Virus record (IMG/VR): IMGVR_UViG_3300040802_000094
Span: 20,956-84,955 of that record
Direction: 5' to 3' (one strand)
DNA: 64,000 bases
Source of the DNA: a virus
A program made the position numbers and the translations under genes. The notes below the pieces were generated by a model. It made no database searches. It was not told the origin of the DNA and saw only the letters and a list, made by a program, of their open reading frames with translations. Within the stretch, counting starts at the first letter, position 1. The number at the start of each line of letters is the position of its first letter. Below, piece by piece: positions 1-64,000 of this stretch.

Positions 1-888
1 CAACTCCCGCACAACCATTTTTGGCTGCTGTCTACCTCTCTGAGACCCGGGTTTCCCTGGCCGTCCAGGTTTTTGCCCGGCTCTGTTGAAATTTTTCGGC
101 GAGCTGAAACTGCCTTTTATCCTACAACTTCTCCTGCCGTTTTGTCTCGCGGCCTCGTCCCGACTACGGAGTTTTATTCCAATACTTCGTGGGGAATGTA
201 TGCGGGGCGAGGGAAAGTGCAAGGAGAATCCACCGTCTTCGTGCCGACATGCGATCGCCCTGGACTGGCAAAAGCCTTTGAAACGTCCCACTGCACTCCG
301 TCGCGGCGATCGTTCGAGGCGGACGTTAAAAACAACCCCTCTCGATTCGAGAAAGGTCGGTGGGGAAACCTCTGGTATCGCGAGCGGTTTTTTGTTAGAG
401 GGGTATGGGGAGAAATACCCGGAAATTGTTGGACGGAGAGATCGCGGTATCCGACTTGCGGGATTTACAAACAATTTTCGCGACGACAAGTTCGCGGGTA
501 TTTCTACGAAACGATTGAAGAGAATTCGCCAAAAGAGCGATATCCTCAAATAAGAGAGATGGCAACGGTCTCTAACTGGGAAATCTTGCTTACTTTAGGT
601 GGAGGACATGCGATCGCCTATCCTTCGGCATTCTTCGGGATTGACGAATCTGGCAATCGCGTGTCCTTTTTCTCTCCCGCGATCTCGCGCGGTATCCTCG
701 AATTTTCTATATCGGTCGGCCAGCAAGAGTGGTGTTCGGGGATCTCGTTGCTTTATAAAAAAGGAAAAATCCGACTTCACAAAGGGTTCGACCGCCCGAT
801 CTGTCTCGCTCCAAAAACGATGGGAGTATTTAGGGCAACGATTGAAATCGATTATATGGAGATCGAATATGATTCTTTTGGAGGCTAA
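1..888 (+). CDS. Unknown protein, 5' end outside window
   Basis: The frame is open from the first base and runs 295 codons to a TAA at 886-888, so the start lies upstream. The last 130 residues look convincingly coding: alternating hydrophobic strands, a GGGHAIAYP stretch and an acidic C-terminus ending near EYDSFGG. The first 150 residues are rich in Arg, Trp and Tyr and less clear. The gene overlaps the start of the next gene by 20 bases, which suggests translational coupling with the paralogue cluster. No family was recognised. A competing shorter frame (86-553) is less likely because the long frame stays open throughout. Confidence 0.6.
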   Translation, partial: QLPHNHFWLLSTSLRPGFPWPSRFLPGSVEIFRRAETAFYPTTSPAVLSRGLVPTTEFYSNTSWGMYAGRGKVQGESTVFVPTCDRPGLAKAFETSHCTPSRRSFEADVKNNPSRFEKGRWGNLWYRERFFVRGVWGEIPGNCWTERSRYPTCGIYKQFSRRQVRGYFYETIEENSPKERYPQIREMATVSNWEILLTLGGGHAIAYPSAFFGIDESGNRVSFFSPAISRGILEFSISVGQQEWCSGISLLYKKGKIRLHKGFDRPICLAPKTMGVFRATIEIDYMEIEYDSFGG

Positions 889-1843
889 ATGCCTTGCTTG
901 CGAAACAGATTTGACGCGATTGATCGTTCTCGCGCTCGCAGCAGAGCCGGAGGCGACAAAACCCGGATCTGGAACCGTCGAAAAGTATGCTGCCGACTGG
1001 CTCGAAGGTGGGAAGACAATCTACCGCGACGCCTCCGGTCGTTTCGCTTCGGGGGTGAAGCGAGAAATCGCGAAGCAAGCGATCGAGGATACGGGAAGGA
1101 AGGTCGCCCGAACGGCGCAGGACTTAGGGGAGTCCGCCGGAATCGCGATCGTCTCCATTCCGATCCTTGCGGAAATCGGCTTGGACGCCGTACGAAATTT
1201 GGCGACGAACCCGGATTTTCGTCGGCGTGCCGGACTGATGGCCACTCAGGCGATGGGGAGCGCGATCGCCGCTTTCGCGAAAAAGCTGTCGGAGGACTCC
1301 AAGGTTGCCAAGATTGCGGGAGAATACGCGGCCAGGGCGCAAAAAGAACTAGAAAAAGAATACGGAGCCTACAACAATCCAGTCACCCAAGCGGTGTGGG
1401 AAGCGCGATCGCTTGTGGACTCTACCGTACTGAGTCGCCCCGAAGCTAGGCTGAGGGGAGTCAAAAAGCAGCTTACCCTCGGAATTTGTCAGTACGTGGC
1501 TCTAGAGCAGGCGCTCAAAAAGCCGAGAAAAATTTCCAAGGATATATTGGACGTTTCCAAGGCATCTCTTTACGGAATCGTCATTCCTGCCGTCCTGCTC
1601 GGCAGCCCGATCGCCGGAGTGGGAGTCGGAACTGCATTGCTCCTCCTGTCCGTACCGGGAATCGAGTTGGCGAAGTCCAATTTGCTCGCCTATTTTCGCG
1701 AGAAGCAGAAACAGGAGAAGGCGCTAAGGGAGGCGATCGCCTCCGGGACGAAGACGGTAGAAGACGGTTTCAAGTTATCGATGGAAATTGCTAAAAAATT
1801 CATTGACGAGACGCTAAAAGCTATCCAGTCAAAAGGTTCGTAA
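869..1843 (+). CDS. RDxSGRFAS-signature protein, paralogue A
   Basis: Unknown protein of 324 residues, first of three tandem paralogues. The ATG at 869 is chosen because GGAG lies 7 bases upstream and the N-terminus then matches its sisters: a variable, partly hydrophobic leader of about 40 residues, then Y-x-ADWL, then RDASGRFASG. A long Ala/Lys/Glu helical region follows, then the shared GICQY-x-A-x-E-x-ALKKPR block near residue 210, a glycine-rich hydrophobic segment, and a charged C-terminal helix. The cleavable-looking leader, charged helices and virion-gene neighbourhood would fit a packaged or membrane-acting phage protein, but that is inference. Confidence 0.75.
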   Translation: MILLEAKCLACETDLTRLIVLALAAEPEATKPGSGTVEKYAADWLEGGKTIYRDASGRFASGVKREIAKQAIEDTGRKVARTAQDLGESAGIAIVSIPILAEIGLDAVRNLATNPDFRRRAGLMATQAMGSAIAAFAKKLSEDSKVAKIAGEYAARAQKELEKEYGAYNNPVTQAVWEARSLVDSTVLSRPEARLRGVKKQLTLGICQYVALEQALKKPRKISKDILDVSKASLYGIVIPAVLLGSPIAGVGVGTALLLLSVPGIELAKSNLLAYFREKQKQEKALREAIASGTKTVEDGFKLSMEIAKKFIDETLKAIQSKGS

Positions 1844-1858
1844 CCGGGAGGGTTGACA

Positions 1859-2749
1859 ATGTCTTTCAAAACCAGAATTTCTCCATATTCTTGCACGATC
1901 GCGCTTTCGCTATCTCAACTGAGTACGTCGATAGACCTTCGGTCGGCAGGGACGAAGGAATACGAGGCCGATTGGTTAAAAAGTGGCGTCAAGGTACTGC
2001 GGGACGCTTCCGGTAAATTTGCCTCCAAGGCGGGAGATGCCACTCAGGCGGTAGGGAGTGCGTTCGCGGCAGTTCCCCTGGGGCTGGTGATTTCCGAAAA
2101 AATCGTACTCGACCTCGCGACCGACCCCAAGGTAAGGAAGCGTTTGGGGTTGATGGCGGGACAAAGTACGGCCAAGGCAATATCGAAAGCTGTCGAAAAG
2201 ATAGACAAAGACTCTGCTTTCGCAAAGCGGATGGGGGAATATGCCACATCCTTGCAAACTATGCTTGAAAAAGAATACGGGGAACAGAAGAGTCCTCTAC
2301 TACAGTCGCTACACGAGGCCGCACTCATCACTGGCGGCGATCGCTCAAAAAAGACGAAGCTAAAAGATAAGATAGAGTTCGCCGTTTGCCAGTACGCGGC
2401 CTTCCACGAAGCGTTGAAAGATCCGAGGAATTTAAAAGAAGAGGACATCAATCCAAAGTTCCGCAAGGAGGTAATGAACTTCGGAACCCGCACTTATGTT
2501 GAGGGAGTAGCGGTCAGCATCCTATTTGGCAATCCCCTCTTCTTGATAACGGGACTTCCGGCATTGCACATCATGTTTCCCGAGATAAAATCCAAGGTTA
2601 AAAAAGCTCGCCTCGATCGCTACGCAAAAGGAGCAGGCGAGGCCGAAGGGCTGTCGAAACAAACCCAGGCGATCGCCGAAGACCAGCGCAAGGCAATTGA
2701 AAAATTGCTCGACGAGAGGAAAAAGGAAGCGTCGGCAACCCGCGATTGA
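1859..2749 (+). CDS. RDxSGRFAS-signature protein, paralogue B
   Basis: Unknown 296-residue protein, second of the tandem family. The start is the ATG at 1859, preceded by GGGAGGG at 7 bases. The N-terminal leader is followed by YEADWL and RDASGKFASK, a helical region, the conserved CQYAAFHEALKDPR block, a hydrophobic segment with SILFGNPLFLITG, and a Lys/Glu-rich C-terminal helix. Order and spacing of the blocks match the genes on either side although overall identity is low, so this is an old duplication. It begins 15 bases after paralogue A ends, so they are probably co-transcribed. Function unknown. Confidence 0.75.
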   Translation: MSFKTRISPYSCTIALSLSQLSTSIDLRSAGTKEYEADWLKSGVKVLRDASGKFASKAGDATQAVGSAFAAVPLGLVISEKIVLDLATDPKVRKRLGLMAGQSTAKAISKAVEKIDKDSAFAKRMGEYATSLQTMLEKEYGEQKSPLLQSLHEAALITGGDRSKKTKLKDKIEFAVCQYAAFHEALKDPRNLKEEDINPKFRKEVMNFGTRTYVEGVAVSILFGNPLFLITGLPALHIMFPEIKSKVKKARLDRYAKGAGEAEGLSKQTQAIAEDQRKAIEKLLDERKKEASATRD

Positions 2750-2759
2750 CGACAAGACG

Positions 2760-2796
2760 GATTTCAAGTAGGGTATCCATAAAGGAGATTTTGATG
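2760..2796 (+). promoter_or_regulatory. Duplicated 37-base leader, copy 1
   Basis: This leader carries the ribosome-binding site and start codon of paralogue C. It matches the leader of the oppositely oriented DUF262 gene (4285-4321, reverse strand) at 32 of 37 positions by eye, including the exact string from AAAGGAG to the ATG. Confidence 0.6.
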
Positions 2797-3834
2797 AATA
2801 CAGTTTTTGCCATAAAAGCCGTTTCCCTCCGTCACGATTTAAGACGTCTGCAACTGTGCTGCGCTTCCAGCAGGATCGAGGCGGCGGAACTCAAGGAGTA
2901 CGACGCAGACTGGCTCGATGGAAAGAAGGTAATGCGGGATAGCTCGGGACGGTTTGCTTCCAAAGTGGCCGACACCGCCAGCCAAGTCTCTAAGGCGGCA
3001 GGAGCGATCGCGGAAGGCGTCCGATCTCTCGCGGAAGATGTCGGTTACCTGTCTCAATATGCGGGTCCCCTCGCTACCGCCACGGCGCGAGGGGTAATGA
3101 ACGCCGTTTCCGACCCTAGATTCTTGAAAAATCTGGCTCTGGAGGTCGGCAGCCGTGCGGGAGATTTGTATTTGGCGATCGGCGAAATGATTGGAGCGAT
3201 AGACAACCCTGTCGCTCAAGCTGCCGCGATTCCTCCGTTCGTCGCCGGAACCTCGCTAAAGATGGCCTTCGGAGCTGGCTTGATGTCCGACTACGGCTCG
3301 GCTGGCAGCGCAACGCGGCAGGCGGACAAAGATGTTGCGGAATACATGAAGTCGAACAACAAGCCGGAAGATAAAAAGAAGAAAGTTAGAAATTTTCTAG
3401 AGAAGCAGATCCTGGGATTTATCGCTTTTGAAAAAGCACTGGAACACCCCAAGAATGTAGAAAAAGCGAAGGAAAACAAAGAAGAAAATAAGAAGGCGAA
3501 GTTGCTCGGACATGCGGCCTTCGGTGGCTTTTGTGGCGGGATGCTCGCGTTAACCGCGATTAAGAACGGACTGATGAGCGCCGCTCCCGCCACGTCGATC
3601 CCCGCAATCTTGATTCCGGCGATCGGCGCTTCGCTCTTCAAAGGACTCGATAAGGATACCAGTGCGAACCTGAAAGAGTTCCTTCAAAAATGGCAGAAGG
3701 AAGAAAAGGCTGCTAGGGAAGACGGCGTTTCGGAAGAAAAGATCCAGAAGCAATCCCTCGACTTCATGAAAAAGTTTTTCGCCCTCGGGAAAGGCGCGGT
3801 GGACAAGACGGTGGATGCCGCGATCGGCGCATAA
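2794..3834 (+). CDS. RDxSGRFAS-signature protein, paralogue C
   Basis: Unknown 346-residue protein, third and longest of the family. The ATG at 2794 follows AAAGGAG with a 6-base gap. Blocks in order: leader, YDADWL, RDSSGRFASK, Ala/Gly-rich helices, the FIAFEKALEHPKN block, a very Lys/Glu-rich stretch, a glycine-rich hydrophobic segment, and a C-terminal amphipathic helix ending at IGA. Its 5' leader (2760-2796) is nearly identical to that of the reverse DUF262 gene at 4287, which hints at shared translational control. A hairpin lies directly after the stop. Function unknown. Confidence 0.75.
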   Translation: MNTVFAIKAVSLRHDLRRLQLCCASSRIEAAELKEYDADWLDGKKVMRDSSGRFASKVADTASQVSKAAGAIAEGVRSLAEDVGYLSQYAGPLATATARGVMNAVSDPRFLKNLALEVGSRAGDLYLAIGEMIGAIDNPVAQAAAIPPFVAGTSLKMAFGAGLMSDYGSAGSATRQADKDVAEYMKSNNKPEDKKKKVRNFLEKQILGFIAFEKALEHPKNVEKAKENKEENKKAKLLGHAAFGGFCGGMLALTAIKNGLMSAAPATSIPAILIPAIGASLFKGLDKDTSANLKEFLQKWQKEEKAAREDGVSEEKIQKQSLDFMKKFFALGKGAVDKTVDAAIGA

Positions 3835-3839
3835 AAAAA

Positions 3840-3857
3840 CCACCCAAAGTCGGGTGG
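3840..3857 (-). terminator. Intrinsic terminator between convergent genes
   Basis: CCACCC and GGGTGG form a 6-bp stem around a 6-base loop. A run of seven A on the plus strand gives a U-run for reverse transcription, ending the DUF262 gene. Confidence 0.7.
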
Positions 3858-3867
3858 CCGTGGCTTT

Positions 3868-4287
3868 TCAGCATTGAATTCTTCTGGCGATCGCCAGACA
3901 TTCCGGGGTGGGTTTTCCGTCGCCGGGAATTTGCAGTAAATGGACGGGAACCTCGGTCTCCAAAATGCGGCGACGGATCTTGGGCTTGAGGTCTTCCCAC
4001 CTTTGCTTGTCGCTGAGGGGGAAGTCAAATTCAAGTCCCGTCAGTGCGAACTGGTTCGAGACGAATTCCTCGATCGCCCCCCAGCGCTTCCTTCCGTCGA
4101 ATATTTCCAACAAGTTGTCCGAAGAATACAGCCAAAATTGACCGATAGGGACTCGAATGGCGATCGATTCGATAAATCGGCTTTTCGCCTCCCGGCTCCA
4201 CCCCTCGCTTCCGGGGTTTCGAGCCGTTCTCAAAAGTTCGGCGATCGATATAAACCGACTTTCAATTCTAAGGGTAGTGGGATCCAT
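3868..4287 (-). CDS. DUF262 / ParB-like domain protein, stand-alone
   Basis: Protein of 139 residues. It resembles the N-terminal DUF262 (ParB/Srx-like) domain of GmrSD-type enzymes: a FIESIAIRVPIGQFWL strand-helix, then LEIFDGRKRWGAIEEF, which fits the family's DGxxR signature, then an IxVxLL strand. Family proteins are usually much longer with a C-terminal DUF1524 nuclease domain, which is absent here. The ATG at 4287 has AAAGGAG upstream; an in-frame TTG at 4290 is less well spaced. It lies opposite to the paralogue cluster and shares its leader. A nucleotide-binding or DNA-interacting role is possible; a restriction role is not shown. Confidence 0.65.
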   Translation of the reverse strand: MDPTTLRIESRFISIAELLRTARNPGSEGWSREAKSRFIESIAIRVPIGQFWLYSSDNLLEIFDGRKRWGAIEEFVSNQFALTGLEFDFPLSDKQRWEDLKPKIRRRILETEVPVHLLQIPGDGKPTPECLAIARRIQC

Positions 4288-4321
4288 CAAAATCTCCTTT
4301 GTGGATACCCCGCCTGAAATC
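4285..4321 (-). promoter_or_regulatory. Duplicated 37-base leader, copy 2
   Basis: Reverse-strand copy of the leader at 2760-2796, containing AAAGGAG and the ATG of the DUF262 gene. The two copies face each other as a long-range inverted repeat. Confidence 0.6.
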
Positions 4322-4448
4322 TGCGATCCAGGCGGGGGTTATTGACATACTCTTTGATTCAGTCAACTCCATATCTGAAGTGCGAAACAGGTTATGGAAA
4401 TAATATATGGCGTAGTGTAATATTCGCAGTAAAATCAATTCATAGCAA

Positions 4449-4871
4449 ATGAAGGTAATTCATGCATCGCATCTTGGGGGCATAAAATCAGCCCCCGATG
4501 TTTTGTATATGCCCGAGTGTCCGGAAGGACCTATTGTTTCCTATTGGAGGTACAAGGCCCTTCGAGGTGAAAAGGGCAATCTCAAAGACATGATCGAGAA
4601 CCGTAAGGGGAGGGTCGTGTTCTTTACCCTGCCGGGGTGGGTCCCGTGGCCTTACGGCGACATTTACACGCTGGATCTTCCCGACGAACAAGAGTGTTTC
4701 GCCGGGATTGCGTGTTTGAAGCACGTTCGGACGACGTTAAAACGTGCCGAAGAAGCTATTTTTACTGCCAACCATCTCCATCCCCTTTTGTGGGACAACC
4801 TTCATCACTTGGAGATTGTCATTCCCTGCGAGTGGTTCGACAGCAAGGGAATAATATTCCCGAAGGAGTAG
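4449..4871 (+). CDS. Unknown protein, 140 aa
   Basis: A compact mixed alpha/beta protein with several Trp and Cys residues, including GRVVFFTLPGWVPWPYGDIY and a C-terminal HHLEIVIPCEWFD strand. No family recognised. The ATG at 4449 has only a weak upstream purine run. An inverted pair TTGAC...GTCAA lies 75-110 bases upstream (4342-4376) and could be an operator. A strong bidirectional terminator closes the unit. Confidence 0.6.
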   Translation: MKVIHASHLGGIKSAPDVLYMPECPEGPIVSYWRYKALRGEKGNLKDMIENRKGRVVFFTLPGWVPWPYGDIYTLDLPDEQECFAGIACLKHVRTTLKRAEEAIFTANHLHPLLWDNLHHLEIVIPCEWFDSKGIIFPKE

Positions 4872-4897
4872 CGGCCATTAAGCTTAGGTCGGGTACT

Positions 4898-4937
4898 GAC
4901 AAAAGCCCCCATATCAATCGATATGGGGGCTTTTGTC
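4898..4937. terminator. Bidirectional intrinsic terminator
   Basis: Perfect 18-bp stem (4898-4915 with 4920-4937) with a 4-base loop. A and T runs sit inside the stem, so it can act in either direction. Confidence 0.85.
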
Positions 4938-5756
4938 TTTAGGGGGGCGGTTCAAATTGAAGCGATCTTCCTTGTAAGTTGGATGGGTGCGGGACGATCG
5001 CGATCGCGCCGGAAAAGGAAGCCCCTGTGGTACGATTGGAGTCAATAGTGCGATTCGTTCGGGAATCAAATAGGGCTGAAATGCCCGAAATAACCTCCCG
5101 GTAGGGCTTTCATCCCCTTGGATGAATATAAGGGACACACCCCCTGACCAGCCTTATAACTATCCATAGGTTCCAAAGTTTGGTATCACAAGATACCAAA
5201 TGAGGTCGGAACTCTCAAGGTCAAAGGGAAAGTTGGAGAATCTTAACAATTCTTAACAATCCCCGAGAGAGGAGGCGATAGCCACCCCCAGTTTTGGGAC
5301 TCACAACCCCAGGATTGAAGCGGGGAACGGAAGGCATGAGGTGGAACCTGCCACCAATAACTGACCACTGCCAACCATCTATGATTAACCGAAAGGTGAA
5401 CGTCTGACATGAACCCTCGATACAATCGGGTATCCAAACCAGGTTGAAAGGATGCTGCTCGAATGAGCAAGTGGAAAGATGGGATGCTTGTTGCCATACC
5501 CATACAGACCTTCAAAGTACACCGGGGGAGAGGACGAATCTAAGGATGGAATACCCCTATGGATGGAACGAAGTAACCCCATAATGGCTCTTGTTAAATG
5601 GTCGATTAAGCAAGTAGTGACGGCAATAGCCAAAAGTGTAAGCGTATGCCATATGGGGGTGAGATGTGACCAGAAGCCAATGCCTGAATGTAATGTCCAG
5701 GATACGCTGACAGGTCACGGTTCAGTTGTAAGATATGAGGCTCCAGTAGCAATTTA

Positions 5757-7553
5757 ATGACGAAATCTAGAACATCAAAAGGCTTTGGAAAACCAAAACC
5801 CAATGACACTAAGAATGTATGGAAAACTGTCAACTGGGCGAAAGTCCAACGACAAGTTTTCAAGTTGCAAAAGCGCATCTATCAAGCGGCTCAATCGGGG
5901 ACTGTTGCAAAAGCTAGAAGGTTGCAAAAACTCCTTTTAAAGTCATACTATGCAAGGCTCCTTGCGGTTAGGCGCGTAACCCAAGATAACCAAGGTAAGA
6001 AAACAGCCGGAGTAGACGGGGTAAAATCAATATCCCTGAAACAAAGGTTAGAACTAGCTGAGGAAATCAAAGGAAACTTCAAAGCCAAACCCCTTCGGAG
6101 AGTATGGATACCAAAACCTGGGCGGGAGGAAAAACGCCCCCTTGGTATCCCCACAATCCGAGATAGAGCCAAGCAAGCCTTGGTCAAGATGGCATTGGAA
6201 CCCTTTTGGGAACCATTATTTGAGGGAACAAGCTATGGGTTCCGACCCGGACGCTCAACTCACGATGCCATAGCAAGAATCTTCTTAAGCATCAACAATG
6301 GGAATTATTACGTTCTCGATGCTGACATTGCTAAGTGCTTCGACCAAATTGACCATGACTACCTACTATCCAAACTTCGTTGTCCAACGACCATCAGGCA
6401 TAATATCAAACAATGGTTAAAAGCCGGGGTCATGGATAATGGTGTATTTGACGATACGAAAACAGGGACACCCCAAGGAGGGGTAATTAGTCCACTCCTC
6501 GCCAACATTGCACTGGATGGAATGGTGAGGTACATCAATCAAATCTTCCCTAACAAAAAGGGGCAGAAGATTAAAGCAACTGTCGTCAGATATGCTGATG
6601 ATTTCGTGGTCATCTCACCGGAACGCGAAATCATTGAACAGTGCCAGATTGCCCTATCCGAATGGTTAAAGCCCATCGGACTCCAACTCAAACCAGAAAA
6701 GACAAGAATTTGTCACACCCTTCAAGAAATTGAAGTAAACGGCGAAATAGTCCCACCTGGTTTCGACTTTTTGGGGTTCAATATTAGGCAATTCCCAGCC
6801 GGAAAACACGTATCCGGAAAGAGCGGTGGCGCAGCCAGTAAATCACTAGGATTCGTCACCCACATGAAACCGAGTAAAAAGGCAATCAAAGCCCACACCG
6901 AAAAGGTTAAAGAGGTGATAAAGAAACACAGAACATCACCTCAAGCCGCCCTGATAAGAGACTTAAACCCTGTCATCAGAGGATGGTCGAATTATTACTC
7001 AGGGGTAGTCTCAAAAGAGATTTTCGGAAAACTGGATAATACCATCTGGTTACAACTTAGGGCATGGGTAGTATCGAGATGTGGAAAGGTAGGTTACGAC
7101 CAATTCAGTAATTATTTCCGACCAGGAACAGTAAAAATTGGGAACGGTCAGGAAAGACACGAAACATGGCTATTCCAGACAAAAGATGGACTAACACTCC
7201 ACAAACATAACTGGACACAAATAATCAGACACAAGCTGGTCAAACCTGAAGCATCACCGTATGACGGAAATTGGACGTACTGGGCAACTAGAAGGGGAAC
7301 CGCTATTGGAACCCCGCAGCGAGTAGCAAAACTGCTGAAAAAGCAGAAAGGAAAGTGCAACCATTGTGGTCAGTATTTTACAAGTACAGACTTATTGGAA
7401 ATCGACCACATCACTCCTCAAAGCCTCGGCGGAAAGGATGATTACAAGAATCTCCAATTGTTGCACCGTCACTGTCACGACCAAAAGACTGCCCTAGATG
7501 GTAGTCAAAGCCGTACCCATAACAATGGGACAAATGGACTAGGAGCCGTGTGA
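5757..7553 (+). CDS. ltrA: Group II intron reverse transcriptase/maturase with HNH
   Basis: Intact 598-residue intron-encoded protein. The reverse transcriptase domain carries RVWIPKPG, GIPTIRDR, SYGFRPGRS, the VLDADIAKCFD block and the catalytic YADD near residues 279-282. The maturase (X) region follows with the RGWSNYY block. The C-terminal HNH endonuclease (from about residue 533) has a CNHCGQYF pair, EIDHITP, NLQLLHRHCH and the second metal ligands. All catalytic positions look present, so splicing and retrohoming should be possible. The ORF ends inside domain V, as is usual. Its AT-richer codon use stands out against the neighbouring phage genes. Confidence 0.95.
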   Translation: MTKSRTSKGFGKPKPNDTKNVWKTVNWAKVQRQVFKLQKRIYQAAQSGTVAKARRLQKLLLKSYYARLLAVRRVTQDNQGKKTAGVDGVKSISLKQRLELAEEIKGNFKAKPLRRVWIPKPGREEKRPLGIPTIRDRAKQALVKMALEPFWEPLFEGTSYGFRPGRSTHDAIARIFLSINNGNYYVLDADIAKCFDQIDHDYLLSKLRCPTTIRHNIKQWLKAGVMDNGVFDDTKTGTPQGGVISPLLANIALDGMVRYINQIFPNKKGQKIKATVVRYADDFVVISPEREIIEQCQIALSEWLKPIGLQLKPEKTRICHTLQEIEVNGEIVPPGFDFLGFNIRQFPAGKHVSGKSGGAASKSLGFVTHMKPSKKAIKAHTEKVKEVIKKHRTSPQAALIRDLNPVIRGWSNYYSGVVSKEIFGKLDNTIWLQLRAWVVSRCGKVGYDQFSNYFRPGTVKIGNGQERHETWLFQTKDGLTLHKHNWTQIIRHKLVKPEASPYDGNWTYWATRRGTAIGTPQRVAKLLKKQKGKCNHCGQYFTSTDLLEIDHITPQSLGGKDDYKNLQLLHRHCHDQKTALDGSQSRTHNNGTNGLGAV

Positions 7554-7578
7554 GGTGAAAGTCTCATGCACGGTTTTG
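7543..7578 (+). ncRNA. Group II intron domain V
   Basis: 36-base catalytic hairpin with the conserved GAGCCGU start, GAAA loop and CACGGUU return strand. It partly overlaps the maturase stop codon. Confidence 0.85.
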
Positions 7579-7642
7579 AATGGGAGGGGGAGATGGTAAC
7601 ATCTCTCTCGACCCCTAATCAATGACTCATTTTATTGCCCTA

Positions 7643-7670
7643 CCCCGGCTCGTTATTTTGCGAGCCGGGG
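7643..7670 (+). terminator. Terminator-type hairpin in leader of 7693 gene
   Basis: CCCCGGCTCG and CGAGCCGGGG form a perfect 10-bp stem followed by TTTTGTCTTTGG. The next gene starts only 22 bases later, so the hairpin is either the end of upstream transcription or the 5' leader of the fibre operon. Confidence 0.7.
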
Positions 7671-7692
7671 TTTTGTCTTTGGATTTAAACTT

Positions 7693-9915
7693 ATGCCCGA
7701 CGACGCTTTAAACCTTTCGGACAACGACCTAGGGGTTTTTCCTATTCCGGCGCAATCGCCAGACGACGTGCGCGCCCTTCTCGCAGAAGAGCTGCAACTA
7801 GACCTACTGATCGCGCTGCGCAACCTACAGCAATCTCGTCCGCCCGCCGCCTGGATTCAAAGCCCCGGACTGCTCGAAGACGAAGGACTGGTATCCCTCA
7901 ACGGACGAGCCATTTTCCCGATTTACCCCGCAAGGGAAGTGGCGATCGATACTTCCGTCCAGATTCCCTTGCTTCCCGATGCGGTTGCCTCGGTCGTTCG
8001 AGAGGACTTCCTCTCCCTCGTGGCCGTCGTCGCAGAAGTAGGGGCGGAACAAGATCCCAACCTCGGCGACTTGACTTTTTACTACAACGTCGATCGCCCC
8101 GACGGATCGGTGGAGGTCGAGCAACGGACGAGTGAAAATGCCCGGAGACTTAGGGTCTTTCTGATCGTATTGCTATCCCCCCACTTTCCCACCAAGGAAA
8201 GTGTCAAGGCTTTGTTGAGGGCGCAGCACCCCGAAGACGTCGAAGACGCCTATCACCTGACGATCGCCAACAAAGAAAAAGAAGGGTTCGCGATCGCCGA
8301 TTCTCAGATATACGCTTTCGACCCGCACTTCCTCGAAAAGACCTATCGCATTTTCCCCGACTACTTAGAATTTTTGGGGATTTGCAAGGTTCGGCGATCG
8401 AAAAATCATTCTACTGGCGGCTACATCCCCGACGACGGAATCAGCATCCTCCCGTCGATCGAGCTGACGGATGACAATACGAACCTCATCGTCCGCCGAC
8501 GCTGGATCGAACTTGCCACGGGCATGAATTTGGCGGGGGATTACTTGCTTTCGGTCAAGAATCTGATCCCCGGAGCGATTTCTCAGCACCAAGGGGCGGA
8601 GGGGGAAACGGCCATTTCCCCGAACGGAGCCGGGGTACTGGCCAACGGCCAGAGGACCTCGTTTTCCAACCAGGCGATTTCGGATCGCCGTTCTTGTTTC
8701 AAGACGATCGCCACCAACGATGGGAACGATCGCCCGATCGTCGCGATCGAGGTCAAACCTAACTCTCCTGTCGGGACGAGGTTCAGCGATCGATCGGAAA
8801 TGCATCGAATTTACTCGATCGATGGAGTGGAGCAATCGAAGCTCGGTCGGTTCGCCCGTATTGGCGGGAGTCACGGCGTCCTTTCCTGGATCGGCGGCGA
8901 GTATTCGACGATCCGCCCGGGAGATCCGTGTTACTTCGCGCCTTGCATCAACTATCCTGCCGGATCCGGATTTTCCACTGCATTCAAGTCGGTCGAAAAA
9001 GTATGGTTTCACCTTCAAGAAATCCATTCCGACAATATTAGAGATGCAAGCAAAAACGACGTCCTAGAATACGAAGATCCGGCTGGCGACGAAGACTACA
9101 TCGTCGTCTGGTCTTGGGATCGGTCTGCAATTCACTATATTTACAAAAAAATAGAATTAACTGCGAATAGTTTTGGTGTTATTTTTGCGCCTTCCGAGAT
9201 CGGAGGAAATATCGCTTTCATCGAGGGGATCCAGACCGACGGTCGGCATCGAATCGACGCCCCCGTGGCGAGGGGGCTGGTACCGAACCATACCTATCGA
9301 TGCTTAGTCTATTACCCACCCAAGCCGGAAGACCTCTGGCAATTTCTGTTGAAGTATCCAAGGTATGAAGGAATCGGGAGAGAGGAACCCGATTTTTTGA
9401 ACGGTGCGGAAATTATTTCCGATCCGATCCTGTTCGTCCATACCCAAGGGGGTGGCAATCTCGTCTATCGAGGGGATTCAACTTATCGGTATTCCCCGAT
9501 CGCCCGCTACCTTCCTCGTCTGTCGGAAAATATTCCCTACCCCGACCACTCGCTCTACGGGCCGATTCATTTCTTCGGTGCGAACTACCCGGGACCCGTT
9601 ACTTGGGACGAGGCGCAGATCCAGGCAGCACCCGGAGTCGCACTGCCGATGCTCGGCCAAACCTTGGCGACATTTTCAAGGCAAAACGTTCACGAGCGAT
9701 CGCTCAATGTCGCCCTCGCTTTCGGCGGCAACGTCTTGGGTTTCCGTACTCCCTCGATGGCGCACGACCATCCCTTTCAGAGCGTGCTGATCTTTGCGGT
9801 TAAGAAGGAAAATGCAGTGCGCGTGGCGATCGCCACGCACAATAACGTTGGGGGGCAGACGGCGAAGCTCGATACGGATCTCGGTACGGCTATTGATATC
9901 TTTAAATTGGTGTGA
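7693..9915 (+). CDS. Large virion-associated protein, 740 aa, unknown fold
   Basis: A 740-residue protein with an acidic Leu-rich N-terminal helix region (about residues 15-60), then long stretches of beta-prone sequence rich in Gly, Asp, Tyr and Pro, typical of phage tail or baseplate appendages. No signal peptide or transmembrane segment is seen. It is followed 2 bases later by a carbohydrate-binding-type protein and then small structural proteins. A role in tail attachment is likely from context, not from a recognised domain. Its stop almost touches the next start, so the genes are translationally coupled. Confidence 0.75.
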   Translation: MPDDALNLSDNDLGVFPIPAQSPDDVRALLAEELQLDLLIALRNLQQSRPPAAWIQSPGLLEDEGLVSLNGRAIFPIYPAREVAIDTSVQIPLLPDAVASVVREDFLSLVAVVAEVGAEQDPNLGDLTFYYNVDRPDGSVEVEQRTSENARRLRVFLIVLLSPHFPTKESVKALLRAQHPEDVEDAYHLTIANKEKEGFAIADSQIYAFDPHFLEKTYRIFPDYLEFLGICKVRRSKNHSTGGYIPDDGISILPSIELTDDNTNLIVRRRWIELATGMNLAGDYLLSVKNLIPGAISQHQGAEGETAISPNGAGVLANGQRTSFSNQAISDRRSCFKTIATNDGNDRPIVAIEVKPNSPVGTRFSDRSEMHRIYSIDGVEQSKLGRFARIGGSHGVLSWIGGEYSTIRPGDPCYFAPCINYPAGSGFSTAFKSVEKVWFHLQEIHSDNIRDASKNDVLEYEDPAGDEDYIVVWSWDRSAIHYIYKKIELTANSFGVIFAPSEIGGNIAFIEGIQTDGRHRIDAPVARGLVPNHTYRCLVYYPPKPEDLWQFLLKYPRYEGIGREEPDFLNGAEIISDPILFVHTQGGGNLVYRGDSTYRYSPIARYLPRLSENIPYPDHSLYGPIHFFGANYPGPVTWDEAQIQAAPGVALPMLGQTLATFSRQNVHERSLNVALAFGGNVLGFRTPSMAHDHPFQSVLIFAVKKENAVRVAIATHNNVGGQTAKLDTDLGTAIDIFKLV

Positions 9916-9917
9916 TC

Positions 9918-11570
9918 ATGAGCGACATTCAAGAGTCAATTAATTTCGCGATCGCTGGAGGATCTCTCAGTCTGATCGGGGATTACAACCCGACGTTTTC
10001 TCGTCCGTCGGCAATTTTCATGGAGTTGGAGGTTGGGGCGGACACGTCATTTCTTCCAGTCCGTTCCGGAGAGCCTGCCGTCTACGACGACGGCTCGGTA
10101 CTGATCGAGCCGGAATCAAAAAATTTCTTACCTTGGAATATCGGACTGGAGCGCCCCAATTGGTACAAGGGGAGCAATATTATCGTCCGCGCCAACCTCA
10201 GCAACGACAGCACTTCCCGGAGGGAGGGCGATCGCATTGCCGCCCTTTCTCCGAGCTATCCGCCTTCGACCCCAGAAGAAAGAGCGCAGCAGTCGATCCG
10301 GCAAGAGATAGATCTTACGGCAGGGGTTTATACGATTTATGCCTCCCTTAGCTTGAAGAATGGGATGTTCGGTGTGGCGGACGCTCTACGCTTGGTTGCG
10401 GGAGAGCGGGTTCTCGGTTCCGTTCAGTTGAACGAATTGAACGACTACCTGGACAAAAATCGGATTGTCGAATTCCAGGCCGAGGTGTCGGAAGCCGATT
10501 CGGGACTGTACTTGGAACTGTATATCGAGAATGCAGTGACGCTCCACTGGCGAGGCGCGCAAGTTGAGAACAAGCCTTTCCGGTCTTCCTTGATTTACCA
10601 GCACGTCACTCCGGAGACGCGATCGCCGACGGTCCTTCGCTACAACCGCAACCCGATTTCCGGCCTCAATACTTTTGGACTGTTTTGTCACCTCAAGTAT
10701 TGGAGGGGCGACGGCAATATTGCCAAATTTGGCAATCTTCACGCTTACATTGAGGGCGATTACTTAAAAGTAAAGGCCGGATCTTTGACGATCGAGTGTC
10801 CGGAGATCTTGCCGAAAAAGGATCTCCGTTTTTTCGTTCAAGTATCGTCGGAAGCGCAAACGATCGCCCTGTACCTGAACGAAACACTCGTGGCAAAAGG
10901 GGCAATCCAGGGGTTCCGTCCCAGCCAGGATTCGGTAATCTTTGATTCGGAAGGGGTGCGCTGCCTGTCTTCCTGCTTCACGACGACTCGATTGATGAGT
11001 GACGGGCAAATCGCGATCGGCGAAGTTGCCTTGGAAGACGTCAAAAACCTATTCATTCCCGACATTATCTCGTTCGAGCTGATGTCGGTTCAGTCCTCGA
11101 TGCTGCTCCTGAATCCGATAACGATTCCGGCTGCCGCGACCGATCCGGACGTCGATCTCTTGATCCCCGGGTATGCGAGCGTTCGCCTGCCCTTTATCGC
11201 CAGCGACGCCCAGCCGATTCTCGACATTTTACCGGACGACAAAGTCAGAATTTCTTCGACTTTGAGTTTTGAGGTAGGGATGGCGATCGTTACGTCGCCA
11301 TCGTTTTCGATCGAGGTAGAGGTGGTCGAAAACGACAGGCTGTCCAACGTCCTGACGCTTTCCTCTGCAGCATTTTTGAATGTCGGCGACACGATCGCCC
11401 AAGCAAAAGCCCAGACGGAAGTAGAGGTCGATCCTCAAAATTACTACGTAGATCTGCTCGCTAGCGCCCCTGGAGTCAAGATTGCGCAAAAGTATATCAA
11501 CGGCTTCATTCTCTCGAATCAAAATACCGAACCCAAGACCGTTTCCCCTTCAATTTATATCAAGCACTAG
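9918..11570 (+). CDS. Probable tail adsorption protein with lectin-like modules
   Basis: Protein of 551 residues, starting at ATG 9918 (a GTG at 9912 is in frame but has no better signal). The section around residues 70-215 has the NFLPWNIGLERP...GVYTIYASLSLKNG pattern of jelly-roll carbohydrate-binding modules common in phage fibres. Residues about 250-345 resemble a concanavalin/LamG-type sandwich (FGLFCHLKYW...IALYLNE). The C-terminus is beta-rich and unassigned. It probably binds host surface polysaccharide. Module names are inferred from pattern, not from a search. Confidence 0.65.
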   Translation: MSDIQESINFAIAGGSLSLIGDYNPTFSRPSAIFMELEVGADTSFLPVRSGEPAVYDDGSVLIEPESKNFLPWNIGLERPNWYKGSNIIVRANLSNDSTSRREGDRIAALSPSYPPSTPEERAQQSIRQEIDLTAGVYTIYASLSLKNGMFGVADALRLVAGERVLGSVQLNELNDYLDKNRIVEFQAEVSEADSGLYLELYIENAVTLHWRGAQVENKPFRSSLIYQHVTPETRSPTVLRYNRNPISGLNTFGLFCHLKYWRGDGNIAKFGNLHAYIEGDYLKVKAGSLTIECPEILPKKDLRFFVQVSSEAQTIALYLNETLVAKGAIQGFRPSQDSVIFDSEGVRCLSSCFTTTRLMSDGQIAIGEVALEDVKNLFIPDIISFELMSVQSSMLLLNPITIPAAATDPDVDLLIPGYASVRLPFIASDAQPILDILPDDKVRISSTLSFEVGMAIVTSPSFSIEVEVVENDRLSNVLTLSSAAFLNVGDTIAQAKAQTEVEVDPQNYYVDLLASAPGVKIAQKYINGFILSNQNTEPKTVSPSIYIKH

Positions 11571-11579
11571 GAGGTCGAG

Positions 11580-11999
11580 ATGCCCGATCAGAATCTAGAT
11601 CTGTATCCGGAGGACTTTCCAGATACTCTCAATACGGATTTAACAGTAGAACAAACCTTAATCCTCCACGCTTGGAGGATCCGTCGGCTGCAATCCTTTC
11701 GGATCCAGGGAGGGGCGATCGAGCTGTCTGCGTTGATCTCCGGACAGAACTTGAACGTCTATACCTCGAACGAGAGGCTCCCCTCCCTCCCCCAGATGAT
11801 TTCTGAAAATAACATCCTCGCGGGGGAGGAGGGCGATCGCCTCCTTCAGGAAAAAAGATACCTCTCCTTGCAGGAGAGCCAAGTAGGGACGGCAACTACC
11901 ATTTTGGAGATGCAGTCCACGATCGCCCAGATGAGTCAAGAGATTTCGGATCTGCGGACGTTGATTTACGAAATCACGGGTTCCGCCATCGATAACTAA
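11580..11999 (+). CDS. Small structural protein, 139 aa
   Basis: Acidic N-terminus (EDFPDTLNTDLTVEQTLILHAWRIRRL), then a polar middle and a C-terminal coiled-coil-like helix (residues about 95-130). A strong AGGAGG lies 4 bases before the ATG. It probably works with the preceding fibre protein as a chaperone or connector; no family recognised. Confidence 0.7.
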   Translation: MPDQNLDLYPEDFPDTLNTDLTVEQTLILHAWRIRRLQSFRIQGGAIELSALISGQNLNVYTSNERLPSLPQMISENNILAGEEGDRLLQEKRYLSLQESQVGTATTILEMQSTIAQMSQEISDLRTLIYEITGSAIDN

Positions 12000-12015
12000 A
12001 GGATGCTGCGCCACC

Positions 12016-12231
12016 ATGGCACTAGAACAAAAAATTACAGAGTTGATCTCGGCGACCAGCCATCTTGTCGCCGACGGCAAGAAAAATCAAGAAGCGGCGA
12101 TGTCTAGCGCTCAAAAAGCACTGGCACAAATCACCGCACTGGAACGTAGAGTCAAGGCGATCGAGGAGGCGATCGACAAAGCCAAAACGATGGAAGAGTT
12201 GAAGCGAATGGTAGAAAAAGGAGGCGCGTAA
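12016..12231 (+). CDS. Small coiled-coil protein, 71 aa
   Basis: Almost entirely one charged helix (Ala, Lys, Glu rich, heptad-like Leu/Ile spacing) ending MEELKRMVEKGGA. It lies between a small structural protein and the C39-type peptidase, and its 3' end carries the AAGGAGG used by the peptidase gene. Possibly an oligomerising virion or chaperone protein. Confidence 0.65.
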   Translation: MALEQKITELISATSHLVADGKKNQEAAMSSAQKALAQITALERRVKAIEEAIDKAKTMEELKRMVEKGGA

Positions 12232-12234
12232 TCG

Positions 12235-13002
12235 ATGGGTATCTTTGTCGAACCCCTGCCGAAATCTCACTGTCTCTTCAAGAAAAGGCCGTTATCGAGC
12301 GTGTCGATTCCCGGGGAGACGGTAAGAATTGAGGAAAAGGTGGAAATCTCCGAGTACTCCCTTCCTCCCGAGCGAAAGCACATTCGTGTCCGATGGAAAA
12401 ATCTCGATTGGTTCGTTTTTGCCGAACATTGTCAGATCTTCGACGGAGGCAAAAAGGTTTGGCCGGAAGAGGTTCCGAGTAAGGTTTGCCTGGATCTCCC
12501 TTATTTGTCTCAGCTCGACAATTACGAAAATCCGACGGGTTCGTGCAACGTCACGAGCATGGCGATGTGCTTCCGCTACTTTGGGGTCGAGAGAGACCCG
12601 AATTATTCGAGATTTTCTCAGCTCGAAGACGAACTTTATAACGTGATGCTCGATTGCGGGCGATCGCGGCATTCGCCCCAAGATCTCAAGTGGCTTGCCG
12701 AGCGTTACGGCATCGACGATCGCTTTACGGTGAAGGCCACCCTCCAAGAAGTAAAAACCTGGCTGGCAAATGGAAACCCCGTCGTCGTCCACGGCTACTT
12801 TACGAGCTTCGGCCATATTATTGCCATCAAGGGGTATGACGACGTCCTCCAATCCTTCGTCGTCAACGATCCGTATGGCGAGTATTTCGATTCGGGATAC
12901 CGCACGGATCTCACTGGGGAATCTCTCAATTATTCGTACGATCTAATCCGAAGAACGTGCATGGATGACGGAGATTTCTGGGTTCATTTTTTATCCAAAT
13001 AG
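12235..13002 (+). CDS. C39-like cysteine peptidase, candidate lysin
   Basis: Protein of 255 residues. The papain-like C39 fold is indicated by DLPYLSQLDN followed by TGSCNVTSMAM (nucleophile Cys104), GHIIAIKGYDD (His194) and VNDPYGEYFDS (Asp212). Residues 20-75 look like an SH3-like beta barrel that could bind the cell wall or substrate. No signal peptide. In phages this family occurs as peptidoglycan-cutting enzymes or virion proteases; lysin is the favoured reading because the gene closes a tail-gene run and precedes the sensory cassette. AAGGAGG sits 11 bases before the ATG. Confidence 0.75.
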   Translation: MGIFVEPLPKSHCLFKKRPLSSVSIPGETVRIEEKVEISEYSLPPERKHIRVRWKNLDWFVFAEHCQIFDGGKKVWPEEVPSKVCLDLPYLSQLDNYENPTGSCNVTSMAMCFRYFGVERDPNYSRFSQLEDELYNVMLDCGRSRHSPQDLKWLAERYGIDDRFTVKATLQEVKTWLANGNPVVVHGYFTSFGHIIAIKGYDDVLQSFVVNDPYGEYFDSGYRTDLTGESLNYSYDLIRRTCMDDGDFWVHFLSK

Positions 13003-13031
13003 AATAATTACGATCGCAGAAAGGGTGCGAG

Positions 13032-15458
13032 ATGTTTCGACTGAAGTCTAATTTACATAATTCGAGATTCAGGCGATGGTTTCCCACCGTCTTTCGGTTG
13101 ATAGACGCGATCGACTACTGGCACTGGTGGCATTTTCGTCACGTCGAAGACATTAGGGCGGGGCTAGATACGGTTCCCGCCGTATTTGTTCTGTGGAGCA
13201 AAAACGAGGGCGTTCGACAATTAAATAACGAATACCTCGCCTCTTTTTCGGAAGAGTGGGGAACTCAGTTCTCCGAGTTATTTGATATCTCGGAACAAAT
13301 TCAGCAGTTTCGAGACTCGCCTCGCCAGGAAATTGTTTACGACGTTTCCTTTCCGATGAACGATGGCAAGTCAAAAGTCGATTATATTTTCTTCTTCCGG
13401 AAGTACGATCGCGGCAACAAGATCATTGCGGTAGGACTCGATATTTCCGATCAAAAAGTTGTCGAGCGGGAGCTTAAGAATGCCTATTCCCAGCAAAAAA
13501 CAATCCAAATTATTTTAAATCGCATCCGAACGTCTTTAGAGATAGAAGAAACGCTGCAGCTTGCCTGCGAAGAGGTTCGCAAGGAGTTGAGCTGCAGTCG
13601 CGTAGTGATCTATCAGTTCAACTCCAGTTATTCGGAGGGATGGGTATGTTCGGAATCGATCGACGACAAAATTGGCTCGATTCGCGGGAGGGATTTGGAA
13701 GACCCTTGTTTTAACAAGGTTGCCAAAGAATATATTCGGAAAGGCTTTGCCGTATGCAGCGACGTTCGGAATACGCAAAGTTGCTACAAAGAAATGCTGC
13801 TCGGACTCAACGCCAAGTCCAGTCTCACGGTGCCGATCATGGAGGAAGACAAGTTGTGGGGGCTGATGGCGTGCCACCAACAAGAGCCGTTCTATTGGGA
13901 CGAAAGGGCGATCGTTTTAGTTAGGGAAGTTTGTCGCCAGCTTCAAATTGCGGTACAGCAGCACAAGCTTTACGAACAATTGCGCTTGCGCGAGCAACAA
14001 CTCAAGGTAGATCTGCAGCGAGAGCAGCTTTTACTGGAAGACGGCTTGGTTGGAGTTTTGAGATTGAAGTGGAATAAATCTCAAGATTTCACGATCGGCT
14101 ACGTTCAAAATTCAGAGCAGTTTTTTCGCAGCTCTTCGAGCGCGATGTCCGGAAAGAATTTCTTGGACTTTATTCACCCCCAAGACCGAGATACTTTCCT
14201 CGCGGTTTGCGAGGCGATCGTTTCCGGGACGACGGGAAATGACGATATTTTTTACCGAGTTGTCGATGCGAACAGGCAAATAAAATGGGTTTATAACTTC
14301 GTTCGTGTCGCCAGAGCGCACGAAGCGGAAATTGAGATCGACGGCTACATCGTTGACGTGACGAGCTACAGGCAGGCCGAAGAACGGGCGAAACTACTCG
14401 TAAGCTCTTTACCCGTATTCATTTTCGCGATCGACAAAGAGAATCGATTCGCCCTTTGCGAAGGAAGGAATATCCGGGGAATCCCTTCTCAAATCGTCGG
14501 GCAAAACGTGATTGAGGTTTACGCCAATCTCAACTGCTTTGAGGTTGGCGAGGCGATCGAAGCGGCTAGGGCGGGAGATCCCCTCAAAAAGACCTTCAAC
14601 TTGAACGGTCAGTTTTATCGCCATTACTTTACGCGATCGGAAAACGAAGAATCCGTCTTGGGAGTCGCTTTCGACGTGACGGACTTGACGATCGCCCAGC
14701 TCGCCCTAGAGAAAGCGAGTCAAGAAATGGAGGCATTCTTGCATTTCACGTCTCACGACTTGCAGGCTCCCTTGCGAACCGTATCGAATTACCACAAGCT
14801 ATTTCTACGTCACCTTCAAAAGCAATACTCGCTGACGCCGGAGGCCGACCCCGTACTTTCGAGTCACACCGAAAAAATCCAAGCATCCCTGGAGCGGGAA
14901 CGTCGGTTGATCGAGGATCTCCTGGCTTTTTCGAGAATCAACCGGGTCGAGTCCGACATCGAACTTCTCGATCTGAACGAAATTTTAAACTCCGTAAAAG
15001 CCGTCCTCGCCGATCGCATTACCGAAAATAGAGCCACAATCTTTTGCAGGCAAACCCTGCCGACGCTGTGGGGCGATCGCACTCAAATCGAGTCGGTATT
15101 CCAAAACCTGTTAAGCAATGCGATTAAATTCCAAAGGCCGGATCTAGACCCCGAAATACGAATCGAATGCGAAGAAAGGCTTCTCGACGGGGAGCGCGCG
15201 TGGTACTTCCGGTGGATCGACAACGGTATCGGCATCGCCCCCTTGGACGGCAGCAAAACCTTCGAGGAAGCGGCGGAAGCTATCTTTTCCCCGTTCAAAA
15301 AAATGCATTCTTCCTCCTATTCTGGGACGGGGATAGGGCTTGCCGTCGTCAAAGCCGTCATCGAAAAACACCGAGGTAAGGTGTGGGCTTCGGAGAACCC
15401 TTCGGGGGGGACCATTTTTCACCTGCATCTCCCAGAAGGAAAGGGGAGGGAGGTATGA
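13032..15458 (+). CDS. Sensor histidine kinase with cyanobacteriochrome-like GAF
   Basis: Protein of 808 residues, soluble. Order: PAS-like region (about 40-140), GAF (about 150-310), two PAS domains (about 340-450 and 455-555), HisKA (H-box SHDLQAPLRTV, His575), HATPase (N-box NLLSNAIKF, G1 DNGIGIAP at 730, G2 GTGIGLA at 765). The GAF carries DPCF (Cys226) and, 25 residues on, SCY (Cys251), then SLTVPI and LWGLMACHQ. That is the two-cysteine arrangement of DXCF cyanobacteriochromes, with Cys-Tyr in place of Cys-His. The stretch between the cysteines is about three residues shorter than usual, so bilin binding is likely but not certain. The kinase residues are intact. A response regulator follows 62 bases downstream. 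Confidence 0.9.
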   Translation: MFRLKSNLHNSRFRRWFPTVFRLIDAIDYWHWWHFRHVEDIRAGLDTVPAVFVLWSKNEGVRQLNNEYLASFSEEWGTQFSELFDISEQIQQFRDSPRQEIVYDVSFPMNDGKSKVDYIFFFRKYDRGNKIIAVGLDISDQKVVERELKNAYSQQKTIQIILNRIRTSLEIEETLQLACEEVRKELSCSRVVIYQFNSSYSEGWVCSESIDDKIGSIRGRDLEDPCFNKVAKEYIRKGFAVCSDVRNTQSCYKEMLLGLNAKSSLTVPIMEEDKLWGLMACHQQEPFYWDERAIVLVREVCRQLQIAVQQHKLYEQLRLREQQLKVDLQREQLLLEDGLVGVLRLKWNKSQDFTIGYVQNSEQFFRSSSSAMSGKNFLDFIHPQDRDTFLAVCEAIVSGTTGNDDIFYRVVDANRQIKWVYNFVRVARAHEAEIEIDGYIVDVTSYRQAEERAKLLVSSLPVFIFAIDKENRFALCEGRNIRGIPSQIVGQNVIEVYANLNCFEVGEAIEAARAGDPLKKTFNLNGQFYRHYFTRSENEESVLGVAFDVTDLTIAQLALEKASQEMEAFLHFTSHDLQAPLRTVSNYHKLFLRHLQKQYSLTPEADPVLSSHTEKIQASLERERRLIEDLLAFSRINRVESDIELLDLNEILNSVKAVLADRITENRATIFCRQTLPTLWGDRTQIESVFQNLLSNAIKFQRPDLDPEIRIECEERLLDGERAWYFRWIDNGIGIAPLDGSKTFEEAAEAIFSPFKKMHSSSYSGTGIGLAVVKAVIEKHRGKVWASENPSGGTIFHLHLPEGKGREV

Positions 15459-15520
15459 CAAACATCCCGATTCCTCCGAGGAAACGCAGATTCGATCGCT
15501 AGTTACTTGAGAGTCTCTTT

Positions 15521-15931
15521 ATGCTCAAAATTCTTTACATAGAAGACTCGGAGGACGACTATGAATTCTTCAAAATTGCCTTTGAAGGAAAGGCGGATGT
15601 CGAGTGGGAGGAAAGTGCGAGGTTCGCCCTCGACTCGCTCAAGCAAAGGAGAGTCGCGGACTATCCTGACTTGATCTTTCTCGATTTAAATTTAATCGGC
15701 ATTTCCGGACTTGAGTTCTTAGAACTGCTTCCCCGAGAAGCCCCTTACGTCCTCGCCAAAGTGCCGATCGTTATTTTTACCTCAAGCGCGTATTATAACG
15801 ATATCGACATGGCTTACCTACATCGAGTCTCCAGCTATATCAGAAAACCCCTGGACATAGACGAACTTTGCGATTGCGCTGAAGTGGTCTGCCAGTTTTA
15901 CGGGCAAACCTGCATTCTTCCCACAAAATGA
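15521..15931 (+). CDS. Single-domain response regulator (Rcp1/CheY-like)
   Basis: Protein of 136 residues, one receiver domain. Acidic pair Glu8-Asp9, phosphoacceptor Asp55 in FLDLNL, Thr87 in IFTSSA and Lys109 in YIRKPLD are all present, so it should accept phosphate. Its form is that of the small regulators paired with cyanobacterial phytochromes. It lies 62 bases after the histidine kinase and overlaps the next receiver gene by ATGA, so the three form one operon. With no output domain it must act by protein contact. Confidence 0.9.
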   Translation: MLKILYIEDSEDDYEFFKIAFEGKADVEWEESARFALDSLKQRRVADYPDLIFLDLNLIGISGLEFLELLPREAPYVLAKVPIVIFTSSAYYNDIDMAYLHRVSSYIRKPLDIDELCDCAEVVCQFYGQTCILPTK

Positions 15932-16833
15932 CCAATACTGAATCCGTAATTCACCTTATCGAAGATTCGGACAGCGATGCCGACGTTGCCGAAATACTTT
16001 TGAATGAGGCGGGGTTTAGGGTGTTTCGATATCCGACGCTTTCAAAGGAACGACTGATCCGCAATATCGAAAAATATCCGGAGACGAAGCACATCGTTTT
16101 GTTGGACTTATTCGGAGTTTCCCCGGAGTCGCCAAAGGAAATCATTGAAAACGTTCAAGGATGTTTCCAGTCGCGCCAGGATGTCGATATCGAAATTGTC
16201 GTCCTTTCTGGCGGATCGAGTCCCGAACTTGTTCAGATGGTGAAGTCCCACGGGTTGCAGTTTCTGTCGAAAAATGAAGCCCTCGACCCCGACACCGACA
16301 CCTTGGCGGTCAACCTCAAGCAAATCCAACAAGATCGGGGAATTGAAAAAAGTATATGGATACTGGAATCGAAGCTAGATCAACTGCATTTGAGGCACCA
16401 GATGGCGGTCGATCGCTTCTCTCAGGAAATCGGCTCGATTCAAACCGCCTACCAGGAAGTTCACCGACTGGTGTATAGCTTGGAAGCAAGACAGAATCGC
16501 GACGAAAGCGATCGCCTCGCCGGAGGGCAAAATGTCGAACGACACCTCAAAGGACTGGAGGTCAAAATTCAGGAACGAATCGATCGCATCCAGGAAAATT
16601 CCGAAGCGACGAAGGTTTTACAGTACCTCGTCCCTCTCGCCGCTCAATTCCGGCATAACCAAATTGGAGAAGACGAATTCAGGGCGATGGCTCAAGCCAT
16701 TCGCTCGATCGTATTGATCAAAAAAAATCCCAAAAAGGCGATCGGGTTGGCCCTCCTGTTCCTGACACTAATGGCGAGCGCCCAGGATCGAATTGTCGCC
16801 CTCCTTCGTATGGTATTTGAGATTTTTAAGTAG
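15928..16833 (+). CDS. Receiver fused to coiled coil and hydrophobic tail
   Basis: Protein of 301 residues. Residues 1-125 form a receiver with Glu12-Asp13, Asp60 (VLLDLFG), Ser94 (VVLSGG) and Lys115 (FLSK), so the active site looks complete. Residues about 140-235 are a long coiled coil (QQDRGIEKSIWILESKL onward). The C-terminus has a KKNPKKAIGLALLFLTLM hydrophobic segment followed by an amphipathic helix, consistent with membrane attachment. No DNA-binding domain. The architecture is unfamiliar: a phosphorylatable, membrane-tethered rod. It could be the effector of the kinase upstream; a link to lysis or envelope change is inference only. Confidence 0.8.
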   Translation: MTNTESVIHLIEDSDSDADVAEILLNEAGFRVFRYPTLSKERLIRNIEKYPETKHIVLLDLFGVSPESPKEIIENVQGCFQSRQDVDIEIVVLSGGSSPELVQMVKSHGLQFLSKNEALDPDTDTLAVNLKQIQQDRGIEKSIWILESKLDQLHLRHQMAVDRFSQEIGSIQTAYQEVHRLVYSLEARQNRDESDRLAGGQNVERHLKGLEVKIQERIDRIQENSEATKVLQYLVPLAAQFRHNQIGEDEFRAMAQAIRSIVLIKKNPKKAIGLALLFLTLMASAQDRIVALLRMVFEIFK

Positions 16834-17059
16834 ACTTAATTTTGGGGACTTGTACTGTCTGTCCGGAATGGAGATCCCAAATTGTCGTGCGGTTGTAAAG
16901 CAAAAATCGTTTGTAGCGATCGCCGGGAAATTTATTTTTCTTCAAAAAAAGTGGAAGGGGATCTCGATACGATCGCAATTCCGCCTCTCGGTAGCGGGGA
17001 AGCTTGAAGGGAGGACGTCGATTTAATCGCTCCCAGAAAGGGGTTGAGGGGTTGGCCAT
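16826..17059 (-). CDS. Small LysM/gpX-like tail protein
   Basis: A 77-residue reverse-strand protein. The C-terminal half (PGDRYKRFLLYNRTTIWDLHSGQTVQVPKIK) resembles the end of LysM-type tail proteins such as P2 gpX, which bind the baseplate hub. It overlaps the 3' end of the receiver gene by 8 bases. No ribosome-binding site is evident before the ATG at 17059. It would be an isolated reverse gene here; the baseplate genes at 36866-38625 share its strand. Confidence 0.5.
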   Translation of the reverse strand: MANPSTPFWERLNRRPPFKLPRYREAELRSYRDPLPLFLKKNKFPGDRYKRFLLYNRTTIWDLHSGQTVQVPKIKST

Positions 17060-17151
17060 TTTGTCGAGCTATCGTGCTATCCTAAAATCTGAGCGATCGC
17101 TATTCGAGCCGAGAGCGATCGCTCTTCACAAAATAGTATTACAAAACCGTA

Positions 17152-17181
17152 AAGCGCGGGGACGTTGCAGTCCCCGCGCTT
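17152..17181 (+). terminator. Terminator-type hairpin in leader of capsid operon
   Basis: AAGCGCGGGGAC and GTCCCCGCGCTT form a perfect 12-bp stem followed by TTTT. The head operon begins 19 bases later with TTTGGAG and ATG. Confidence 0.75.
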
Positions 17182-17199
17182 TTTTGTTTGGAGCGAGTT

Positions 17200-18906
17200 A
17201 TGTCCGATCAATTCATCGAAGCCATCGGCAAAACCCTCAGCCAGAAAAATGTTTCGCGACTCAAGGAAATTTGGTCGTCGCTTACTGAGCTGCTGGCGAG
17301 TACGGGAAACCTCGAAATAGAAGATCTACCAAAAACTTTAATCGACCCGCAATCTCAATACGACCTTCACAATATGGAAGGAGAGATTGCCGCTTCCGGG
17401 CGAAAAGGTATTGATGTCGGCGCGCAACTCGAATGTACGGCGTGGGCTGCAAAAGTCAACAGGCTCGCCGACATTTTCGCTCTTTTGTTGCGTACTTATC
17501 CTAGGGTATTCAAATACGAACAAGAGGGTGAAGCCGAATTCGAGCCTCCCGAAGAACGGCTCAGCCGACTGCTGAAGGAGATAACGGACGCCGCTTTTTT
17601 GCTTTGTAAGGAAAAACCAGACACCCGCTCAAATGCGGATATTTATGCGAGTTCGGGAGAGGGAGAAAAAGAAGACTTCGGCGATCCTTCAATATCCAAG
17701 GCCGAAGGGGAAACGGAGTCCGAAAGTACTTCGGATGTCGAGACCGAAACCTTGATGGCAAGAGATCTCGCGGAAGCCGAAGGCGAGGTTCGCGAAGTTT
17801 TCAATATTGAAATTGCCGCGCGAGCGATGCCGACCGCCAAGAAGGCCGCCAACGAAAGGCCGATCGACGGAATCCTCTTCCAGGTCGATCGGCCCAGCGA
17901 GGCAATTCCGGAAGTGGGGCCCGGCTTGCCCCTGTTGATTCCGAAAGAGGTCGCCCTGGCGGCGATCGCGGACATCACCCCCGGGAAACCAAAACCCTTG
18001 GACGCGCACGACACCTTCGCCCGCCATTCCAACCGAGATATTGTCGGCGCCATGACCAGCGCCTACCTCGAAGGAGACGACCTCGTCGTCCAGGGAGTCC
18101 TTTGGGATTACAACCAGCCGGACAAGATTCAGGCGATCGGCCAGGAGACACAGCGTCTCGGCATGTCCGTCAATGCGACAGCCGACGGACATGTCGCCGA
18201 GTGGGGCGGAACGAAAGTCTGGCAGGTAGATCGCCTGCAGATCTTGGGTGCAAACATCTTGTTTTCGGATAAAGCGACTTTCAAGCGGACGCGGATTATT
18301 CGCGCGATCTCGAAATCTTCTTTGGGGGATTTCGAGCAGCCGATCGCGGCGCGGGCGGAAGATTCGCCGGACTCGGAAGACCTGCCTTTAAACAAAACCT
18401 TCGACCCAGAAGAGGACACCATGAGTAACGAAGCAATTTCACAGCAAATACAAGTGATCGCAAGCTCAGTCAAGGAAGTTCAGACGATCTTCGCCCAGGA
18501 ACTGGAAGCGTTGCAGGAAGCCGTCCGAGACCTGAGTACGCAAGTCTCGGATATCCAGTACGAACGGGAGCAAAGTCAGAGTTCGATCCAGGCTGCCGCG
18601 CAAGAAGAAGCCAAGCAGAAAGAAAGAGAGGATTTGCTGGCATCGATCGCCGAAGTCGTTGACGCAAAACTGGCGAATCTTCCCGGTCCTCGGCGAGCGG
18701 GCTACAGCATTCCACTTGCCGCGTCGAGTCCGCCTTCGGCAACGGCTGGCGATCGGAAAATGGAAATCCAACTGCAATTGAGCAAGTTAAACGGACAGAT
18801 TGAGGTAATGCAGCGAGATCCCAATATGTCCGGCTCTCCAGAAATCATTTCGTTGATCGACAACCGTCGCCAGCTCGTCGCCCAACTAGAATCCTTCGCC
18901 AACTAA
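17200..18906 (+). CDS. Prohead protease fused to scaffold
   Basis: Protein of 568 residues; ATG 17200 with TTTGGAG at 7 bases. Residues about 220-370 look like a herpesvirus-type capsid maturation protease: DAHDTFARHS (His270 or His276) then LGMSVNATADG (Ser323). The N-terminal 200 residues are helical and acidic. Residues 408-568 are a coiled-coil scaffold (Gln/Glu rich), starting at an in-frame ATG (18421) preceded by AGAGGA, as in lambda C/Nu3 where the scaffold is made from an internal start. It directly precedes the capsid gene. The protease would cut the scaffold and perhaps other head proteins during maturation. Confidence 0.8.
   Translation: MSDQFIEAIGKTLSQKNVSRLKEIWSSLTELLASTGNLEIEDLPKTLIDPQSQYDLHNMEGEIAASGRKGIDVGAQLECTAWAAKVNRLADIFALLLRTYPRVFKYEQEGEAEFEPPEERLSRLLKEITDAAFLLCKEKPDTRSNADIYASSGEGEKEDFGDPSISKAEGETESESTSDVETETLMARDLAEAEGEVREVFNIEIAARAMPTAKKAANERPIDGILFQVDRPSEAIPEVGPGLPLLIPKEVALAAIADITPGKPKPLDAHDTFARHSNRDIVGAMTSAYLEGDDLVVQGVLWDYNQPDKIQAIGQETQRLGMSVNATADGHVAEWGGTKVWQVDRLQILGANILFSDKATFKRTRIIRAISKSSLGDFEQPIAARAEDSPDSEDLPLNKTFDPEEDTMSNEAISQQIQVIASSVKEVQTIFAQELEALQEAVRDLSTQVSDIQYEREQSQSSIQAAAQEEAKQKEREDLLASIAEVVDAKLANLPGPRRAGYSIPLAASSPPSATAGDRKMEIQLQLSKLNGQIEVMQRDPNMSGSPEIISLIDNRRQLVAQLESFAN
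18421..18906 (+). CDS. Nested scaffold from internal start
   Basis: In-frame ATG at 18421 within the protease-scaffold gene, with AGAGGA 6 bases upstream. It would yield 161 residues of almost pure coiled coil without the protease domain, analogous to Nu3 within C of lambda. Inferred from the start signal and domain break; not proven. Confidence 0.5.
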   Translation: MSNEAISQQIQVIASSVKEVQTIFAQELEALQEAVRDLSTQVSDIQYEREQSQSSIQAAAQEEAKQKEREDLLASIAEVVDAKLANLPGPRRAGYSIPLAASSPPSATAGDRKMEIQLQLSKLNGQIEVMQRDPNMSGSPEIISLIDNRRQLVAQLESFAN

Positions 18907-18911
18907 GAACT

Positions 18912-20024
18912 ATGGGTATTTCTTTTGCCTCGCCACAAATGGCGCAAAGGCTGGATTCGTTCGGATTCCAGCGCTCTTACGACTTACAAGCAGCCGCAAC
19001 TCGACTCGACGGATCTTTTCTGACCCATCGGGACGACTTCATGTCAACGATCGGACACTATATCAGAAACAGTCAGGACGTCCGGCTGTGGAAGATGATC
19101 CGGAAGGAGTTGGCGGAAGCGGATCTGAACAGAGAGGCTATCGAGGGACAGGATCCCGAGTCCGGCTTCATGAGCAAGAACAACATGAACCCTCCCGTCA
19201 ACGACGTCGCAAATCCGGCGTCGCACGATTTAAGCGATCCGGGTCAACTCAATAAAGCGATCGGAGGAATCATCCAGACCGGGCATTATACCGAAAGTAT
19301 GTGGAGGCAGCAGGGCAAGCCCTACGGAAATCAGCTCTCCGATCGCACGATGAAGCTGATCAGCTCGATGGTCAAGAATGTCGAGCGCGCTTTATTTCGG
19401 GGCAATGCCACGACAAACCCCCTCGAATTTAACGGACTGGAGCAGCAAATGGATCCCACCCATTTGTTCGAGGCGGATATTACGGCAGGTGACTCGGTAG
19501 TCAAGAAGTTGCGAGGGATCGTCCGCCTGTCAATATCCGACGAAACGATCCTGAGATCGGTCACGCACATCTTCACGACAGCGTTGGGCGTCCAGCTTCT
19601 CGAAGACGAGACAGACATGAAGCTGGAATACCACAACCTCGATCGCGTTTCTCCGGGGCTGTCGGTTCCGTCGATCGTCACACATCGCGGGCTGATGCCT
19701 ATCGTGGACTCCCCCTTCCTTCGGGACGAGAAAGGGGCGACCGACGCCGACCCCGACTATATTGACTACTGGCTGCTCGACATTAATTCGCTGTGCTGGA
19801 AAGGGGTTATTCCGAAAGGGGCGAACGTATCCAATCCCAACAGCCCTTCCCCGTCGGATTTCGACCCGCAGATTTTCGACATCACGCGATACACCGGAAT
19901 GGGCGACTTGATGGTCGAAACCCGTATCGGCCTGATGTATGGCACGCTATATGCCAAAAACAGAGGACAGGGGATTTGGAAATTGAGAGTTAAAGTTCCG
20001 CCGCTAACCGTCGCTTCAATTTAA
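18912..20024 (+). CDS. Major capsid protein
   Basis: Protein of 370 residues, one gene after the protease-scaffold as in most tailed phages. Helix-rich N-terminus (SFGFQRSYDLQAAATRLDGSF...), a central region with long E-loop-like and helical parts (VKNVERALFRGNATT), then beta-rich C-terminus ending in YGTLYAKNRGQGIWKLRVKVPP. The length and order fit an HK97-fold capsid of the SU10/DUF5309-like group. No clear propeptide is visible, so maturation cleavage may act on the scaffold only. Confidence 0.85.
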   Translation: MGISFASPQMAQRLDSFGFQRSYDLQAAATRLDGSFLTHRDDFMSTIGHYIRNSQDVRLWKMIRKELAEADLNREAIEGQDPESGFMSKNNMNPPVNDVANPASHDLSDPGQLNKAIGGIIQTGHYTESMWRQQGKPYGNQLSDRTMKLISSMVKNVERALFRGNATTNPLEFNGLEQQMDPTHLFEADITAGDSVVKKLRGIVRLSISDETILRSVTHIFTTALGVQLLEDETDMKLEYHNLDRVSPGLSVPSIVTHRGLMPIVDSPFLRDEKGATDADPDYIDYWLLDINSLCWKGVIPKGANVSNPNSPSPSDFDPQIFDITRYTGMGDLMVETRIGLMYGTLYAKNRGQGIWKLRVKVPPLTVASI

Positions 20025-20028
20025 GTAA

Positions 20029-20505
20029 ATGTCTCTCGTCCGATCGACGCCCAAGTGGGCTGCCAACCAAATCCAAGTTCCGGGAGTCGGGAGGGTTTTT
20101 CGCCCGGTCTCCAACGCCATCGTTACGATGCCCGACGAAGTTGCCGCGTGGCTGGCGGAAAATGGGTTCGTCGAAATTGTCGGCGGCCTCCCGTCACCCC
20201 CTCCGGGGATACCCCGCTCCGTCAAAAAGGAAGGAGGGCGATCGCCGGATCCTCCTCTCGGTTCGTCACCTCCACCTTCCCCCATGCAAGAAGGATCCGG
20301 CGAGGAGACGTGGAAGTCTCTTTTGTTGGAGTATCTAGAACGGTCTCCCGCAGAGGAGATCATTGAGAATGTTCGGGGAATCGGTCGGGAAACGGCGGAA
20401 GCGATCGCCGACCTCCCAAGGCCGCTAACCTGGGAATCGGTCGAGTCCGTGCTGAAACCCGCACAAATCCGAAACTTGAAAAAATTCTTAGGAGAGGAGG
20501 AGTGA
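20029..20505 (+). CDS. Head protein with helix-hairpin-helix motif
   Basis: Protein of 158 residues. The N-terminal 55 residues are a small beta domain (VPGVGRVFRPVSNAIVTMP). A Pro/Ser-rich linker (about 55-90) follows, then a C-terminal helical domain with IIENVRGIGRETAEAIADLP, a helix-hairpin-helix type DNA-binding motif. It lies between capsid and connector genes. It could be a head-vertex or DNA-contacting protein; exact role unknown. The stop overlaps the next ATG (TGATG). Confidence 0.7.
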   Translation: MSLVRSTPKWAANQIQVPGVGRVFRPVSNAIVTMPDEVAAWLAENGFVEIVGGLPSPPPGIPRSVKKEGGRSPDPPLGSSPPPSPMQEGSGEETWKSLLLEYLERSPAEEIIENVRGIGRETAEAIADLPRPLTWESVESVLKPAQIRNLKKFLGEEE

Positions 20506-21041
20506 TGCCACTCATTACGTCTCACGTCAGCCAGTCCCTCGGGGCGATCGCTCAGTCCTTGATCGAAACGAAACCCAAATTAATCGCCGCGACGGTTCGG
20601 AGGAAGGCGGAAGCTTTCTCCTACGAGGCCGGACAGGCGGTTGTTCCGTCGGAAGCGAAACTCCTGACTTTTGCGCGGTGTATCCCCGAAGGGGGGAACT
20701 CGCTCCTTCTTTCAGCTCAGTTAATTTCCAAGAAGGGGTTTTCCGGAAAGCTGCTCTTGTTTTCTGGATGCCCGTCGCCCCCCGAAGACGGGAAGGCGGT
20801 TGACCCTTCCCGGGACGACATTCGGAAGTTCCTATTTTCTGTCGATTTCTCCGACCCTCTCGCCAAGGTAGAAGAGATCGGAGAGTTTCAGTCAATTGAG
20901 GTCGTTTCCCACAAAATTGCGGAAAGCGCCGATCGAAACTTGTACGGAATTCTCGTCGCGAAAGAGCCTTACGCGGCGATCGCCGAAGAAGAGTTCCTCA
21001 TCCGGCTTGGCTTCTTTCCCAGAGAACTCAGGATGATCTGA
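20505..21041 (+). CDS. Head-tail region protein, 178 aa
   Basis: Starts at ATG 20505, right after GGAGAGGAGG and overlapping the previous stop. Ala-rich N-terminal helices, then a beta-rich middle with repeated FSG/FSVDFSDP strands and a C-terminal AIAEEEFLIRLGFF helix. No family recognised. The position between capsid and connector suggests a head completion or decoration protein. Confidence 0.65.
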   Translation: MPLITSHVSQSLGAIAQSLIETKPKLIAATVRRKAEAFSYEAGQAVVPSEAKLLTFARCIPEGGNSLLLSAQLISKKGFSGKLLLFSGCPSPPEDGKAVDPSRDDIRKFLFSVDFSDPLAKVEEIGEFQSIEVVSHKIAESADRNLYGILVAKEPYAAIAEEEFLIRLGFFPRELRMI

Positions 21042-21047
21042 TTTGTT

Positions 21048-21683
21048 ATGCCTTACCTAACCCCAGAAGAAGCCCGAGATCGCCTGCTCTCGTCGGGGAG
21101 GTACGAAGAAAGTACCCTCCCCGACGCAGGCGTACTCGGGCTTTTGCTGGAGGATATCGAAGAACGCATCGATACTTGGCTGGGATACCACGCGCCTCTA
21201 ACGGATTACGTAGAAGAATACCGAGTCGATCCGAAAGGGGTCGTCGTCCTGTCTGGCTTCCCCGTCGCCTCAGTACGACAAGTAGAAATACTTTACGGGA
21301 TCGAGACGAACAATGCGGAGCAGTCTCCAACCGAAATAGTCACTTCCGGCTATTGGCTTCGCGGCAATATCGTCGGACTCGGGGGCTGTCCCGGCGATCG
21401 CGTCCGGATCTCCTATTCCGCAGGACTAGATCCGCTACCCACCCGTTTTAAATTGGCCGCGTACAGGCTGTTGCTCGAAGTTTTGGAGAAAGACGGGACG
21501 AGTGGCTCTACCGATTCTTTGGACGCGATCGCCCGTCCCGTCACTTCGCTGTCCGTCCCCGGAATTTCCAAATCTTTCCAGCTCGGGAAAGACCCCGATA
21601 GCGGCAAGCCTTTTGGCGAATTCAAGCGGATCGACGAAATCTTGAGTCGGCTCAAAACCGATCGGAGAAAATTCTTATGGTAA
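21048..21683 (+). CDS. Head-tail connector (gp6/gp15-like)
   Basis: Protein of 211 residues. MPYLTPEEARDRL, an acidic helix pair (LLEDIEERIDTWLGYH), a small beta sheet (YVEEYRVDPKGVVVLSGFPVASVRQVEI) and a C-terminal helix bundle (LAAYRLLLEVLEKD) match the layout of HK97 gp6-like adaptor proteins that dock under the portal. The next gene starts within its last codons. Confidence 0.7.
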   Translation: MPYLTPEEARDRLLSSGRYEESTLPDAGVLGLLLEDIEERIDTWLGYHAPLTDYVEEYRVDPKGVVVLSGFPVASVRQVEILYGIETNNAEQSPTEIVTSGYWLRGNIVGLGGCPGDRVRISYSAGLDPLPTRFKLAAYRLLLEVLEKDGTSGSTDSLDAIARPVTSLSVPGISKSFQLGKDPDSGKPFGEFKRIDEILSRLKTDRRKFLW

Positions 21684-21964
21684 AAGAAAAGTCAATTTTT
21701 AAATCTAAAACCTTATGGGTTTCGGTTCTTACTTTTTGTTACGGGATCATGCCCGTCCTTCAGGATGCCTCCGCGACAGAAAAATTTACGCCCGCCCACC
21801 TTTTCGAGATTTTCAATTTTGCCGTACTGATGGGCGCGACGATTTTGACGCGATACCAGGGGAACAGTTCCGTCCTCTTTACACCAAAGGGGTTGCCCGG
21901 GATCGACCCGGAGCAGGCCAAGTACATGGCCGAAGTTTTCAATCAATCCATGAAAAATGAGTGA
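21677..21964 (+). CDS. Small membrane protein, possible holin
   Basis: Protein of 95 residues with two likely membrane helices: TLWVSVLTFCYGIMPVL (about 12-30) and HLFEIFNFAVLMGATIL (about 41-58), then a polar tail. It overlaps both neighbours by a few bases. Size and topology fit a holin, but its place among connector genes is odd for one; it may instead be a tail-tip or injection-related membrane protein. Confidence 0.6.
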   Translation: MVKEKSIFKSKTLWVSVLTFCYGIMPVLQDASATEKFTPAHLFEIFNFAVLMGATILTRYQGNSSVLFTPKGLPGIDPEQAKYMAEVFNQSMKNE

Positions 21965-22388
21965 TTTGATTTCCTCGGAAGACTTTCTCGAACTCGCAAA
22001 AGAGATGAACCACGACATTCGGATTTATCAACGTCGCGAGACAAAGTCCGGCGATCGCCGATTGGGATTTCGCGACGACTACGAAGTTCGAGGGCGATCG
22101 ATCCGAGGATTCATTTCTCCCCGAAAAGAAATAGGCGTCGCGATCCTCGGAGGCATCGAGTCTTCGACAGATTTGACGGCATACGTTACGGATCTCGACT
22201 TCCGGAGTTCCGACGTCACTCCGGAAACGAGAATTGCGGAACACAACGTCTACGGCGGCCAGCTATTTCGGGTCAAGTACAAAGGGTACAAGAATGCGGC
22301 AAAATACCACGAATTGGAGTTGCTGCAATTGCCAGAAGAATCCGACTTCACCAGCGATCGTGCGGGTGAAGTCCTTCATTTAGGCTAG
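21957..22388 (+). CDS. Head closure / tail terminator-like protein
   Basis: Protein of 143 residues. An N-terminal helix is followed by beta strands (DIRIYQRRETKSGDRRLGF, RGFISPRKEIGVAILGG) and a C-terminal strand with YHELELLQLP. The position after connector genes and before the tail hub suggests a head-tail joining protein. No specific family recognised. Confidence 0.6.
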   Translation: MSDLISSEDFLELAKEMNHDIRIYQRRETKSGDRRLGFRDDYEVRGRSIRGFISPRKEIGVAILGGIESSTDLTAYVTDLDFRSSDVTPETRIAEHNVYGGQLFRVKYKGYKNAAKYHELELLQLPEESDFTSDRAGEVLHLG

Positions 22389-22397
22389 GAGGAGTAC

Positions 22398-23957
22398 GTG
22401 GCAGAGGAAGAAACCAAACCGATCGAGGCAGAAGAGGAAGAGGAAGAAAAAGAGGAGGGCGAAAAAGAAGGCGAAACGGATGCCGTCGAAGAAATGCAGG
22501 AAGAATCGGAAGACGGAGAAGAGGAAGATGTCGAACCCGAATACGAAGGGCCTCCGGGGCCGCGATACAAAACCTTAATCGAAGTCAAGATCGGCAAAGA
22601 TACTTTTTCCAATGTCAACGGAGATTTCCTCGACTATCCGACGTGCAAAATCGTACTGTCAACTTGGTTATTTTCTAACGCACAGTTCGTCTTGAACGAC
22701 CCGGATGGGGAGATTTTTGAGAAGATCGACGATAGCTCCGAGGTCGTAATTTCCTTGGGGTTTGCCGGAGCCGAAAAGAAAAAGAAGCTGACGGGAAAGA
22801 TTTATTCGATCGGACGCATTCTCCCTATCGGTACCGTCGTTAGTATTGCCGACGCTACGGCCACGATGAACCGCCCGACAACTTCCGTCAATTCGGACTC
22901 GGATGGGACGGCGCCGTCCCCCGAAGACACCCCCGAACCTTGGGACGATGTCGTTTACACCACGGGAAGTCTGCTATTTAAAAAATTCAAAGAGATGGCC
23001 GACAAGCACAAGGAAGAAGGGGGATCCCTCCCCGTCGTCAACGAAGACGGGGAGGAAGGGCAGAAAGAGGAAAAGAGCTTTGACGATATTGTCAAAACTT
23101 CCGAAAAAGTAAGCGCGCAAATGCTCGAAGAAGGAACGGCACCCAATAGGACGACGGCGAGGATGGCGGCTCTGTTTAAAGGGGTTGGCGGCCAACTCAA
23201 GGCCAAAGACCGAACCATCGCCAATCCCTCGAAAGGAGGAGAGGTCTTGGCGATGGCGTCGAGTATGAATGCGGCGATCGTCGAGTCGATCATGAAAGGG
23301 AACGTTATCGTAACGGAAGGGAACCAGGTAAAAGAGGTCTCTGCAGGAAAAGAAGAAAAAAGTAAAATTACGATCGACGTTGCCAACCACACGTTTTACG
23401 GCAATCCTCAAATTATCAAAAAAGGTCCCGTCCAACTGGCAAGGGCTTTCGTCAACGTCAGCAGTCCCGACGCGATCAACAAAACCGTACACAGCGCCAC
23501 GGTGGGAACGAAGCCTTCCGTTATCGACGCGAGCGGTCCGGTCAACGTCCCCGAATGGGGGGAGATCAACCTAGAAGATCCGATCGTCGAAGGCTCTCAG
23601 TACACCTGGAGCGACGCGACGGCGGGAGGCGCGCGCGTTCCGGAATCCAAGTCCGTGATGGAGGGGATCGCGCGCGTTTGCAAGTGGCTCGATAAATGGA
23701 CGAACGAAGAAAATGGCGGCGAGAAGTTTTTGATTACTTCGTGGTACCGCGAACCTGCCTATAATATGCAAGTGGCGTCGTCGGGGGCGAACGGCCCCCA
23801 CACGACGGGCAACGCCGTCGATTTTTGGTTCGAGAATTATCTGGATTTGTGCGACAAGTTGGATCCGGAGTGGGATGGCGGCCTTGCCTGGAGCCTCAAC
23901 TCCGAATTCATGCATGTCGATCTCGGCGCGCACGGGAGGTGGAGCTACGACCACTGA
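22398..23957 (+). CDS. Tail hub with M15-type peptidoglycan peptidase
   Basis: Protein of 519 residues with a GTG start after AGGAGGAG. Residues 1-50 are almost all Glu/Asp/Gly. Residues about 55-160 form a beta-rich domain (IEVKIGKDTF...VISLGFAG...GKIYSIGRI) like gpD-type tail hub proteins. The C-terminal 80 residues are an M15-family peptidase: ITSWYREPAYN, PHTTGNAVDF (His468, Asp475) and MHVDLG (His506) supply the zinc site. It would open the wall during injection. A terminator hairpin and the fibre operon follow. Confidence 0.85.
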   Translation: MAEEETKPIEAEEEEEEKEEGEKEGETDAVEEMQEESEDGEEEDVEPEYEGPPGPRYKTLIEVKIGKDTFSNVNGDFLDYPTCKIVLSTWLFSNAQFVLNDPDGEIFEKIDDSSEVVISLGFAGAEKKKKLTGKIYSIGRILPIGTVVSIADATATMNRPTTSVNSDSDGTAPSPEDTPEPWDDVVYTTGSLLFKKFKEMADKHKEEGGSLPVVNEDGEEGQKEEKSFDDIVKTSEKVSAQMLEEGTAPNRTTARMAALFKGVGGQLKAKDRTIANPSKGGEVLAMASSMNAAIVESIMKGNVIVTEGNQVKEVSAGKEEKSKITIDVANHTFYGNPQIIKKGPVQLARAFVNVSSPDAINKTVHSATVGTKPSVIDASGPVNVPEWGEINLEDPIVEGSQYTWSDATAGGARVPESKSVMEGIARVCKWLDKWTNEENGGEKFLITSWYREPAYNMQVASSGANGPHTTGNAVDFWFENYLDLCDKLDPEWDGGLAWSLNSEFMHVDLGAHGRWSYDH

Positions 23958-23985
23958 TCGCCACAGTTGAAAAATAGCAATACAA

Positions 23986-24018
23986 AAGCCTACCCCGCCT
24001 TTTCGGTGGAGTAGGCTT
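23986..24018 (+). terminator. Terminator-type hairpin in leader of fibre operon
   Basis: AAGCCTAC pairs with GTAGGCTT around an inner CCCGCC/GGTGGA region, followed by GTCTTTTGAGGA and the ATG at 24035. Confidence 0.65.
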
Positions 24019-24034
24019 GTCTTTTGAGGAAAAT

Positions 24035-25375
24035 ATGGACCATCAAGAACTAACGATCCGCGCCCAGCAGATCAAGCAAAACACGCTCGAAGAATTGCAG
24101 GCGATCGAGTCGCGGGTCTGCGAACTCGAAAAACTCCACCTACTCCCCAAGCCGTTGAGACCGTTCGAGTCGATCGACCTAACCTGGCCCGCCGATCCGA
24201 AGGTCGAGGTCGTCAACTTGTCCGAAATCGACGACGGACTGGGAGGAGTTCTCCAGCCTTGCGCGATCGGGGACGACCGGATCGGCTTCGGAACCTACTT
24301 TTACGGTTACGAAGGGATGAAAATGGCGGTCTTGAACGTCAACGATCCGAGTCTTTCTTCTGTTTTCAACATCAAAGCCTCCACCCCCGACGATATCTAC
24401 CGGGTCAATAAGACGGTTTTTGACGGACGTTACTTGTACGCGATCGGGGATATCAATACCAAGACGAAGTACGACTCCCCCCAAAAGCTGATCCGCGTCG
24501 ATACGACGACCGGATCGGTTTCCTCTTTGGATTTTGGTGCGCCTCGGGGATTCGCTGCCGCCGTTTACGACGGCAGCCGCTTCCTTTACGCTTTCAGCCG
24601 ATACCACTATCGAACGAAGCCATATCAGACGATCGCGGAAGGGTACGTTACTAAAATCGATACGTACAACTTTTCTCTGGAGTACGTGGAAGAGATCGAT
24701 TTGAGGGCGATCGACGAATCCCTGACTGGATTCGCGGACGTCGTCAAAGTGGGGCGGTTTTTATTCGCAATTTCTTTATTGAATCAGCCTAACGGCGCTT
24801 ATTTTAATCGATTGGTCAAAATCGACACTTCGCTGTTTCCGATGCGGAAATCGGTCGAGTGGATCGACTGCCTCGAAATCGATAAGAAGCTGGGGGGGAT
24901 TGACTCGATCGCGACCGACGGAGAATACCTCTACTGTCCCGCCTACTATCGATACCATCTCAAAAAAGAAGATGACGGGAATTTCATGAGCTATCGCTCG
25001 GGACTCCTTTGGAAGATCTCAATTCAGGACTGGAAGGACAGAAAGGGGTACGAATGCTTGGATCTAGAGGCAGTTTCCCCGCGATTTCGAGGCCACATCT
25101 CGATCGCAATCGTCGGAAATAGGCTCTACATCCCGAGTTACCACAACCAGTCCGGCGACAATTACGATCCTGGGTGGGTTTTGTCTGTCGATAAAAACGA
25201 GTTTTCTTTGAAATCTCTTAAAAAATTAGAACTCGGCAAAATCGCGGGGCGGGGAGCGCAATTTCACGGGAACGGAATCGCGATCGGCGATCGCCTGTAT
25301 TTGTTCTCGTATTATTCGGCTGGTTCGCACGACAATCGAGTTATTTCATTTGAGGTGTTGAAAGATAATGGATAG
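24035..25375 (+). CDS. Beta-propeller tail fibre, paralogue 1
   Basis: Protein of 446 residues; ATG 24035 follows TGAGGA. A short N-terminal coiled coil (about 1-45) precedes repeated blades with the pattern (N/D)LxxIDxxLGG...GDxLYxxxYY: examples start near NLSEIDDGLGG, DCLEIDKKLGG and DLEAVSPRFRG. That is a beta-propeller-like fold. It is the first of three tandem paralogues, overlapping the next by 8 bases. Most likely a receptor-binding or appendage protein. Confidence 0.7.
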   Translation: MDHQELTIRAQQIKQNTLEELQAIESRVCELEKLHLLPKPLRPFESIDLTWPADPKVEVVNLSEIDDGLGGVLQPCAIGDDRIGFGTYFYGYEGMKMAVLNVNDPSLSSVFNIKASTPDDIYRVNKTVFDGRYLYAIGDINTKTKYDSPQKLIRVDTTTGSVSSLDFGAPRGFAAAVYDGSRFLYAFSRYHYRTKPYQTIAEGYVTKIDTYNFSLEYVEEIDLRAIDESLTGFADVVKVGRFLFAISLLNQPNGAYFNRLVKIDTSLFPMRKSVEWIDCLEIDKKLGGIDSIATDGEYLYCPAYYRYHLKKEDDGNFMSYRSGLLWKISIQDWKDRKGYECLDLEAVSPRFRGHISIAIVGNRLYIPSYHNQSGDNYDPGWVLSVDKNEFSLKSLKKLELGKIAGRGAQFHGNGIAIGDRLYLFSYYSAGSHDNRVISFEVLKDNG

Positions 25376-26738
25376 CCAGCAATTAGAAGCAATTCTCGAT
25401 CGGATCGAACGCTACGCAATTTCCAAAACAGGAAGTATCGAGCGAGAGGCCGAGGGAGCGGACGAATTCACTACCTTTTTCTGGGGGACAAAACCAGCAA
25501 ATTTGACTGTCGATGCTCGTTGGCCGGACAAAAGCGCGATCCGCCTTTACGACATCGATCGCCAAACCCCCACCGACATAAAGGGGAGCGCCTTGGCTTG
25601 CTTGCCCCTGCCCGACGGAAGAGTCGCGATTTCCTACTACTATTCGATGAAGTCGGCGTACGACAACGGGTTCCTACTTTTCGATCCCAACGCACCCGAC
25701 AACTCGAAGACCGCACACCCCAAAGCGATCCGGCCCGATTCGGGGGCGGGATATAACAAGCTTGCCTTTGACGGACGCTACCTTTATTCCGGAGTTCACT
25801 ACTCGGGCAACAATACGGATTCTAATCCACTGGTACTGACGCGAGTAGACGTCAATACGCAACAGGTCGAATTTTGCGACATCCCTTCCGAGGAAAAGTC
25901 GCTATCAGATGTTTTGTCTCCCGTATACGACGGACAGCAATATATCTACTACCCCGTTTACAGCCCGAGAACAATAAGTGGAGGTCTGGTGACTTACCAT
26001 CCTTCGGGAAGCGTATATCGAATTGATAAAAATAATTTCAGTTGGGATACCGTCACGATTCGTCGGTGGGAAGGAAGCACCTTCCCTGCCTTTCACAATT
26101 CGTTCCGCATTGGCGAATGGATCTACTTATCCAGCCCGAGGTCGCAGCAAGGCGCGGGCGCCCGTGCCAAAATCTACCGATTTAGACACCGGGATTTCAG
26201 CGAATCCGTCGAGATGGAGTCCGTCGATATTGGCGAAGCGTCGCGGTACGGAGGGGTTTATGGAATGTGGGGCGACGAAAACGCGCTCTACGGGGTTGGC
26301 GGGCGAGAGGGGATCGCCTCTGGCGACCAAACGCAAAAAAGGGCGATCCGGATCGACCTTTCGCTTGAGTTTGGGAACCCGGAAGCGGTCTCTTTCCTCG
26401 ACCTGGAAGACGTCGATCCGAGGTTGGGTGGGGGGATGTCGATTTCGGGCAACGATCGCCACGTCTACTTGGCCACGAATGTGAGGAGCGGGAGAAAGGG
26501 GGTGTCTGGCAAAAATATCGTATTTCCCAGGCACAGGGCCACGAATGGAACCGTTGTCGCCATCGATCGCCACAATTTCAGCCCGTCCGGCGTAAAGTTT
26601 TTGGAAATGGAGGAGATTCACCCGAGATTTAAAAATATTTATTCGATCGAGGCGACCGATTCCGACGTATGGACGTTGAGCTATACGGACGGAAAGGGAT
26701 CTTATCTCAGCTATCTGGCAAAAATTCCGGCACTATAA
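25368..26738 (+). CDS. Beta-propeller tail fibre, paralogue 2
   Basis: Protein of 456 residues with the same plan: a short N-terminal helix, then blades with FLDLEDVDPRLGGGMSISG, FLEMEEIHPRFKNIYSIEA and similar. Identity to its neighbours is limited to the blade skeleton, so surface loops have diverged strongly, as expected for host-range proteins. The ATG lies inside the end of paralogue 1, giving translational coupling. Confidence 0.7.
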   Translation: MDSQQLEAILDRIERYAISKTGSIEREAEGADEFTTFFWGTKPANLTVDARWPDKSAIRLYDIDRQTPTDIKGSALACLPLPDGRVAISYYYSMKSAYDNGFLLFDPNAPDNSKTAHPKAIRPDSGAGYNKLAFDGRYLYSGVHYSGNNTDSNPLVLTRVDVNTQQVEFCDIPSEEKSLSDVLSPVYDGQQYIYYPVYSPRTISGGLVTYHPSGSVYRIDKNNFSWDTVTIRRWEGSTFPAFHNSFRIGEWIYLSSPRSQQGAGARAKIYRFRHRDFSESVEMESVDIGEASRYGGVYGMWGDENALYGVGGREGIASGDQTQKRAIRIDLSLEFGNPEAVSFLDLEDVDPRLGGGMSISGNDRHVYLATNVRSGRKGVSGKNIVFPRHRATNGTVVAIDRHNFSPSGVKFLEMEEIHPRFKNIYSIEATDSDVWTLSYTDGKGSYLSYLAKIPAL

Positions 26739-26751
26739 CGCGAGCGAGCAA

Positions 26752-28185
26752 ATGTCTTTTGAGATTATTTCGGCAGTCAACGCAACGAAAGACGCGATCG
26801 ACGAATACGAACGCAATTTAACCGAGAGGATTTCGGCGATCGTCGCCGAAAATAACGAAAATTTTGACGTGACGACTCCCGCAACGTGGCAGTCGTACGA
26901 CGACAACTTCTTCGAGCGCTACTACAAAGGACTGTGGCATTACGGGATAAACATTTTTGAAGCGAGAAAACTCAACCCTCGGACGTGGGACCTTACCGAC
27001 CTGCATCCTCGACTGGAGGGGAATTACTCGATCGCCTCGGCAGGCGATCGCCTGATCGTCGGCAATTACTACAACGAAGGATCCTACCGCTACCCCGTCT
27101 TGGCGAAGATCGATCCCAAGAACTTCCACGACGGCAGCAGCGTTCTCGCGCTTTACCAACTGAGTTCCAACTATCCCGTCTGCGGGGGCGAGTTCGCTTT
27201 CGACGGGAACTGGATCTACTTGTCTCCGTGGTACCAATTGGGCGGATCGGGGAGCTACTCGGGGTTGTTCCTGCGCGTCCGGTACGACGACTTTTCTACG
27301 GTGGAGTATATAAACCTCCCCGGAATTGACACGAAGTATCGAGGGTTTCGCTCCGTCGCCTGCGTCGGAAATTACGTTTACCTCCTCGGCGGCTACCATT
27401 CTTCCGCCGATATGGGCGCCACCATCCACGCATACCATCAGTCCTTGGTGATTCGCGCGGACGTCAATAACTTTACCGCCGACGGGGTTGTGGCGATCGA
27501 TTGCAAGGAGATTCTCAACAATCCTCGGGTTTCACGCCTCCATGGCAGCACGACGCACCGAGGTAGGATTTACGCGATCGCCTACCAGCCCGGAGAAAGT
27601 GGAATCGTCGAAATCGATCCGGCCAAATTTCCCGATCCGGACTGCATTCGCTACCTTTGCCTCGACGACATCTGCGAAGAAAAAATTCAGGCGCTCGGGT
27701 TGACGAGTCTCGACCCCTACGAGAATGCCTTGGCCTTGGGAAGCTACCTCAGCAATTTCCTCGCCAAAGTCAACCTAGACGATTTTCCTTCGCCGGATTG
27801 CGTTAAATTAATGCGAATGCCGATGCCTCTGGCGGGGTTTGGGGATTCGCCACGCAGTGCGGGCGTTTGGAACAATCGGAACCCCGTATTGGCGACACTC
27901 CCGATCGTCGGCGGTAGCAGCGACTGGGGAGTGTATTGGCTGCCCAGTCAAGCTCGCCCGGGGTTCCTGGTGCGACACCGCCTCAACAACCATCCCAGTG
28001 GCTACTACAACGCCCCTTTCAACTGGGCCAGAGGATTTAGCAACCTGGCCATCAGCGACCTTTCGGAAATAAACGGGTTCTCTGGGTGCGGCGGTGGCGC
28101 CGTCTATCTCGACGGATATATCTACGGTTTGGGCTACAGCGACAGTACGCCAAGTTCGATGTTGTTACAACTGACTCCGTTTTAG
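26752..28185 (+). CDS. Beta-propeller tail fibre, paralogue 3
   Basis: Protein of 477 residues. It has an N-terminal helical region (NATKDAIDEYERNL), blades such as DLTDLHPRLEGNYSIAS and NLPGIDTKYRGFRSVAC, and a Gly/Asn/Tyr-rich end. Same family as the two upstream genes but with longer insertions. It begins 13 bases after paralogue 2. Confidence 0.7.
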   Translation: MSFEIISAVNATKDAIDEYERNLTERISAIVAENNENFDVTTPATWQSYDDNFFERYYKGLWHYGINIFEARKLNPRTWDLTDLHPRLEGNYSIASAGDRLIVGNYYNEGSYRYPVLAKIDPKNFHDGSSVLALYQLSSNYPVCGGEFAFDGNWIYLSPWYQLGGSGSYSGLFLRVRYDDFSTVEYINLPGIDTKYRGFRSVACVGNYVYLLGGYHSSADMGATIHAYHQSLVIRADVNNFTADGVVAIDCKEILNNPRVSRLHGSTTHRGRIYAIAYQPGESGIVEIDPAKFPDPDCIRYLCLDDICEEKIQALGLTSLDPYENALALGSYLSNFLAKVNLDDFPSPDCVKLMRMPMPLAGFGDSPRSAGVWNNRNPVLATLPIVGGSSDWGVYWLPSQARPGFLVRHRLNNHPSGYYNAPFNWARGFSNLAISDLSEINGFSGCGGGAVYLDGYIYGLGYSDSTPSSMLLQLTPF

Positions 28186-28186
28186 T

Positions 28187-28408
28187 ATGAAGGTTAAAGT
28201 TACTGCCGAAGGCAGAATTTACTACTCCGGCCCCAACGGGGATAAAACGATTCCCCCCGAACTTTTGGGGTACCCCACGGACGACCTTCGTTACGACGAA
28301 GGTTCGAGCCAATTTATTTACGACCCAATTCCAAAAGACCGATTTCCCCGACAACCCATTTCACCCTCGGAGATCGATCCGGCCCTCCACCCAGAAGGAC
28401 TGCCATGA
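28187..28408 (+). CDS. Small protein of fibre operon, 73 aa
   Basis: A short beta-prone N-terminus (MKVKVTAEGRIYYSG) followed by an acidic, Pro-rich tail. It starts one base after the previous stop and overlaps the next start by ATGA. Possibly a fibre-assembly accessory; no family recognised. Confidence 0.65.
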   Translation: MKVKVTAEGRIYYSGPNGDKTIPPELLGYPTDDLRYDEGSSQFIYDPIPKDRFPRQPISPSEIDPALHPEGLP

Positions 28409-29187
28409 CTTCAATCGTCCCGCTCCCTTTTTACGAAGTGGGAGGATCTCGTCCCTCCCCTTCTCGGCTGCTGGAGACGGCGATCGCCCTTCTCGCGCTC
28501 CAGCAGCCGAGACCGCGCCCTCCCGCCAGGAAAGAAGACGATCGCCTTTGCATTCCCGTCAAAACGATCGAAGCCATCCCTCAATTTAGCGGGGTATCGC
28601 TTGCCGGAACCGACGGCAATTACCTTACCGCCAAGAAAAGGAGCAACCTTTCCGAAATCGTCTTGGGGATTAACGAGCGCCCTCTCGAAGAGAACCAAAT
28701 CGGAGAAGTTGTTCGAGAAGGGTTGTTGTGGGAGGAAGTCACCCCTCCTCAAGATGGGAAGATCGGTGCTTACGTCATGGTTGACGAAGCGGGTCTTCTC
28801 AACTACGACCGGGGGGTGGTCGTGGGAATGTACCTCGGGAAAAACCGCATTTTTATCGACCCGTCGCTCAAATCCGACGATCGCGCCATTAAAGAATTGT
28901 TAGAAAATCCCCCCGAAGGCTTTTCAGGGGACAGCCTTCGGGCTATCTTGGATCAGATGGCTGCGGCGATCGCCAAAGGACAGACCTACGTCTACGAGTT
29001 TGCTTCCCCCGCGCAAACCTGGATGATCGACCATCCCCAGAAGGAATATCCTTCGGTCGAGGTGTATCTCTGGAATCCACTTTCGGAATCCTTTGAACAT
29101 ACGATGGCAAATATCGAGCAGCCTTCTTCGACCTCGACAGTGATTTTGCTGTCGTCCCCAGAATCGGGAAAGGTCCACCTTACCTGA
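28405..29187 (+). CDS. Tail fibre protein with C-terminal binding domain
   Basis: Protein of 260 residues. The last 75 residues have the widespread phage-fibre pattern: SPAQTWMIDHPQKEYPSVEVYLWN ends with TVILLSSPESGKVHL, matching the W-x-I-x-H...PSVxV...SGxxxL signature of small fibre tip domains. The N-terminal half (LTAKKRSNLSEIVLGINE) resembles collar or particle-attachment regions. It overlaps the previous gene by ATGA and is followed by a terminator. Confidence 0.7.
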   Translation: MTSIVPLPFYEVGGSRPSPSRLLETAIALLALQQPRPRPPARKEDDRLCIPVKTIEAIPQFSGVSLAGTDGNYLTAKKRSNLSEIVLGINERPLEENQIGEVVREGLLWEEVTPPQDGKIGAYVMVDEAGLLNYDRGVVVGMYLGKNRIFIDPSLKSDDRAIKELLENPPEGFSGDSLRAILDQMAAAIAKGQTYVYEFASPAQTWMIDHPQKEYPSVEVYLWNPLSESFEHTMANIEQPSSTSTVILLSSPESGKVHLT

Positions 29188-29213
29188 TTCCTCAATAAAC
29201 AAGAACCAGTAAC

Positions 29214-29242
29214 GACGGCTCGATCGCTTTTGCGATGAGCCG
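29214..29242 (+). terminator. Terminator-type hairpin in leader of 29261 gene
   Basis: ACGGCTC and GAGCCGT with inner ATCGC/GCGAT form a stem with a TTTT loop, then TTTTCTTTGGAG and the ATG at 29261. Confidence 0.7.
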
Positions 29243-29260
29243 TTTTCTTTGGAGAAAAAG

Positions 29261-30550
29261 ATGCTACTACGAACGCACTTAGTTGGCGACAACACCGTCG
29301 AGCTGCGCAACCTAAAAATTCGAGAGTCGGTAACGCTAGAGAGCGATCCGACGGGAACTCCCGCTAACGGGTCGATCTTTTTCCGCAGTGGGGTCTTAAT
29401 GGCCGCGCATCCCGATACCGGAGTGGAGTCCGCAGTGGATGCCGGGATTACGTCGATCGACGTTTCTCCGGCAGGCGGCGCCCTTTCCGCAGAACAAACG
29501 GGAAGGGCCGTCACTTTGACGATCCGCGACGCCTCGACGACGGAAAGCGGCGTGATGTCCTCCGCGTTTTACAATCTACTCAACGACGCGACCGAACTCG
29601 CCACTGCCGGAACCTTGGCCATTCGAGACGGATCCGGCAACGTCGCATTCAACGAAGTAACGAGCGTCAGAGTTACCGGGCTGAGTTCGCCGAGCGAGGC
29701 GAGCGACGCGACCAGCAAGGATTACGTCGATACCCAGCTTTCGACTGCCGTCTCCGGACTGGCGCAAGGTCTCGCCGTCAAGCAGGCCGTCCGGGCAGTC
29801 GCCACGACGAACATCACCTTGAGCGGACTACAAACAGTCGATAGCGTCGTCCTGGCCGCAGGCGATCGCGTTTTGGCTGCGGGGCAAACCGACGCAACGA
29901 CAAACGGTATTTATACCGTCGTCGATGGGGGAGCTTGGACGCGCTCTACGGATTTTGACGAGGATAGCGAAGTCGCGTCGGGAATCGTGGTCGCCGTGAC
30001 GGAAGGTTCGACCTCCAACGCCGACTCTTTGTATATCTTGCAGTCCGACGGAACGCTGACCGTCGGGACTTCGGAGCTGAATTTCACCCACCTGGCAAAG
30101 CTGACGGACATCGCCGTTGGGGACGGGCTGTACAAAGTCGATCCGACAACCTTGGCCGTGCAGGCTTACCACGGGATCGCGACGAGTGCCAATGGCGTTT
30201 CCGTTCAAGCGGCGGATTCGAGCCTCGTTGTCGATGCCTCGGGCGTGGCCGTCAACCCCACGTGGCTCGATACCCCGGCCAACTGGCTCTCCACGCCGAG
30301 CGCCCTCAACGACGCCCTTACCGACGAGTTTACCCAGGCGTTTGGCGACGGTACCAACACCGTCTACTCGATCGCTCACAACTTGAACGGCAATATCATC
30401 GATATGGACGTCGCGATCGTTCACGAATTGGCGACGCAAGAAGTGGTGATGTGCGACCTCGTTTCTACGGACGTCAACACGGTACAAGTGACGCTGACCT
30501 CCCCTCCCGCGAGCAATGCCTTTCGACTGAGACTCAAGAAAGCCAAATAA
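29261..30550 (+). CDS. Tail fibre protein, repeat type
   Basis: Protein of 429 residues; ATG 29261 preceded by TTTGGAG. Thr/Ser/Ala/Val-rich beta repeats. Residues about 145-170 (GLSSPSEASDATSKDYVDTQL) match the linker seen in many fibre shafts, and NGIYTVVDGGAWTRSTDFD is a widespread fibre motif. The C-terminus (YSIAHNLNGNIIDMDVAIV) resembles a fibre tip domain. It is flanked on both sides by strong hairpins, so it is a single-gene unit. Confidence 0.8.
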   Translation: MLLRTHLVGDNTVELRNLKIRESVTLESDPTGTPANGSIFFRSGVLMAAHPDTGVESAVDAGITSIDVSPAGGALSAEQTGRAVTLTIRDASTTESGVMSSAFYNLLNDATELATAGTLAIRDGSGNVAFNEVTSVRVTGLSSPSEASDATSKDYVDTQLSTAVSGLAQGLAVKQAVRAVATTNITLSGLQTVDSVVLAAGDRVLAAGQTDATTNGIYTVVDGGAWTRSTDFDEDSEVASGIVVAVTEGSTSNADSLYILQSDGTLTVGTSELNFTHLAKLTDIAVGDGLYKVDPTTLAVQAYHGIATSANGVSVQAADSSLVVDASGVAVNPTWLDTPANWLSTPSALNDALTDEFTQAFGDGTNTVYSIAHNLNGNIIDMDVAIVHELATQEVVMCDLVSTDVNTVQVTLTSPPASNAFRLRLKKAK

Positions 30551-30551
30551 A

Positions 30552-30594
30552 ATGAAAGGGCGAGCGGATCGAATCGATCCGCTCGCCCTTTCAT
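30552..30594. terminator. Strong terminator between fibre genes
   Basis: Perfect 20-bp stem (30552-30571 with 30575-30594) around a 3-base loop, just after the stop at 30550. The next ATG is 40 bases on. Confidence 0.85.
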
Positions 30595-30633
30595 GAGCGT
30601 CGGGAACATATTTCGCTTCTAAGGAACAGGGCA

Positions 30634-31167
30634 ATGCCTATTTTCCCAAACGATTTAAAATTTCAAAACGGAACCACCCATTACAGGCAGGAAACCGAAC
30701 CCGCTTCGCCCCAAGCCCAAGACGAGTGGCTGGATACGACACTCTCTTCACTGTTTAAGCGGTGGTACTGGGATGGAACCGACTGGCTGAGTTTAGATCC
30801 TTTTTTAATCAAAGAACACCTTCTGGTTTACGACGAGCTGAGTGCGGCGATGCTCGCACCGATCGCGAACCAAGCTTGCGCCTTGCAACGCATGGATCTG
30901 CGCTGGAATCTAGGGGGCGCCACGGATGCGAGCAATTATTGGAACGTACGCGCAAAATCTTTTAAAGACGACGTCGAAACGACTCTCGGAACGGGAATCG
31001 CGATCGCCGACCAGCCTTCGGGGTGGGGGTCTTCCTCCGACTCCTTCTCGGGGGTGTTGGAGCCGGGAAATTTCGACCTCGTCACCGTGGAAATCTCTCC
31101 CGTAGGATCGCCTCCGGCTCCTCTGGAGATCTTTTGTACGCTGTTGTATCGAATCGTGAGGAGATAG
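30634..31167 (+). CDS. WDGTDW fibre-associated protein 1
   Basis: Protein of 177 residues. The N-terminus has PASPQAQDEWLDTT...RWYWDGTDWLS, typical of phage appendage proteins, then DASNYWNVR and a C-terminal SPVGSPPAPLEI strand. It is a paralogue of the next gene, which shares WDGTDW, DASNYW and GSPPxP in the same order. Probably caps or decorates the spike encoded downstream. Confidence 0.7.
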   Translation: MPIFPNDLKFQNGTTHYRQETEPASPQAQDEWLDTTLSSLFKRWYWDGTDWLSLDPFLIKEHLLVYDELSAAMLAPIANQACALQRMDLRWNLGGATDASNYWNVRAKSFKDDVETTLGTGIAIADQPSGWGSSSDSFSGVLEPGNFDLVTVEISPVGSPPAPLEIFCTLLYRIVRR

Positions 31168-31171
31168 GGAG

Positions 31172-31699
31172 ATGGCTAGAATTGCAAAAACGGCGGCAAA
31201 AAGGGACTACTACGGAGCGGACGCCAGGCAAGATACCGCTCCCGCCAGCCCCGGACTTTGGGATACCTGGGAATCGACTCAAGCGGGAGAGGCGATCCGA
31301 CGGTGGCGATGGGACGGAACCGACTGGATTTCGGAAGGACACGCGACGACGGAAACGCTGGAGATTTACTACGATACGGAGATCGACCTCGTCGATCCCA
31401 CTACGGCCTACGACGTAGGAATGTCCGCCTGCTCTTTAGTCGTGACGACGGAGTCCGCATCGGATGCCAGCAACTATTGGACGGTCGAAGTCTCTTCGGA
31501 AACTGCGGCAAACGGAACGCAATCGATCGCCGCCATTTCGACACAAAACCAAGGAGCGGGGACGCAGACGGGGGATTCGACCCCTTCAACTCGACTGACT
31601 GGAAGCGATCGCGTATTCCTTTCCGTCGTACAAACTGGGTCTCCCCCAACCCCAGTAAAAGTCAAAGTCACCAATATATATCACTGGATTCATGGCTGA
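31172..31699 (+). CDS. WDGTDW fibre-associated protein 2
   Basis: Protein of 175 residues, paralogue of the preceding gene (shared WRWDGTDWIS, SDASNYWTVE, TGSPPTP). The middle part is Thr/Ser-rich and beta-prone. Its stop overlaps the start of the large spike gene by 8 bases, suggesting co-translation and a physical partnership. Confidence 0.7.
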   Translation: MARIAKTAAKRDYYGADARQDTAPASPGLWDTWESTQAGEAIRRWRWDGTDWISEGHATTETLEIYYDTEIDLVDPTTAYDVGMSACSLVVTTESASDASNYWTVEVSSETAANGTQSIAAISTQNQGAGTQTGDSTPSTRLTGSDRVFLSVVQTGSPPTPVKVKVTNIYHWIHG

Positions 31700-34600
31700 T
31701 TATATTTGCGCTCCTGACGGACTGGCGACGAACTCGGGAACCCTTGCCAGCCCCTGGAGCTTGACCAAAGGACTGACCGACGCGCAAGCCGGAGATCGCC
31801 TTCTTTTGAGGGGTGGGAAGTATTTCGAGGAACCGAGGCCGAGCAACTTCGGGACGTCCGGCAATCCGATAACGATCGAGTCCTATTCCGGAGAGCGCGC
31901 GCGAATTACCAGTTTCGAGGAACTCGACAATCAAAACTGGACGGTTCATAGCGGAAATATTTACAAAATTCAGCTAGACGCGAGCTACTCTCCAGGACTG
32001 GGATACGAGCAGGTCGTCTGCGACGGCGTGTTGATGCCGGAGGCGCGATATCCCAGCCTTCCCGTCGGGCAGAGTGCGGCCAAAATGTATCGCGGCCTGA
32101 TGGCGTTCATGGACGGGGCGACTTTCGACGACCAGCAAACGCCGGATGGCGAAGGTTACTATTCGGTCACGATCCAAGATGCCAACTTAAACCAGTCGGC
32201 AGGATTTTGGGTGGGCGCGCAAGGAGTGATCGTCCCGGGACACGAATGGCACGCTTACGAAATGTTCGTGACGGCCTCCGCTCCGGGATCGATTACGGCA
32301 AAGTACAAGTGGAACGGACTGAATACCGCGATCGCCAAGGCGGGCAATCCTTTTTGGCTGTGGAACAAACTCGAAATCCTCGATACGGAAGGGGAGTGGT
32401 ACTTCGATCGCGACGGCGTCTACGGCCCCGCATACACCTTGTATTTTTATCCCCCTGGAGGCGCGATCGGAACCCAGGTTGTCGAGGTCAGAAAAAGTGC
32501 CTTTTTCCTAAACATTCCCGCGAACGCCGCCTATTGGGAATACAAGCACCTCGATTTTTACGGGATGGGGGTCGAGGTCCACGATACCGCGTCGAATATG
32601 TACTTTGAAGACATATTGATGCGGCTCCCGGCACACAACCTCGGAGGAACGAGCGACTGGAAGCGATCGGGAATCCGACTGAAAGGAAGCGATCACGTTT
32701 TCAAAAATTCTTCGGTTTTGGAATCGGCTTCGACGGCGATCGAAATCAATTCTTCCAATTGCTTGATCGAGAATTGCGCGGTAGTGGATACGGGATACCT
32801 CGCCTTAAACGTAGAAGGGATTCAGTCCGGCGCCCTCTCGATCGCGAGTACGATTCGCTATTGCAGCGTCGCCCATTCTTCGGGTATCGGAATTTCTTGC
32901 TTGGGCGAAGACCTGACCGTCGAAAACTGTTACGTGACTGACTGCGGACGACAAAAAACCGATATCGGCGTGTTCAACGTTTACGGCGGCGGACACAGCA
33001 ATAACGAGATCGCTTACAACTTCGCCAACGCGAACTCTATTTATAACGAGTACAATCCCGACGAATCGAAGTGGGGTATTGTTTGCTACCGCATCGATAA
33101 CGGCGGCGCCACGGAAGCCGGAAGTGGCTACAACTTTCACCATAATTTAGGGATGTCGGCGACCACGGGCAAGCACGAAGGGTTTACCCTGTGGACGCTG
33201 CCCTCGACCGATCCTTACTACGGCAATTCCGGCAATAAAATTTACAACAATACTATCTTCGGAACGTTTAATTTTCGCGATGGCGACGCGAACGGCCACG
33301 GCGGAACGGAGGTGAAAAATAATATTTTTAGCGGGTATGCCAACTTTGGCTCCGGGGAAATTCCGACGGGGGCGATCGTCGAAGACAACTTCTTTGCCGA
33401 CACCGCAGTGACTGGGAACTTCACGGGGGATCCGGGATGGATCAGTCCGTGGGAAGGCAACTTCTTACTCAGAAGCGACGCTGCGGCGATCGACGCGGGA
33501 CAGGTCCTCGCCGGATGGACGGACGGCTACTCGGGTTCGGCTCCGGACGTGGGGGCGATCGAATATGGCGCCTACCCCCCTTCTTACGGCGCTTACGAAA
33601 TCGATATCGACCCGTCGTCCCTCACCTACGAAATCGATACGTCGGCAAAATCGAAAGTCAAGGTAACTGGCTTCGCGGAGGGACGGGGGTTGCCGCCGAC
33701 GTTCCGGATAAAAGTGGGTGCCGGAGGGACGGCCAGCGATCGCTACTACAACGTCCTCGAAGACTCCTACGCGATCCTGGATTTCGATCTGACGGGAGTA
33801 ACTCAGCCCACGAATATCTTCGTCAGTGCGGATTCCGGTTCGACGTGGCACGACACGGGACTGGCGATCGATCCCAACCGCATTCAATCCACAGCATCCA
33901 CCCCCAACGGAGATCCTCCCCCGATCGGAAGAGTAATCTCGCGTCCGGCCAAAAGCTTCGACGTGATTTGCCACGGTTCGCGATCGATCGCCCTCAATTT
34001 CAACGGAGACGGGACGTATACCCTCCAAATCCTGGGTAGGGGATTTCAGACAATCCCCGAACAACGGGTTCCTGTCACCGGATATTTCGAGGGATACTCC
34101 GACAAGTCCCCCTACCCTGCCCAAAACCCTCCCATCCTGCTGCGGCTCGATTCGACGCTGGCGGCGAGTGCCGGAATCAATGCAGAGGGGAGCAACGTCC
34201 GCGTTTTTTCGGAACACAAAGAATTCGATTACTGGGTGGAAACTCCTCCGGGGCGAGGAGGGGAATGCTTGATTTGGTTTAAAGAGAAAGCACTTAAAGA
34301 TGCCAGCCTGGGGTATCCGACGTTTGAAGGCGAATCGGCAGGGGTTTGGTTGTCGATCCTCGACAGCCCGATTTCCGAAAGCAACGTTGACAACCTCTTT
34401 CCGATCTTCAATCGAGCCTCCCTGCGATCGTGGCTCAAGGGACACGAGATGGATTTGGGATCGCTGGAAACCTGGAGTTCGGCCAAGCACCCGGGAACGA
34501 ACGCGACGCTGAACGACGCAACCCAGCCCCTCGTTGCCAGCAGACCTTCGGTGGTCGAGGGGGCGCTTAACGGCTTCCGCGAAGTCAGCTTTGACGGGAG

Positions 34601-35195
34601 TGACGATTGGCTCGACTTTGGAGACGTCATGGGCTTGGCAACGGATATCACCGTCGCCCTAGTGTACCGAAATCCAGACCCGGGAACGCAGCTCTACCAG
34701 CGCATGTATTCCGCGAGCAGCGACTCTACCAGCGATTCTACCGGGATCGCTGGATATACTAGTATGACGAGCGGCACGTCCAACGCCTACCCTGGAGGAG
34801 CCGTGCATATCGGTCGATATACGGCAAAAGATTGTGAAAATTTCATCATCGGCGCCAGGAATAACGCCACGCACAGCAACGCTTACAAAGGAGCCTTTCC
34901 CGAGATCGTCATCTTTCAAGAACGTCTCGACGATACGGGGCGAGACGCCTTGTACAGCTATTTAAGACCGAAATACGGGGTGGATGCGACACCTTTCGGG
35001 GAGGCTGGAGCGGATTTTTCTGGAGCGCGATCGCCTATCGAGGTAAAAGTCGGAGCGCAAGTCGTCCCCGTTGATTCAGTTTCCGGCGATTCGATCCAAT
35101 CGACCTTCACTCCGACGGGGAGTGGAACGTTTGACGTGACGGTAACGATGCCGGATGGGGAGGTTCTCGTGTATCAGGACGCGGTCTCGATTTAA
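31692..35195 (+). CDS. Large tail spike, beta-helix plus lectin-like domain
   Basis: Protein of 1,167 residues. The N-terminal part (LASPWSLTKGL...GDRLLLRGGKYFE...NPITIESYSGERARI) is the start of a right-handed parallel beta-helix as in pectate lyase-like spikes. Residues about 310-500 repeat short strands with N/S turns (NSSVLESASTAIEINSSNCLIENC). The C-terminal 300 residues include a concanavalin-like region (SFDGSDDWLDFGD...IVIFQERLDDTGRD). It probably binds and cuts host surface polysaccharide. No catalytic residues can be assigned by eye. Confidence 0.8.
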   Translation: MADYICAPDGLATNSGTLASPWSLTKGLTDAQAGDRLLLRGGKYFEEPRPSNFGTSGNPITIESYSGERARITSFEELDNQNWTVHSGNIYKIQLDASYSPGLGYEQVVCDGVLMPEARYPSLPVGQSAAKMYRGLMAFMDGATFDDQQTPDGEGYYSVTIQDANLNQSAGFWVGAQGVIVPGHEWHAYEMFVTASAPGSITAKYKWNGLNTAIAKAGNPFWLWNKLEILDTEGEWYFDRDGVYGPAYTLYFYPPGGAIGTQVVEVRKSAFFLNIPANAAYWEYKHLDFYGMGVEVHDTASNMYFEDILMRLPAHNLGGTSDWKRSGIRLKGSDHVFKNSSVLESASTAIEINSSNCLIENCAVVDTGYLALNVEGIQSGALSIASTIRYCSVAHSSGIGISCLGEDLTVENCYVTDCGRQKTDIGVFNVYGGGHSNNEIAYNFANANSIYNEYNPDESKWGIVCYRIDNGGATEAGSGYNFHHNLGMSATTGKHEGFTLWTLPSTDPYYGNSGNKIYNNTIFGTFNFRDGDANGHGGTEVKNNIFSGYANFGSGEIPTGAIVEDNFFADTAVTGNFTGDPGWISPWEGNFLLRSDAAAIDAGQVLAGWTDGYSGSAPDVGAIEYGAYPPSYGAYEIDIDPSSLTYEIDTSAKSKVKVTGFAEGRGLPPTFRIKVGAGGTASDRYYNVLEDSYAILDFDLTGVTQPTNIFVSADSGSTWHDTGLAIDPNRIQSTASTPNGDPPPIGRVISRPAKSFDVICHGSRSIALNFNGDGTYTLQILGRGFQTIPEQRVPVTGYFEGYSDKSPYPAQNPPILLRLDSTLAASAGINAEGSNVRVFSEHKEFDYWVETPPGRGGECLIWFKEKALKDASLGYPTFEGESAGVWLSILDSPISESNVDNLFPIFNRASLRSWLKGHEMDLGSLETWSSAKHPGTNATLNDATQPLVASRPSVVEGALNGFREVSFDGSDDWLDFGDVMGLATDITVALVYRNPDPGTQLYQRMYSASSDSTSDSTGIAGYTSMTSGTSNAYPGGAVHIGRYTAKDCENFIIGARNNATHSNAYKGAFPEIVIFQERLDDTGRDALYSYLRPKYGVDATPFGEAGADFSGARSPIEVKVGAQVVPVDSVSGDSIQSTFTPTGSGTFDVTVTMPDGEVLVYQDAVSI

Positions 35196-35219
35196 ATGCC
35201 AATCGACCCCTTGGCATTT
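35194..35219 (+). terminator. Terminator after spike gene
   Basis: AAATGCCAA and TTGGCATTT form a 9-bp stem directly at the stop codon, followed by a short T run. Confidence 0.65.
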
Positions 35220-35395
35220 TGTCGGCATCGATCTAAAATGATTCAAGATAAAAGAGAAAGTTAAATAAAAATTTAGAACTTTTCTTTCATTGTTCTCCTT
35301 TCTTGAACTAAAAGCCCGCCCCAAAAGGCGGGCTTTTGCTTTTGCAAGGATATAGAGAAAGAATAAAAATGGAACCTGAAGTAAAAAAGTGAACG
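35220..35395. other. AT-rich intergenic with leader ORF
   Basis: AT-rich spacer between the spike operon and the accessory region. It holds the hairpin at 35310-35337 and a possible 7-codon leader ORF (35369-35392, MEPEVKK) that ends 3 bases before the next ATG. No other gene is seen. Confidence 0.45.
35310..35337. terminator. Terminator-type hairpin
   Basis: AAAAGCCCGCC and GGCGGGCTTTT form a perfect 11-bp stem around CCAAAA. Confidence 0.75.
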
Positions 35396-35704
35396 ATGAC
35401 AATAACGATAGAAGAGAAAAGAGCAAAATGTAAGGAGCTCATTGTACGGATCCTTTCCAAAGGTGAGGAGATGACCGAAAAGGAAGTTTTCGATCGCCTA
35501 AAAGAAACCCATTTTTATGGGGAAAAGCGTCATCCCATATATGGAAAAGCGCTGGTAATCCGATCGCTAGAAGCATTAGAGGTCAAAGGAGTCGTTGCGG
35601 TCAGAAATGGAGATACCTATCGTGCAGGAAAAAGGTATTCCTTGATTGAGTCTCGGAATCGGCAATGTTCTAACATATTGGAGTCGGGTAAATCGAGAGA
35701 ATAA
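35396..35704 (+). CDS. Small winged-helix-like protein, 102 aa
   Basis: A helical N-terminus (EEKRAKCKELIVRILSKGEEMTEKEVFDRLKE) followed by a possible recognition helix (GKALVIRSLEALEVKG) and a two-strand wing (VVAVRNGDTYRAGKRY) resemble a winged helix-turn-helix. It may regulate the accessory region. No Shine-Dalgarno is next to the ATG; coupling with the leader ORF just upstream is possible. Confidence 0.5.
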   Translation: MTITIEEKRAKCKELIVRILSKGEEMTEKEVFDRLKETHFYGEKRHPIYGKALVIRSLEALEVKGVVAVRNGDTYRAGKRYSLIESRNRQCSNILESGKSRE

Positions 35705-35744
35705 AGAAACTTCTTGACGGAAATCCCGTATCCTCAAAAGGAAA

Positions 35745-36149
35745 ATGCCGGGAAAGAAATGGCATCCTAATATTTTTTGTGAACGAGGTAAAAGAATCTA
35801 CAATAAGGAGGTAGTAACAAAAAAAAGAATGAAAACCCCACACTTGCTGAGCAGACTGGACGGGAAAGAGAAGCGCCTTCTCTCGAAGGCAGAGGAAGAA
35901 TTTCACCGGGATGACGCTAACAGGTGCAACATCAATGACTACCCGGAAAAGACGGGACTCCTTTGGCTCGCCAAAAGGCGGGTAGAGGAGGTTGTTGACT
36001 CATTCCTGAAAAGAGAGGGAAGCTGCCTGTATGTTTACAGACAGCTAAACCCTCTGGGGTCTTCTTTGTACGTGGGGCTAACGCCCCTCGACGACCAAAA
36101 CTACGACACGGAAGGAATTTCGTGTCATGGTCTCGCAACCAATGATTAG
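35745..36149 (+). CDS. Unknown hairpin-rich gene, 134 aa
   Basis: Unknown protein. The start may be 35745 (AAAGGA just upstream) or ATG 35829 (AAGGAGG 17 bases upstream). The coding DNA holds several inverted repeats, e.g. GCCTTC/GAAGGC near 35874, a CTGTA/TACAG stem near 36020-36045, GGGGC/GCCCC and GACACG/CGTGTC near the end. It is flanked downstream by a 22-bp perfect hairpin. Confidence 0.5.
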   Translation: MPGKKWHPNIFCERGKRIYNKEVVTKKRMKTPHLLSRLDGKEKRLLSKAEEEFHRDDANRCNINDYPEKTGLLWLAKRRVEEVVDSFLKREGSCLYVYRQLNPLGSSLYVGLTPLDDQNYDTEGISCHGLATND

Positions 36150-36152
36150 TAA

Positions 36153-36198
36153 TTAAGCACAAACGCCGCACAGTCAACTGTGCGGCGTTTGTGCTTAA
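36153..36198. terminator. 22-bp perfect hairpin
   Basis: 36153-36174 pairs perfectly with 36177-36198 around a 2-base loop, just after the stop at 36149. The next gene starts 18 bases later. Confidence 0.85.
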
Positions 36199-36215
36199 GC
36201 GGAAAATCCCAGAGA

Positions 36216-36623
36216 ATGGACGAAACAAAAGAAGACCAGACCAAGCCTATGAAGGGTAAAATTAAAGACATATCCTATTACCAGAAACACCCCTTACTGC
36301 CCTTGATACAAAAAGCAGTAAAAGGCGTCACACTTGCTAGAAAAACGGCAGGCAAGCCTTCGTTCACGGCGACCGAGTTCGGAGCGATCGTCCTCATCGA
36401 ATTGGTTGATGCAGAGTTCGACGAGAACTCCAGATTCTTTCACGTACTCAAAACAGCGTGGGAGTCTGCAACAGGGGAAGAGATAAACGCTCAGTACCTC
36501 AAATCTCTGAAACGGGCAATCCAGTCCAACCAAAAGCCAAATATCGTTGCTTCGGCGATCGCGATGATCGCGCAAAGCTACCGCCAACGGCGCAAGCCCT
36601 GGTTGCGGCGACGGGCTATATGA
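36216..36623 (+). CDS. Unknown basic protein, 135 aa
   Basis: Starts at ATG 36216. Lys-rich N-terminus, helical middle (EFGAIVLIELVDAEFDENSRFFHVLKTAWE), Arg-rich C-terminus (YRQRRKPWLRRRAI). Small and basic, so nucleic-acid binding is possible. No family recognised. Its 3' end contains the promoter of the downstream structured RNA. Confidence 0.55.
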   Translation: MDETKEDQTKPMKGKIKDISYYQKHPLLPLIQKAVKGVTLARKTAGKPSFTATEFGAIVLIELVDAEFDENSRFFHVLKTAWESATGEEINAQYLKSLKRAIQSNQKPNIVASAIAMIAQSYRQRRKPWLRRRAI

Positions 36624-36631
36624 TGTATAAT
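36603..36631 (+). promoter_or_regulatory. Sigma70-type promoter of structured RNA
   Basis: -35 TTGCGG (36603-36608), 17-base spacer, -10 TATAAT (36626-36631). Transcription would begin near 36638, just before the first pseudoknot repeat. Confidence 0.65.
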
Positions 36632-36643
36632 TAAAGCATAGAA

Positions 36644-36676
36644 ACCGGGGTGGCGCCCGGTAGACCAAAAACGCCA
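36644..36676 (+). repeat. 33-base pseudoknot element, copy 1
   Basis: Begins ACCGGGGTGGCGCCCGGT and ends ACGCCA. The loop GUGGCG and the following CGCCAC are fully complementary. Confidence 0.7.
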
Positions 36677-36766
36677 CTCCCGCAAGGGAGGTGTTACCAG
36701 GCTGAGCAACCTGAAAGCAAAACTGCTCTTTGCGCGCAAAATAGAAACGATAATAAAATATTTTGC

Positions 36767-36799
36767 ACCGGGGTAGCGCCCGGTAGACCAAAAACGCCA
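36767..36799 (+). repeat. 33-base pseudoknot element, copy 2
   Basis: Identical to copy 1 except G to A in the loop, which weakens the second stem. It runs directly into the terminator hairpin. Confidence 0.7.
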
Positions 36800-36832
36800 A
36801 AGAGTCGTAGCATTCGCTGCGGCTCTTTTTTT
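36799..36832 (+). terminator. Terminator of structured RNA
   Basis: AAAGAG/CUCUUU and CGUAGC/GCUGCG form a two-part stem capped by AUUC, followed by seven T. It may also end the reverse baseplate operon. Confidence 0.8.
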
Positions 36833-36840
36833 GTGTCAAC

Positions 36841-36864
36841 CAAATTGCAGACGTCTGCAATTTG
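36841..36864. repeat. 24-bp perfect palindrome (TTGCAGACGTCTGCAA core), copy 1
   Basis: CAAATTGCAGAC and its exact complement, lying just past the stop of the baseplate J gene. The same core occurs at 42809-42832 and, imperfectly, at 48621-48650 and 63261-63280. Confidence 0.85.
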
Positions 36865-36865
36865 A

Positions 36866-38092
36866 CTAACGGGCAACTACCCTCAAAGATCCTTGGACTT
36901 CGAGAAGGGCATACGGGGGAATTTCTATTTCGCTTAAAGGCTTTTGGGTCTCGGAGTGCTTGAGAGACATCTGCGGAACGCTGTAAATACCTTCCGCTTT
37001 TTCGAGTGCCGTCGCCAAAGTTTTCTCAAACCCCCGATCGCCCCAAATTCCGTGAGGGGGATTGACTCCGGACTGAATCGCCCTGGCAACGAGATTGAAG
37101 GCTTCCCGATTCGGATCGATCCCGAAAGGCTGGCGGACGAGGCCGACCTCGACGACCCCATTGATGGGAACGATCTCGGCCTGTCGGACGCGCAAAATAT
37201 GGCCGCAGGGGCTGAGGTCGGCAAGCTGCTGGCGGATTTCGCTAAGGATGGGGGAGTCCTCCGATACTCCCGGGAACCAAACGGCGATCGTCACCCCCGG
37301 GGCAACATGCCCGGGGAGTCCGTAACTGCTAGTCAAAATCAACGTTTTTTGGCTTCCCATTGCCCGAGCGGCTTCGTAGTAGTCGGAAGGCGTCACCAGT
37401 CGCCCGAAAGGACGGTTCTCACGATCGCGTGCGTTCCCCCTCCTCAGTCCGTCCCTGGCTCGTTCGACGACTTCGATCAGTGTCTCTACGGGGCGCCCCG
37501 GAGAAATCACCTTGCCGTCGTTGTAGATCTGAGCGAGATAGGGAATGAATGGAGCGTCGGAAATTTCGCCGACTCTGATTTTGGAGACGAGGCGAGGGTC
37601 TCCCGCGAACCTGGCGGCAACTGTCGCCGATTCATCCGACCCCTCAATCGTTACGTCGGAAAGCGTGTAACAAAATATGGACGGATCGACGATCGATCGC
37701 ACTTGAGTATGGATCGGAACTTCGAGGGGGAGACGCCGCGCGATCGCTTCCCGCGATCGTTTGACGACCAAGTTGAGGATCGGAGACTCGGCAGGGTTAC
37801 GCTCGACCCCTAGCAATCTCAAGTGTCCGACCAGATTGGCGTCGGGGAGAAGATTGAGTTCCTGCCCGAAGTACCCTAGATGTCGGACGAAAATGGAGGC
37901 CAGCACCGCATGGGCGGACGTCGGAGTCAGGGAAGAGAAAGGACTAGGACTCCCATCCGGCAAGGGCTTGGCCGCAGCGACCAGAAAGCGCTTCAGCATT
38001 TCTTGCTCGTCTACCGCCCACAGCTCGGGAGACTCGATCAATCGAGTTTGGGTTTCGAGCCATTCCATCAACTGGTAAAAATCCTCGTACAT
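36866..38092 (-). CDS. Baseplate J-like protein
   Basis: Protein of 408 residues, reverse strand. ESPILNLVVKRSREAIARRLP, a central beta domain (DPSIFCYTLSDVTIEGS...VAARFAGD), then FGRLVTPSDYYEAARAM...PGHVAPGVTIAVW and ILSEIRQQLADLSPCGHILRVRQAEIVPI follow the order of the P2 gpJ / T4 gp6 baseplate wedge family. It indicates a contractile-type baseplate. It overlaps the gp25-like gene by one base; the pair is one reverse operon. Confidence 0.8.
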   Translation of the reverse strand: MYEDFYQLMEWLETQTRLIESPELWAVDEQEMLKRFLVAAAKPLPDGSPSPFSSLTPTSAHAVLASIFVRHLGYFGQELNLLPDANLVGHLRLLGVERNPAESPILNLVVKRSREAIARRLPLEVPIHTQVRSIVDPSIFCYTLSDVTIEGSDESATVAARFAGDPRLVSKIRVGEISDAPFIPYLAQIYNDGKVISPGRPVETLIEVVERARDGLRRGNARDRENRPFGRLVTPSDYYEAARAMGSQKTLILTSSYGLPGHVAPGVTIAVWFPGVSEDSPILSEIRQQLADLSPCGHILRVRQAEIVPINGVVEVGLVRQPFGIDPNREAFNLVARAIQSGVNPPHGIWGDRGFEKTLATALEKAEGIYSVPQMSLKHSETQKPLSEIEIPPYALLEVQGSLRVVAR

Positions 38093-38625
38093 CAGAAAAG
38101 AGGCTCCCGGTTCAATTCAACGGTAAGAAAAAAGTCGTTCAACAGGGAAGTGTCGGCAAGCCCTTCAACGTAAGAAGACCAGCTAAACAGCAGGTTCTGC
38201 CGTCCGATCGCGGAATATTTCGCAATATCTCGATCTTTCCCGCCGGGGGCGATCGTCTTGGGAACGAAATCAATTTCGGCGATCAATTGATTTTCGGCGT
38301 CGAGGCGATCGTGGGGGATTTCCACCGTCAGGCTCTCGATCCCGACCACCCACTGAAGAATTTCTCTTTGCGCATTGTACGCCCAATACTGGGCTTCGCT
38401 CCGACTCAGGGGATCGAACAGTTCCGGAGCGATACCCAGGGCGTAGTGCGGCACCTCTCCGGGCTGGATGAGTAAGACGCTGATAATATCGTGAGCGATC
38501 TTTCTCTCTCCCGCGACTAAATTGAGGTGGCCGCGATCGTCGTAAGGAGGCCAAAAGCTCAACCCCCGACCGAGGTATTCGAGTCCCAAATTCATGGGTG
38601 AATTCAAAATGAACGACGCCCACAT
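38092..38625 (-). CDS. Baseplate wedge protein (gp25/gpW-like)
   Basis: Protein of 177 residues. LGRGLSFWPPYDDRGHLNLVAGERKIAHDIISVLLIQPGEVPHYALGIAPELFDPLS carries the hallmark of the GPW/gp25 family: an N-terminal basic-hydrophobic start, a helix ending in a Q/T-PGE motif, then the G-x-x-x-x-LFDPL block. It is longer than T4 gp25, with an extra beta C-terminus. It precedes baseplate J on the same strand, as in P2 and other contractile phages. Confidence 0.8.
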   Translation of the reverse strand: MWASFILNSPMNLGLEYLGRGLSFWPPYDDRGHLNLVAGERKIAHDIISVLLIQPGEVPHYALGIAPELFDPLSRSEAQYWAYNAQREILQWVVGIESLTVEIPHDRLDAENQLIAEIDFVPKTIAPGGKDRDIAKYSAIGRQNLLFSWSSYVEGLADTSLLNDFFLTVELNREPLF

Positions 38626-38652
38626 TTTATCTCCTCACATGCAGGAATAAAG

Positions 38653-38682
38653 AAAGCCCCGGCTAAATACTGCCGGGGCTTT
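38653..38682. terminator. Bidirectional terminator
   Basis: AAAGCCCCGGC and GCCGGGGCTTT form an 11-bp stem around an 8-base loop. It separates the 38686 gene from the gp25-like gene on the reverse strand. Confidence 0.8.
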
Positions 38683-38685
38683 TTT

Positions 38686-39159
38686 TTATTTGATGCGGAC
38701 AAACTTAAATTTATGATGCCTCCACTCTGGATAGGCTTTCATCATTTCGGACAGAAAAGTCAACGCGACAGGCACTGATTTTAGCCTGACAATTTGGAAT
38801 TTAAATCGGTTGAAATCTTGAGTCTTCCAACTGTAAACCGGAAGAGACGTCCCCAACAATTGCTTTTGAAGATCTTTTGCTTCGACCAAATACAACAACC
38901 TTCGATCTTTGCCGTAAACCGCGATCGCCACTTCGCTCGTCCAACGTTTTTGAGCATTATTGAACTCCCCGTAATTCAGAGTGATGTCAAAGGGGAGGGC
39001 GGTAAGCCCATCGGAAACGTAATACGCTCCTCCTAAGTAGAAGACGGAGCCGATTTCCGAGTAGGCAACGATCGCCCGAGGTGAGTCGTGAAACCGAATC
39101 TGTTTTGCACCCATTTTCCCTAGAAAGGAGGATAAGCTTTCCTTGATTTCAAAGTTCAT
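38686..39159 (-). CDS. Unknown protein, 157 aa
   Basis: ATG 39159 is preceded on its strand by GAGGACGATCGG. N-terminal helices, then a beta-rich region (FYLGGAYYVSDGLTALPFDITLNYGEF, SEVAIAVYGKDRRLLYLVEAKD) and a C-terminal helix with basic residues. Not strongly hairpin-rich. No family recognised. It lies upstream of the baseplate genes on the same strand. Confidence 0.6.
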   Translation of the reverse strand: MNFEIKESLSSFLGKMGAKQIRFHDSPRAIVAYSEIGSVFYLGGAYYVSDGLTALPFDITLNYGEFNNAQKRWTSEVAIAVYGKDRRLLYLVEAKDLQKQLLGTSLPVYSWKTQDFNRFKFQIVRLKSVPVALTFLSEMMKAYPEWRHHKFKFVRIK

Positions 39160-39222
39160 CCGATCGTCCTCAAGTAAAACCAAAATTACTTTACAAGTAG
39201 CTATACAAGACAGCAAATACTG

Positions 39223-39252
39223 TTGACGTTATACATCATCAAGAAATATAAT
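39223..39252 (+). promoter_or_regulatory. Sigma70-type promoter
   Basis: -35 TTGACG, 18-base spacer, -10 TATAAT (39247-39252), 30 bases before the ATG at 39283. Confidence 0.65.
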
Positions 39253-39282
39253 AAAGGTGTAGTTAAAGGAAGAAAATAAAAT

Positions 39283-39504
39283 ATGCTACAGCAGATCGTG
39301 CTTCAACTCCCCGGGGAACTCCTCGGGGAGTTAGCCGCAGCCACAGTTATGTGGTTAGTTTTGTCTGGTTTTCGGGAGATCCGAAAACCAGACAAAACTA
39401 AGGAGAAGGAGATCGATGCCCTGGCCTTCCTCAGACAAGTGACATTGTCCGAGGAAGACCAAAAAATTCTCCGCCAAATGGCGGAGAAATATAAAAAAGA
39501 CTAA
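39283..39504 (+). CDS. Small membrane protein, hairpin-saturated gene
   Basis: Protein of 73 residues with one hydrophobic segment (LLGELAAATVMWLVL) then a charged C-terminus. The DNA is mostly hairpins: 39305-39332 (9-bp arms), 39355-39401 (21-bp perfect arms, 5-base loop), 39426-39457 (12 of 13 pairs) and 39467-39488 (9-bp arms). Together they cover well over half of the coding sequence. It is bounded by a 25-bp convergent terminator. Function unknown. Confidence 0.6.
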   Translation: MLQQIVLQLPGELLGELAAATVMWLVLSGFREIRKPDKTKEKEIDALAFLRQVTLSEEDQKILRQMAEKYKKD

Positions 39505-39557
39505 AAGGAAGAAGCCCCGGATAGAGTGTGTATCTATCCGGGGCTTCTTCCTTTTAG
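39501..39557. terminator. 25-bp convergent terminator
   Basis: 39501-39525 pairs perfectly with 39533-39557 around a 7-base loop. It includes the stop codons of both flanking genes. Confidence 0.9.
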
Positions 39558-39841
39558 TATGAAATACAGGCGATCGCGCGATCGCGAATCAGAATCTCAA
39601 AATCCTCTTGAGATTCTATCTTTAGACCGTCTATTGCTTCCGCCATAAAATAGATCGTCTTCCTTTCGGGAAACCAATCCATTCTGACCAATAACTCATC
39701 CGTTATCGGATCGATAGTTTTCGAGATTTTTACGAAAACCCCGAAAGCTCTCAAATGGCTTTCTAGTTCGGAGAAAGCTTTTTGCATTTCTCCTTCTAGC
39801 AAATAAAGAGCGGAGATTTTCTCCGCCAAAGAGACTTCCAT
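39554..39841 (-). CDS. Unknown hairpin-rich gene, 95 aa
   Basis: An N-terminal helix with heptad-like Leu (EKISALYLLEGEMQKAFSELESHL), then beta-prone FVKISKTIDPITDELLVRMDWF. Inverted repeats in the coding DNA include 39591-39617 (10-bp arms), GTTTTCG/CGAAAAC at 39717-39739, GGAGAAA/TTTCTCC near 39770-39793, and GCGGAGA/TCTCCGC near 39811-39827. Function unknown. Confidence 0.55.
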   Translation of the reverse strand: MEVSLAEKISALYLLEGEMQKAFSELESHLRAFGVFVKISKTIDPITDELLVRMDWFPERKTIYFMAEAIDGLKIESQEDFEILIRDRAIACISY

Positions 39842-39896
39842 GATGTATTTTCCTTAACTACATTTATAGATTACAAAACAAAATATCTTTTACATA

Positions 39897-39939
39897 AAAA
39901 AAGGGAAGGCGTGAAATCGTATCACGCCTTCCCTTTTTT
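39897..39939 (-). terminator. Strong terminator
   Basis: 18-bp stem ending in GTGA/TCAC, with an A run and T run flanking. It ends the 40192 gene on the reverse strand. Confidence 0.8.
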
Positions 39940-40192
39940 AGGTTTCTACCTCAGCTCGACATTCCCTAAGCAGTGACACGAGTCGGATATAATTCTCCTC
40001 CTCGTCGTCGCAGAGAGGAACACAGCTCTGGCGATCGAGAAGCATCGCCAGATCGCAGGTAAAGAGATCTCCTCCCCCCAAAGAGATGACAATCACGTCA
40101 TCTCTTTGGGGAGGGATAAAACATTCCGTTTCACCCAAAATGACGTCCAGGAATGCCTTGATTTTGTCAATCATTTGTTTACAATCGCTCAA
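39938..40192 (-). CDS. Unknown hairpin-rich gene, 84 aa
   Basis: A short protein with a helical N-terminus, a CFIPPQRDDVIVISLGGGDLF strand-turn and an acidic C-terminus. Coding DNA has a 15-bp perfect stem (40076-40090 with 40097-40111, 6-base loop) and a 9-bp stem (40027-40035 with 40044-40052). Divergent from the 40279 gene. Function unknown. Confidence 0.55.
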   Translation of the reverse strand: MSDCKQMIDKIKAFLDVILGETECFIPPQRDDVIVISLGGGDLFTCDLAMLLDRQSCVPLCDDEEENYIRLVSLLRECRAEVET

Positions 40193-40278
40193 CTTTTAAC
40201 TATCAAAAGAATAACAGCATGATACTTTTTCGGAAAAAAAAGAGTACCGCAGTACATTATTTAAAACAGGAGAAGCGT

Positions 40279-40866
40279 ATGTATAAGCATCAATACATCA
40301 ATTTTGACAATGGTGGAGAAATGCATTCCCTGCCCTTTTGCGGGGAGTTCGATCGAACTGCAAAAACAATCGTAGTGCAAGGGAATCCCCCCTTGCTTTA
40401 CTTCAGACTTCGAGCCGTTTTTGACGGTGAAGAATGGATCGTAACGGAGAGTACCCTCCGTTTCTTGGCGAAAGAAATGCAAGGTTTTCACTCGATCGCC
40501 CTAAGCAAAGAAGCACCACCAAAAGCTTCTTTCTTGAAAGCACAATTGGACATGCTTTCTGAGGGTACCGTAAATGGCTGGGTGCCTCAGAGCGTTCCTC
40601 CGGGGCTTCCAGAAAAACTGGAAAAGCTTCCACTCAGGGAAGGCTACCTGTGGACGAGAGGGAAAATCCCAAAGAGCTTTCGCTTTAGAGCGGGGGAGAA
40701 GAGAAAAATAGTTCTAGCCCCCCCAGGAACTTATGTGGCGATCGTTCATACCCCGAAGGATCCCCTGGTTCCGTCGGGAGTGGCCTTCTACTGTAGGGAG
40801 TACTGCAGACCGGAGACATGGAGAGTTGCTCCCATGTCTCGGCACTACATGTGGAAATACATGTAA
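40279..40866 (+). CDS. Unknown hairpin-saturated gene, 195 aa
   Basis: ATG 40279 has CAGGAGAAG just upstream. The protein is beta-rich with Pro and Lys (SVPPGLPEKLEKLPLREGYLW...VLAPPGTYVAIVHTP). At least eight consecutive inverted repeats lie in the coding DNA, e.g. 40443-40462 (7-bp arms), 40507-40532 (8), 40536-40559 (7), 40813-40840 (9) and 40847-40864 (6). Flanked by a strong terminator. A candidate promoter is TTTACA (40178) plus TATCAA (40201). Confidence 0.55.
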   Translation: MYKHQYINFDNGGEMHSLPFCGEFDRTAKTIVVQGNPPLLYFRLRAVFDGEEWIVTESTLRFLAKEMQGFHSIALSKEAPPKASFLKAQLDMLSEGTVNGWVPQSVPPGLPEKLEKLPLREGYLWTRGKIPKSFRFRAGEKRKIVLAPPGTYVAIVHTPKDPLVPSGVAFYCREYCRPETWRVAPMSRHYMWKYM

Positions 40867-40887
40867 TGTGGGGACTCCTTAAATAAT

Positions 40888-40925
40888 AAAAAAGCGACGT
40901 CATATTTACATGACGTCGCTTTTTT
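40888..40925. terminator. Bidirectional terminator
   Basis: AAAAAAGCGACGTCAT pairs perfectly with ATGACGTCGCTTTTTT around a 6-base loop, between convergent genes. Confidence 0.85.
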
Positions 40926-40946
40926 GTTGGCTATTGTTGGTTTTTG

Positions 40947-42752
40947 CTAGCTAGCAAAAGTTCCTTCCTTCGCCGACTTGAGGGCGAAAATCATCTTTTG
41001 CTCGTTAGGGGTCAAACCCTCCCATATCGCCTTTTTGATTTCATCCACGATCGCCCCCTGGCGATTGCCGACGATCGACTCGACATGGTGGACGACTTCC
41101 TCGTAAAGGGGGTGAGACTGACTTAATAAGCGAGAAAGATCCAGGATCTCCTGCTGGTAAGTCTTGACGTCTTCATTCCCAAAATAGCGTTCGTATTCGA
41201 CCCACTTTTGGAAGGCTGTCGTTTCTCGTTTGTAGCCGATCGCCTGACACAAAAATCGAAAGTCTCCGAGAGACAGGCGAAACCTAGGATCGCTCGACCG
41301 CCTGTCGATCAGTCGATAGAAAATCCAGTTCGACTGATACCCTCGTTGCTTCGCTTCGTGCAACAGATCCAGAGCGTAAGAGAGATACGGGCGTTTCGGG
41401 ATTGCCTCCCCGCGTCGCGGGACGACGACGGGGGATAGAGAGATGCGCTGACGATCGCGCCGCAACTCTCGCAAGAAAGAAGCGGGAAGGATTTTTCCTT
41501 CTCCTGAAGGAGGAGACTTCTTTCTGGGAGGGGAGACGGGAACCATGGTGCCGCACTCGGGACACTCAGCCAGTAACCTTTGGCGATCTTCTGGCGTCGG
41601 AACGATCGCGTACCCGCACTCGGGGCATTGGAGCGCCCGGCGCGATTTATTCTTAGGCTGACCTTTGAGACTCCAGGATTCAACATCTTGCGGCCAGGGT
41701 AAGGTACTAAACGTCCTGGTGAAATCGACGACGACTAAGTGATCCTTCCCCTGCCAAGGGCGAAGCCCGCGCCCGAGAAGCTGGTGGGCAATTCGGAGCG
41801 ACTTTGTCGGACGACAACACAGAATCGCGTCGATCCAGGGGATATCGAGTCCTTCTACGGCAATTTCGTATTGGAATAAAACTTGAATCTCTCCATCGCG
41901 AAATTGCTGCAAAGTATTATGACGATCGTCTTTTGGGGTCGATCCATCCAAATGGGCGGCAGCGATCCCTTTCGAGACGAATAAGTCGGTCAAGGATCGG
42001 CTGTGTTCGACCCCTGCTGCAAAAACCAGGGTTCGACGATCGCTACAGTACTGCTGCCAGCCCGCAAAAACCTCTTCGTCTTGGAGGTGCGATCGGACAA
42101 AATCCTGTAGCATGGCCTGACTGTAATCAGCCCCGGAACCTCGTTTGTCCGGATCGGGAATCAGATCCCGGGAGACGAATACCTTGAAAGGACAAAGAAA
42201 CCCCTGAGATTTCAGTTCCTCGAAGGAAGGTCCCTGAATTAGCTCCTGATATCCTTCGACTCCTCCAGACAAAAGATCCAGCCCCTCACCATCCGTGCGA
42301 CACGGCGTAGCCGTAACGCCGAGGATTCGACTGTAGGGGTATTCGAGGAAGATCCTCGCGTACTGCCCGGCAAAGGTGCGATGGGCTTCGTCGATGACAA
42401 TCAGACCGACCTTCGGTAGAGATCCGTTTCTGAAATAGCCTTGCAGCGTACCGACGGAAACTACCTGAATCGGCGCCTCCAAATTTGGCTTGATGCCGCT
42501 TTTGATCACTCCAATCTCGGTTCCTTCGGGGAGGAAGGCTTGGAGTTTGTCGTGAGCCTGCTGGATCAATTCCTCTCGGTGGGCGACGATCGCGATCCTT
42601 TCTCCCGCTTCGTAGGCGATTCGACAAACCTCGGAAAGGATTACAGTCTTTCCGCCCCCGGTGTAAAGCTGGACGAGTACGTTCTTGATTCCCCTGTTCC
42701 AGGAATCTAGGATTTTCTCGACCAAATCGACTTGGTAATCTCTTAATTTCAT
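40947..42752 (-). CDS. Superfamily 2 DEAD/DEAH helicase with zinc ribbon
   Basis: Protein of 601 residues. Motif I GGGKT, motif II DEAH, motif III TAT, and motif VI QLLGRGLRP are present, with a VEGLDIPWID motif V block, giving the two RecA-like folds over about 1-375. Residues about 390-425 hold CPECG...CPECG, a zinc-ribbon-like pair. The C-terminal 170 residues are helical and Arg/Lys-rich. Similar proteins act in phage replication, recombination or transcription (UvsW-like). The coding DNA does not show the hairpin packing seen in its neighbours. A palindrome lies upstream of its start. Confidence 0.85.
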   Translation of the reverse strand: MKLRDYQVDLVEKILDSWNRGIKNVLVQLYTGGGKTVILSEVCRIAYEAGERIAIVAHREELIQQAHDKLQAFLPEGTEIGVIKSGIKPNLEAPIQVVSVGTLQGYFRNGSLPKVGLIVIDEAHRTFAGQYARIFLEYPYSRILGVTATPCRTDGEGLDLLSGGVEGYQELIQGPSFEELKSQGFLCPFKVFVSRDLIPDPDKRGSGADYSQAMLQDFVRSHLQDEEVFAGWQQYCSDRRTLVFAAGVEHSRSLTDLFVSKGIAAAHLDGSTPKDDRHNTLQQFRDGEIQVLFQYEIAVEGLDIPWIDAILCCRPTKSLRIAHQLLGRGLRPWQGKDHLVVVDFTRTFSTLPWPQDVESWSLKGQPKNKSRRALQCPECGYAIVPTPEDRQRLLAECPECGTMVPVSPPRKKSPPSGEGKILPASFLRELRRDRQRISLSPVVVPRRGEAIPKRPYLSYALDLLHEAKQRGYQSNWIFYRLIDRRSSDPRFRLSLGDFRFLCQAIGYKRETTAFQKWVEYERYFGNEDVKTYQQEILDLSRLLSQSHPLYEEVVHHVESIVGNRQGAIVDEIKKAIWEGLTPNEQKMIFALKSAKEGTFAS

Positions 42753-42808
42753 CTAAGGCTCTCCTTTTCAAACGAGATCATTATCGGCCATGCCTACTCG
42801 AATCAAAA

Positions 42809-42832
42809 ATAATTGCAGACGTCTGCAATTAT
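42809..42832. repeat. 24-bp perfect palindrome (TTGCAGACGTCTGCAA core), copy 2
   Basis: ATAATTGCAGAC with its exact complement, upstream of the helicase gene. It shares a 20-bp core with 36841-36864. Confidence 0.85.
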
Positions 42833-43031
42833 GTTGACTTTTTAGTCAAGCCCAGGGGGATCTTATCTGAGGAGAGCGGGTGGGAAGAGGCCAGCCAGGA
42901 GAGGGGATGCTCTCGGTTCTCGGGTCTCCCCTTTCGCTTACCTCCCCTCTTTCCTTGCTCGCCTGATCGCGCGTGCGCGTACACACATGGATTTAGATTT
43001 TTGTTAAAGAGATTTGATATTGACCAAAATT

Positions 43032-43069
43032 GTGCAATGGATTGCCCAATCGAGTGCAATGGATTGCAC
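43032..43069. promoter_or_regulatory. Paired operator-like palindromes
   Basis: GTGCAATGGATTGCCC (43032-43047) and GTGCAATGGATTGCAC (43054-43069), the second a perfect 7-2-7 inverted repeat, spaced 22 bp apart (about two helical turns). A related GCAATGGATT string occurs at the start of the 43331 gene. They look like cooperative binding sites for a dimeric regulator. Confidence 0.5.
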
Positions 43070-43151
43070 CACGACAAGAATGGACGACTTCGGCATCCGG
43101 TCGCAGTTTTTACAACATAGGGCAATGGGCTTTACTGTCGGCCATAAAAAA

Positions 43152-43176
43152 AGACCGTAGCGCAATGCTACGGTCT
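43152..43176 (-). terminator. Terminator of tRNA-like RNA
   Basis: AGACCGTAGC and GCTACGGTCT form a perfect 10-bp stem with a 5-base loop. The A run on the plus strand gives a T run for reverse transcription, 14 bases after the tRNA-like 3' end. Confidence 0.75.
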
Positions 43177-43189
43177 GACGGCCATGTAA

Positions 43190-43255
43190 TGGGCAATGCG
43201 GGAGTCGAACCCGCCATGGGTGTTACCGCCCGATCCTCCACTCGGTCGATCGCCC
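43190..43255 (-). tRNA. Truncated tRNA-like RNA
   Basis: A 66-base reverse-strand element. The acceptor arm GGGCGAT/ATTGCCC (one G-U pair), D arm CCGA/TCGG with an AGTGGAGGA-type loop, and a perfect T arm GCGGG TTCGACT CCCGC plus discriminator A are all present. The anticodon arm is only about half the normal length (at best a 3-bp GGG/CCC stem with an 8-base loop), and CCA is not encoded. A terminator follows. It may be a tRNA mimic, a decayed tRNA, or an attachment-site remnant. It cannot be assigned an amino acid. Confidence 0.55.
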
Positions 43256-43330
43256 GAATTCATTCTATACGGAAAAGTCGATTTGCATCGTGGTATCGTA
43301 AACCTGCCGTAGAATCCGAATAACTCTGCA

Positions 43331-43714
43331 ATGGATTTAGTGCAATTTTTTGTGTTTTCCGCGCTCGCCTCTGGCAAGTGTCAGTTCGACCCGATTGAAG
43401 GAGCCTACACTTTTCGAGACGCGGAAGGGGAAAACGTCTTTGTCACGATCTCCGACGACGGATTCTTCCTTGGGGAGGATGGCGCGATCGTGGAAGTGAA
43501 AAAGGTCGGCGACCTGTTGGCGGCACTCAATCCAAGGAAGCATCGAGAAGAAAGGATCCTTTCCGCTTACCACTTGTTGAGCAGAAACAACCCTTGCGTA
43601 TTGTTTGCCGACCTCGAAGCAAAAGTTGGCAAAAAAGATGCCTGGTGGAGTATTTCCACCAGCCCGCCACTCCTTGTACTTTCCGAAGAAAAAACGGTAC
43701 GAAGAATCCGCTAA
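43331..43714 (+). CDS. Unknown protein, 127 aa
   Basis: Beta-prone N-terminus (SGKCQFDPIEGAYTFRDAEGENVFVTISDDGFFLGEDGAIVEVKK) then helices (HLLSRNNPCVLFADLEAKVG). No Shine-Dalgarno is next to the ATG. It overlaps the convergent methyltransferase gene by 4 bases. One clear hairpin lies in the coding DNA (43642-43662, 8-bp arms). The GCAATGGATT string at its start recalls the operator pair upstream. Function unknown. Confidence 0.5.
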   Translation: MDLVQFFVFSALASGKCQFDPIEGAYTFRDAEGENVFVTISDDGFFLGEDGAIVEVKKVGDLLAALNPRKHREERILSAYHLLSRNNPCVLFADLEAKVGKKDAWWSISTSPPLLVLSEEKTVRRIR

Positions 43715-44835
43715 AAGAGGGATAGCTGCTTGACGCCACTCTCCCGCTTTCGGACAAGGAGAACTTCTTGTTTTCGAGGGCGACGCTCGACCTTACTACT
43801 CCCGCCAGCATTCCCCGTGGAAACCGTTACAGTCTTGTAGTGGATCTCCCAATCCTTTTCGCTGTAGAAACGAAGGATCTCCGGGTCGGGGTAGTAACTC
43901 AGCACGATCGCCCCTTTCAGTTGGTGCAGGCACGAGGCAAGGCGCTCGTGGTCTTCCATCGTGAAATTCCCCCCTCCGTAGTATCGCTCCTTCCCAAAAT
44001 AGGGAGGATCGCAATAGTGTAGGGCAACTGGAGAATCCCATCGCTTCAATACTTCCTCGAAGTCGCCGTTTTCGATATAACAGCCTTTGAACGACTTCGC
44101 CGTTTCGAGTAACTTGCTCGACAGCGAATCCCATTGCTGAGGCTTGTCCGAGGAAGGGTGGCTGACACCCGTCGAAGCCGACCACCCCGAGTCGCCAATC
44201 GTTCCCGTAAACCCTTGATTGGCGCAAGTGAGATAGCGCCTTGCTTTTTCCGTGCTAGAAGCAGAGATTGCCCTAAAGAACTGGCGGCCTGCCTCGTTGA
44301 GGAAGGCGGGGGAGTCTATTGGCGATCGCCTCAATACTGTGGAAGCTTTTAAGATCCTTTCGGGCAGCGTCTCCCATTCGTGAACCAGGTGGTCTTTAGG
44401 GCGATCGCCTCCATTTTTGGCAATCCTCCAACTCTGCCGGGGATCTCCCTTGAAAGACTGCGTGCAAGCGATCGCGTACTTGCGGGCGCGATCGATGTCT
44501 CCGAGTTCGAGAGAGCCAAAATCTTTACAAAGGGCATGTTCTTCTCGACTGTACGGGGTTAGGGCGATCGCTCTTGCCAAATGCTCGGGCAAATCTCGAC
44601 ATACCCGAAATAGGTTGACAATATTGGAGTCGCGATCGTTGAGGACGATCCGAGGTAGTCCGTTTTTCCTATTTCCTCTTTCAAAGAAGCCTTGAGATTG
44701 TAGGTAGAAAAAAACGGCTGCCGATCCGCAGAAAGGTTCGGTATAAACCTCAAAAGAAAAGCGACCGATTTGCTCCGAAATCCATGGAGCGAGTCGTCTT
44801 TTCCCTCCAATTATATTGATAATAGGTTTGGCCAT
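43711..44835 (-). CDS. D12-class adenine DNA methyltransferase
   Basis: Protein of 374 residues. GGKRRLAPWI near the start, the SAM-binding YTEPFCGSAAVF (31-42) and the catalytic DPPY (276-279) mark a Dam/D12-class N6-adenine methylase. Residues about 175-235 form a Ser-rich insertion relative to short members. The last five residues are QLSLF, a sequence known as a beta sliding-clamp binding motif. It probably methylates the phage genome against host restriction or to adopt host marks. It lies outside the hairpin-rich pattern. Confidence 0.85.
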   Translation of the reverse strand: MAKPIINIIGGKRRLAPWISEQIGRFSFEVYTEPFCGSAAVFFYLQSQGFFERGNRKNGLPRIVLNDRDSNIVNLFRVCRDLPEHLARAIALTPYSREEHALCKDFGSLELGDIDRARKYAIACTQSFKGDPRQSWRIAKNGGDRPKDHLVHEWETLPERILKASTVLRRSPIDSPAFLNEAGRQFFRAISASSTEKARRYLTCANQGFTGTIGDSGWSASTGVSHPSSDKPQQWDSLSSKLLETAKSFKGCYIENGDFEEVLKRWDSPVALHYCDPPYFGKERYYGGGNFTMEDHERLASCLHQLKGAIVLSYYPDPEILRFYSEKDWEIHYKTVTVSTGNAGGSSKVERRPRKQEVLLVRKRESGVKQLSLF

Positions 44836-44896
44836 AACTATCTCTTGATAACATTGCTTTCATTATCCCTAAAAGGCTTAAGAAACAAAAAAAAGA

Positions 44897-44913
44897 CCCG
44901 CCATCATGGCGGG
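44897..44913 (-). terminator. Terminator of 44923 gene
   Basis: CCCGCCAT and ATGGCGGG form an 8-bp stem with a 1-base centre. An A run on the plus strand supplies the U run for the reverse transcript. Confidence 0.75.
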
Positions 44914-44922
44914 CCTTTTACT

Positions 44923-45738
44923 CTACCAAACTACAGGAAGTAAGAAAACCTCATCTTCCTCGGTCTTTACCATCAGGTGATGGTAGTCTAACCCGAGGGA
45001 GATGTCTTCGGCTTCCAAGCCTAGTGATATCCCTGGCTTAAGAGAAAACCACGGGGTTTCTCTTAAGCCAGGGAGGCAATTCTTCAGACGAAAGAATCGC
45101 TTCTCCTCGGAGGACAGGAGGATTCTTCCCTCCTGCCTTTTGACCTTGACCTCTCCCTGAAGTAGATACCTCAGAAAAGAAGCATCTACTTCCCCGAAGG
45201 GCGGGGGGAACGGGGGGCGCAAGCTATCCCCATAGAAGGGGAGGGTTACGATCCTCCGCCTCCCCTCTCTCCAGTCGCCGACAAAGGCGAGAGTCCCTTC
45301 TCGAAGGAGGACGGATACCCTCTCTCCTCCTTCGGTCGCCCAACCCAGAACGCTGGGGTCGGGTAAGGAGATAGACGGCCAGGAGGCTGGCCAATCTTCG
45401 ACTGACCAGAAACTCCAAGTTCCGTGCTTTCGGAACCCGGTCCAGGGGCCGAGAACCCCTGCCTCTCCGGAAAAGAGGCACTTTAGTCTCTCGTCCTGTA
45501 TATACAGGCGAGGTGGGGAGGAATTCCCCGAAGAACGGGGGAAATCCTCCCCAAACTCTTCAAGCTTTTCAATCTCGGCGACGTCGATATTATCGATGTC
45601 GGGGACATCTTCATCCCCGACGTATTTCCCGTCGTTGAGGGACGCAATCGACGCAGGGATCTGCGTCGATTGCGTTTTGAATACGTAATCACCCTCTTCC
45701 TTGGAGAGGGTGATTACGCCTGCTTTTAGCGTTATCAT
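44923..45738 (-). CDS. Unknown hairpin-saturated gene, 271 aa
   Basis: AAAGGACAGAG precedes the ATG. The N-terminus is acidic (DDVPDI-like Asp/Glu clusters), the middle Trp/Pro-rich (WTGFRKHGTWSFWSVEDWP) and the C-terminus beta-prone. The DNA is packed with perfect inverted repeats: 45031-45073 (17-bp arms), 45302-45334 (10), 45598-45621 (8), 45642-45675 (15, 4-base loop), 45684-45718 (14), plus many of 6-9 bp. Divergent from the 45856 gene. Function unknown. Confidence 0.55.
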   Translation of the reverse strand: MITLKAGVITLSKEEGDYVFKTQSTQIPASIASLNDGKYVGDEDVPDIDNIDVAEIEKLEEFGEDFPRSSGNSSPPRLYIQDERLKCLFSGEAGVLGPWTGFRKHGTWSFWSVEDWPASWPSISLPDPSVLGWATEGGERVSVLLREGTLAFVGDWREGRRRIVTLPFYGDSLRPPFPPPFGEVDASFLRYLLQGEVKVKRQEGRILLSSEEKRFFRLKNCLPGLRETPWFSLKPGISLGLEAEDISLGLDYHHLMVKTEEDEVFLLPVVW

Positions 45739-45823
45739 CTCTGTCCTTTGATATACATAAATTCAGTCTACCATATATTCGGCACGCTAAAAATATTAAT
45801 TATATTGGCATACGTAATCATTG

Positions 45824-45829
45824 TATAAT
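45824..45829 (+). promoter_or_regulatory. -10 element TATAAT
   Basis: TATAAT 27 bases before ATG 45856. A 7-codon leader (45836-45859, MQSKEVR) overlaps that ATG. A well-spaced -35 is not evident. Confidence 0.45.
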
Positions 45830-45855
45830 AATTGTATGCAATCAAAAGAAGTAAG

Positions 45856-47256
45856 ATGAACACACACATTAAAATGGACACAGAGGATCTAAAAAAGATC
45901 TTCTTTTTGGCGAAACAGGGGGGACTCTACTCCCGACTAGGAGTAGAGTCCTGCCGCATGTACAGCAGGACTCTACTCAGCAGAGTGGAGATCCCGATCG
46001 AGGCGGCAGATCCGGCGGTGTCCACCTCGATCGCCTTATCGCAAAAGCAGACCTCTCTGCTTTTGCGATACCTACAAAAGCAGAGAGGAGAGGTGACGGT
46101 CTGGTTTTGTCCAGATCGTCTCCGCCTCTCCTGGGATGAGGGGCGATCGTCGATCGCCCTCATCCCAGGAGAGGAAGCAGCCTCCTCCCCCGACTTGAGG
46201 GGGTCAAAGAGGCTTCCCTTGGGAGAGTTCGACGGCTACGCGATCGTCGAACTCTTTCGCGAAAGCCCCCTGGACGGGGGGGAAGATTTCCTCCTCTTCA
46301 AGGAAGAGAAGATCTTCCATGTCCAGGCTTCCGGCAATACAATTGCCCGGAAGCGTGGGATCAGGAGAATAGGGTCTCACCGGAAGCCCCTTCCGGTGAG
46401 ACCTCTAAAGGTACACCTCCCTAAAAAGAGCTTCTGGGGAGGTGTTAAACGCTTCCTCCCCACGGAAAGAGAGGTCGGAAGGGGTGCCGACGTGAGGTGC
46501 TTCCTCTCGCTCCTTTCCACGGAGGGGGCAAAGTATATGGAGATCCTCCTCTCCCGACTTCAGTCGGAAGAGATTGAGGTGGAGGGGAGGATCCTCCTCC
46601 CCATTGGAGCGGAAGAACCCTCTCTTCCACCAGTAATGCCCTGGACGGGGGGGATCGACTTTTCTACCGTCCAGGGTAAAGGCTCCGGCTTTGCCTCGAT
46701 CGCAAGGATGCGAGAAGGGGCATGGTTGGAGTTCTCCGAAGGAGCCTGCCTCCTTTTTTCGGAAAGAGGTAGCGTCACCCAGGAGATCCCAGCAGGCAAA
46801 GCCTGGGGAAAGATCCCCGGGAGGTCTTTCTTACCTTTTTGGGAGGTAAGAGAGATTGCTCGGGAGGACGTAGTCTCCTTGAGGTTCGCGTCCGAGGACG
46901 CGAACTCTATCGTTGCAGTCGAAACGCCGACTGCAACGATAGAGTTTTGGCACGCCGACGAACACACATTCCCCCCTCTTCCCGAGGAAGAGGTCTTGGC
47001 GGTCGAATTCCTCGACGAAAAGGGATGGATCGCACTATCCCCCAATGGGGAGATCCTTTGTTGGAAGGGGGAAGGATACCCCGTCGAAAGGGGGGCATGG
47101 CTCCAGTCCCCGACTCATTTCTCGATCGCGATGCACCTCGTCAAGATCGCGATCGAGGCAGGGCAAGAGGGAGAAATCCCTTACGACCTCCTCGAGGTCC
47201 TCAAAAGAAAGGTTTCTTTTGAGAAAATAGAAGATTTTCTCATTTTTGAGACCTAG
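45856..47256 (+). CDS. Unknown hairpin-saturated gene, 466 aa
   Basis: Beta-rich protein (RVEIPIEAADPAVSTSIALSQ...VTVWFCPDRLRLSWDEGRSSIALIP). Its strand pattern weakly recalls sliding clamps, but this is not established. The coding DNA carries a chain of inverted repeats: 45922-45951 (12 bp), 45941-45978 (14, sharing an arm), 46037-46070 (15), 46052-46088 (14, sharing an arm), 46125-46174 (24 pairs with one bulge), 46373-46403 (14), 46884-46905 (10), 46903-46946 (19), 47121-47157 (12) and 47200-47223 (11). Confidence 0.6.
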   Translation: MNTHIKMDTEDLKKIFFLAKQGGLYSRLGVESCRMYSRTLLSRVEIPIEAADPAVSTSIALSQKQTSLLLRYLQKQRGEVTVWFCPDRLRLSWDEGRSSIALIPGEEAASSPDLRGSKRLPLGEFDGYAIVELFRESPLDGGEDFLLFKEEKIFHVQASGNTIARKRGIRRIGSHRKPLPVRPLKVHLPKKSFWGGVKRFLPTEREVGRGADVRCFLSLLSTEGAKYMEILLSRLQSEEIEVEGRILLPIGAEEPSLPPVMPWTGGIDFSTVQGKGSGFASIARMREGAWLEFSEGACLLFSERGSVTQEIPAGKAWGKIPGRSFLPFWEVREIAREDVVSLRFASEDANSIVAVETPTATIEFWHADEHTFPPLPEEEVLAVEFLDEKGWIALSPNGEILCWKGEGYPVERGAWLQSPTHFSIAMHLVKIAIEAGQEGEIPYDLLEVLKRKVSFEKIEDFLIFET

Positions 47257-47262
47257 TTTCGC

Positions 47263-47299
47263 AAGCCCGGCGGCACAACATCATCGTGCCGCCGGGCTT
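47263..47299 (+). terminator. Terminator and start of next leader
   Basis: AAGCCCGGCGGCAC pairs perfectly with GTGCCGCCGGGCTT, followed by TTTGG and a TATAAT (47304-47309) for the next gene. Confidence 0.8.
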
Positions 47300-47335
47300 T
47301 TGGTATAATATAAGTAATCTTTATATTAAAAATGT

Positions 47336-48652
47336 ATGGAAGACTTATTAGTTTGTGAGTCCTGGAGCTTTCTGTTTTCAGCAAAAACGCTGGAAACAGC
47401 ATTCAGGGCAATTCCTTTCCCTACAGATGTACTGATAGGGAACGACAGTATCGCCTTTGCTAAAGGCGGTACTGTCGCTATTGCCCACGGGAGTGGGATG
47501 AGTCCAGCCACAATCTGGTCTCAACTCACGCAAGGAAGCCGCTTCCCTTTGCTCGCGTATTCCCAGTTTTTTGAAACGGGAATACGAGAGCAAGATGACT
47601 CCGAGACCCAAATCGACTGCTACTGGATCGATTCGGGTCTCGGGGAGGGACTGGTATTCCTTCCCCAAAATGAGAATCCTATCGTCGAGGAAGAAATCGC
47701 GAGCCTGGGAGTAGGCTCACAAAAGAAAATGCCGAACTTCTCCTCGATCAAAAAGCTAGGGAAACGGCTCCCTAGCGAAACAAAGGAAGTCGTACCCTTG
47801 TTGAGAAAGATCTGGTTTCCGGCCTCGTCGGAAACCTCAAGCGATTCAAGGGTGATTTTGTCGATAGGCAAAAAAATCACCCTCCATCTGGGATGGGGGA
47901 AAATCAGTATTCCTTGCTCCGACTGGAGGTCGGATCCAGAAGACCGGACAGAGGAATGGGAGGTTGTCGATCCCATTCCTCTGAGTTACCCCGAGATGGA
48001 GGAAGTTTTCGTTTTTGGCTACAATGTTGTGGCCTCGGGGGAAAATCTGACGGTCGCAAAGGAAGCGATAAAAACCCGTTCCTTTACGACAAAAGAATAT
48101 CTTTTTGAGTGGGAAGACTATCAGAGGTTCTCCCTCGAAAAGGTGTGGGAGGCGATCGCCGAACTCCCGGGAGACGAAGTCGAAGTCTCGTTTTCCTCCC
48201 GAGGCCACCTCCTCCTCACCTCGGAGGGGGAACAAAAAAAGATTCGATCGAATCTTCGACCGGGCAAGCCCTTTATCCTTCCGGAGGGCAAAGCCCGGAT
48301 CGACTCTATTGCAATAGAGTCGCTATCGGAATGCGATTTCGGAGAAAACCCGGAAATTGCATTCCACCCAGACAAAAGTCTGTATTTTCGGATCTTTGCC
48401 GAAAGCACAGACTTTGATGGAGAATTTTACCCCCCTCTGCCTGACAGCCCGTTCCAGATCTACGTAGATCGGGGACTCCTCGACGGAACGGGGGGGTCGC
48501 AAGCTTTGGTCTCGAAAATGGAGGCAAGGTTGGCGGATGCCCCGCCTTCGAGATGGAAAGAGAGCATCGAGATGGCTCTCGAAGGAAACCCCGAAGGCTG
48601 GAAGGATATACAGGATTTTTACTGCGATTGCAGACGCCTGCAATCGCAGTAA
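47336..48652 (+). CDS. Unknown hairpin-saturated gene, 438 aa
   Basis: An acidic, beta-rich protein (DGEFYPPLPDSPFQIYVDRGLLDG, TLHLGWGKISIPCSDW). No family recognised; the size and style resemble the preceding gene. Inverted repeats in the coding DNA include 47443-47477 (16 pairs, one U-G), 47549-47593 (15 of 16), 47601-47643 (15 of 16), 47814-47836 (8), 47849-47883 (11), 47949-47983 (13), 48301-48322 (perfect 22-base palindrome) and 48621-48650 at the very end. Confidence 0.6.
   Translation: MEDLLVCESWSFLFSAKTLETAFRAIPFPTDVLIGNDSIAFAKGGTVAIAHGSGMSPATIWSQLTQGSRFPLLAYSQFFETGIREQDDSETQIDCYWIDSGLGEGLVFLPQNENPIVEEEIASLGVGSQKKMPNFSSIKKLGKRLPSETKEVVPLLRKIWFPASSETSSDSRVILSIGKKITLHLGWGKISIPCSDWRSDPEDRTEEWEVVDPIPLSYPEMEEVFVFGYNVVASGENLTVAKEAIKTRSFTTKEYLFEWEDYQRFSLEKVWEAIAELPGDEVEVSFSSRGHLLLTSEGEQKKIRSNLRPGKPFILPEGKARIDSIAIESLSECDFGENPEIAFHPDKSLYFRIFAESTDFDGEFYPPLPDSPFQIYVDRGLLDGTGGSQALVSKMEARLADAPPSRWKESIEMALEGNPEGWKDIQDFYCDCRRLQSQ
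48621..48650. repeat. 30-bp palindrome, variant copy 3
   Basis: ACTGCGATTGCAG and CTGCAATCGCAGT form 13-bp arms around ACGC. It is related to the TTGCAGACGTCTGCAA palindromes but lies in coding sequence at the gene's 3' end. Confidence 0.7.
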
Positions 48653-48655
48653 CCG

Positions 48656-48685
48656 AAAGACACCACTGAAGTCAGTGGTGTCTTT
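48656..48685 (+). terminator. Terminator after 48652
   Basis: AAAGACACCACTGA and TCAGTGGTGTCTTT form a perfect 14-bp stem followed by a T run. Confidence 0.8.
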
Positions 48686-48739
48686 TTTTGTACCGACTCT
48701 GCTAAGATCTGCCTTGGACTGAACAGCATAAATATCTTT

Positions 48740-48774
48740 AAGCCCGCACCCCGGCATTACTGGGGTGCGGGCTT
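48740..48774 (+). terminator. Terminator-type hairpin in leader of tape measure
   Basis: AAGCCCGCACCCC and GGGGTGCGGGCTT form a 13-bp stem, then TTTCTTTTTTTT and the ATG at 48787. Confidence 0.75.
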
Positions 48775-48786
48775 TCTTTTTTTTGT

Positions 48787-51700
48787 ATGGCGGATCAATA
48801 CGGTATCCAGGCAACTTTTCTCTTTGACGTCCCGACCGAAGCGTTTTCGACGATCGATCGGGTCATTTCTCAGTTGCAGGAACTAGATCGCGTCGTCCGC
48901 CAGATCGAAGGAGGGATGTCGGGCGGCGGTTTCGGCCAACAGCTCAAAAAGTCCATGGCTACCGCATCGAAGTCGGTGACAGGCGTGGGTCGAGCCGTCG
49001 GCACGATCGCGGACGAAGCCAAAGAAGCCAAGAAGCGACTGAAACCCCTCAAAGAAGAGTTTGCCGCGATCCGTGCGGAAGCGCGCAATGTCGAGTTCGG
49101 CGAAGACATTTTCGACGAGAAGAAGATAAAACAGGCGGAACGAGCGATCCGGCAGTACAAGAGATCCCTCGATCGCCTCGGAGAGTCCGTCCGGGGATCG
49201 AGTGCGCCGGAGCGAAAATTTTTAGCCGACCTGCAAAAACAGAAGCAGGTTATGGATTCGCGAGTAGAAATGCAGCGAACCCAGCGTACGGCGGCGCGTG
49301 CGTCGCAAAGGATAGGAGAATTCGCGGCGCTAGAAGGTGCCGGAAAGGCGATCGCCGCACCCCTTACCGCGATCGCCAAAGACGCGATCGCGGTATTTGC
49401 AGGTTTCGACGCGAAGATGGCCGGAGTCGCCGCAGTGAGCGGAGCGAAAGGCGAAGATCTGAAAGCGCTGCGATCGCTCGCCAAAAAAATGGGCGCTTCC
49501 ACCAAATTTTCAGCCTCCCAGGCGGCGGAAGCTCAATCTTTTCTAGGGATGGCCGGATTCAAGACCAATCAAATCCTGGAAGCGCTACCCGCAACGTTGG
49601 ACTTGGCTGCAGCCGGGAACTTGGATTTGGGGCAGGCTGCGGACATCGCCTCCAACGCTATTTCCGCCTTCGGCCTGAAAGCGGAAGAGACGCGCCGGGT
49701 TGCCGACGTGATGGCGAAGGTCGCGGCGAGTGCGAATACCAGCGTTTCCCAGCTCGGCGAAGCCTTCGCCTACGCCGCACCTGCGGCGCACGATTTTGGG
49801 ATGCGGATGGAGGAAGCGACTGCCCTGCTCGGCGTGGCGGGAAATATCGGCATTCAGGCTAGTGCGGCAGGGACTGCCCTACGGGCGGGGGCAATCGAGC
49901 TGACTAAAGCCGACAAGCAAAATATGCTGTTGGAAAAGCTCGGCGTAACGGTCGTAGACGCGGAGACAGGAGTCGCGCGGAATATTATCTCGATCGTCGG
50001 GGATATCCGCGATTCCATGCGGACTCGTTTTAGGGGAGAGAACTTCCTGGCAGAGATGGAGGCGATCCAGGAAAAAGTTAAAACCCAAGGCGGGAATATC
50101 GAAGAAGAGTTGAAAAAACTGGAGGAGAAATACCCGCAACAGGCCGAAGGCTTGACGACCCTCGCCAATGTATTCGGCAAAACGGCGGTGTCGTTTTGGA
50201 GCGGCCAGGTTTCTCAATATGAAGTTCTCGTTCACGACTCCCTCCAAGCCCTGGCGGCAACGGTGGATACGAACGCCCTCGAAGAGGTGATGTACGCTTC
50301 GATCGAAGGATTGCGCGAGGCCGAAGGCAAGGATCTGTTTGGGAAGCTTGCGACCCAGGCCGGATCCTACGAAGGAGCCGTCAAGCTTTTACAGGTCGGA
50401 CTGAGGGGACTGTCCGAGTCCGGAAGGGAGACGACGGGCGCCGCCGAGGCTATGGCGAAAATCATGAGCAACAACCTCGAAGGCGCTTTCGTTTCCCTCG
50501 GATCGGCGATCGAGGGATTCAAGATCGCTTATATCGAGCCAATTTCTCCTTTAATTGCGGGGGTCGTCAACGGAATTACGGAGATCGTCCGCTTCCTGAC
50601 GCAACTGCCCGCTCCAATTCGCTTTTTGATCGGGATTGCCGGAACCCTGGCCGTGACGCTCAGTGCCTTGGCGATCGCCGTCGGGGGAATGGGTATCGTT
50701 CTCTTCGGATTCTCGAACGCAATGGCGACGGCCAAGGCGGCGACGATCGCCCTCAACGGCGCCGCCATCCCCCTGACGGGATTCTTTGAGAAAGCGATGG
50801 GAGCCTGGGAAGGAACTTCACCGATCGAGACGGCGTTGAAAACGTCGAGTTTTGCCGTCGAAGACTTTCAGGAGGCCGCCACTCTCGCCTTCTCTGAGGT
50901 ATGGTCGGGACTGAAGACCTTCGCCGTGCGGACGAAAGCGGCGACCTTCGCAATGGCTCAGAATTTCTTGATGGTTTCGCGAGCTTTTGCGACGTCTCCC
51001 CTGGGTATCAGTATTATCTCGATAATCGCGCTCAACGAATTGATGCGGCGGGCAGTTCCCGGAGTCAACCTGTTCGCCGCCGCCGCCAGCGCCTTGGGGG
51101 GAGTTCTCGGTTTTGTTTCGGGGATCTTCCAAGGACTCGGGGACGTTGTAATGGAGGTAATCGGAGATAACCTGAAAGCCGTTTTTGCGGTATTTTCGAC
51201 TCCCCTGTTGCAAGCGGAAGACTCGATCGTTTCCTTTTTGTCAGCTTTTCGGGACTTGAGTACGGTTGGGCGAAAAATCGGGCGAGACTTGGGGCGAATC
51301 ATCCTCTCTCCATTCACGTTGCTGAAAAATACGATCTCCGGCGTCCTCGGGATCGGACTCGATTTCATCTCGGACAGGCTGAGCCTGATCGCGAGCGTCA
51401 TCAAATTGTTCACCGACTTCATGACGGGACGGATGGCGGGTCCCGAAGATTTCGTCAAGAATCGCTGGAATGTCGTCGGACAGATGGCAATGCACGTCCT
51501 CGCCTCGTGGCGAATTGCCGTCGGCATTATCCAAGGGCTGTGGAACTTTCTCGTTTCGATCGCCATTCGAGTGGGGGGCGCGATCGTCGGCGCCCTCAAT
51601 CACGGCGCCGCCGACGTCACCCGGATAGCCTGGCAGAAGACCGCGATCGCCGTCCTCGAATATATGAAACAGATGGCGATCGCGGCGTGGGAATTCGGCA

Positions 51701-54700
51701 GGCAAATTGCCATTACCCTTGCCGGACGCGCGGTCGGTTTCGCGATCGCGGCGTGGGACGCCCTTTCCGAGAAACTGAAAGTTGTTGCCGCGATCGGACG
51801 TAACGCGATCGCGGGGCTGGAGATGCCAGATTGGGTCGCTTCCGCGTGGACGGCGATCGCGACTTCCATTTCTTTAGTCGTGGAGTCGTTTAGATCGCTC
51901 AAGATTCCGGACTTGGAAGGAATTGATTTTTCGAGTCTGGGGTTTTCTCTTTCCGGAGTGGGGCTGAGTTCCAAGGCGTTCCTCGACTGGGTTGCCAATG
52001 CCGCTTCCGAAAAGTTTGCCCTCTTGGAAAGTGCGGCGATCTTCGGGTGGTCGCAAATGCAACGAGCCGGGTCGCTGACTGCGGATGCGTGGCGGTCGGT
52101 CGAGGCTACGCTATTTTCGGTGTGGCAAAACATCGCGAATTTTGCGTCTCGGATAGGAGAGGCGATTGTCGGCGCCCTCAATCACGGTGCCGCCGACGTC
52201 ACCCGAGCGGCCTGGCAAAATGCCGCGATCGCCGTCATCGGATACATGAAGCAGATGGCGATCGCGGCGTGGGATATGGCGATGGAAATCGTCGCGCCGA
52301 TCGCGACGATCGTCGTTACGGAGGTTCAAAAGTCCTGGGCGGAAATCGCTCGGAATTTTGGGGATATAGGGAAAGTCGTCGAATCCGCCCTGCCGGGAAT
52401 CGGGATTCCGACTTGGATTGTCAACGGATGGAAGGCGGTCTCCACGGCGATCGCCTCGGTCGGCGACACCCTGGCATCCCTCCGCGTCCCCAGCTTCGGA
52501 GGTCTCGATTTTTCTCGGGCCAGCGTTTCTTTGGCGGGAGTGGGACTGAGTTCCAACGCCGCCAAAGACGCGATCGCGGCAACGGCGTCGGAAGGCTTCG
52601 ACAAAATGCGCGGCGCCGCCATCTCAAGCTGGGAAGAAATGGATCGGGCGGCGGAAAGAACCGCTCAAGCGTGGAAGGATACCCGCGACTCCTTCCTGTC
52701 GGTTTGGCAGTTCGTCGCCGGATTCGCTTCTCGGATCGGAGGGGCGATCGTCAACGCCCTCAATCACGGCGCCGCCGACGTCACCGAGGCGGCATGGATT
52801 CGTGCTACTGCGGCGATCGTCGAAAGCATAAAAGGGATCGTAGGGACGGCGATCGCGGCGAGTTCGGCAATTGTCGGTTCGATGGCGATCGCCGTTTCGG
52901 AGCGACTCGGAGATGCCTGGACGTTCGCCTCGACGAAGGCAGGAGATCTGTCGGCTGTCGCGACTTCGGCTGTCGCGGCGATGGAAGTCCCCCAATGGAT
53001 TCTCGACGTATGGCACGCGATCGCCGACGCCATCTCTTCGGCGGGGCAGGCGTTGAAGGCGATCGAGATGCCCAATTTCGGGGGTCTCGACTTTTCCGCG
53101 ATCGGTTCGTCGCTACTGGCAAGCATTGCGGGACTTCGATCGAATCTCTCTCCGATAACTGCGGGAATCGCCCCGACTCCGTCCTCGACCCTCGTCGCCT
53201 GGGGGGCGAAGGATGTCATCGAGGAGGGCTGGGATCGTCCTCATCGAGCGATTGACGCGATCGAATCCCGAAAAGTCACCTACTCGAAAAACTTCAACCC
53301 CGAAACGGGAGCCATCATTATCCCGTCGAACCCTATCGGGGACAAGCTGTGGGAATTTCGGGAGAAGCTTTCCAACTTCCCCGCCTGGCTCGAAGGACAA
53401 AAAAGGCAACTGGAGGAAGAGAAACGGATCGAGGCGGAACGCAGGGAGGCCAATCGCTTGAAGCGAGAGATGGCCAAACAACAGGCGGCGGAAGAGCGGG
53501 CGAACTCTCCCAATTTTTTCCAAAAAATGTGGATTCGGGCGGTGGGGGCGATCGAAGTCAAAGCGCGGGCGGTGGGCGATCGCGTCTCGAACTTTATCTC
53601 CGAAGCGGCCTTGGGACTGTTCGGGCAGGGGACGATCGATTTCTGGACGACGCAATTCGACCTGTACGGACAGGCGATCGACAACGGAGTCGCCAAGTAT
53701 CGAGAAATTATCGACGTCGCGCAAGGGGTCGAGGGGGCGACTGCCTCCTGGCAACAGAAGTTGGTGGCGATCGTCCTCGCGATTAAAGAGATCTTTACGT
53801 CCCTCAACCAGGTTCGCAAAAACTTCATGGCGGCAGAAGAAAGCTTTATCGAGAAGTATTTCGAGCATTTCTCCGTTTCCGCCATGATGGCGTCCGTCGC
53901 CGCTTCGATGCCGATGGGGTTGCTCGGCGCGAAGCTGCCGGGACTGAAGATTCCGGGAGGACTCGACAAGATGGCCAGCGAGACCGTCCGCAAGGTCGGC
54001 ATGGGAGAATTCTCCCCGATCTTCGAGGCGATCGAGTCTCCCGGCATCCCTACGGGACTCATGCGAATGCTGCCGGGCATCGTCGCGATCGCCACCTCCC
54101 AAGGATTCTTCGACGGACTGAATCAAGGGGTCTCTCACTTCCTGGAAAATAGCGAGATCCACGCGAAGGCATTTGCAAATAATTTCTTCAACGCCCTCGG
54201 TCCCGGACTGTCCCAGGTCCTCGACCAACAATTCGGGCTAACCCGGGAAAAGGTAGACACCTTCCTCACGGATCTGTTCCAAGGGGGGCTGTTTACCTGG
54301 AAGGAAGGGGGAGAAGGCTGGGAGGCCGAGTACTCGGTTATGACGAGCGGCTTGCTGGAATACTTCCAGGGGGTCGGCGAAACCCTCAACGACGTATCGG
54401 AAGGATTCAAGCCCATTTTCCACGCTTTTGCCACGTGGAAGCCTATCCCGTTCCTGCCCCCGATCGCGGAACTGCTCGTAGTCGAAAGCTTTATTGCGGG
54501 CATCGGAGATTTGCTGCAATCTCCGGCGCTGAGGGGGATTGGGAAATTCGTCCTCGTCACCCTTCCCGGCTCGATCCTCGCCGTAGTCGGAGCGATCTCC
54601 GGCATGGTGCTGGCGGCGATCGCCCTGATCGGGAAATTGGCCATTTCTGCCCTCAAGGCGCTCGGAATCCTCAAGGATCAAACGAAGGAAGCCGGGGGGG

Positions 54701-57700
54701 TTTTCGTTCGGGCGATCGGAGTCGCCTTCACTTGGATAGAAAAACTGATGGCACGAATCCCCTACGTCGGCAAGCATCTCGCAAAGGCGATGCGATGGTC
54801 GTTCGACCTGTTGGGGAGGGTGTTCGACTACCTCGGGCAGAAAATGCCGATCGTTTTCGGCCAAGTCCAAAAATATGGCGGCATCGTCTGGAACGTTTTT
54901 CAGACGTCGATTTTTCCCGTCATCAAAAACTTGACCGACGAGATGTTCTCCGGGGCGAGATACTTGTTCGACAAAGGATTCCTCCCTTTGTTTAAGTTTT
55001 TGCAGCTCATTCTCGGCCCCAAGCTGTGGTTGCTGTACATCCGAACGAAAGGACTGAAGGGGGTCACGAAAGGAATCAATCCGATCGATATCGGCATTAC
55101 CCTCGGAGAGGGAATTATCAACGGCATCAGCCATGTCCTGACGGGGAGACCCGCGAATTTGATTCGCACGCTGATCGGGGCGATCGTCGGCGAAGCCTTC
55201 CCGATGGACGTCCTCCAGAGCAAGATGCGAAGCGCCAACATGATTTTGGCAACCGTGCAGCAGCAAAAGCAATTTATGCGTACGGGGAAAGTGCCAAAGA
55301 TCGAAGGAATTACCGTTCAGGTTCTCAACACCTTGCGACTGATCTCCCCCCTCACGCAGATCGCGGCGCGGCTGACTCTGACTCTGTCCATGTGGTACAG
55401 CCTACTCAAGCCAATTACTCCGGGGATGCTCTTGGCGATCCGCCACTGGGAAGAAATTCACTACAAGATTTCGGTAATCTCTCCGGCGTTGGGGATCCTT
55501 CGCTTTATCTTCGTCGATACGATCGACTTGGCGATCGCGGCAGGCAAGGCATTTTACCAAGCCTTCCAGTTTATCGGCTGGGCGGTCGGCGGTGCCACGA
55601 CCCAAATTGTCAAAGGGATCCAACTGGTCATTTGGGGAATGACGATCGCGGCGCGGGCGGCGACACTCGCGATCCTCGTCCCGATCCGCGCCCTCCTGGA
55701 GGGACTGCGACTGGGGATGCTGGTGTTCCGCGAGCTGACAAAAACGGTCGGGTCGGTCGTGCTGGATATCAAGAACAACCTAGACGCGATCGTCAAGGAT
55801 ATCGGAGAAGGATTTTGGACCTTCTTTAAAGAAGGGGATATTCGCCCGTTTGCGAAGGCGATTTTCACTGCGATATTTCGGATCGGCAAGATCTCCTTAG
55901 ATATGGCGTTCCTCTATTTCGGGATCCTTCGCCGCGAATTTATCATTTGGGCTTTCATTACGGGGAAAGCGCTGTTCTCGACTTTGGTCAAAGAAGGCCC
56001 CACGATCGTCTGGAGGACGCTCAAGTTTATCGTCAGCTTGACTTTCGAGGCGATCTCTTGGGTCGGGAGACAGATCGCGTCCGCGATCGATCGCGCGTTC
56101 GCGGCGATCCGAAACCGCATCGTCGCTCCGACGATCGCCGCCGTCCTCCACTTCCACAAAACACTTACGGATACGATTCAAGCATTGCAGGGAGCGAGCC
56201 GACCCGCCGCCGCCTTGCAGGCCATCATCCTCGAAACGCTCGCCGCCGTCGCCGCCGTCGCCCTGTTATTTCCGAAGTACGGCTTGCTCTCAAAAACGGG
56301 AGCTTACGCCTGGGCGCAATCGCTATTCGCGCAAAAAATGAGCCTCCTGACCTTGCTCAAGATCGGGGGGCCGATCGGGTTTTTTGCCTTTGCCGCCTAC
56401 GAAGCCCTGACTGGATTCAAGGAGATCGACGCCGTCCTCAACAAGATCGGCCTGAGCATCAAAGACGTCGAGAACCTGTTTCTTCGCCTGCTCAACAACT
56501 TGACGGCAAAACCGGACTTCGGCCTTGCCGAAAGGATCGGCGGATTTTTGAAAGGCGCCATTCAGATTTTCCCCATCGTCCTGGGAGCGCTCACCGTCTT
56601 CGGGGCGCTGATCAAGAAGGATATTTTCTTCGGAGTCAAACTCGTTTTTACGGCGATCGGGAAGACAATCAACGCCGTTTCCCATTTGGTATTTCTGTTC
56701 CGATCGATCAAGGAATTGATCTTCTCGATCTCCCTCAAACCTCAAGTCCTCAAAGGGATTCACGTCGCGCGATCGCTGACCGGGACTTACGGCAGCGAGG
56801 AAGAGAAGCAGACCCGAGGCGCGGAAGCGGCGATGGCCAAAGACGCACTGAAGCTCCAAAAAATAGTGCGTAGAAACCAAGACCGACTCGACACGCAGAA
56901 GATAATCCAGCAAGCAAAACAGCATCCCGAACTGTTTGGAGACCTCACCCGACGGGAGCGAGTTCGCAAGGGAGGGTTCCTCGGCTTCGGGGCTTCCTTG
57001 AGAGAAGAAACGGTCTTGTCGAACAAGGGTCACCAACTGCTGGCCAAAATGCGCCAAGGCGCCTACGAAACGGGATCGGGAGAATTTGCGGATGCTTCGC
57101 TAATCGGCCACGCGAGCAAAATTGGCGGCACGCTGATCGGCCTCGCCCCCGAACGATTGAGGGAGCTGGCGAAAGAAGCTTCCCCGGATCTCGAAGACCT
57201 CTCGAACGCACTCGAACGGATGAAATTGCAAAAAGTTTCAAAATCCGAAGTGCAGAAAATGTACGTCGCCAACTTGGTGGGATTCGGGGGGCAGGGGAGA
57301 TCGGGGGAAACCCTCAACAAAGAACAGATCGTATCCAGGCTGGTGCAAGGCGAGAAGTCGCCACTCTTCGTTCGGGAAGGACAAAAGTTGTCGCGCAAAA
57401 AGTTTTTGAGGTCTCAAGGGGTCGATTTGGGCGACGAACCGTATGGCGAACACGGTCCTTATACGGGGATTCCCGAAGCAACGATCGAAAAAACCGAGCC
57501 TTACGAGCGACTTTACGCTTATTTAAAAAATGCGAGCGGGATCCCCCTACAGTACGAATCGACTTTTTCGGCGATTCAGGATCAAATACAGCAGGGAGGC
57601 GCGATCTCCAACTGGAAATTCCAAACGCAAGATACAATCCTCGACATGATCTCCGACCCGCAGGAGAAAGGAAAGATCGTCGGGGCGATCGATCGCGCAC

Positions 57701-60700
57701 TCGCTCGTATCAAAGAAGCGAACTTATACCAAAGTTCGCCGACGCTCATCCCTGCGGGAGATGAATCGACTGGTATTGCAATGGGCTTCCTCGCGGAAGA
57801 GGTGTCGAAAGCGTACAAAGATCTCTCGATCGAGGAGATGGGGCGGATGACTCCCGCTCACTTCGAGAATCTCAAGAAACAAGTCGAGCAAACGATCGCG
57901 CAGGATGTCACTCAAGCTACAAATCGGGCTTTTTCCTCGCACAAAGTCGATCCGGAATTCATCGCGATCGTCAAAAGCTCCAAGGTAAAGCCCGGGATTC
58001 TGGGGATTTTCGACCCCGTATTCAAGACGCTCAAAAAATCTTTAGGTGGGGCGCTAGACTCCGTCATCGATACCGTCCCCTTCCTCGCCCAAATCGTCCG
58101 AGGAAAAGAAGCTCGCTTGAACGCCCAAAGGGCAGATTCGATCAACGCCCGTATCAAGGCACTTCGAGACGAAAAGAGGATAGGGAGAAAAGACGTCGAT
58201 CGCATCCGCGCCTTGCAGCGCGAAGCCAATTTATCCAAGGATCGATCACGGCAGTCCCGCTCCTATCGCGGTATCGCCCAAATCCTCGAAGTCGATCCCG
58301 CAGCGATCGCCAATCCCTCCTTATCCTTGGAGGACATGACCTACGTCAAAGAGCGTCGCAACGAGATGATCCGCGAATTTCGCAGGCAGCAGGGCAGCAT
58401 CCAGACCGCCTTCACCCACGAAGACCTGACGATCCCGTTCGACGACGAGAAACTTTCGGCGATCGACAAGCTGATCGAAACGGGGTACTTCGATCCGAAG
58501 GCGTCTTACGTTACCAAAAAAGTCGGCAACAAATCCATCTCGGAAAAGTGGCTGACCAGTCTCTCCAAGGCATCCAGCCTCCGGGAATCGGAATTAATCG
58601 AGATGTTTTCCGCAGAGGCGATTCTGAAATCGAGACAGAGAAGCCTGAAAGAGCAGATCTTGATTTTCACGGGACTCAAAAAAAGCGAAATCAACTACGG
58701 CAGACAACTCAAAGAACTGACCAACAACCTCCAGCGACTGCAACGCCTCCACGAAACCAAGCAACTGAAAGCGAGGGAGCGGGAGCGAACCTTACTCCTC
58801 CAACGCGAGAAGGCATTTTCGGAGCATTTCAGAAAGCTCGGAATCGGGGAACAGTCCTTCTTTGCAGGACTCGAACGAATTCAAAGAGAGCGACTGCTCG
58901 ACTTTAAGCGAACCGGAAACCTCGAAAAGGCGGTTCCCAAAGGGGAACGGCAGCAGTTCAATCAAATCATCCAGCAGTTGAGCGGACACGGCACCGCCAA
59001 AAGCTTCATGGCAGCCCTGGCGGAGAAAAAAGCTACGGCAAGCCCCGAAGTCCTCAAAAGTATCAAGGAGATCGAAGAGCAGTTCGCCGCGATCGATGTC
59101 AACCCGCAGATATTTCAAAAGCAGAAGAATCGTAACAGACTGATTGAAACCCTGCGCCAAGAAATCTCCGACGCAGGGCTGACGACGGGGCCACAGCAAA
59201 ATCTGCAGGCAGCACAGCAGACAATAGCAAGAATAGTTACAGGTTGGGGCGACGTCAGCGAGCAAAAAGAATACTCGCGGCTGTTTTATCAATTCGCGGT
59301 CAAGGGAAAAGAAACGATGGCGATGGCCGACGCCGAACTGGCGGAAATGGCCAAGAACTTGAAACTCGTCGATAACTTGGCCGACGAAGCGGATGCGGCG
59401 GACGCAATGAGGGAATTCGGAACTCGCAGTCTGAGGTCGTATCCGAAAACCTTTGCGGATAGCTTGGTCGATTTCCAGAAATCGGTACAAAAGATCTTCA
59501 TCACTGCCGACCTGAGCGTCAAGCGCATCTTCAAGGAGATGTCAAACGTCAACATGCTCGGGTTTCACCCCCTCCGAAAAGTCTCGGACTTAATCCGCCA
59601 CCAGTTTTACAGTCCGATCCACAATTTATTCGTCGGGGTCAATCGCCAATTCGAGAGCGCGATCGCCAAGATCGGACAGCTCAATATCGAATCCAAGCGA
59701 AAAACAAAAGACTTCTTCGTCAATTTGCCCGGCGTCAAGCAAGTACTGGACGTGCGGAAGAGTCACGAGCAGGAAGCGGGCAGGAGCCTCGAAGCCTTAA
59801 TCAAAAAGGTGGGGGTCGGCAGCTTGGGCGAGTTCGAGCGTAACTTCACCAACGCCCTAAAGGATCCGAATGTCGGCGACAAGAAATTCAAGTCGCGGCA
59901 GGTGAGCGAGATACTGAGATCGATGTTTTTGTCGGGAGACAGGGGGATCGCGGAAGAAATTAGAGGATCCTCCGACGCGGAAGTCAGTGGATCTCTAGAC
60001 GCGGTCGTGAAAGCTTTTGCCCGAACTCTCGAAATCAGCGAAACGGAAGCGCGGCAATTGTTTGGCAAAGACGAGAATACCAAGCTGCTGACAAAGCCAC
60101 TCAAAAGTCTCGGACGAAAATACCTCGAAGCCGTCACGGTCGAGCCGATCAAATGGCTTTTCCATGCGATTCCCAAAATTCCCGGACAGATTATGGCGGC
60201 TCCGTCGAAAATCAAGGCGGGAATCGAAGAGATCAAAGCAATCCCCGATCGCACCACGTCGTGGATGACGGGAATCGCGGACTCGATTTCGTCCGCCTTC
60301 CGAAAGCTGTCGGAAAACGTCAACAAATCCGTCAGTAAGGTGCAAGGGGCGACTCGGATTAGTTGGGGCGATCGCCTCAAAAACTTTTTTATCGGAATCG
60401 GCGACTTTTTCCTATTCGGCAAAACGGCTTCGACGCTGAAGACACGACTCTCCCGACTCCAGAAGATCAACAAAAAGGTCGAAACGAGTACCCGAGCCGC
60501 ACTCGTTGACGGAAAAATCCAGAAAATCCCGCGCTTTCAACCACGGAGGGCAGAGCAGTATCGACAAATCCCGCCGACATACGCGCTTAAAAGTGGACTG
60601 GATCCCCGTTCCGTCTCTCCGGAGGTATTGCGCGCGCTGCAACCTCAACCCACCGCGATCGCGCCCGGACTAGCCCCTCCATCCCCGGGAGGGGCGATCG

Positions 60701-63700
60701 CGCCGGGATTCAAGGTCGTCGCCCCGATGGAAACGATCGGCCTCGCGAAGGGAAGTGTCCTTTCGGGGGGGGAGGTGGTCAAAGGTCGCTACATGCGATT
60801 GTTCGAGGAACAGCAACGGGTCGGCGAACGACTCAAGGCCGCACGCGAGTCGTCGGCGGCGTGGAAAGTCGGAGTTGCCGCGAAGTCCTTGGCGGGAATT
60901 CAAACTGCATGGAAGCAGGAGGCGGCGGGAATCTCCGATCGCGCCCAAATCGAGGCGATCGCCGCGAAATACAAAGAGCAAATGGCGCGAGCGCTCGAAC
61001 CCCTCGACGGAAAAATGCAGGCGATCGCCCGCGTCAGCGCCACGGTTTTGCGAGTGTCGATCGCCGCAGGTCGGGGCATGGGGCGAGTAGCCAAAACCTT
61101 ATTCGGCATGGTTCGAGACCGCGTTCGCGGCATCGGCGAAGTCGTCAACCTCTCCAAGTTTCAATTGCTGCTCGCCAAGCAACGGCAAAAACTTGAAGGA
61201 TTGAAGCACAAAAGGGAAGGCGAACTGCAACTGCGGCGAAGCGGGCGCAACATCACTCCTTTGATCGAAATGGCATCCGCCGCGATCGCGAAACTCGAAC
61301 AGGATATCGAGGGGACGCAAAAGACGATCGCCCGTCTGAGCGAGCAGATGTCGGCAAGACAAAGGGCAGTAGCGACGTTTTTCTCTCAATCGGCGGCGAA
61401 GGTTCGCAGCGCGTGGAGATTCACGACCGGATTCGTCGGAAGCCTGTGGAATACCCTCGTAGGCTGGGCAGGCAAGATCGGTCCGAAGATCCGATCCTTT
61501 CTCAATCACGGCGCCGCCACGGCGACCAAGATCGCCTGGGACGACACGACGGGCGCCGTCAAGCAAGATATGGCCTCGATCGAAGCGCAAGCCAAAAAGT
61601 CGGGGCGGGCGACGGGCGCGGCGATGGTCAACTCCGCCGAACAAGTCAAGAGCAGCCAGTCGAAACTGCTACAGCATTCGATCGGCTTCGCCAATCGAGT
61701 GGGGGGTGCCATCTCCCACGTCGGGAGGGCGGGTTTCGCGGTTGGTTCGGCGATTTCTGCCGTATCTTTCGGCGCCCAACAGGCGGCTTCTTCGTTGGGA
61801 TCCATGGGGATTATTTCGGAGGAGTCGGCAGCGCGATTTTACAAACTTTCCGAAATAACGATGATTTTTGGGGGTATCGGCAGCGCGATCGTCCCGATCT
61901 TCGGAGCGCTGGGGGCGTCGCTGACTGCGTTTGGAAGCCTTGCGGCAGTCGTTTTTTCTCCCTTATCGCTGACGATCGTCGCGGTCGTTGCGGGCTTGCT
62001 CCTACTCAATAAAGCGGTCGAATCGCTGTTTGGCATCAACGTCTTAGGAACGGCGCTCGACAGTGCGATTGCGCCGTTCGGGAGTCAGATCGACTGGGTG
62101 AAAGAAAAATGGGCGTCGCTACAAAACTGGATCGGCGGCATTTGGGCGAGCAAATTCGGCGAAGTCATGCGTCCCTATACGAGACAGATCGTTGGAGCGT
62201 GGCAGTGGGCATCCTCGGCAATCCAAAGCAGCCTGGGTTGGCTGATCCGTCCGGCGACCAGGATCGCGGAAATGTTGGTCAACCTGCTCAACCATAACCC
62301 TACCGAGCGGATTCCGAATGCTTGGGAACATGCCGTCGAACGAATCAAGGACGCCCTGTTCGGGCTTCCGGTCATCGGGGCGCTCGTCGGTGGCATACTT
62401 CGGCATAAACTCGGATTTCTGACGGCGATTCCCCTGACGATCGCCTTCAGGGGGGCGTTGTGGGGACTCGCCAAGACTTTCGTCGGACTCGGAGCCAAAG
62501 CCCTCCCCGTCGTCGGGTGGATTTTTGCCATTTTTAGTGGGATTCGGCTTCTCAATGCCGCGATCGCCAAACTGACGGGGTACGACGCACTGGGTGCGTT
62601 GGGGGCGAAGATGGCTCCTGCGCTGACGGCGATCTCGGAGAGAATTGCGCGATTGAGGTACGACGTCGTCGCGACGTTCGGAGGGATAGCCAGGCAGGTC
62701 GAAAATGCTTTGGGTTGGATTCCGGCTTTCGCCGAAAATGTGAAAAGCGTGCTGTCGAAACTATTTTCGGGGGCGGTACTCGGTGCGGGAGTTACGGCGA
62801 TCGCCTTTGGGGTGAGTCAGCTCTTCAGGCACGCCAATTTGCTGATCGGGTTGATTTCCAAGCTGGGTTTTATCGTCCCCCTCGTCTTCAATCCCTTTGT
62901 TGGAGCCGTGACGGGTATCGTCACGGCGGTAGAGTTGGCCAACGCCGCCATTCGTCACTTTTTCGGAGCCGACTTGCTCCAAGGAATCCACGCCCGGATC
63001 GGCAGCGCCATCGAGCGCGCCGCGATCGCGCCCGTCGAATGGCTTCGCGCGGCTTGGAGTACGACCGTCGAAGCGATCGCGGCCAAAATTGTGGGGCTGG
63101 CGGACTTTATCGAAATCAAAGTTGGAGGCGTCCTCGAATTTCTGTTCTCTCCCGGACGGTGGGTTGCGGGGATTGCCGGAGCGATCGGAGGAGCATTGGG
63201 CTTTGGGGGCGGCAGTGCGGGGGAAGGCGAGGCGCAAAACCACGGAGCAACCGCTTCAGGAATTGCAGACGTCTACAATTTTGCCGCCGCCCGCGTCGTG
63301 AGGGCTTGGTTTGCCACCTTCGACGGCATCAGGCAGGGAATGATGTGGTTGGTGCAACCCGCTCTCGACGTCGCCACGATGTTGATCGACGCGCTCAACC
63401 ACAACCCTACCGAACGCATCCCCGAAGCGTGGAACGGGGCGATCGCCAACATCAAGGAATCGATTTTGGGGCTGCCGTTGATCGGCGGGGCGGTGGGCTT
63501 GGCGATGGGCGAATCCTTGAAGCCCCCGCAGTGGCTCGGAGAAGCTTGGGGTTCGGTCGCGGGATTCTTCGATAAAAAAGAGCAGCCCGAGGTTTCGATT
63601 CCCGAGCCGATAAAAGCGGTAACCGAAGTGGTGACGGAACCCAAGCCCATCGACAGCAAGCCCTTTTGGAGCAATTGGTTCGGCGGGGCGCAGGCCGCGA

Positions 63701-64000
63701 TCGCCGAGAAGGGCGGCTGGTTTGGGGACGCGATCGCGGGGTTCTTCGGCGGCACGAAAGAAGCGAGTAGCCTTCCCGTCCCCGAAATCCCTGCCGTCTC
63801 CTTCGACTGGAGCGATCGCCTGCGAGAGCAGCAGGCGAAGGCGGGCAGTCCGGAGCTGGCTAATTTCTACCAACGTCTAATTGACAGTGGCGCGAGCGAT
63901 CGCCTCTCTAGCGCCGACCTCGCCAACTTGAGCGTGGGCAACTTTACGGAAGTGTCGGGGGTGCGGCAGCAACTGCAAGCCTACCAATCCGAGATCGAAC
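48787..64000 (+). CDS. Giant tail tape-measure protein, 3' end outside window
   Basis: ATG 48787 opens a frame that appears to run without a stop to the window edge: 5,071 codons so far. Residues about 195-370 are the TP901-type tape-measure core (AKKMGASTKFSASQAAEAQ, SNAISAFGLKAEETRRVADVMA, ANTSVSQLGEAFAYAAPAA, IQASAAGTALRAG). A 194-residue repeat runs in tandem near residues 930-1450, each with ALNHGAADVT. Further LNH modules follow near 61500, 62290 and 63397 (LNHNPTERIP type). Many hydrophobic and coiled-coil segments lie between. It sets tail length and is probably ejected into the cell. Confidence 0.9.
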   Translation, partial: MADQYGIQATFLFDVPTEAFSTIDRVISQLQELDRVVRQIEGGMSGGGFGQQLKKSMATASKSVTGVGRAVGTIADEAKEAKKRLKPLKEEFAAIRAEARNVEFGEDIFDEKKIKQAERAIRQYKRSLDRLGESVRGSSAPERKFLADLQKQKQVMDSRVEMQRTQRTAARASQRIGEFAALEGAGKAIAAPLTAIAKDAIAVFAGFDAKMAGVAAVSGAKGEDLKALRSLAKKMGASTKFSASQAAEAQSFLGMAGFKTNQILEALPATLDLAAAGNLDLGQAADIASNAISAFGLKAEETRRVADVMAKVAASANTSVSQLGEAFAYAAPAAHDFGMRMEEATALLGVAGNIGIQASAAGTALRAGAIELTKADKQNMLLEKLGVTVVDAETGVARNIISIVGDIRDSMRTRFRGENFLAEMEAIQEKVKTQGGNIEEELKKLEEKYPQQAEGLTTLANVFGKTAVSFWSGQVSQYEVLVHDSLQALAATVDTNALEEVMYASIEGLREAEGKDLFGKLATQAGSYEGAVKLLQVGLRGLSESGRETTGAAEAMAKIMSNNLEGAFVSLGSAIEGFKIAYIEPISPLIAGVVNGITEIVRFLTQLPAPIRFLIGIAGTLAVTLSALAIAVGGMGIVLFGFSNAMATAKAATIALNGAAIPLTGFFEKAMGAWEGTSPIETALKTSSFAVEDFQEAATLAFSEVWSGLKTFAVRTKAATFAMAQNFLMVSRAFATSPLGISIISIIALNELMRRAVPGVNLFAAAASALGGVLGFVSGIFQGLGDVVMEVIGDNLKAVFAVFSTPLLQAEDSIVSFLSAFRDLSTVGRKIGRDLGRIILSPFTLLKNTISGVLGIGLDFISDRLSLIASVIKLFTDFMTGRMAGPEDFVKNRWNVVGQMAMHVLASWRIAVGIIQGLWNFLVSIAIRVGGAIVGALNHGAADVTRIAWQKTAIAVLEYMKQMAIAAWEFGRQIAITLAGRAVGFAIAAWDALSEKLKVVAAIGRNAIAGLEMPDWVASAWTAIATSISLVVESFRSLKIPDLEGIDFSSLGFSLSGVGLSSKAFLDWVANAASEKFALLESAAIFGWSQMQRAGSLTADAWRSVEATLFSVWQNIANFASRIGEAIVGALNHGAADVTRAAWQNAAIAVIGYMKQMAIAAWDMAMEIVAPIATIVVTEVQKSWAEIARNFGDIGKVVESALPGIGIPTWIVNGWKAVSTAIASVGDTLASLRVPSFGGLDFSRASVSLAGVGLSSNAAKDAIAATASEGFDKMRGAAISSWEEMDRAAERTAQAWKDTRDSFLSVWQFVAGFASRIGGAIVNALNHGAADVTEAAWIRATAAIVESIKGIVGTAIAASSAIVGSMAIAVSERLGDAWTFASTKAGDLSAVATSAVAAMEVPQWILDVWHAIADAISSAGQALKAIEMPNFGGLDFSAIGSSLLASIAGLRSNLSPITAGIAPTPSSTLVAWGAKDVIEEGWDRPHRAIDAIESRKVTYSKNFNPETGAIIIPSNPIGDKLWEFREKLSNFPAWLEGQKRQLEEEKRIEAERREANRLKREMAKQQAAEERANSPNFFQKMWIRAVGAIEVKARAVGDRVSNFISEAALGLFGQGTIDFWTTQFDLYGQAIDNGVAKYREIIDVAQGVEGATASWQQKLVAIVLAIKEIFTSLNQVRKNFMAAEESFIEKYFEHFSVSAMMASVAASMPMGLLGAKLPGLKIPGGLDKMASETVRKVGMGEFSPIFEAIESPGIPTGLMRMLPGIVAIATSQGFFDGLNQGVSHFLENSEIHAKAFANNFFNALGPGLSQVLDQQFGLTREKVDTFLTDLFQGGLFTWKEGGEGWEAEYSVMTSGLLEYFQGVGETLNDVSEGFKPIFHAFATWKPIPFLPPIAELLVVESFIAGIGDLLQSPALRGIGKFVLVTLPGSILAVVGAISGMVLAAIALIGKLAISALKALGILKDQTKEAGGVFVRAIGVAFTWIEKLMARIPYVGKHLAKAMRWSFDLLGRVFDYLGQKMPIVFGQVQKYGGIVWNVFQTSIFPVIKNLTDEMFSGARYLFDKGFLPLFKFLQLILGPKLWLLYIRTKGLKGVTKGINPIDIGITLGEGIINGISHVLTGRPANLIRTLIGAIVGEAFPMDVLQSKMRSANMILATVQQQKQFMRTGKVPKIEGITVQVLNTLRLISPLTQIAARLTLTLSMWYSLLKPITPGMLLAIRHWEEIHYKISVISPALGILRFIFVDTIDLAIAAGKAFYQAFQFIGWAVGGATTQIVKGIQLVIWGMTIAARAATLAILVPIRALLEGLRLGMLVFRELTKTVGSVVLDIKNNLDAIVKDIGEGFWTFFKEGDIRPFAKAIFTAIFRIGKISLDMAFLYFGILRREFIIWAFITGKALFSTLVKEGPTIVWRTLKFIVSLTFEAISWVGRQIASAIDRAFAAIRNRIVAPTIAAVLHFHKTLTDTIQALQGASRPAAALQAIILETLAAVAAVALLFPKYGLLSKTGAYAWAQSLFAQKMSLLTLLKIGGPIGFFAFAAYEALTGFKEIDAVLNKIGLSIKDVENLFLRLLNNLTAKPDFGLAERIGGFLKGAIQIFPIVLGALTVFGALIKKDIFFGVKLVFTAIGKTINAVSHLVFLFRSIKELIFSISLKPQVLKGIHVARSLTGTYGSEEEKQTRGAEAAMAKDALKLQKIVRRNQDRLDTQKIIQQAKQHPELFGDLTRRERVRKGGFLGFGASLREETVLSNKGHQLLAKMRQGAYETGSGEFADASLIGHASKIGGTLIGLAPERLRELAKEASPDLEDLSNALERMKLQKVSKSEVQKMYVANLVGFGGQGRSGETLNKEQIVSRLVQGEKSPLFVREGQKLSRKKFLRSQGVDLGDEPYGEHGPYTGIPEATIEKTEPYERLYAYLKNASGIPLQYESTFSAIQDQIQQGGAISNWKFQTQDTILDMISDPQEKGKIVGAIDRALARIKEANLYQSSPTLIPAGDESTGIAMGFLAEEVSKAYKDLSIEEMGRMTPAHFENLKKQVEQTIAQDVTQATNRAFSSHKVDPEFIAIVKSSKVKPGILGIFDPVFKTLKKSLGGALDSVIDTVPFLAQIVRGKEARLNAQRADSINARIKALRDEKRIGRKDVDRIRALQREANLSKDRSRQSRSYRGIAQILEVDPAAIANPSLSLEDMTYVKERRNEMIREFRRQQGSIQTAFTHEDLTIPFDDEKLSAIDKLIETGYFDPKASYVTKKVGNKSISEKWLTSLSKASSLRESELIEMFSAEAILKSRQRSLKEQILIFTGLKKSEINYGRQLKELTNNLQRLQRLHETKQLKARERERTLLLQREKAFSEHFRKLGIGEQSFFAGLERIQRERLLDFKRTGNLEKAVPKGERQQFNQIIQQLSGHGTAKSFMAALAEKKATASPEVLKSIKEIEEQFAAIDVNPQIFQKQKNRNRLIETLRQEISDAGLTTGPQQNLQAAQQTIARIVTGWGDVSEQKEYSRLFYQFAVKGKETMAMADAELAEMAKNLKLVDNLADEADAADAMREFGTRSLRSYPKTFADSLVDFQKSVQKIFITADLSVKRIFKEMSNVNMLGFHPLRKVSDLIRHQFYSPIHNLFVGVNRQFESAIAKIGQLNIESKRKTKDFFVNLPGVKQVLDVRKSHEQEAGRSLEALIKKVGVGSLGEFERNFTNALKDPNVGDKKFKSRQVSEILRSMFLSGDRGIAEEIRGSSDAEVSGSLDAVVKAFARTLEISETEARQLFGKDENTKLLTKPLKSLGRKYLEAVTVEPIKWLFHAIPKIPGQIMAAPSKIKAGIEEIKAIPDRTTSWMTGIADSISSAFRKLSENVNKSVSKVQGATRISWGDRLKNFFIGIGDFFLFGKTASTLKTRLSRLQKINKKVETSTRAALVDGKIQKIPRFQPRRAEQYRQIPPTYALKSGLDPRSVSPEVLRALQPQPTAIAPGLAPPSPGGAIAPGFKVVAPMETIGLAKGSVLSGGEVVKGRYMRLFEEQQRVGERLKAARESSAAWKVGVAAKSLAGIQTAWKQEAAGISDRAQIEAIAAKYKEQMARALEPLDGKMQAIARVSATVLRVSIAAGRGMGRVAKTLFGMVRDRVRGIGEVVNLSKFQLLLAKQRQKLEGLKHKREGELQLRRSGRNITPLIEMASAAIAKLEQDIEGTQKTIARLSEQMSARQRAVATFFSQSAAKVRSAWRFTTGFVGSLWNTLVGWAGKIGPKIRSFLNHGAATATKIAWDDTTGAVKQDMASIEAQAKKSGRATGAAMVNSAEQVKSSQSKLLQHSIGFANRVGGAISHVGRAGFAVGSAISAVSFGAQQAASSLGSMGIISEESAARFYKLSEITMIFGGIGSAIVPIFGALGASLTAFGSLAAVVFSPLSLTIVAVVAGLLLLNKAVESLFGINVLGTALDSAIAPFGSQIDWVKEKWASLQNWIGGIWASKFGEVMRPYTRQIVGAWQWASSAIQSSLGWLIRPATRIAEMLVNLLNHNPTERIPNAWEHAVERIKDALFGLPVIGALVGGILRHKLGFLTAIPLTIAFRGALWGLAKTFVGLGAKALPVVGWIFAIFSGIRLLNAAIAKLTGYDALGALGAKMAPALTAISERIARLRYDVVATFGGIARQVENALGWIPAFAENVKSVLSKLFSGAVLGAGVTAIAFGVSQLFRHANLLIGLISKLGFIVPLVFNPFVGAVTGIVTAVELANAAIRHFFGADLLQGIHARIGSAIERAAIAPVEWLRAAWSTTVEAIAAKIVGLADFIEIKVGGVLEFLFSPGRWVAGIAGAIGGALGFGGGSAGEGEAQNHGATASGIADVYNFAAARVVRAWFATFDGIRQGMMWLVQPALDVATMLIDALNHNPTERIPEAWNGAIANIKESILGLPLIGGAVGLAMGESLKPPQWLGEAWGSVAGFFDKKEQPEVSIPEPIKAVTEVVTEPKPIDSKPFWSNWFGGAQAAIAEKGGWFGDAIAGFFGGTKEASSLPVPEIPAVSFDWSDRLREQQAKAGSPELANFYQRLIDSGASDRLSSADLANLSVGNFTEVSGVRQQLQAYQSEIE
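51571..53140 (+). repeat. Tandem 582-bp repeats inside tape measure
   Basis: Anchored on CTCAATCACGG at 51595, 52177 and 52759, exactly 582 bp (194 residues) apart. Two full units and a partial third share ALNHGAADVT, AIAAW, a GLDF-type block and a FASRIG lead-in. Confidence 0.85.
63261..63280. repeat. Palindrome variant copy 4, within tape measure
   Basis: AATTGCAGAC followed by GTCTACAATT: one mismatch from the perfect palindromes at 36841 and 42809. It is in coding sequence (IADVYNF). Confidence 0.55.

Follow-up and report, generated by a model that had tools for sequence, protein, structure and literature searches.

Inverted repeats set within functional reading frames have their closest precedent in the mitochondria of nematomorph worms, whose genes carry coding palindromes (PMC6649704). 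Template switching that yields hairpins has been documented in yeast coding genes (PMC8604942) and in RNA genes (PMC8794818). A search of the literature for hairpin tiling of coding sequence in a DNA virus found no case, which is not proof of absence. A first-pass annotation of the viral DNA studied here had reported chained inverted repeats in three genes and added that no described system has this property; given the nematomorph and yeast cases, that last statement is not quite right.

The window, the whole stretch of DNA analysed, comprises 64,000 nucleotides, bases 20956-84955 of the IMG/VR virus record IMGVR_UViG_3300040802_000094 (84,955 bases). Coordinates are those of the window unless given as record positions, and the basis throughout is this one metagenomic record together with a small survey of other phages. 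The HIP1 palindrome GCGATCGC occurs 141 times in the window against 1.6 expected, which points to cyanobacteria as hosts. The three genes that carry the chains, here called A, B and C, were each folded at full length and the MFE compared with that of 40 synonymous shuffles in which the protein and the codon counts were kept; stem coverage is the fraction of bases inside perfect stems of at least 8 bp.

44923..45738, minus strand: gene A, hairpin-tiled ORFan, 271 aa; MFE z -10.5; stem coverage 0.223 versus 0.021 shuffled
45856..47256, plus strand: gene B, hairpin-tiled ORFan, 466 aa, with alternating A-A'-A chains; MFE z -16.5; coverage 0.302 versus 0.024
47336..48652, plus strand: gene C, hairpin-tiled ORFan, 438 aa; MFE z -15.4; coverage 0.176 versus 0.016

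The claim that chained inverted repeats fill three adjacent genes was thus confirmed (coverage about 0.22, 0.30 and 0.18, against 0.02) and extends beyond them, as set out below; the judgement that such repeats are not expected by chance was borne out by synonymous shuffles that are far less dense. Perfect inverted repeats occur within the ORFs above chance, as in coding palindromes of the nematomorph type, and folding energy lies far below that of the shuffles, as in coding RNA selected for its structure (the GORS and ssRNA-phage type). In the predicted folds about 70% of bases are paired and 79-87% of pairs span less than 60 nt, so that the description "almost end to end" is fair for all three genes. 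Their reading frames are open throughout, as had been stated, and GC by codon position (0.57/0.43/0.65 and similar) is like that of the virus's other genes, from which we infer that the hairpin genes are translated. Codon-position GC and ORF length led us to reject a structured non-coding RNA with incidental ORFs. HIP1 palindromes were likewise rejected as the source of the stems, genes A and B having none and gene C one. Rfam gives one match in the window, a group II intron located away from genes A-C.

All four inverted repeats quoted in the first-pass annotation (45031-45073, 45642-45675, 46903-46946 and 46125-46174) are present. The principal stems, chains and terminators are as follows.

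44891..44919, minus strand: intrinsic terminator 3' of gene A
45030..45074: stem in gene A, 18 bp perfect with a 9-nt loop, or a 21-bp arm with a 3-nt loop if one mismatch is allowed
45642..45718: two adjacent perfect stems near the start of gene A, 15 bp (45642-45675, 4-nt loop) and 14 bp
45922..45978: chain in gene B, GGACTCTACTCC, its inverted copy and the direct copy again, forming 12-bp and 14-bp stems with the middle arm in common
46037..46110: chain in gene B, four copies of CAAAAGCAGA that alternate in orientation, three of them near-exact and the fourth imperfect, forming 15-bp, 14-bp and imperfect 11-bp stems with arms in common
46125..46174: stem in gene B, 18 bp perfect, the enclosed 14-nt stretch pairing further
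46884..46946: stem pair in gene B, a 9-bp stem followed by a perfect 19-bp stem (46903-46946, 6-nt loop) in codon phase 3-3
47263..47299, plus strand: probable terminator 3' of gene B, a 14-bp hairpin
48656..48685, plus strand: probable terminator 3' of gene C, a hairpin with a T-run; another at 48740-48774

Thirty-seven stems have 11 or more matched pairs, and 23 of these are perfect. Perfect 12-bp arms number 73 against 0.1 in shuffles, and imperfect repeats are also in excess: 12-nt arms with one, two and three mismatches number 86, 150 and 322, against 3.6, 26.6 and 158. In near-perfect arms A.C and G.T mismatches are balanced, at 29 versus 27 with one mismatch and 86 versus 90 with two (counts from overlapping windows, hence not independent), and distinct stems give 7 versus 5, a small count; G-U is therefore not tolerated above A-C on the RNA strand. 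Because A.C is as common as G.T, nothing singles out the RNA strand as the one that matters, and this equality is expected from the decay of exact copies rather than from G-U tolerance. Exact Watson-Crick arms without strand preference, as seen here, are a mark of template-switch products. Gene B contains eight alternating A-A'-A triples of 8-mers within 90 nt, where shuffles have none, a natural outcome of serial copying. There is no depletion of the most restrictive codon phase, 3-3, which accounts for 13 of 37 stems, among them the 19-bp one. The stems differ in sequence and are not copies of one related sequence, such as a mobile palindromic element of the RPE type. MS2, taken as the positive control for RNA-structure selection, has a folding excess of -0.07 to -0.08 kcal/mol per nt and no perfect 10-bp arms; genes A-C have -0.10 to -0.135 kcal/mol per nt and 12-50 placements of perfect 10-bp arms.

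A scan of the whole record found about 13 hairpin-rich ORFs, genes A, B and C included, all of them accessory genes and lying on both strands. These ORFs and two internal controls that adjoin genes A and C are listed here.

28187..28408 (record 49142-49363), plus strand: ORF of 73 aa whose hairpin excess is weaker; z -3.3, folding excess -0.094 per nt
39283..39504, plus strand: hairpin-rich ORF, 73 aa, with a 21-bp perfect stem and others; coverage 0.342 versus 0.029, folding excess -0.22 kcal/mol per nt
39554..39841, minus strand: hairpin-rich ORF, 95 aa; z -6.8
39938..40192, minus strand: hairpin-rich ORF, 84 aa, with a 15-bp perfect stem; coverage 0.188 versus 0.006-0.010, z -7.7
Record 4132-4491, 6299-6715, 6699-6956, 7488-7748 and 10937-12040: hairpin-rich ORFs outside the window
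Record 7104-7364: weakly hairpin-rich ORF outside the window
43711..44835, minus strand: adenine methyltransferase gene (Pfam MethyltransfD12), control adjoining gene A; folding z -1.0, no excess
48787..64000, plus strand: giant ORF of 5,071 codons without a stop, probable tape measure, control adjoining gene C

Stems of at least 9 bp occur at 6.8 per kb in the hairpin ORFs versus 0.65 per kb in core genes, and codon usage of the two sets matches (RSCU r = 0.93). Little or no excess was seen in capsid, tail, helicase and methylase genes or in several adjoining ORFans (window 38686-39216 and 43331-43714, record 3129-4052); the first 2,997 bases of the giant ORF have a coverage of 0.024 versus 0.011, no notable hairpin excess. 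The trait is thus tied to individual genes rather than to regions. We rejected a mutational bias acting across the region, neighbouring genes being without stems and the intergenic gaps holding, by the listed stem positions, mostly one terminator-like hairpin each.

The proteins show which side gave way. In proteins A, B and C, segment pairs compatible with an 18-bp stem are roughly 7- to 13-fold more frequent than in permuted versions, so that there it is the protein that gave way to the stems. An impression by eye of sliding-clamp-like repeats in these proteins was dropped: pairwise comparison gave no significant kinship among the three, and single-sequence AlphaFold models (pLDDT 36 and 32) were useless for checking the likeness. 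The lone hairpin gene with a known family, at record 10937-12040, encodes a DndB-like protein (Pfam PF14072, E = 1e-34), which like the control proteins has no surplus of stem-compatible pairs over permuted versions; there the stems gave way to the protein. Its stem-coded residues are as conserved as the remaining ones, as if the stems had been fitted by mostly synonymous choice, a pattern resembling selection. Eight DndB homologues keep the protein without a hairpin excess (z +0.2 to -1.3, versus -11.9 in this virus). The stems are thus no conserved requirement of that protein family, an outcome that the first-pass annotation had named as one that would refute its claim; they may still matter in this virus.

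Two paralogues of 86 aa each (record 7104-7364 and 7488-7748), 56% identical, carry hairpins in matching zones; most of the middle stems differ and the 3' stems are common to both. Matching zones with different arms indicate that individual stems turn over as the tendency persists, and structure is conserved neither here nor among the DndB homologues. Double changes in the hairpin zones number 7 versus 3.4 expected. By reading of this one alignment, one hairpin shows 6 of 11 changes in its left arm versus 1 of 11 in its right, and another hairpin is changed in both arms.

Searches by tblastn and with back-translated patterns, and searches of Pfam, PHROGs and PDB sequences, which did not cover all combinations of gene and collection, gave no relatives of genes A-C; gene A has none in Pfam, PHROG, PDB or viral contigs. 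In three distantly related phages, located through a shared motif and read in pieces, we found no homologue of B or C, no listed match to gene A (by ORF-level blastp only) and no comparable set of hairpin-rich genes. Stem coverage exceeds 10% in 12 of 93 ORFs in this virus, versus 4 of about 440, all short, in a comparison set made up of these three phages, one 14.5-kb contig and stretches of six reference phages. The searches gave no close relative for ancestral reconstruction, so that template switching is read here from indirect marks in the record.

Our favoured reading, to which we give a probability of roughly 0.45, is that the stems come from hairpin-templated replication (template switching) and have been retained in particular transcription units. 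As the DNA is replicated, the nascent strand would fold back or jump and copy a nearby stretch as its reverse complement, creating or perfecting inverted repeats in coding DNA. Only a set of accessory genes, which seem to be transcribed separately, would have kept and renewed the hairpins; these genes might tolerate them because many of their proteins are loosely constrained, or might gain from a transcript that is tightly folded and long-lived. The exactness of the copies, their symmetric decay, the alternating chains and the altered proteins argue for template switching as the supplier, and it probably did the copying. That the excess is sharply limited to certain genes, and that the DndB-like protein is well behaved, points to a reason for retention at the level of the gene, which appears to operate per transcription unit, and an excess that ends at gene borders argues against a purely mutational, region-wide process. 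Among the meanings offered by the first-pass annotation, template switching fits best as the stem source, and gene-scale mRNA folding is possible as the reason for retention. Only tentatively do we suggest that the folded nucleic acid has a function of its own, as a transcript that withstands nucleases or as a poor immune guide, and that a chosen set of accessory genes was for this reason driven into hairpins from end to end, the protein being bent to suit.

Selection on RNA structure alone is a serious rival, if on balance a rather unlikely one. Here the mRNAs would have been selected, largely via ordinary substitutions, to fold along their whole length into hairpins that either withstand RNase E and other single-strand nucleases or control translation. 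Such selection would account for an excess that is gene-limited and independent of orientation, for stems fitted to the conserved DndB-like protein through synonymous sites, and for the paralogues' common hairpin zones with some double changes. The folding excess is also slightly greater in the sense than in the antisense strand (-0.110 versus -0.102 kcal/mol per nt), at a ratio near that of MS2, a similarity that makes this measure non-discriminating. However, G-U mismatches are not preferred over A-C, the arms are much longer and more exact than those of MS2, the alternating A-A'-A copies of gene B are unnecessary for structure, and proteins A-C have been changed to suit the stems. If weakly constrained genes gathered hairpins by template switching without benefit, as has been discussed for nematomorph mitochondria (PMC6649704), the result would again be arms that match exactly, symmetric mismatches, turnover of stems and unusual proteins. 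We regard this neutral version as improbable, since adjoining ORFans lack stems yet the conserved DndB-like protein has them, and the related phages have none.

The strand symmetry, the near-complete tiling and the 25-55 nt size of the stem-loops, near guide length, would suit an evasion of CRISPR or Argonaute targeting, in which a 20-40 nt guide RNA or DNA derived from a tiled gene folds on itself and is weakened. The helicase and methylase genes, targets just as good, are nevertheless untiled, and this explanation seems to us very improbable. Least credible of all is an artefact of sequencing, amplification or assembly: the record is a single metagenomic assembly for which searches found no near relative, but the frames are open, codon-position GC is normal, the RSCU correlation with core genes is 0.93, and only genes, of either orientation, show the effect; fold-back artefacts would break frames.

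Such a virus would show that entire coding genes can be recast as chains of hairpins without losing their function, and that protein sequence can be steered by nucleic-acid shape or by a copying error. A bacterial-virus system would be handier than worm mitochondria for asking whether template switching leaves hairpins of this kind behind as parasitic by-products or selection favours them as structures.

Among known systems, the Rickettsia palindromic elements (mentioned in PMC6649704) also place hairpins within open frames, but are copies of one mobile element, unlike the stems of this virus. The coding RNA of ssRNA phages such as MS2 likewise folds far better than synonymous shuffles, with a smaller energy excess and no perfect 10-bp arm, whereas here a DNA virus is concerned and only some of its genes are affected. 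Template-switch mutations (PMC8604942, PMC8794818) make or perfect short hairpins by exact reverse-complement copying and alter amino acids, as here; they have been described as isolated events per gene, whereas in this virus dozens of stems tile whole genes and no event could be dated. Nematomorph mitochondria share with it many inverted repeats in functional ORFs, turnover of individual repeats, overlapping repeats that give competing hairpins and direct repeats, and a proposed origin by template switching. The nematomorph repeats lie in conserved respiratory genes with arms of up to 142 bp, whereas those of the virus lie mostly in ORFan proteins, with arms of up to 21 bp inside ORFs. Long phase-3 repeats are depleted in the worms, where almost no imperfect repeats occur; in the virus phase 3-3 is not depleted and imperfect stems are many. 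The principle is known from nematomorph mitochondria, two features reported there, phase-3 depletion and no imperfect excess, fail here, and the virus also differs from the nematomorph palindromes in its tiling at 20-50 nt.

The tetramer GCGC is strongly depleted in the hairpin genes, the accessory reading frames tiled with perfect stems, including those at window 44923-48652. Six copies were found in 7.2 kb of these genes, against an expectation of ~29 based on the core genes of the same virus and 15 based on the hairpin genes' own synonymous shuffles.

The hairpin-rich set includes a gene of this cyanobacterial virus encoding a DndB/DGQHR family protein (10937-12040, numbered on the whole 84,955-base record). 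Small ORFs that lie in tandem as paralogues, one pair at record positions 6299-6956 and another at 7104-7748, are hairpin-rich as well in both cases. Downstream of gene C, the last of the adjacent hairpin genes at window 44923-48652, one uninterrupted reading frame, 5,071 codons or longer, occupies window 48787-64000 and continues past the end of the record; judged by its position, the product is probably a giant tape measure protein.

The window also carries the following features:

5757-7619, group II intron with its own reverse transcriptase and an HNH-like ORF (Rfam RF00029)
13032-16833, by eye a sensor histidine kinase containing PAS and GAF-like sequence, and two further ORFs

The intron is an insertion within the virus record, with codon usage unlike that of the virus (r = 0.59). 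The kinase is followed, still within 13032-16833 of this phage record, by two ORFs that by eye resemble response regulators.
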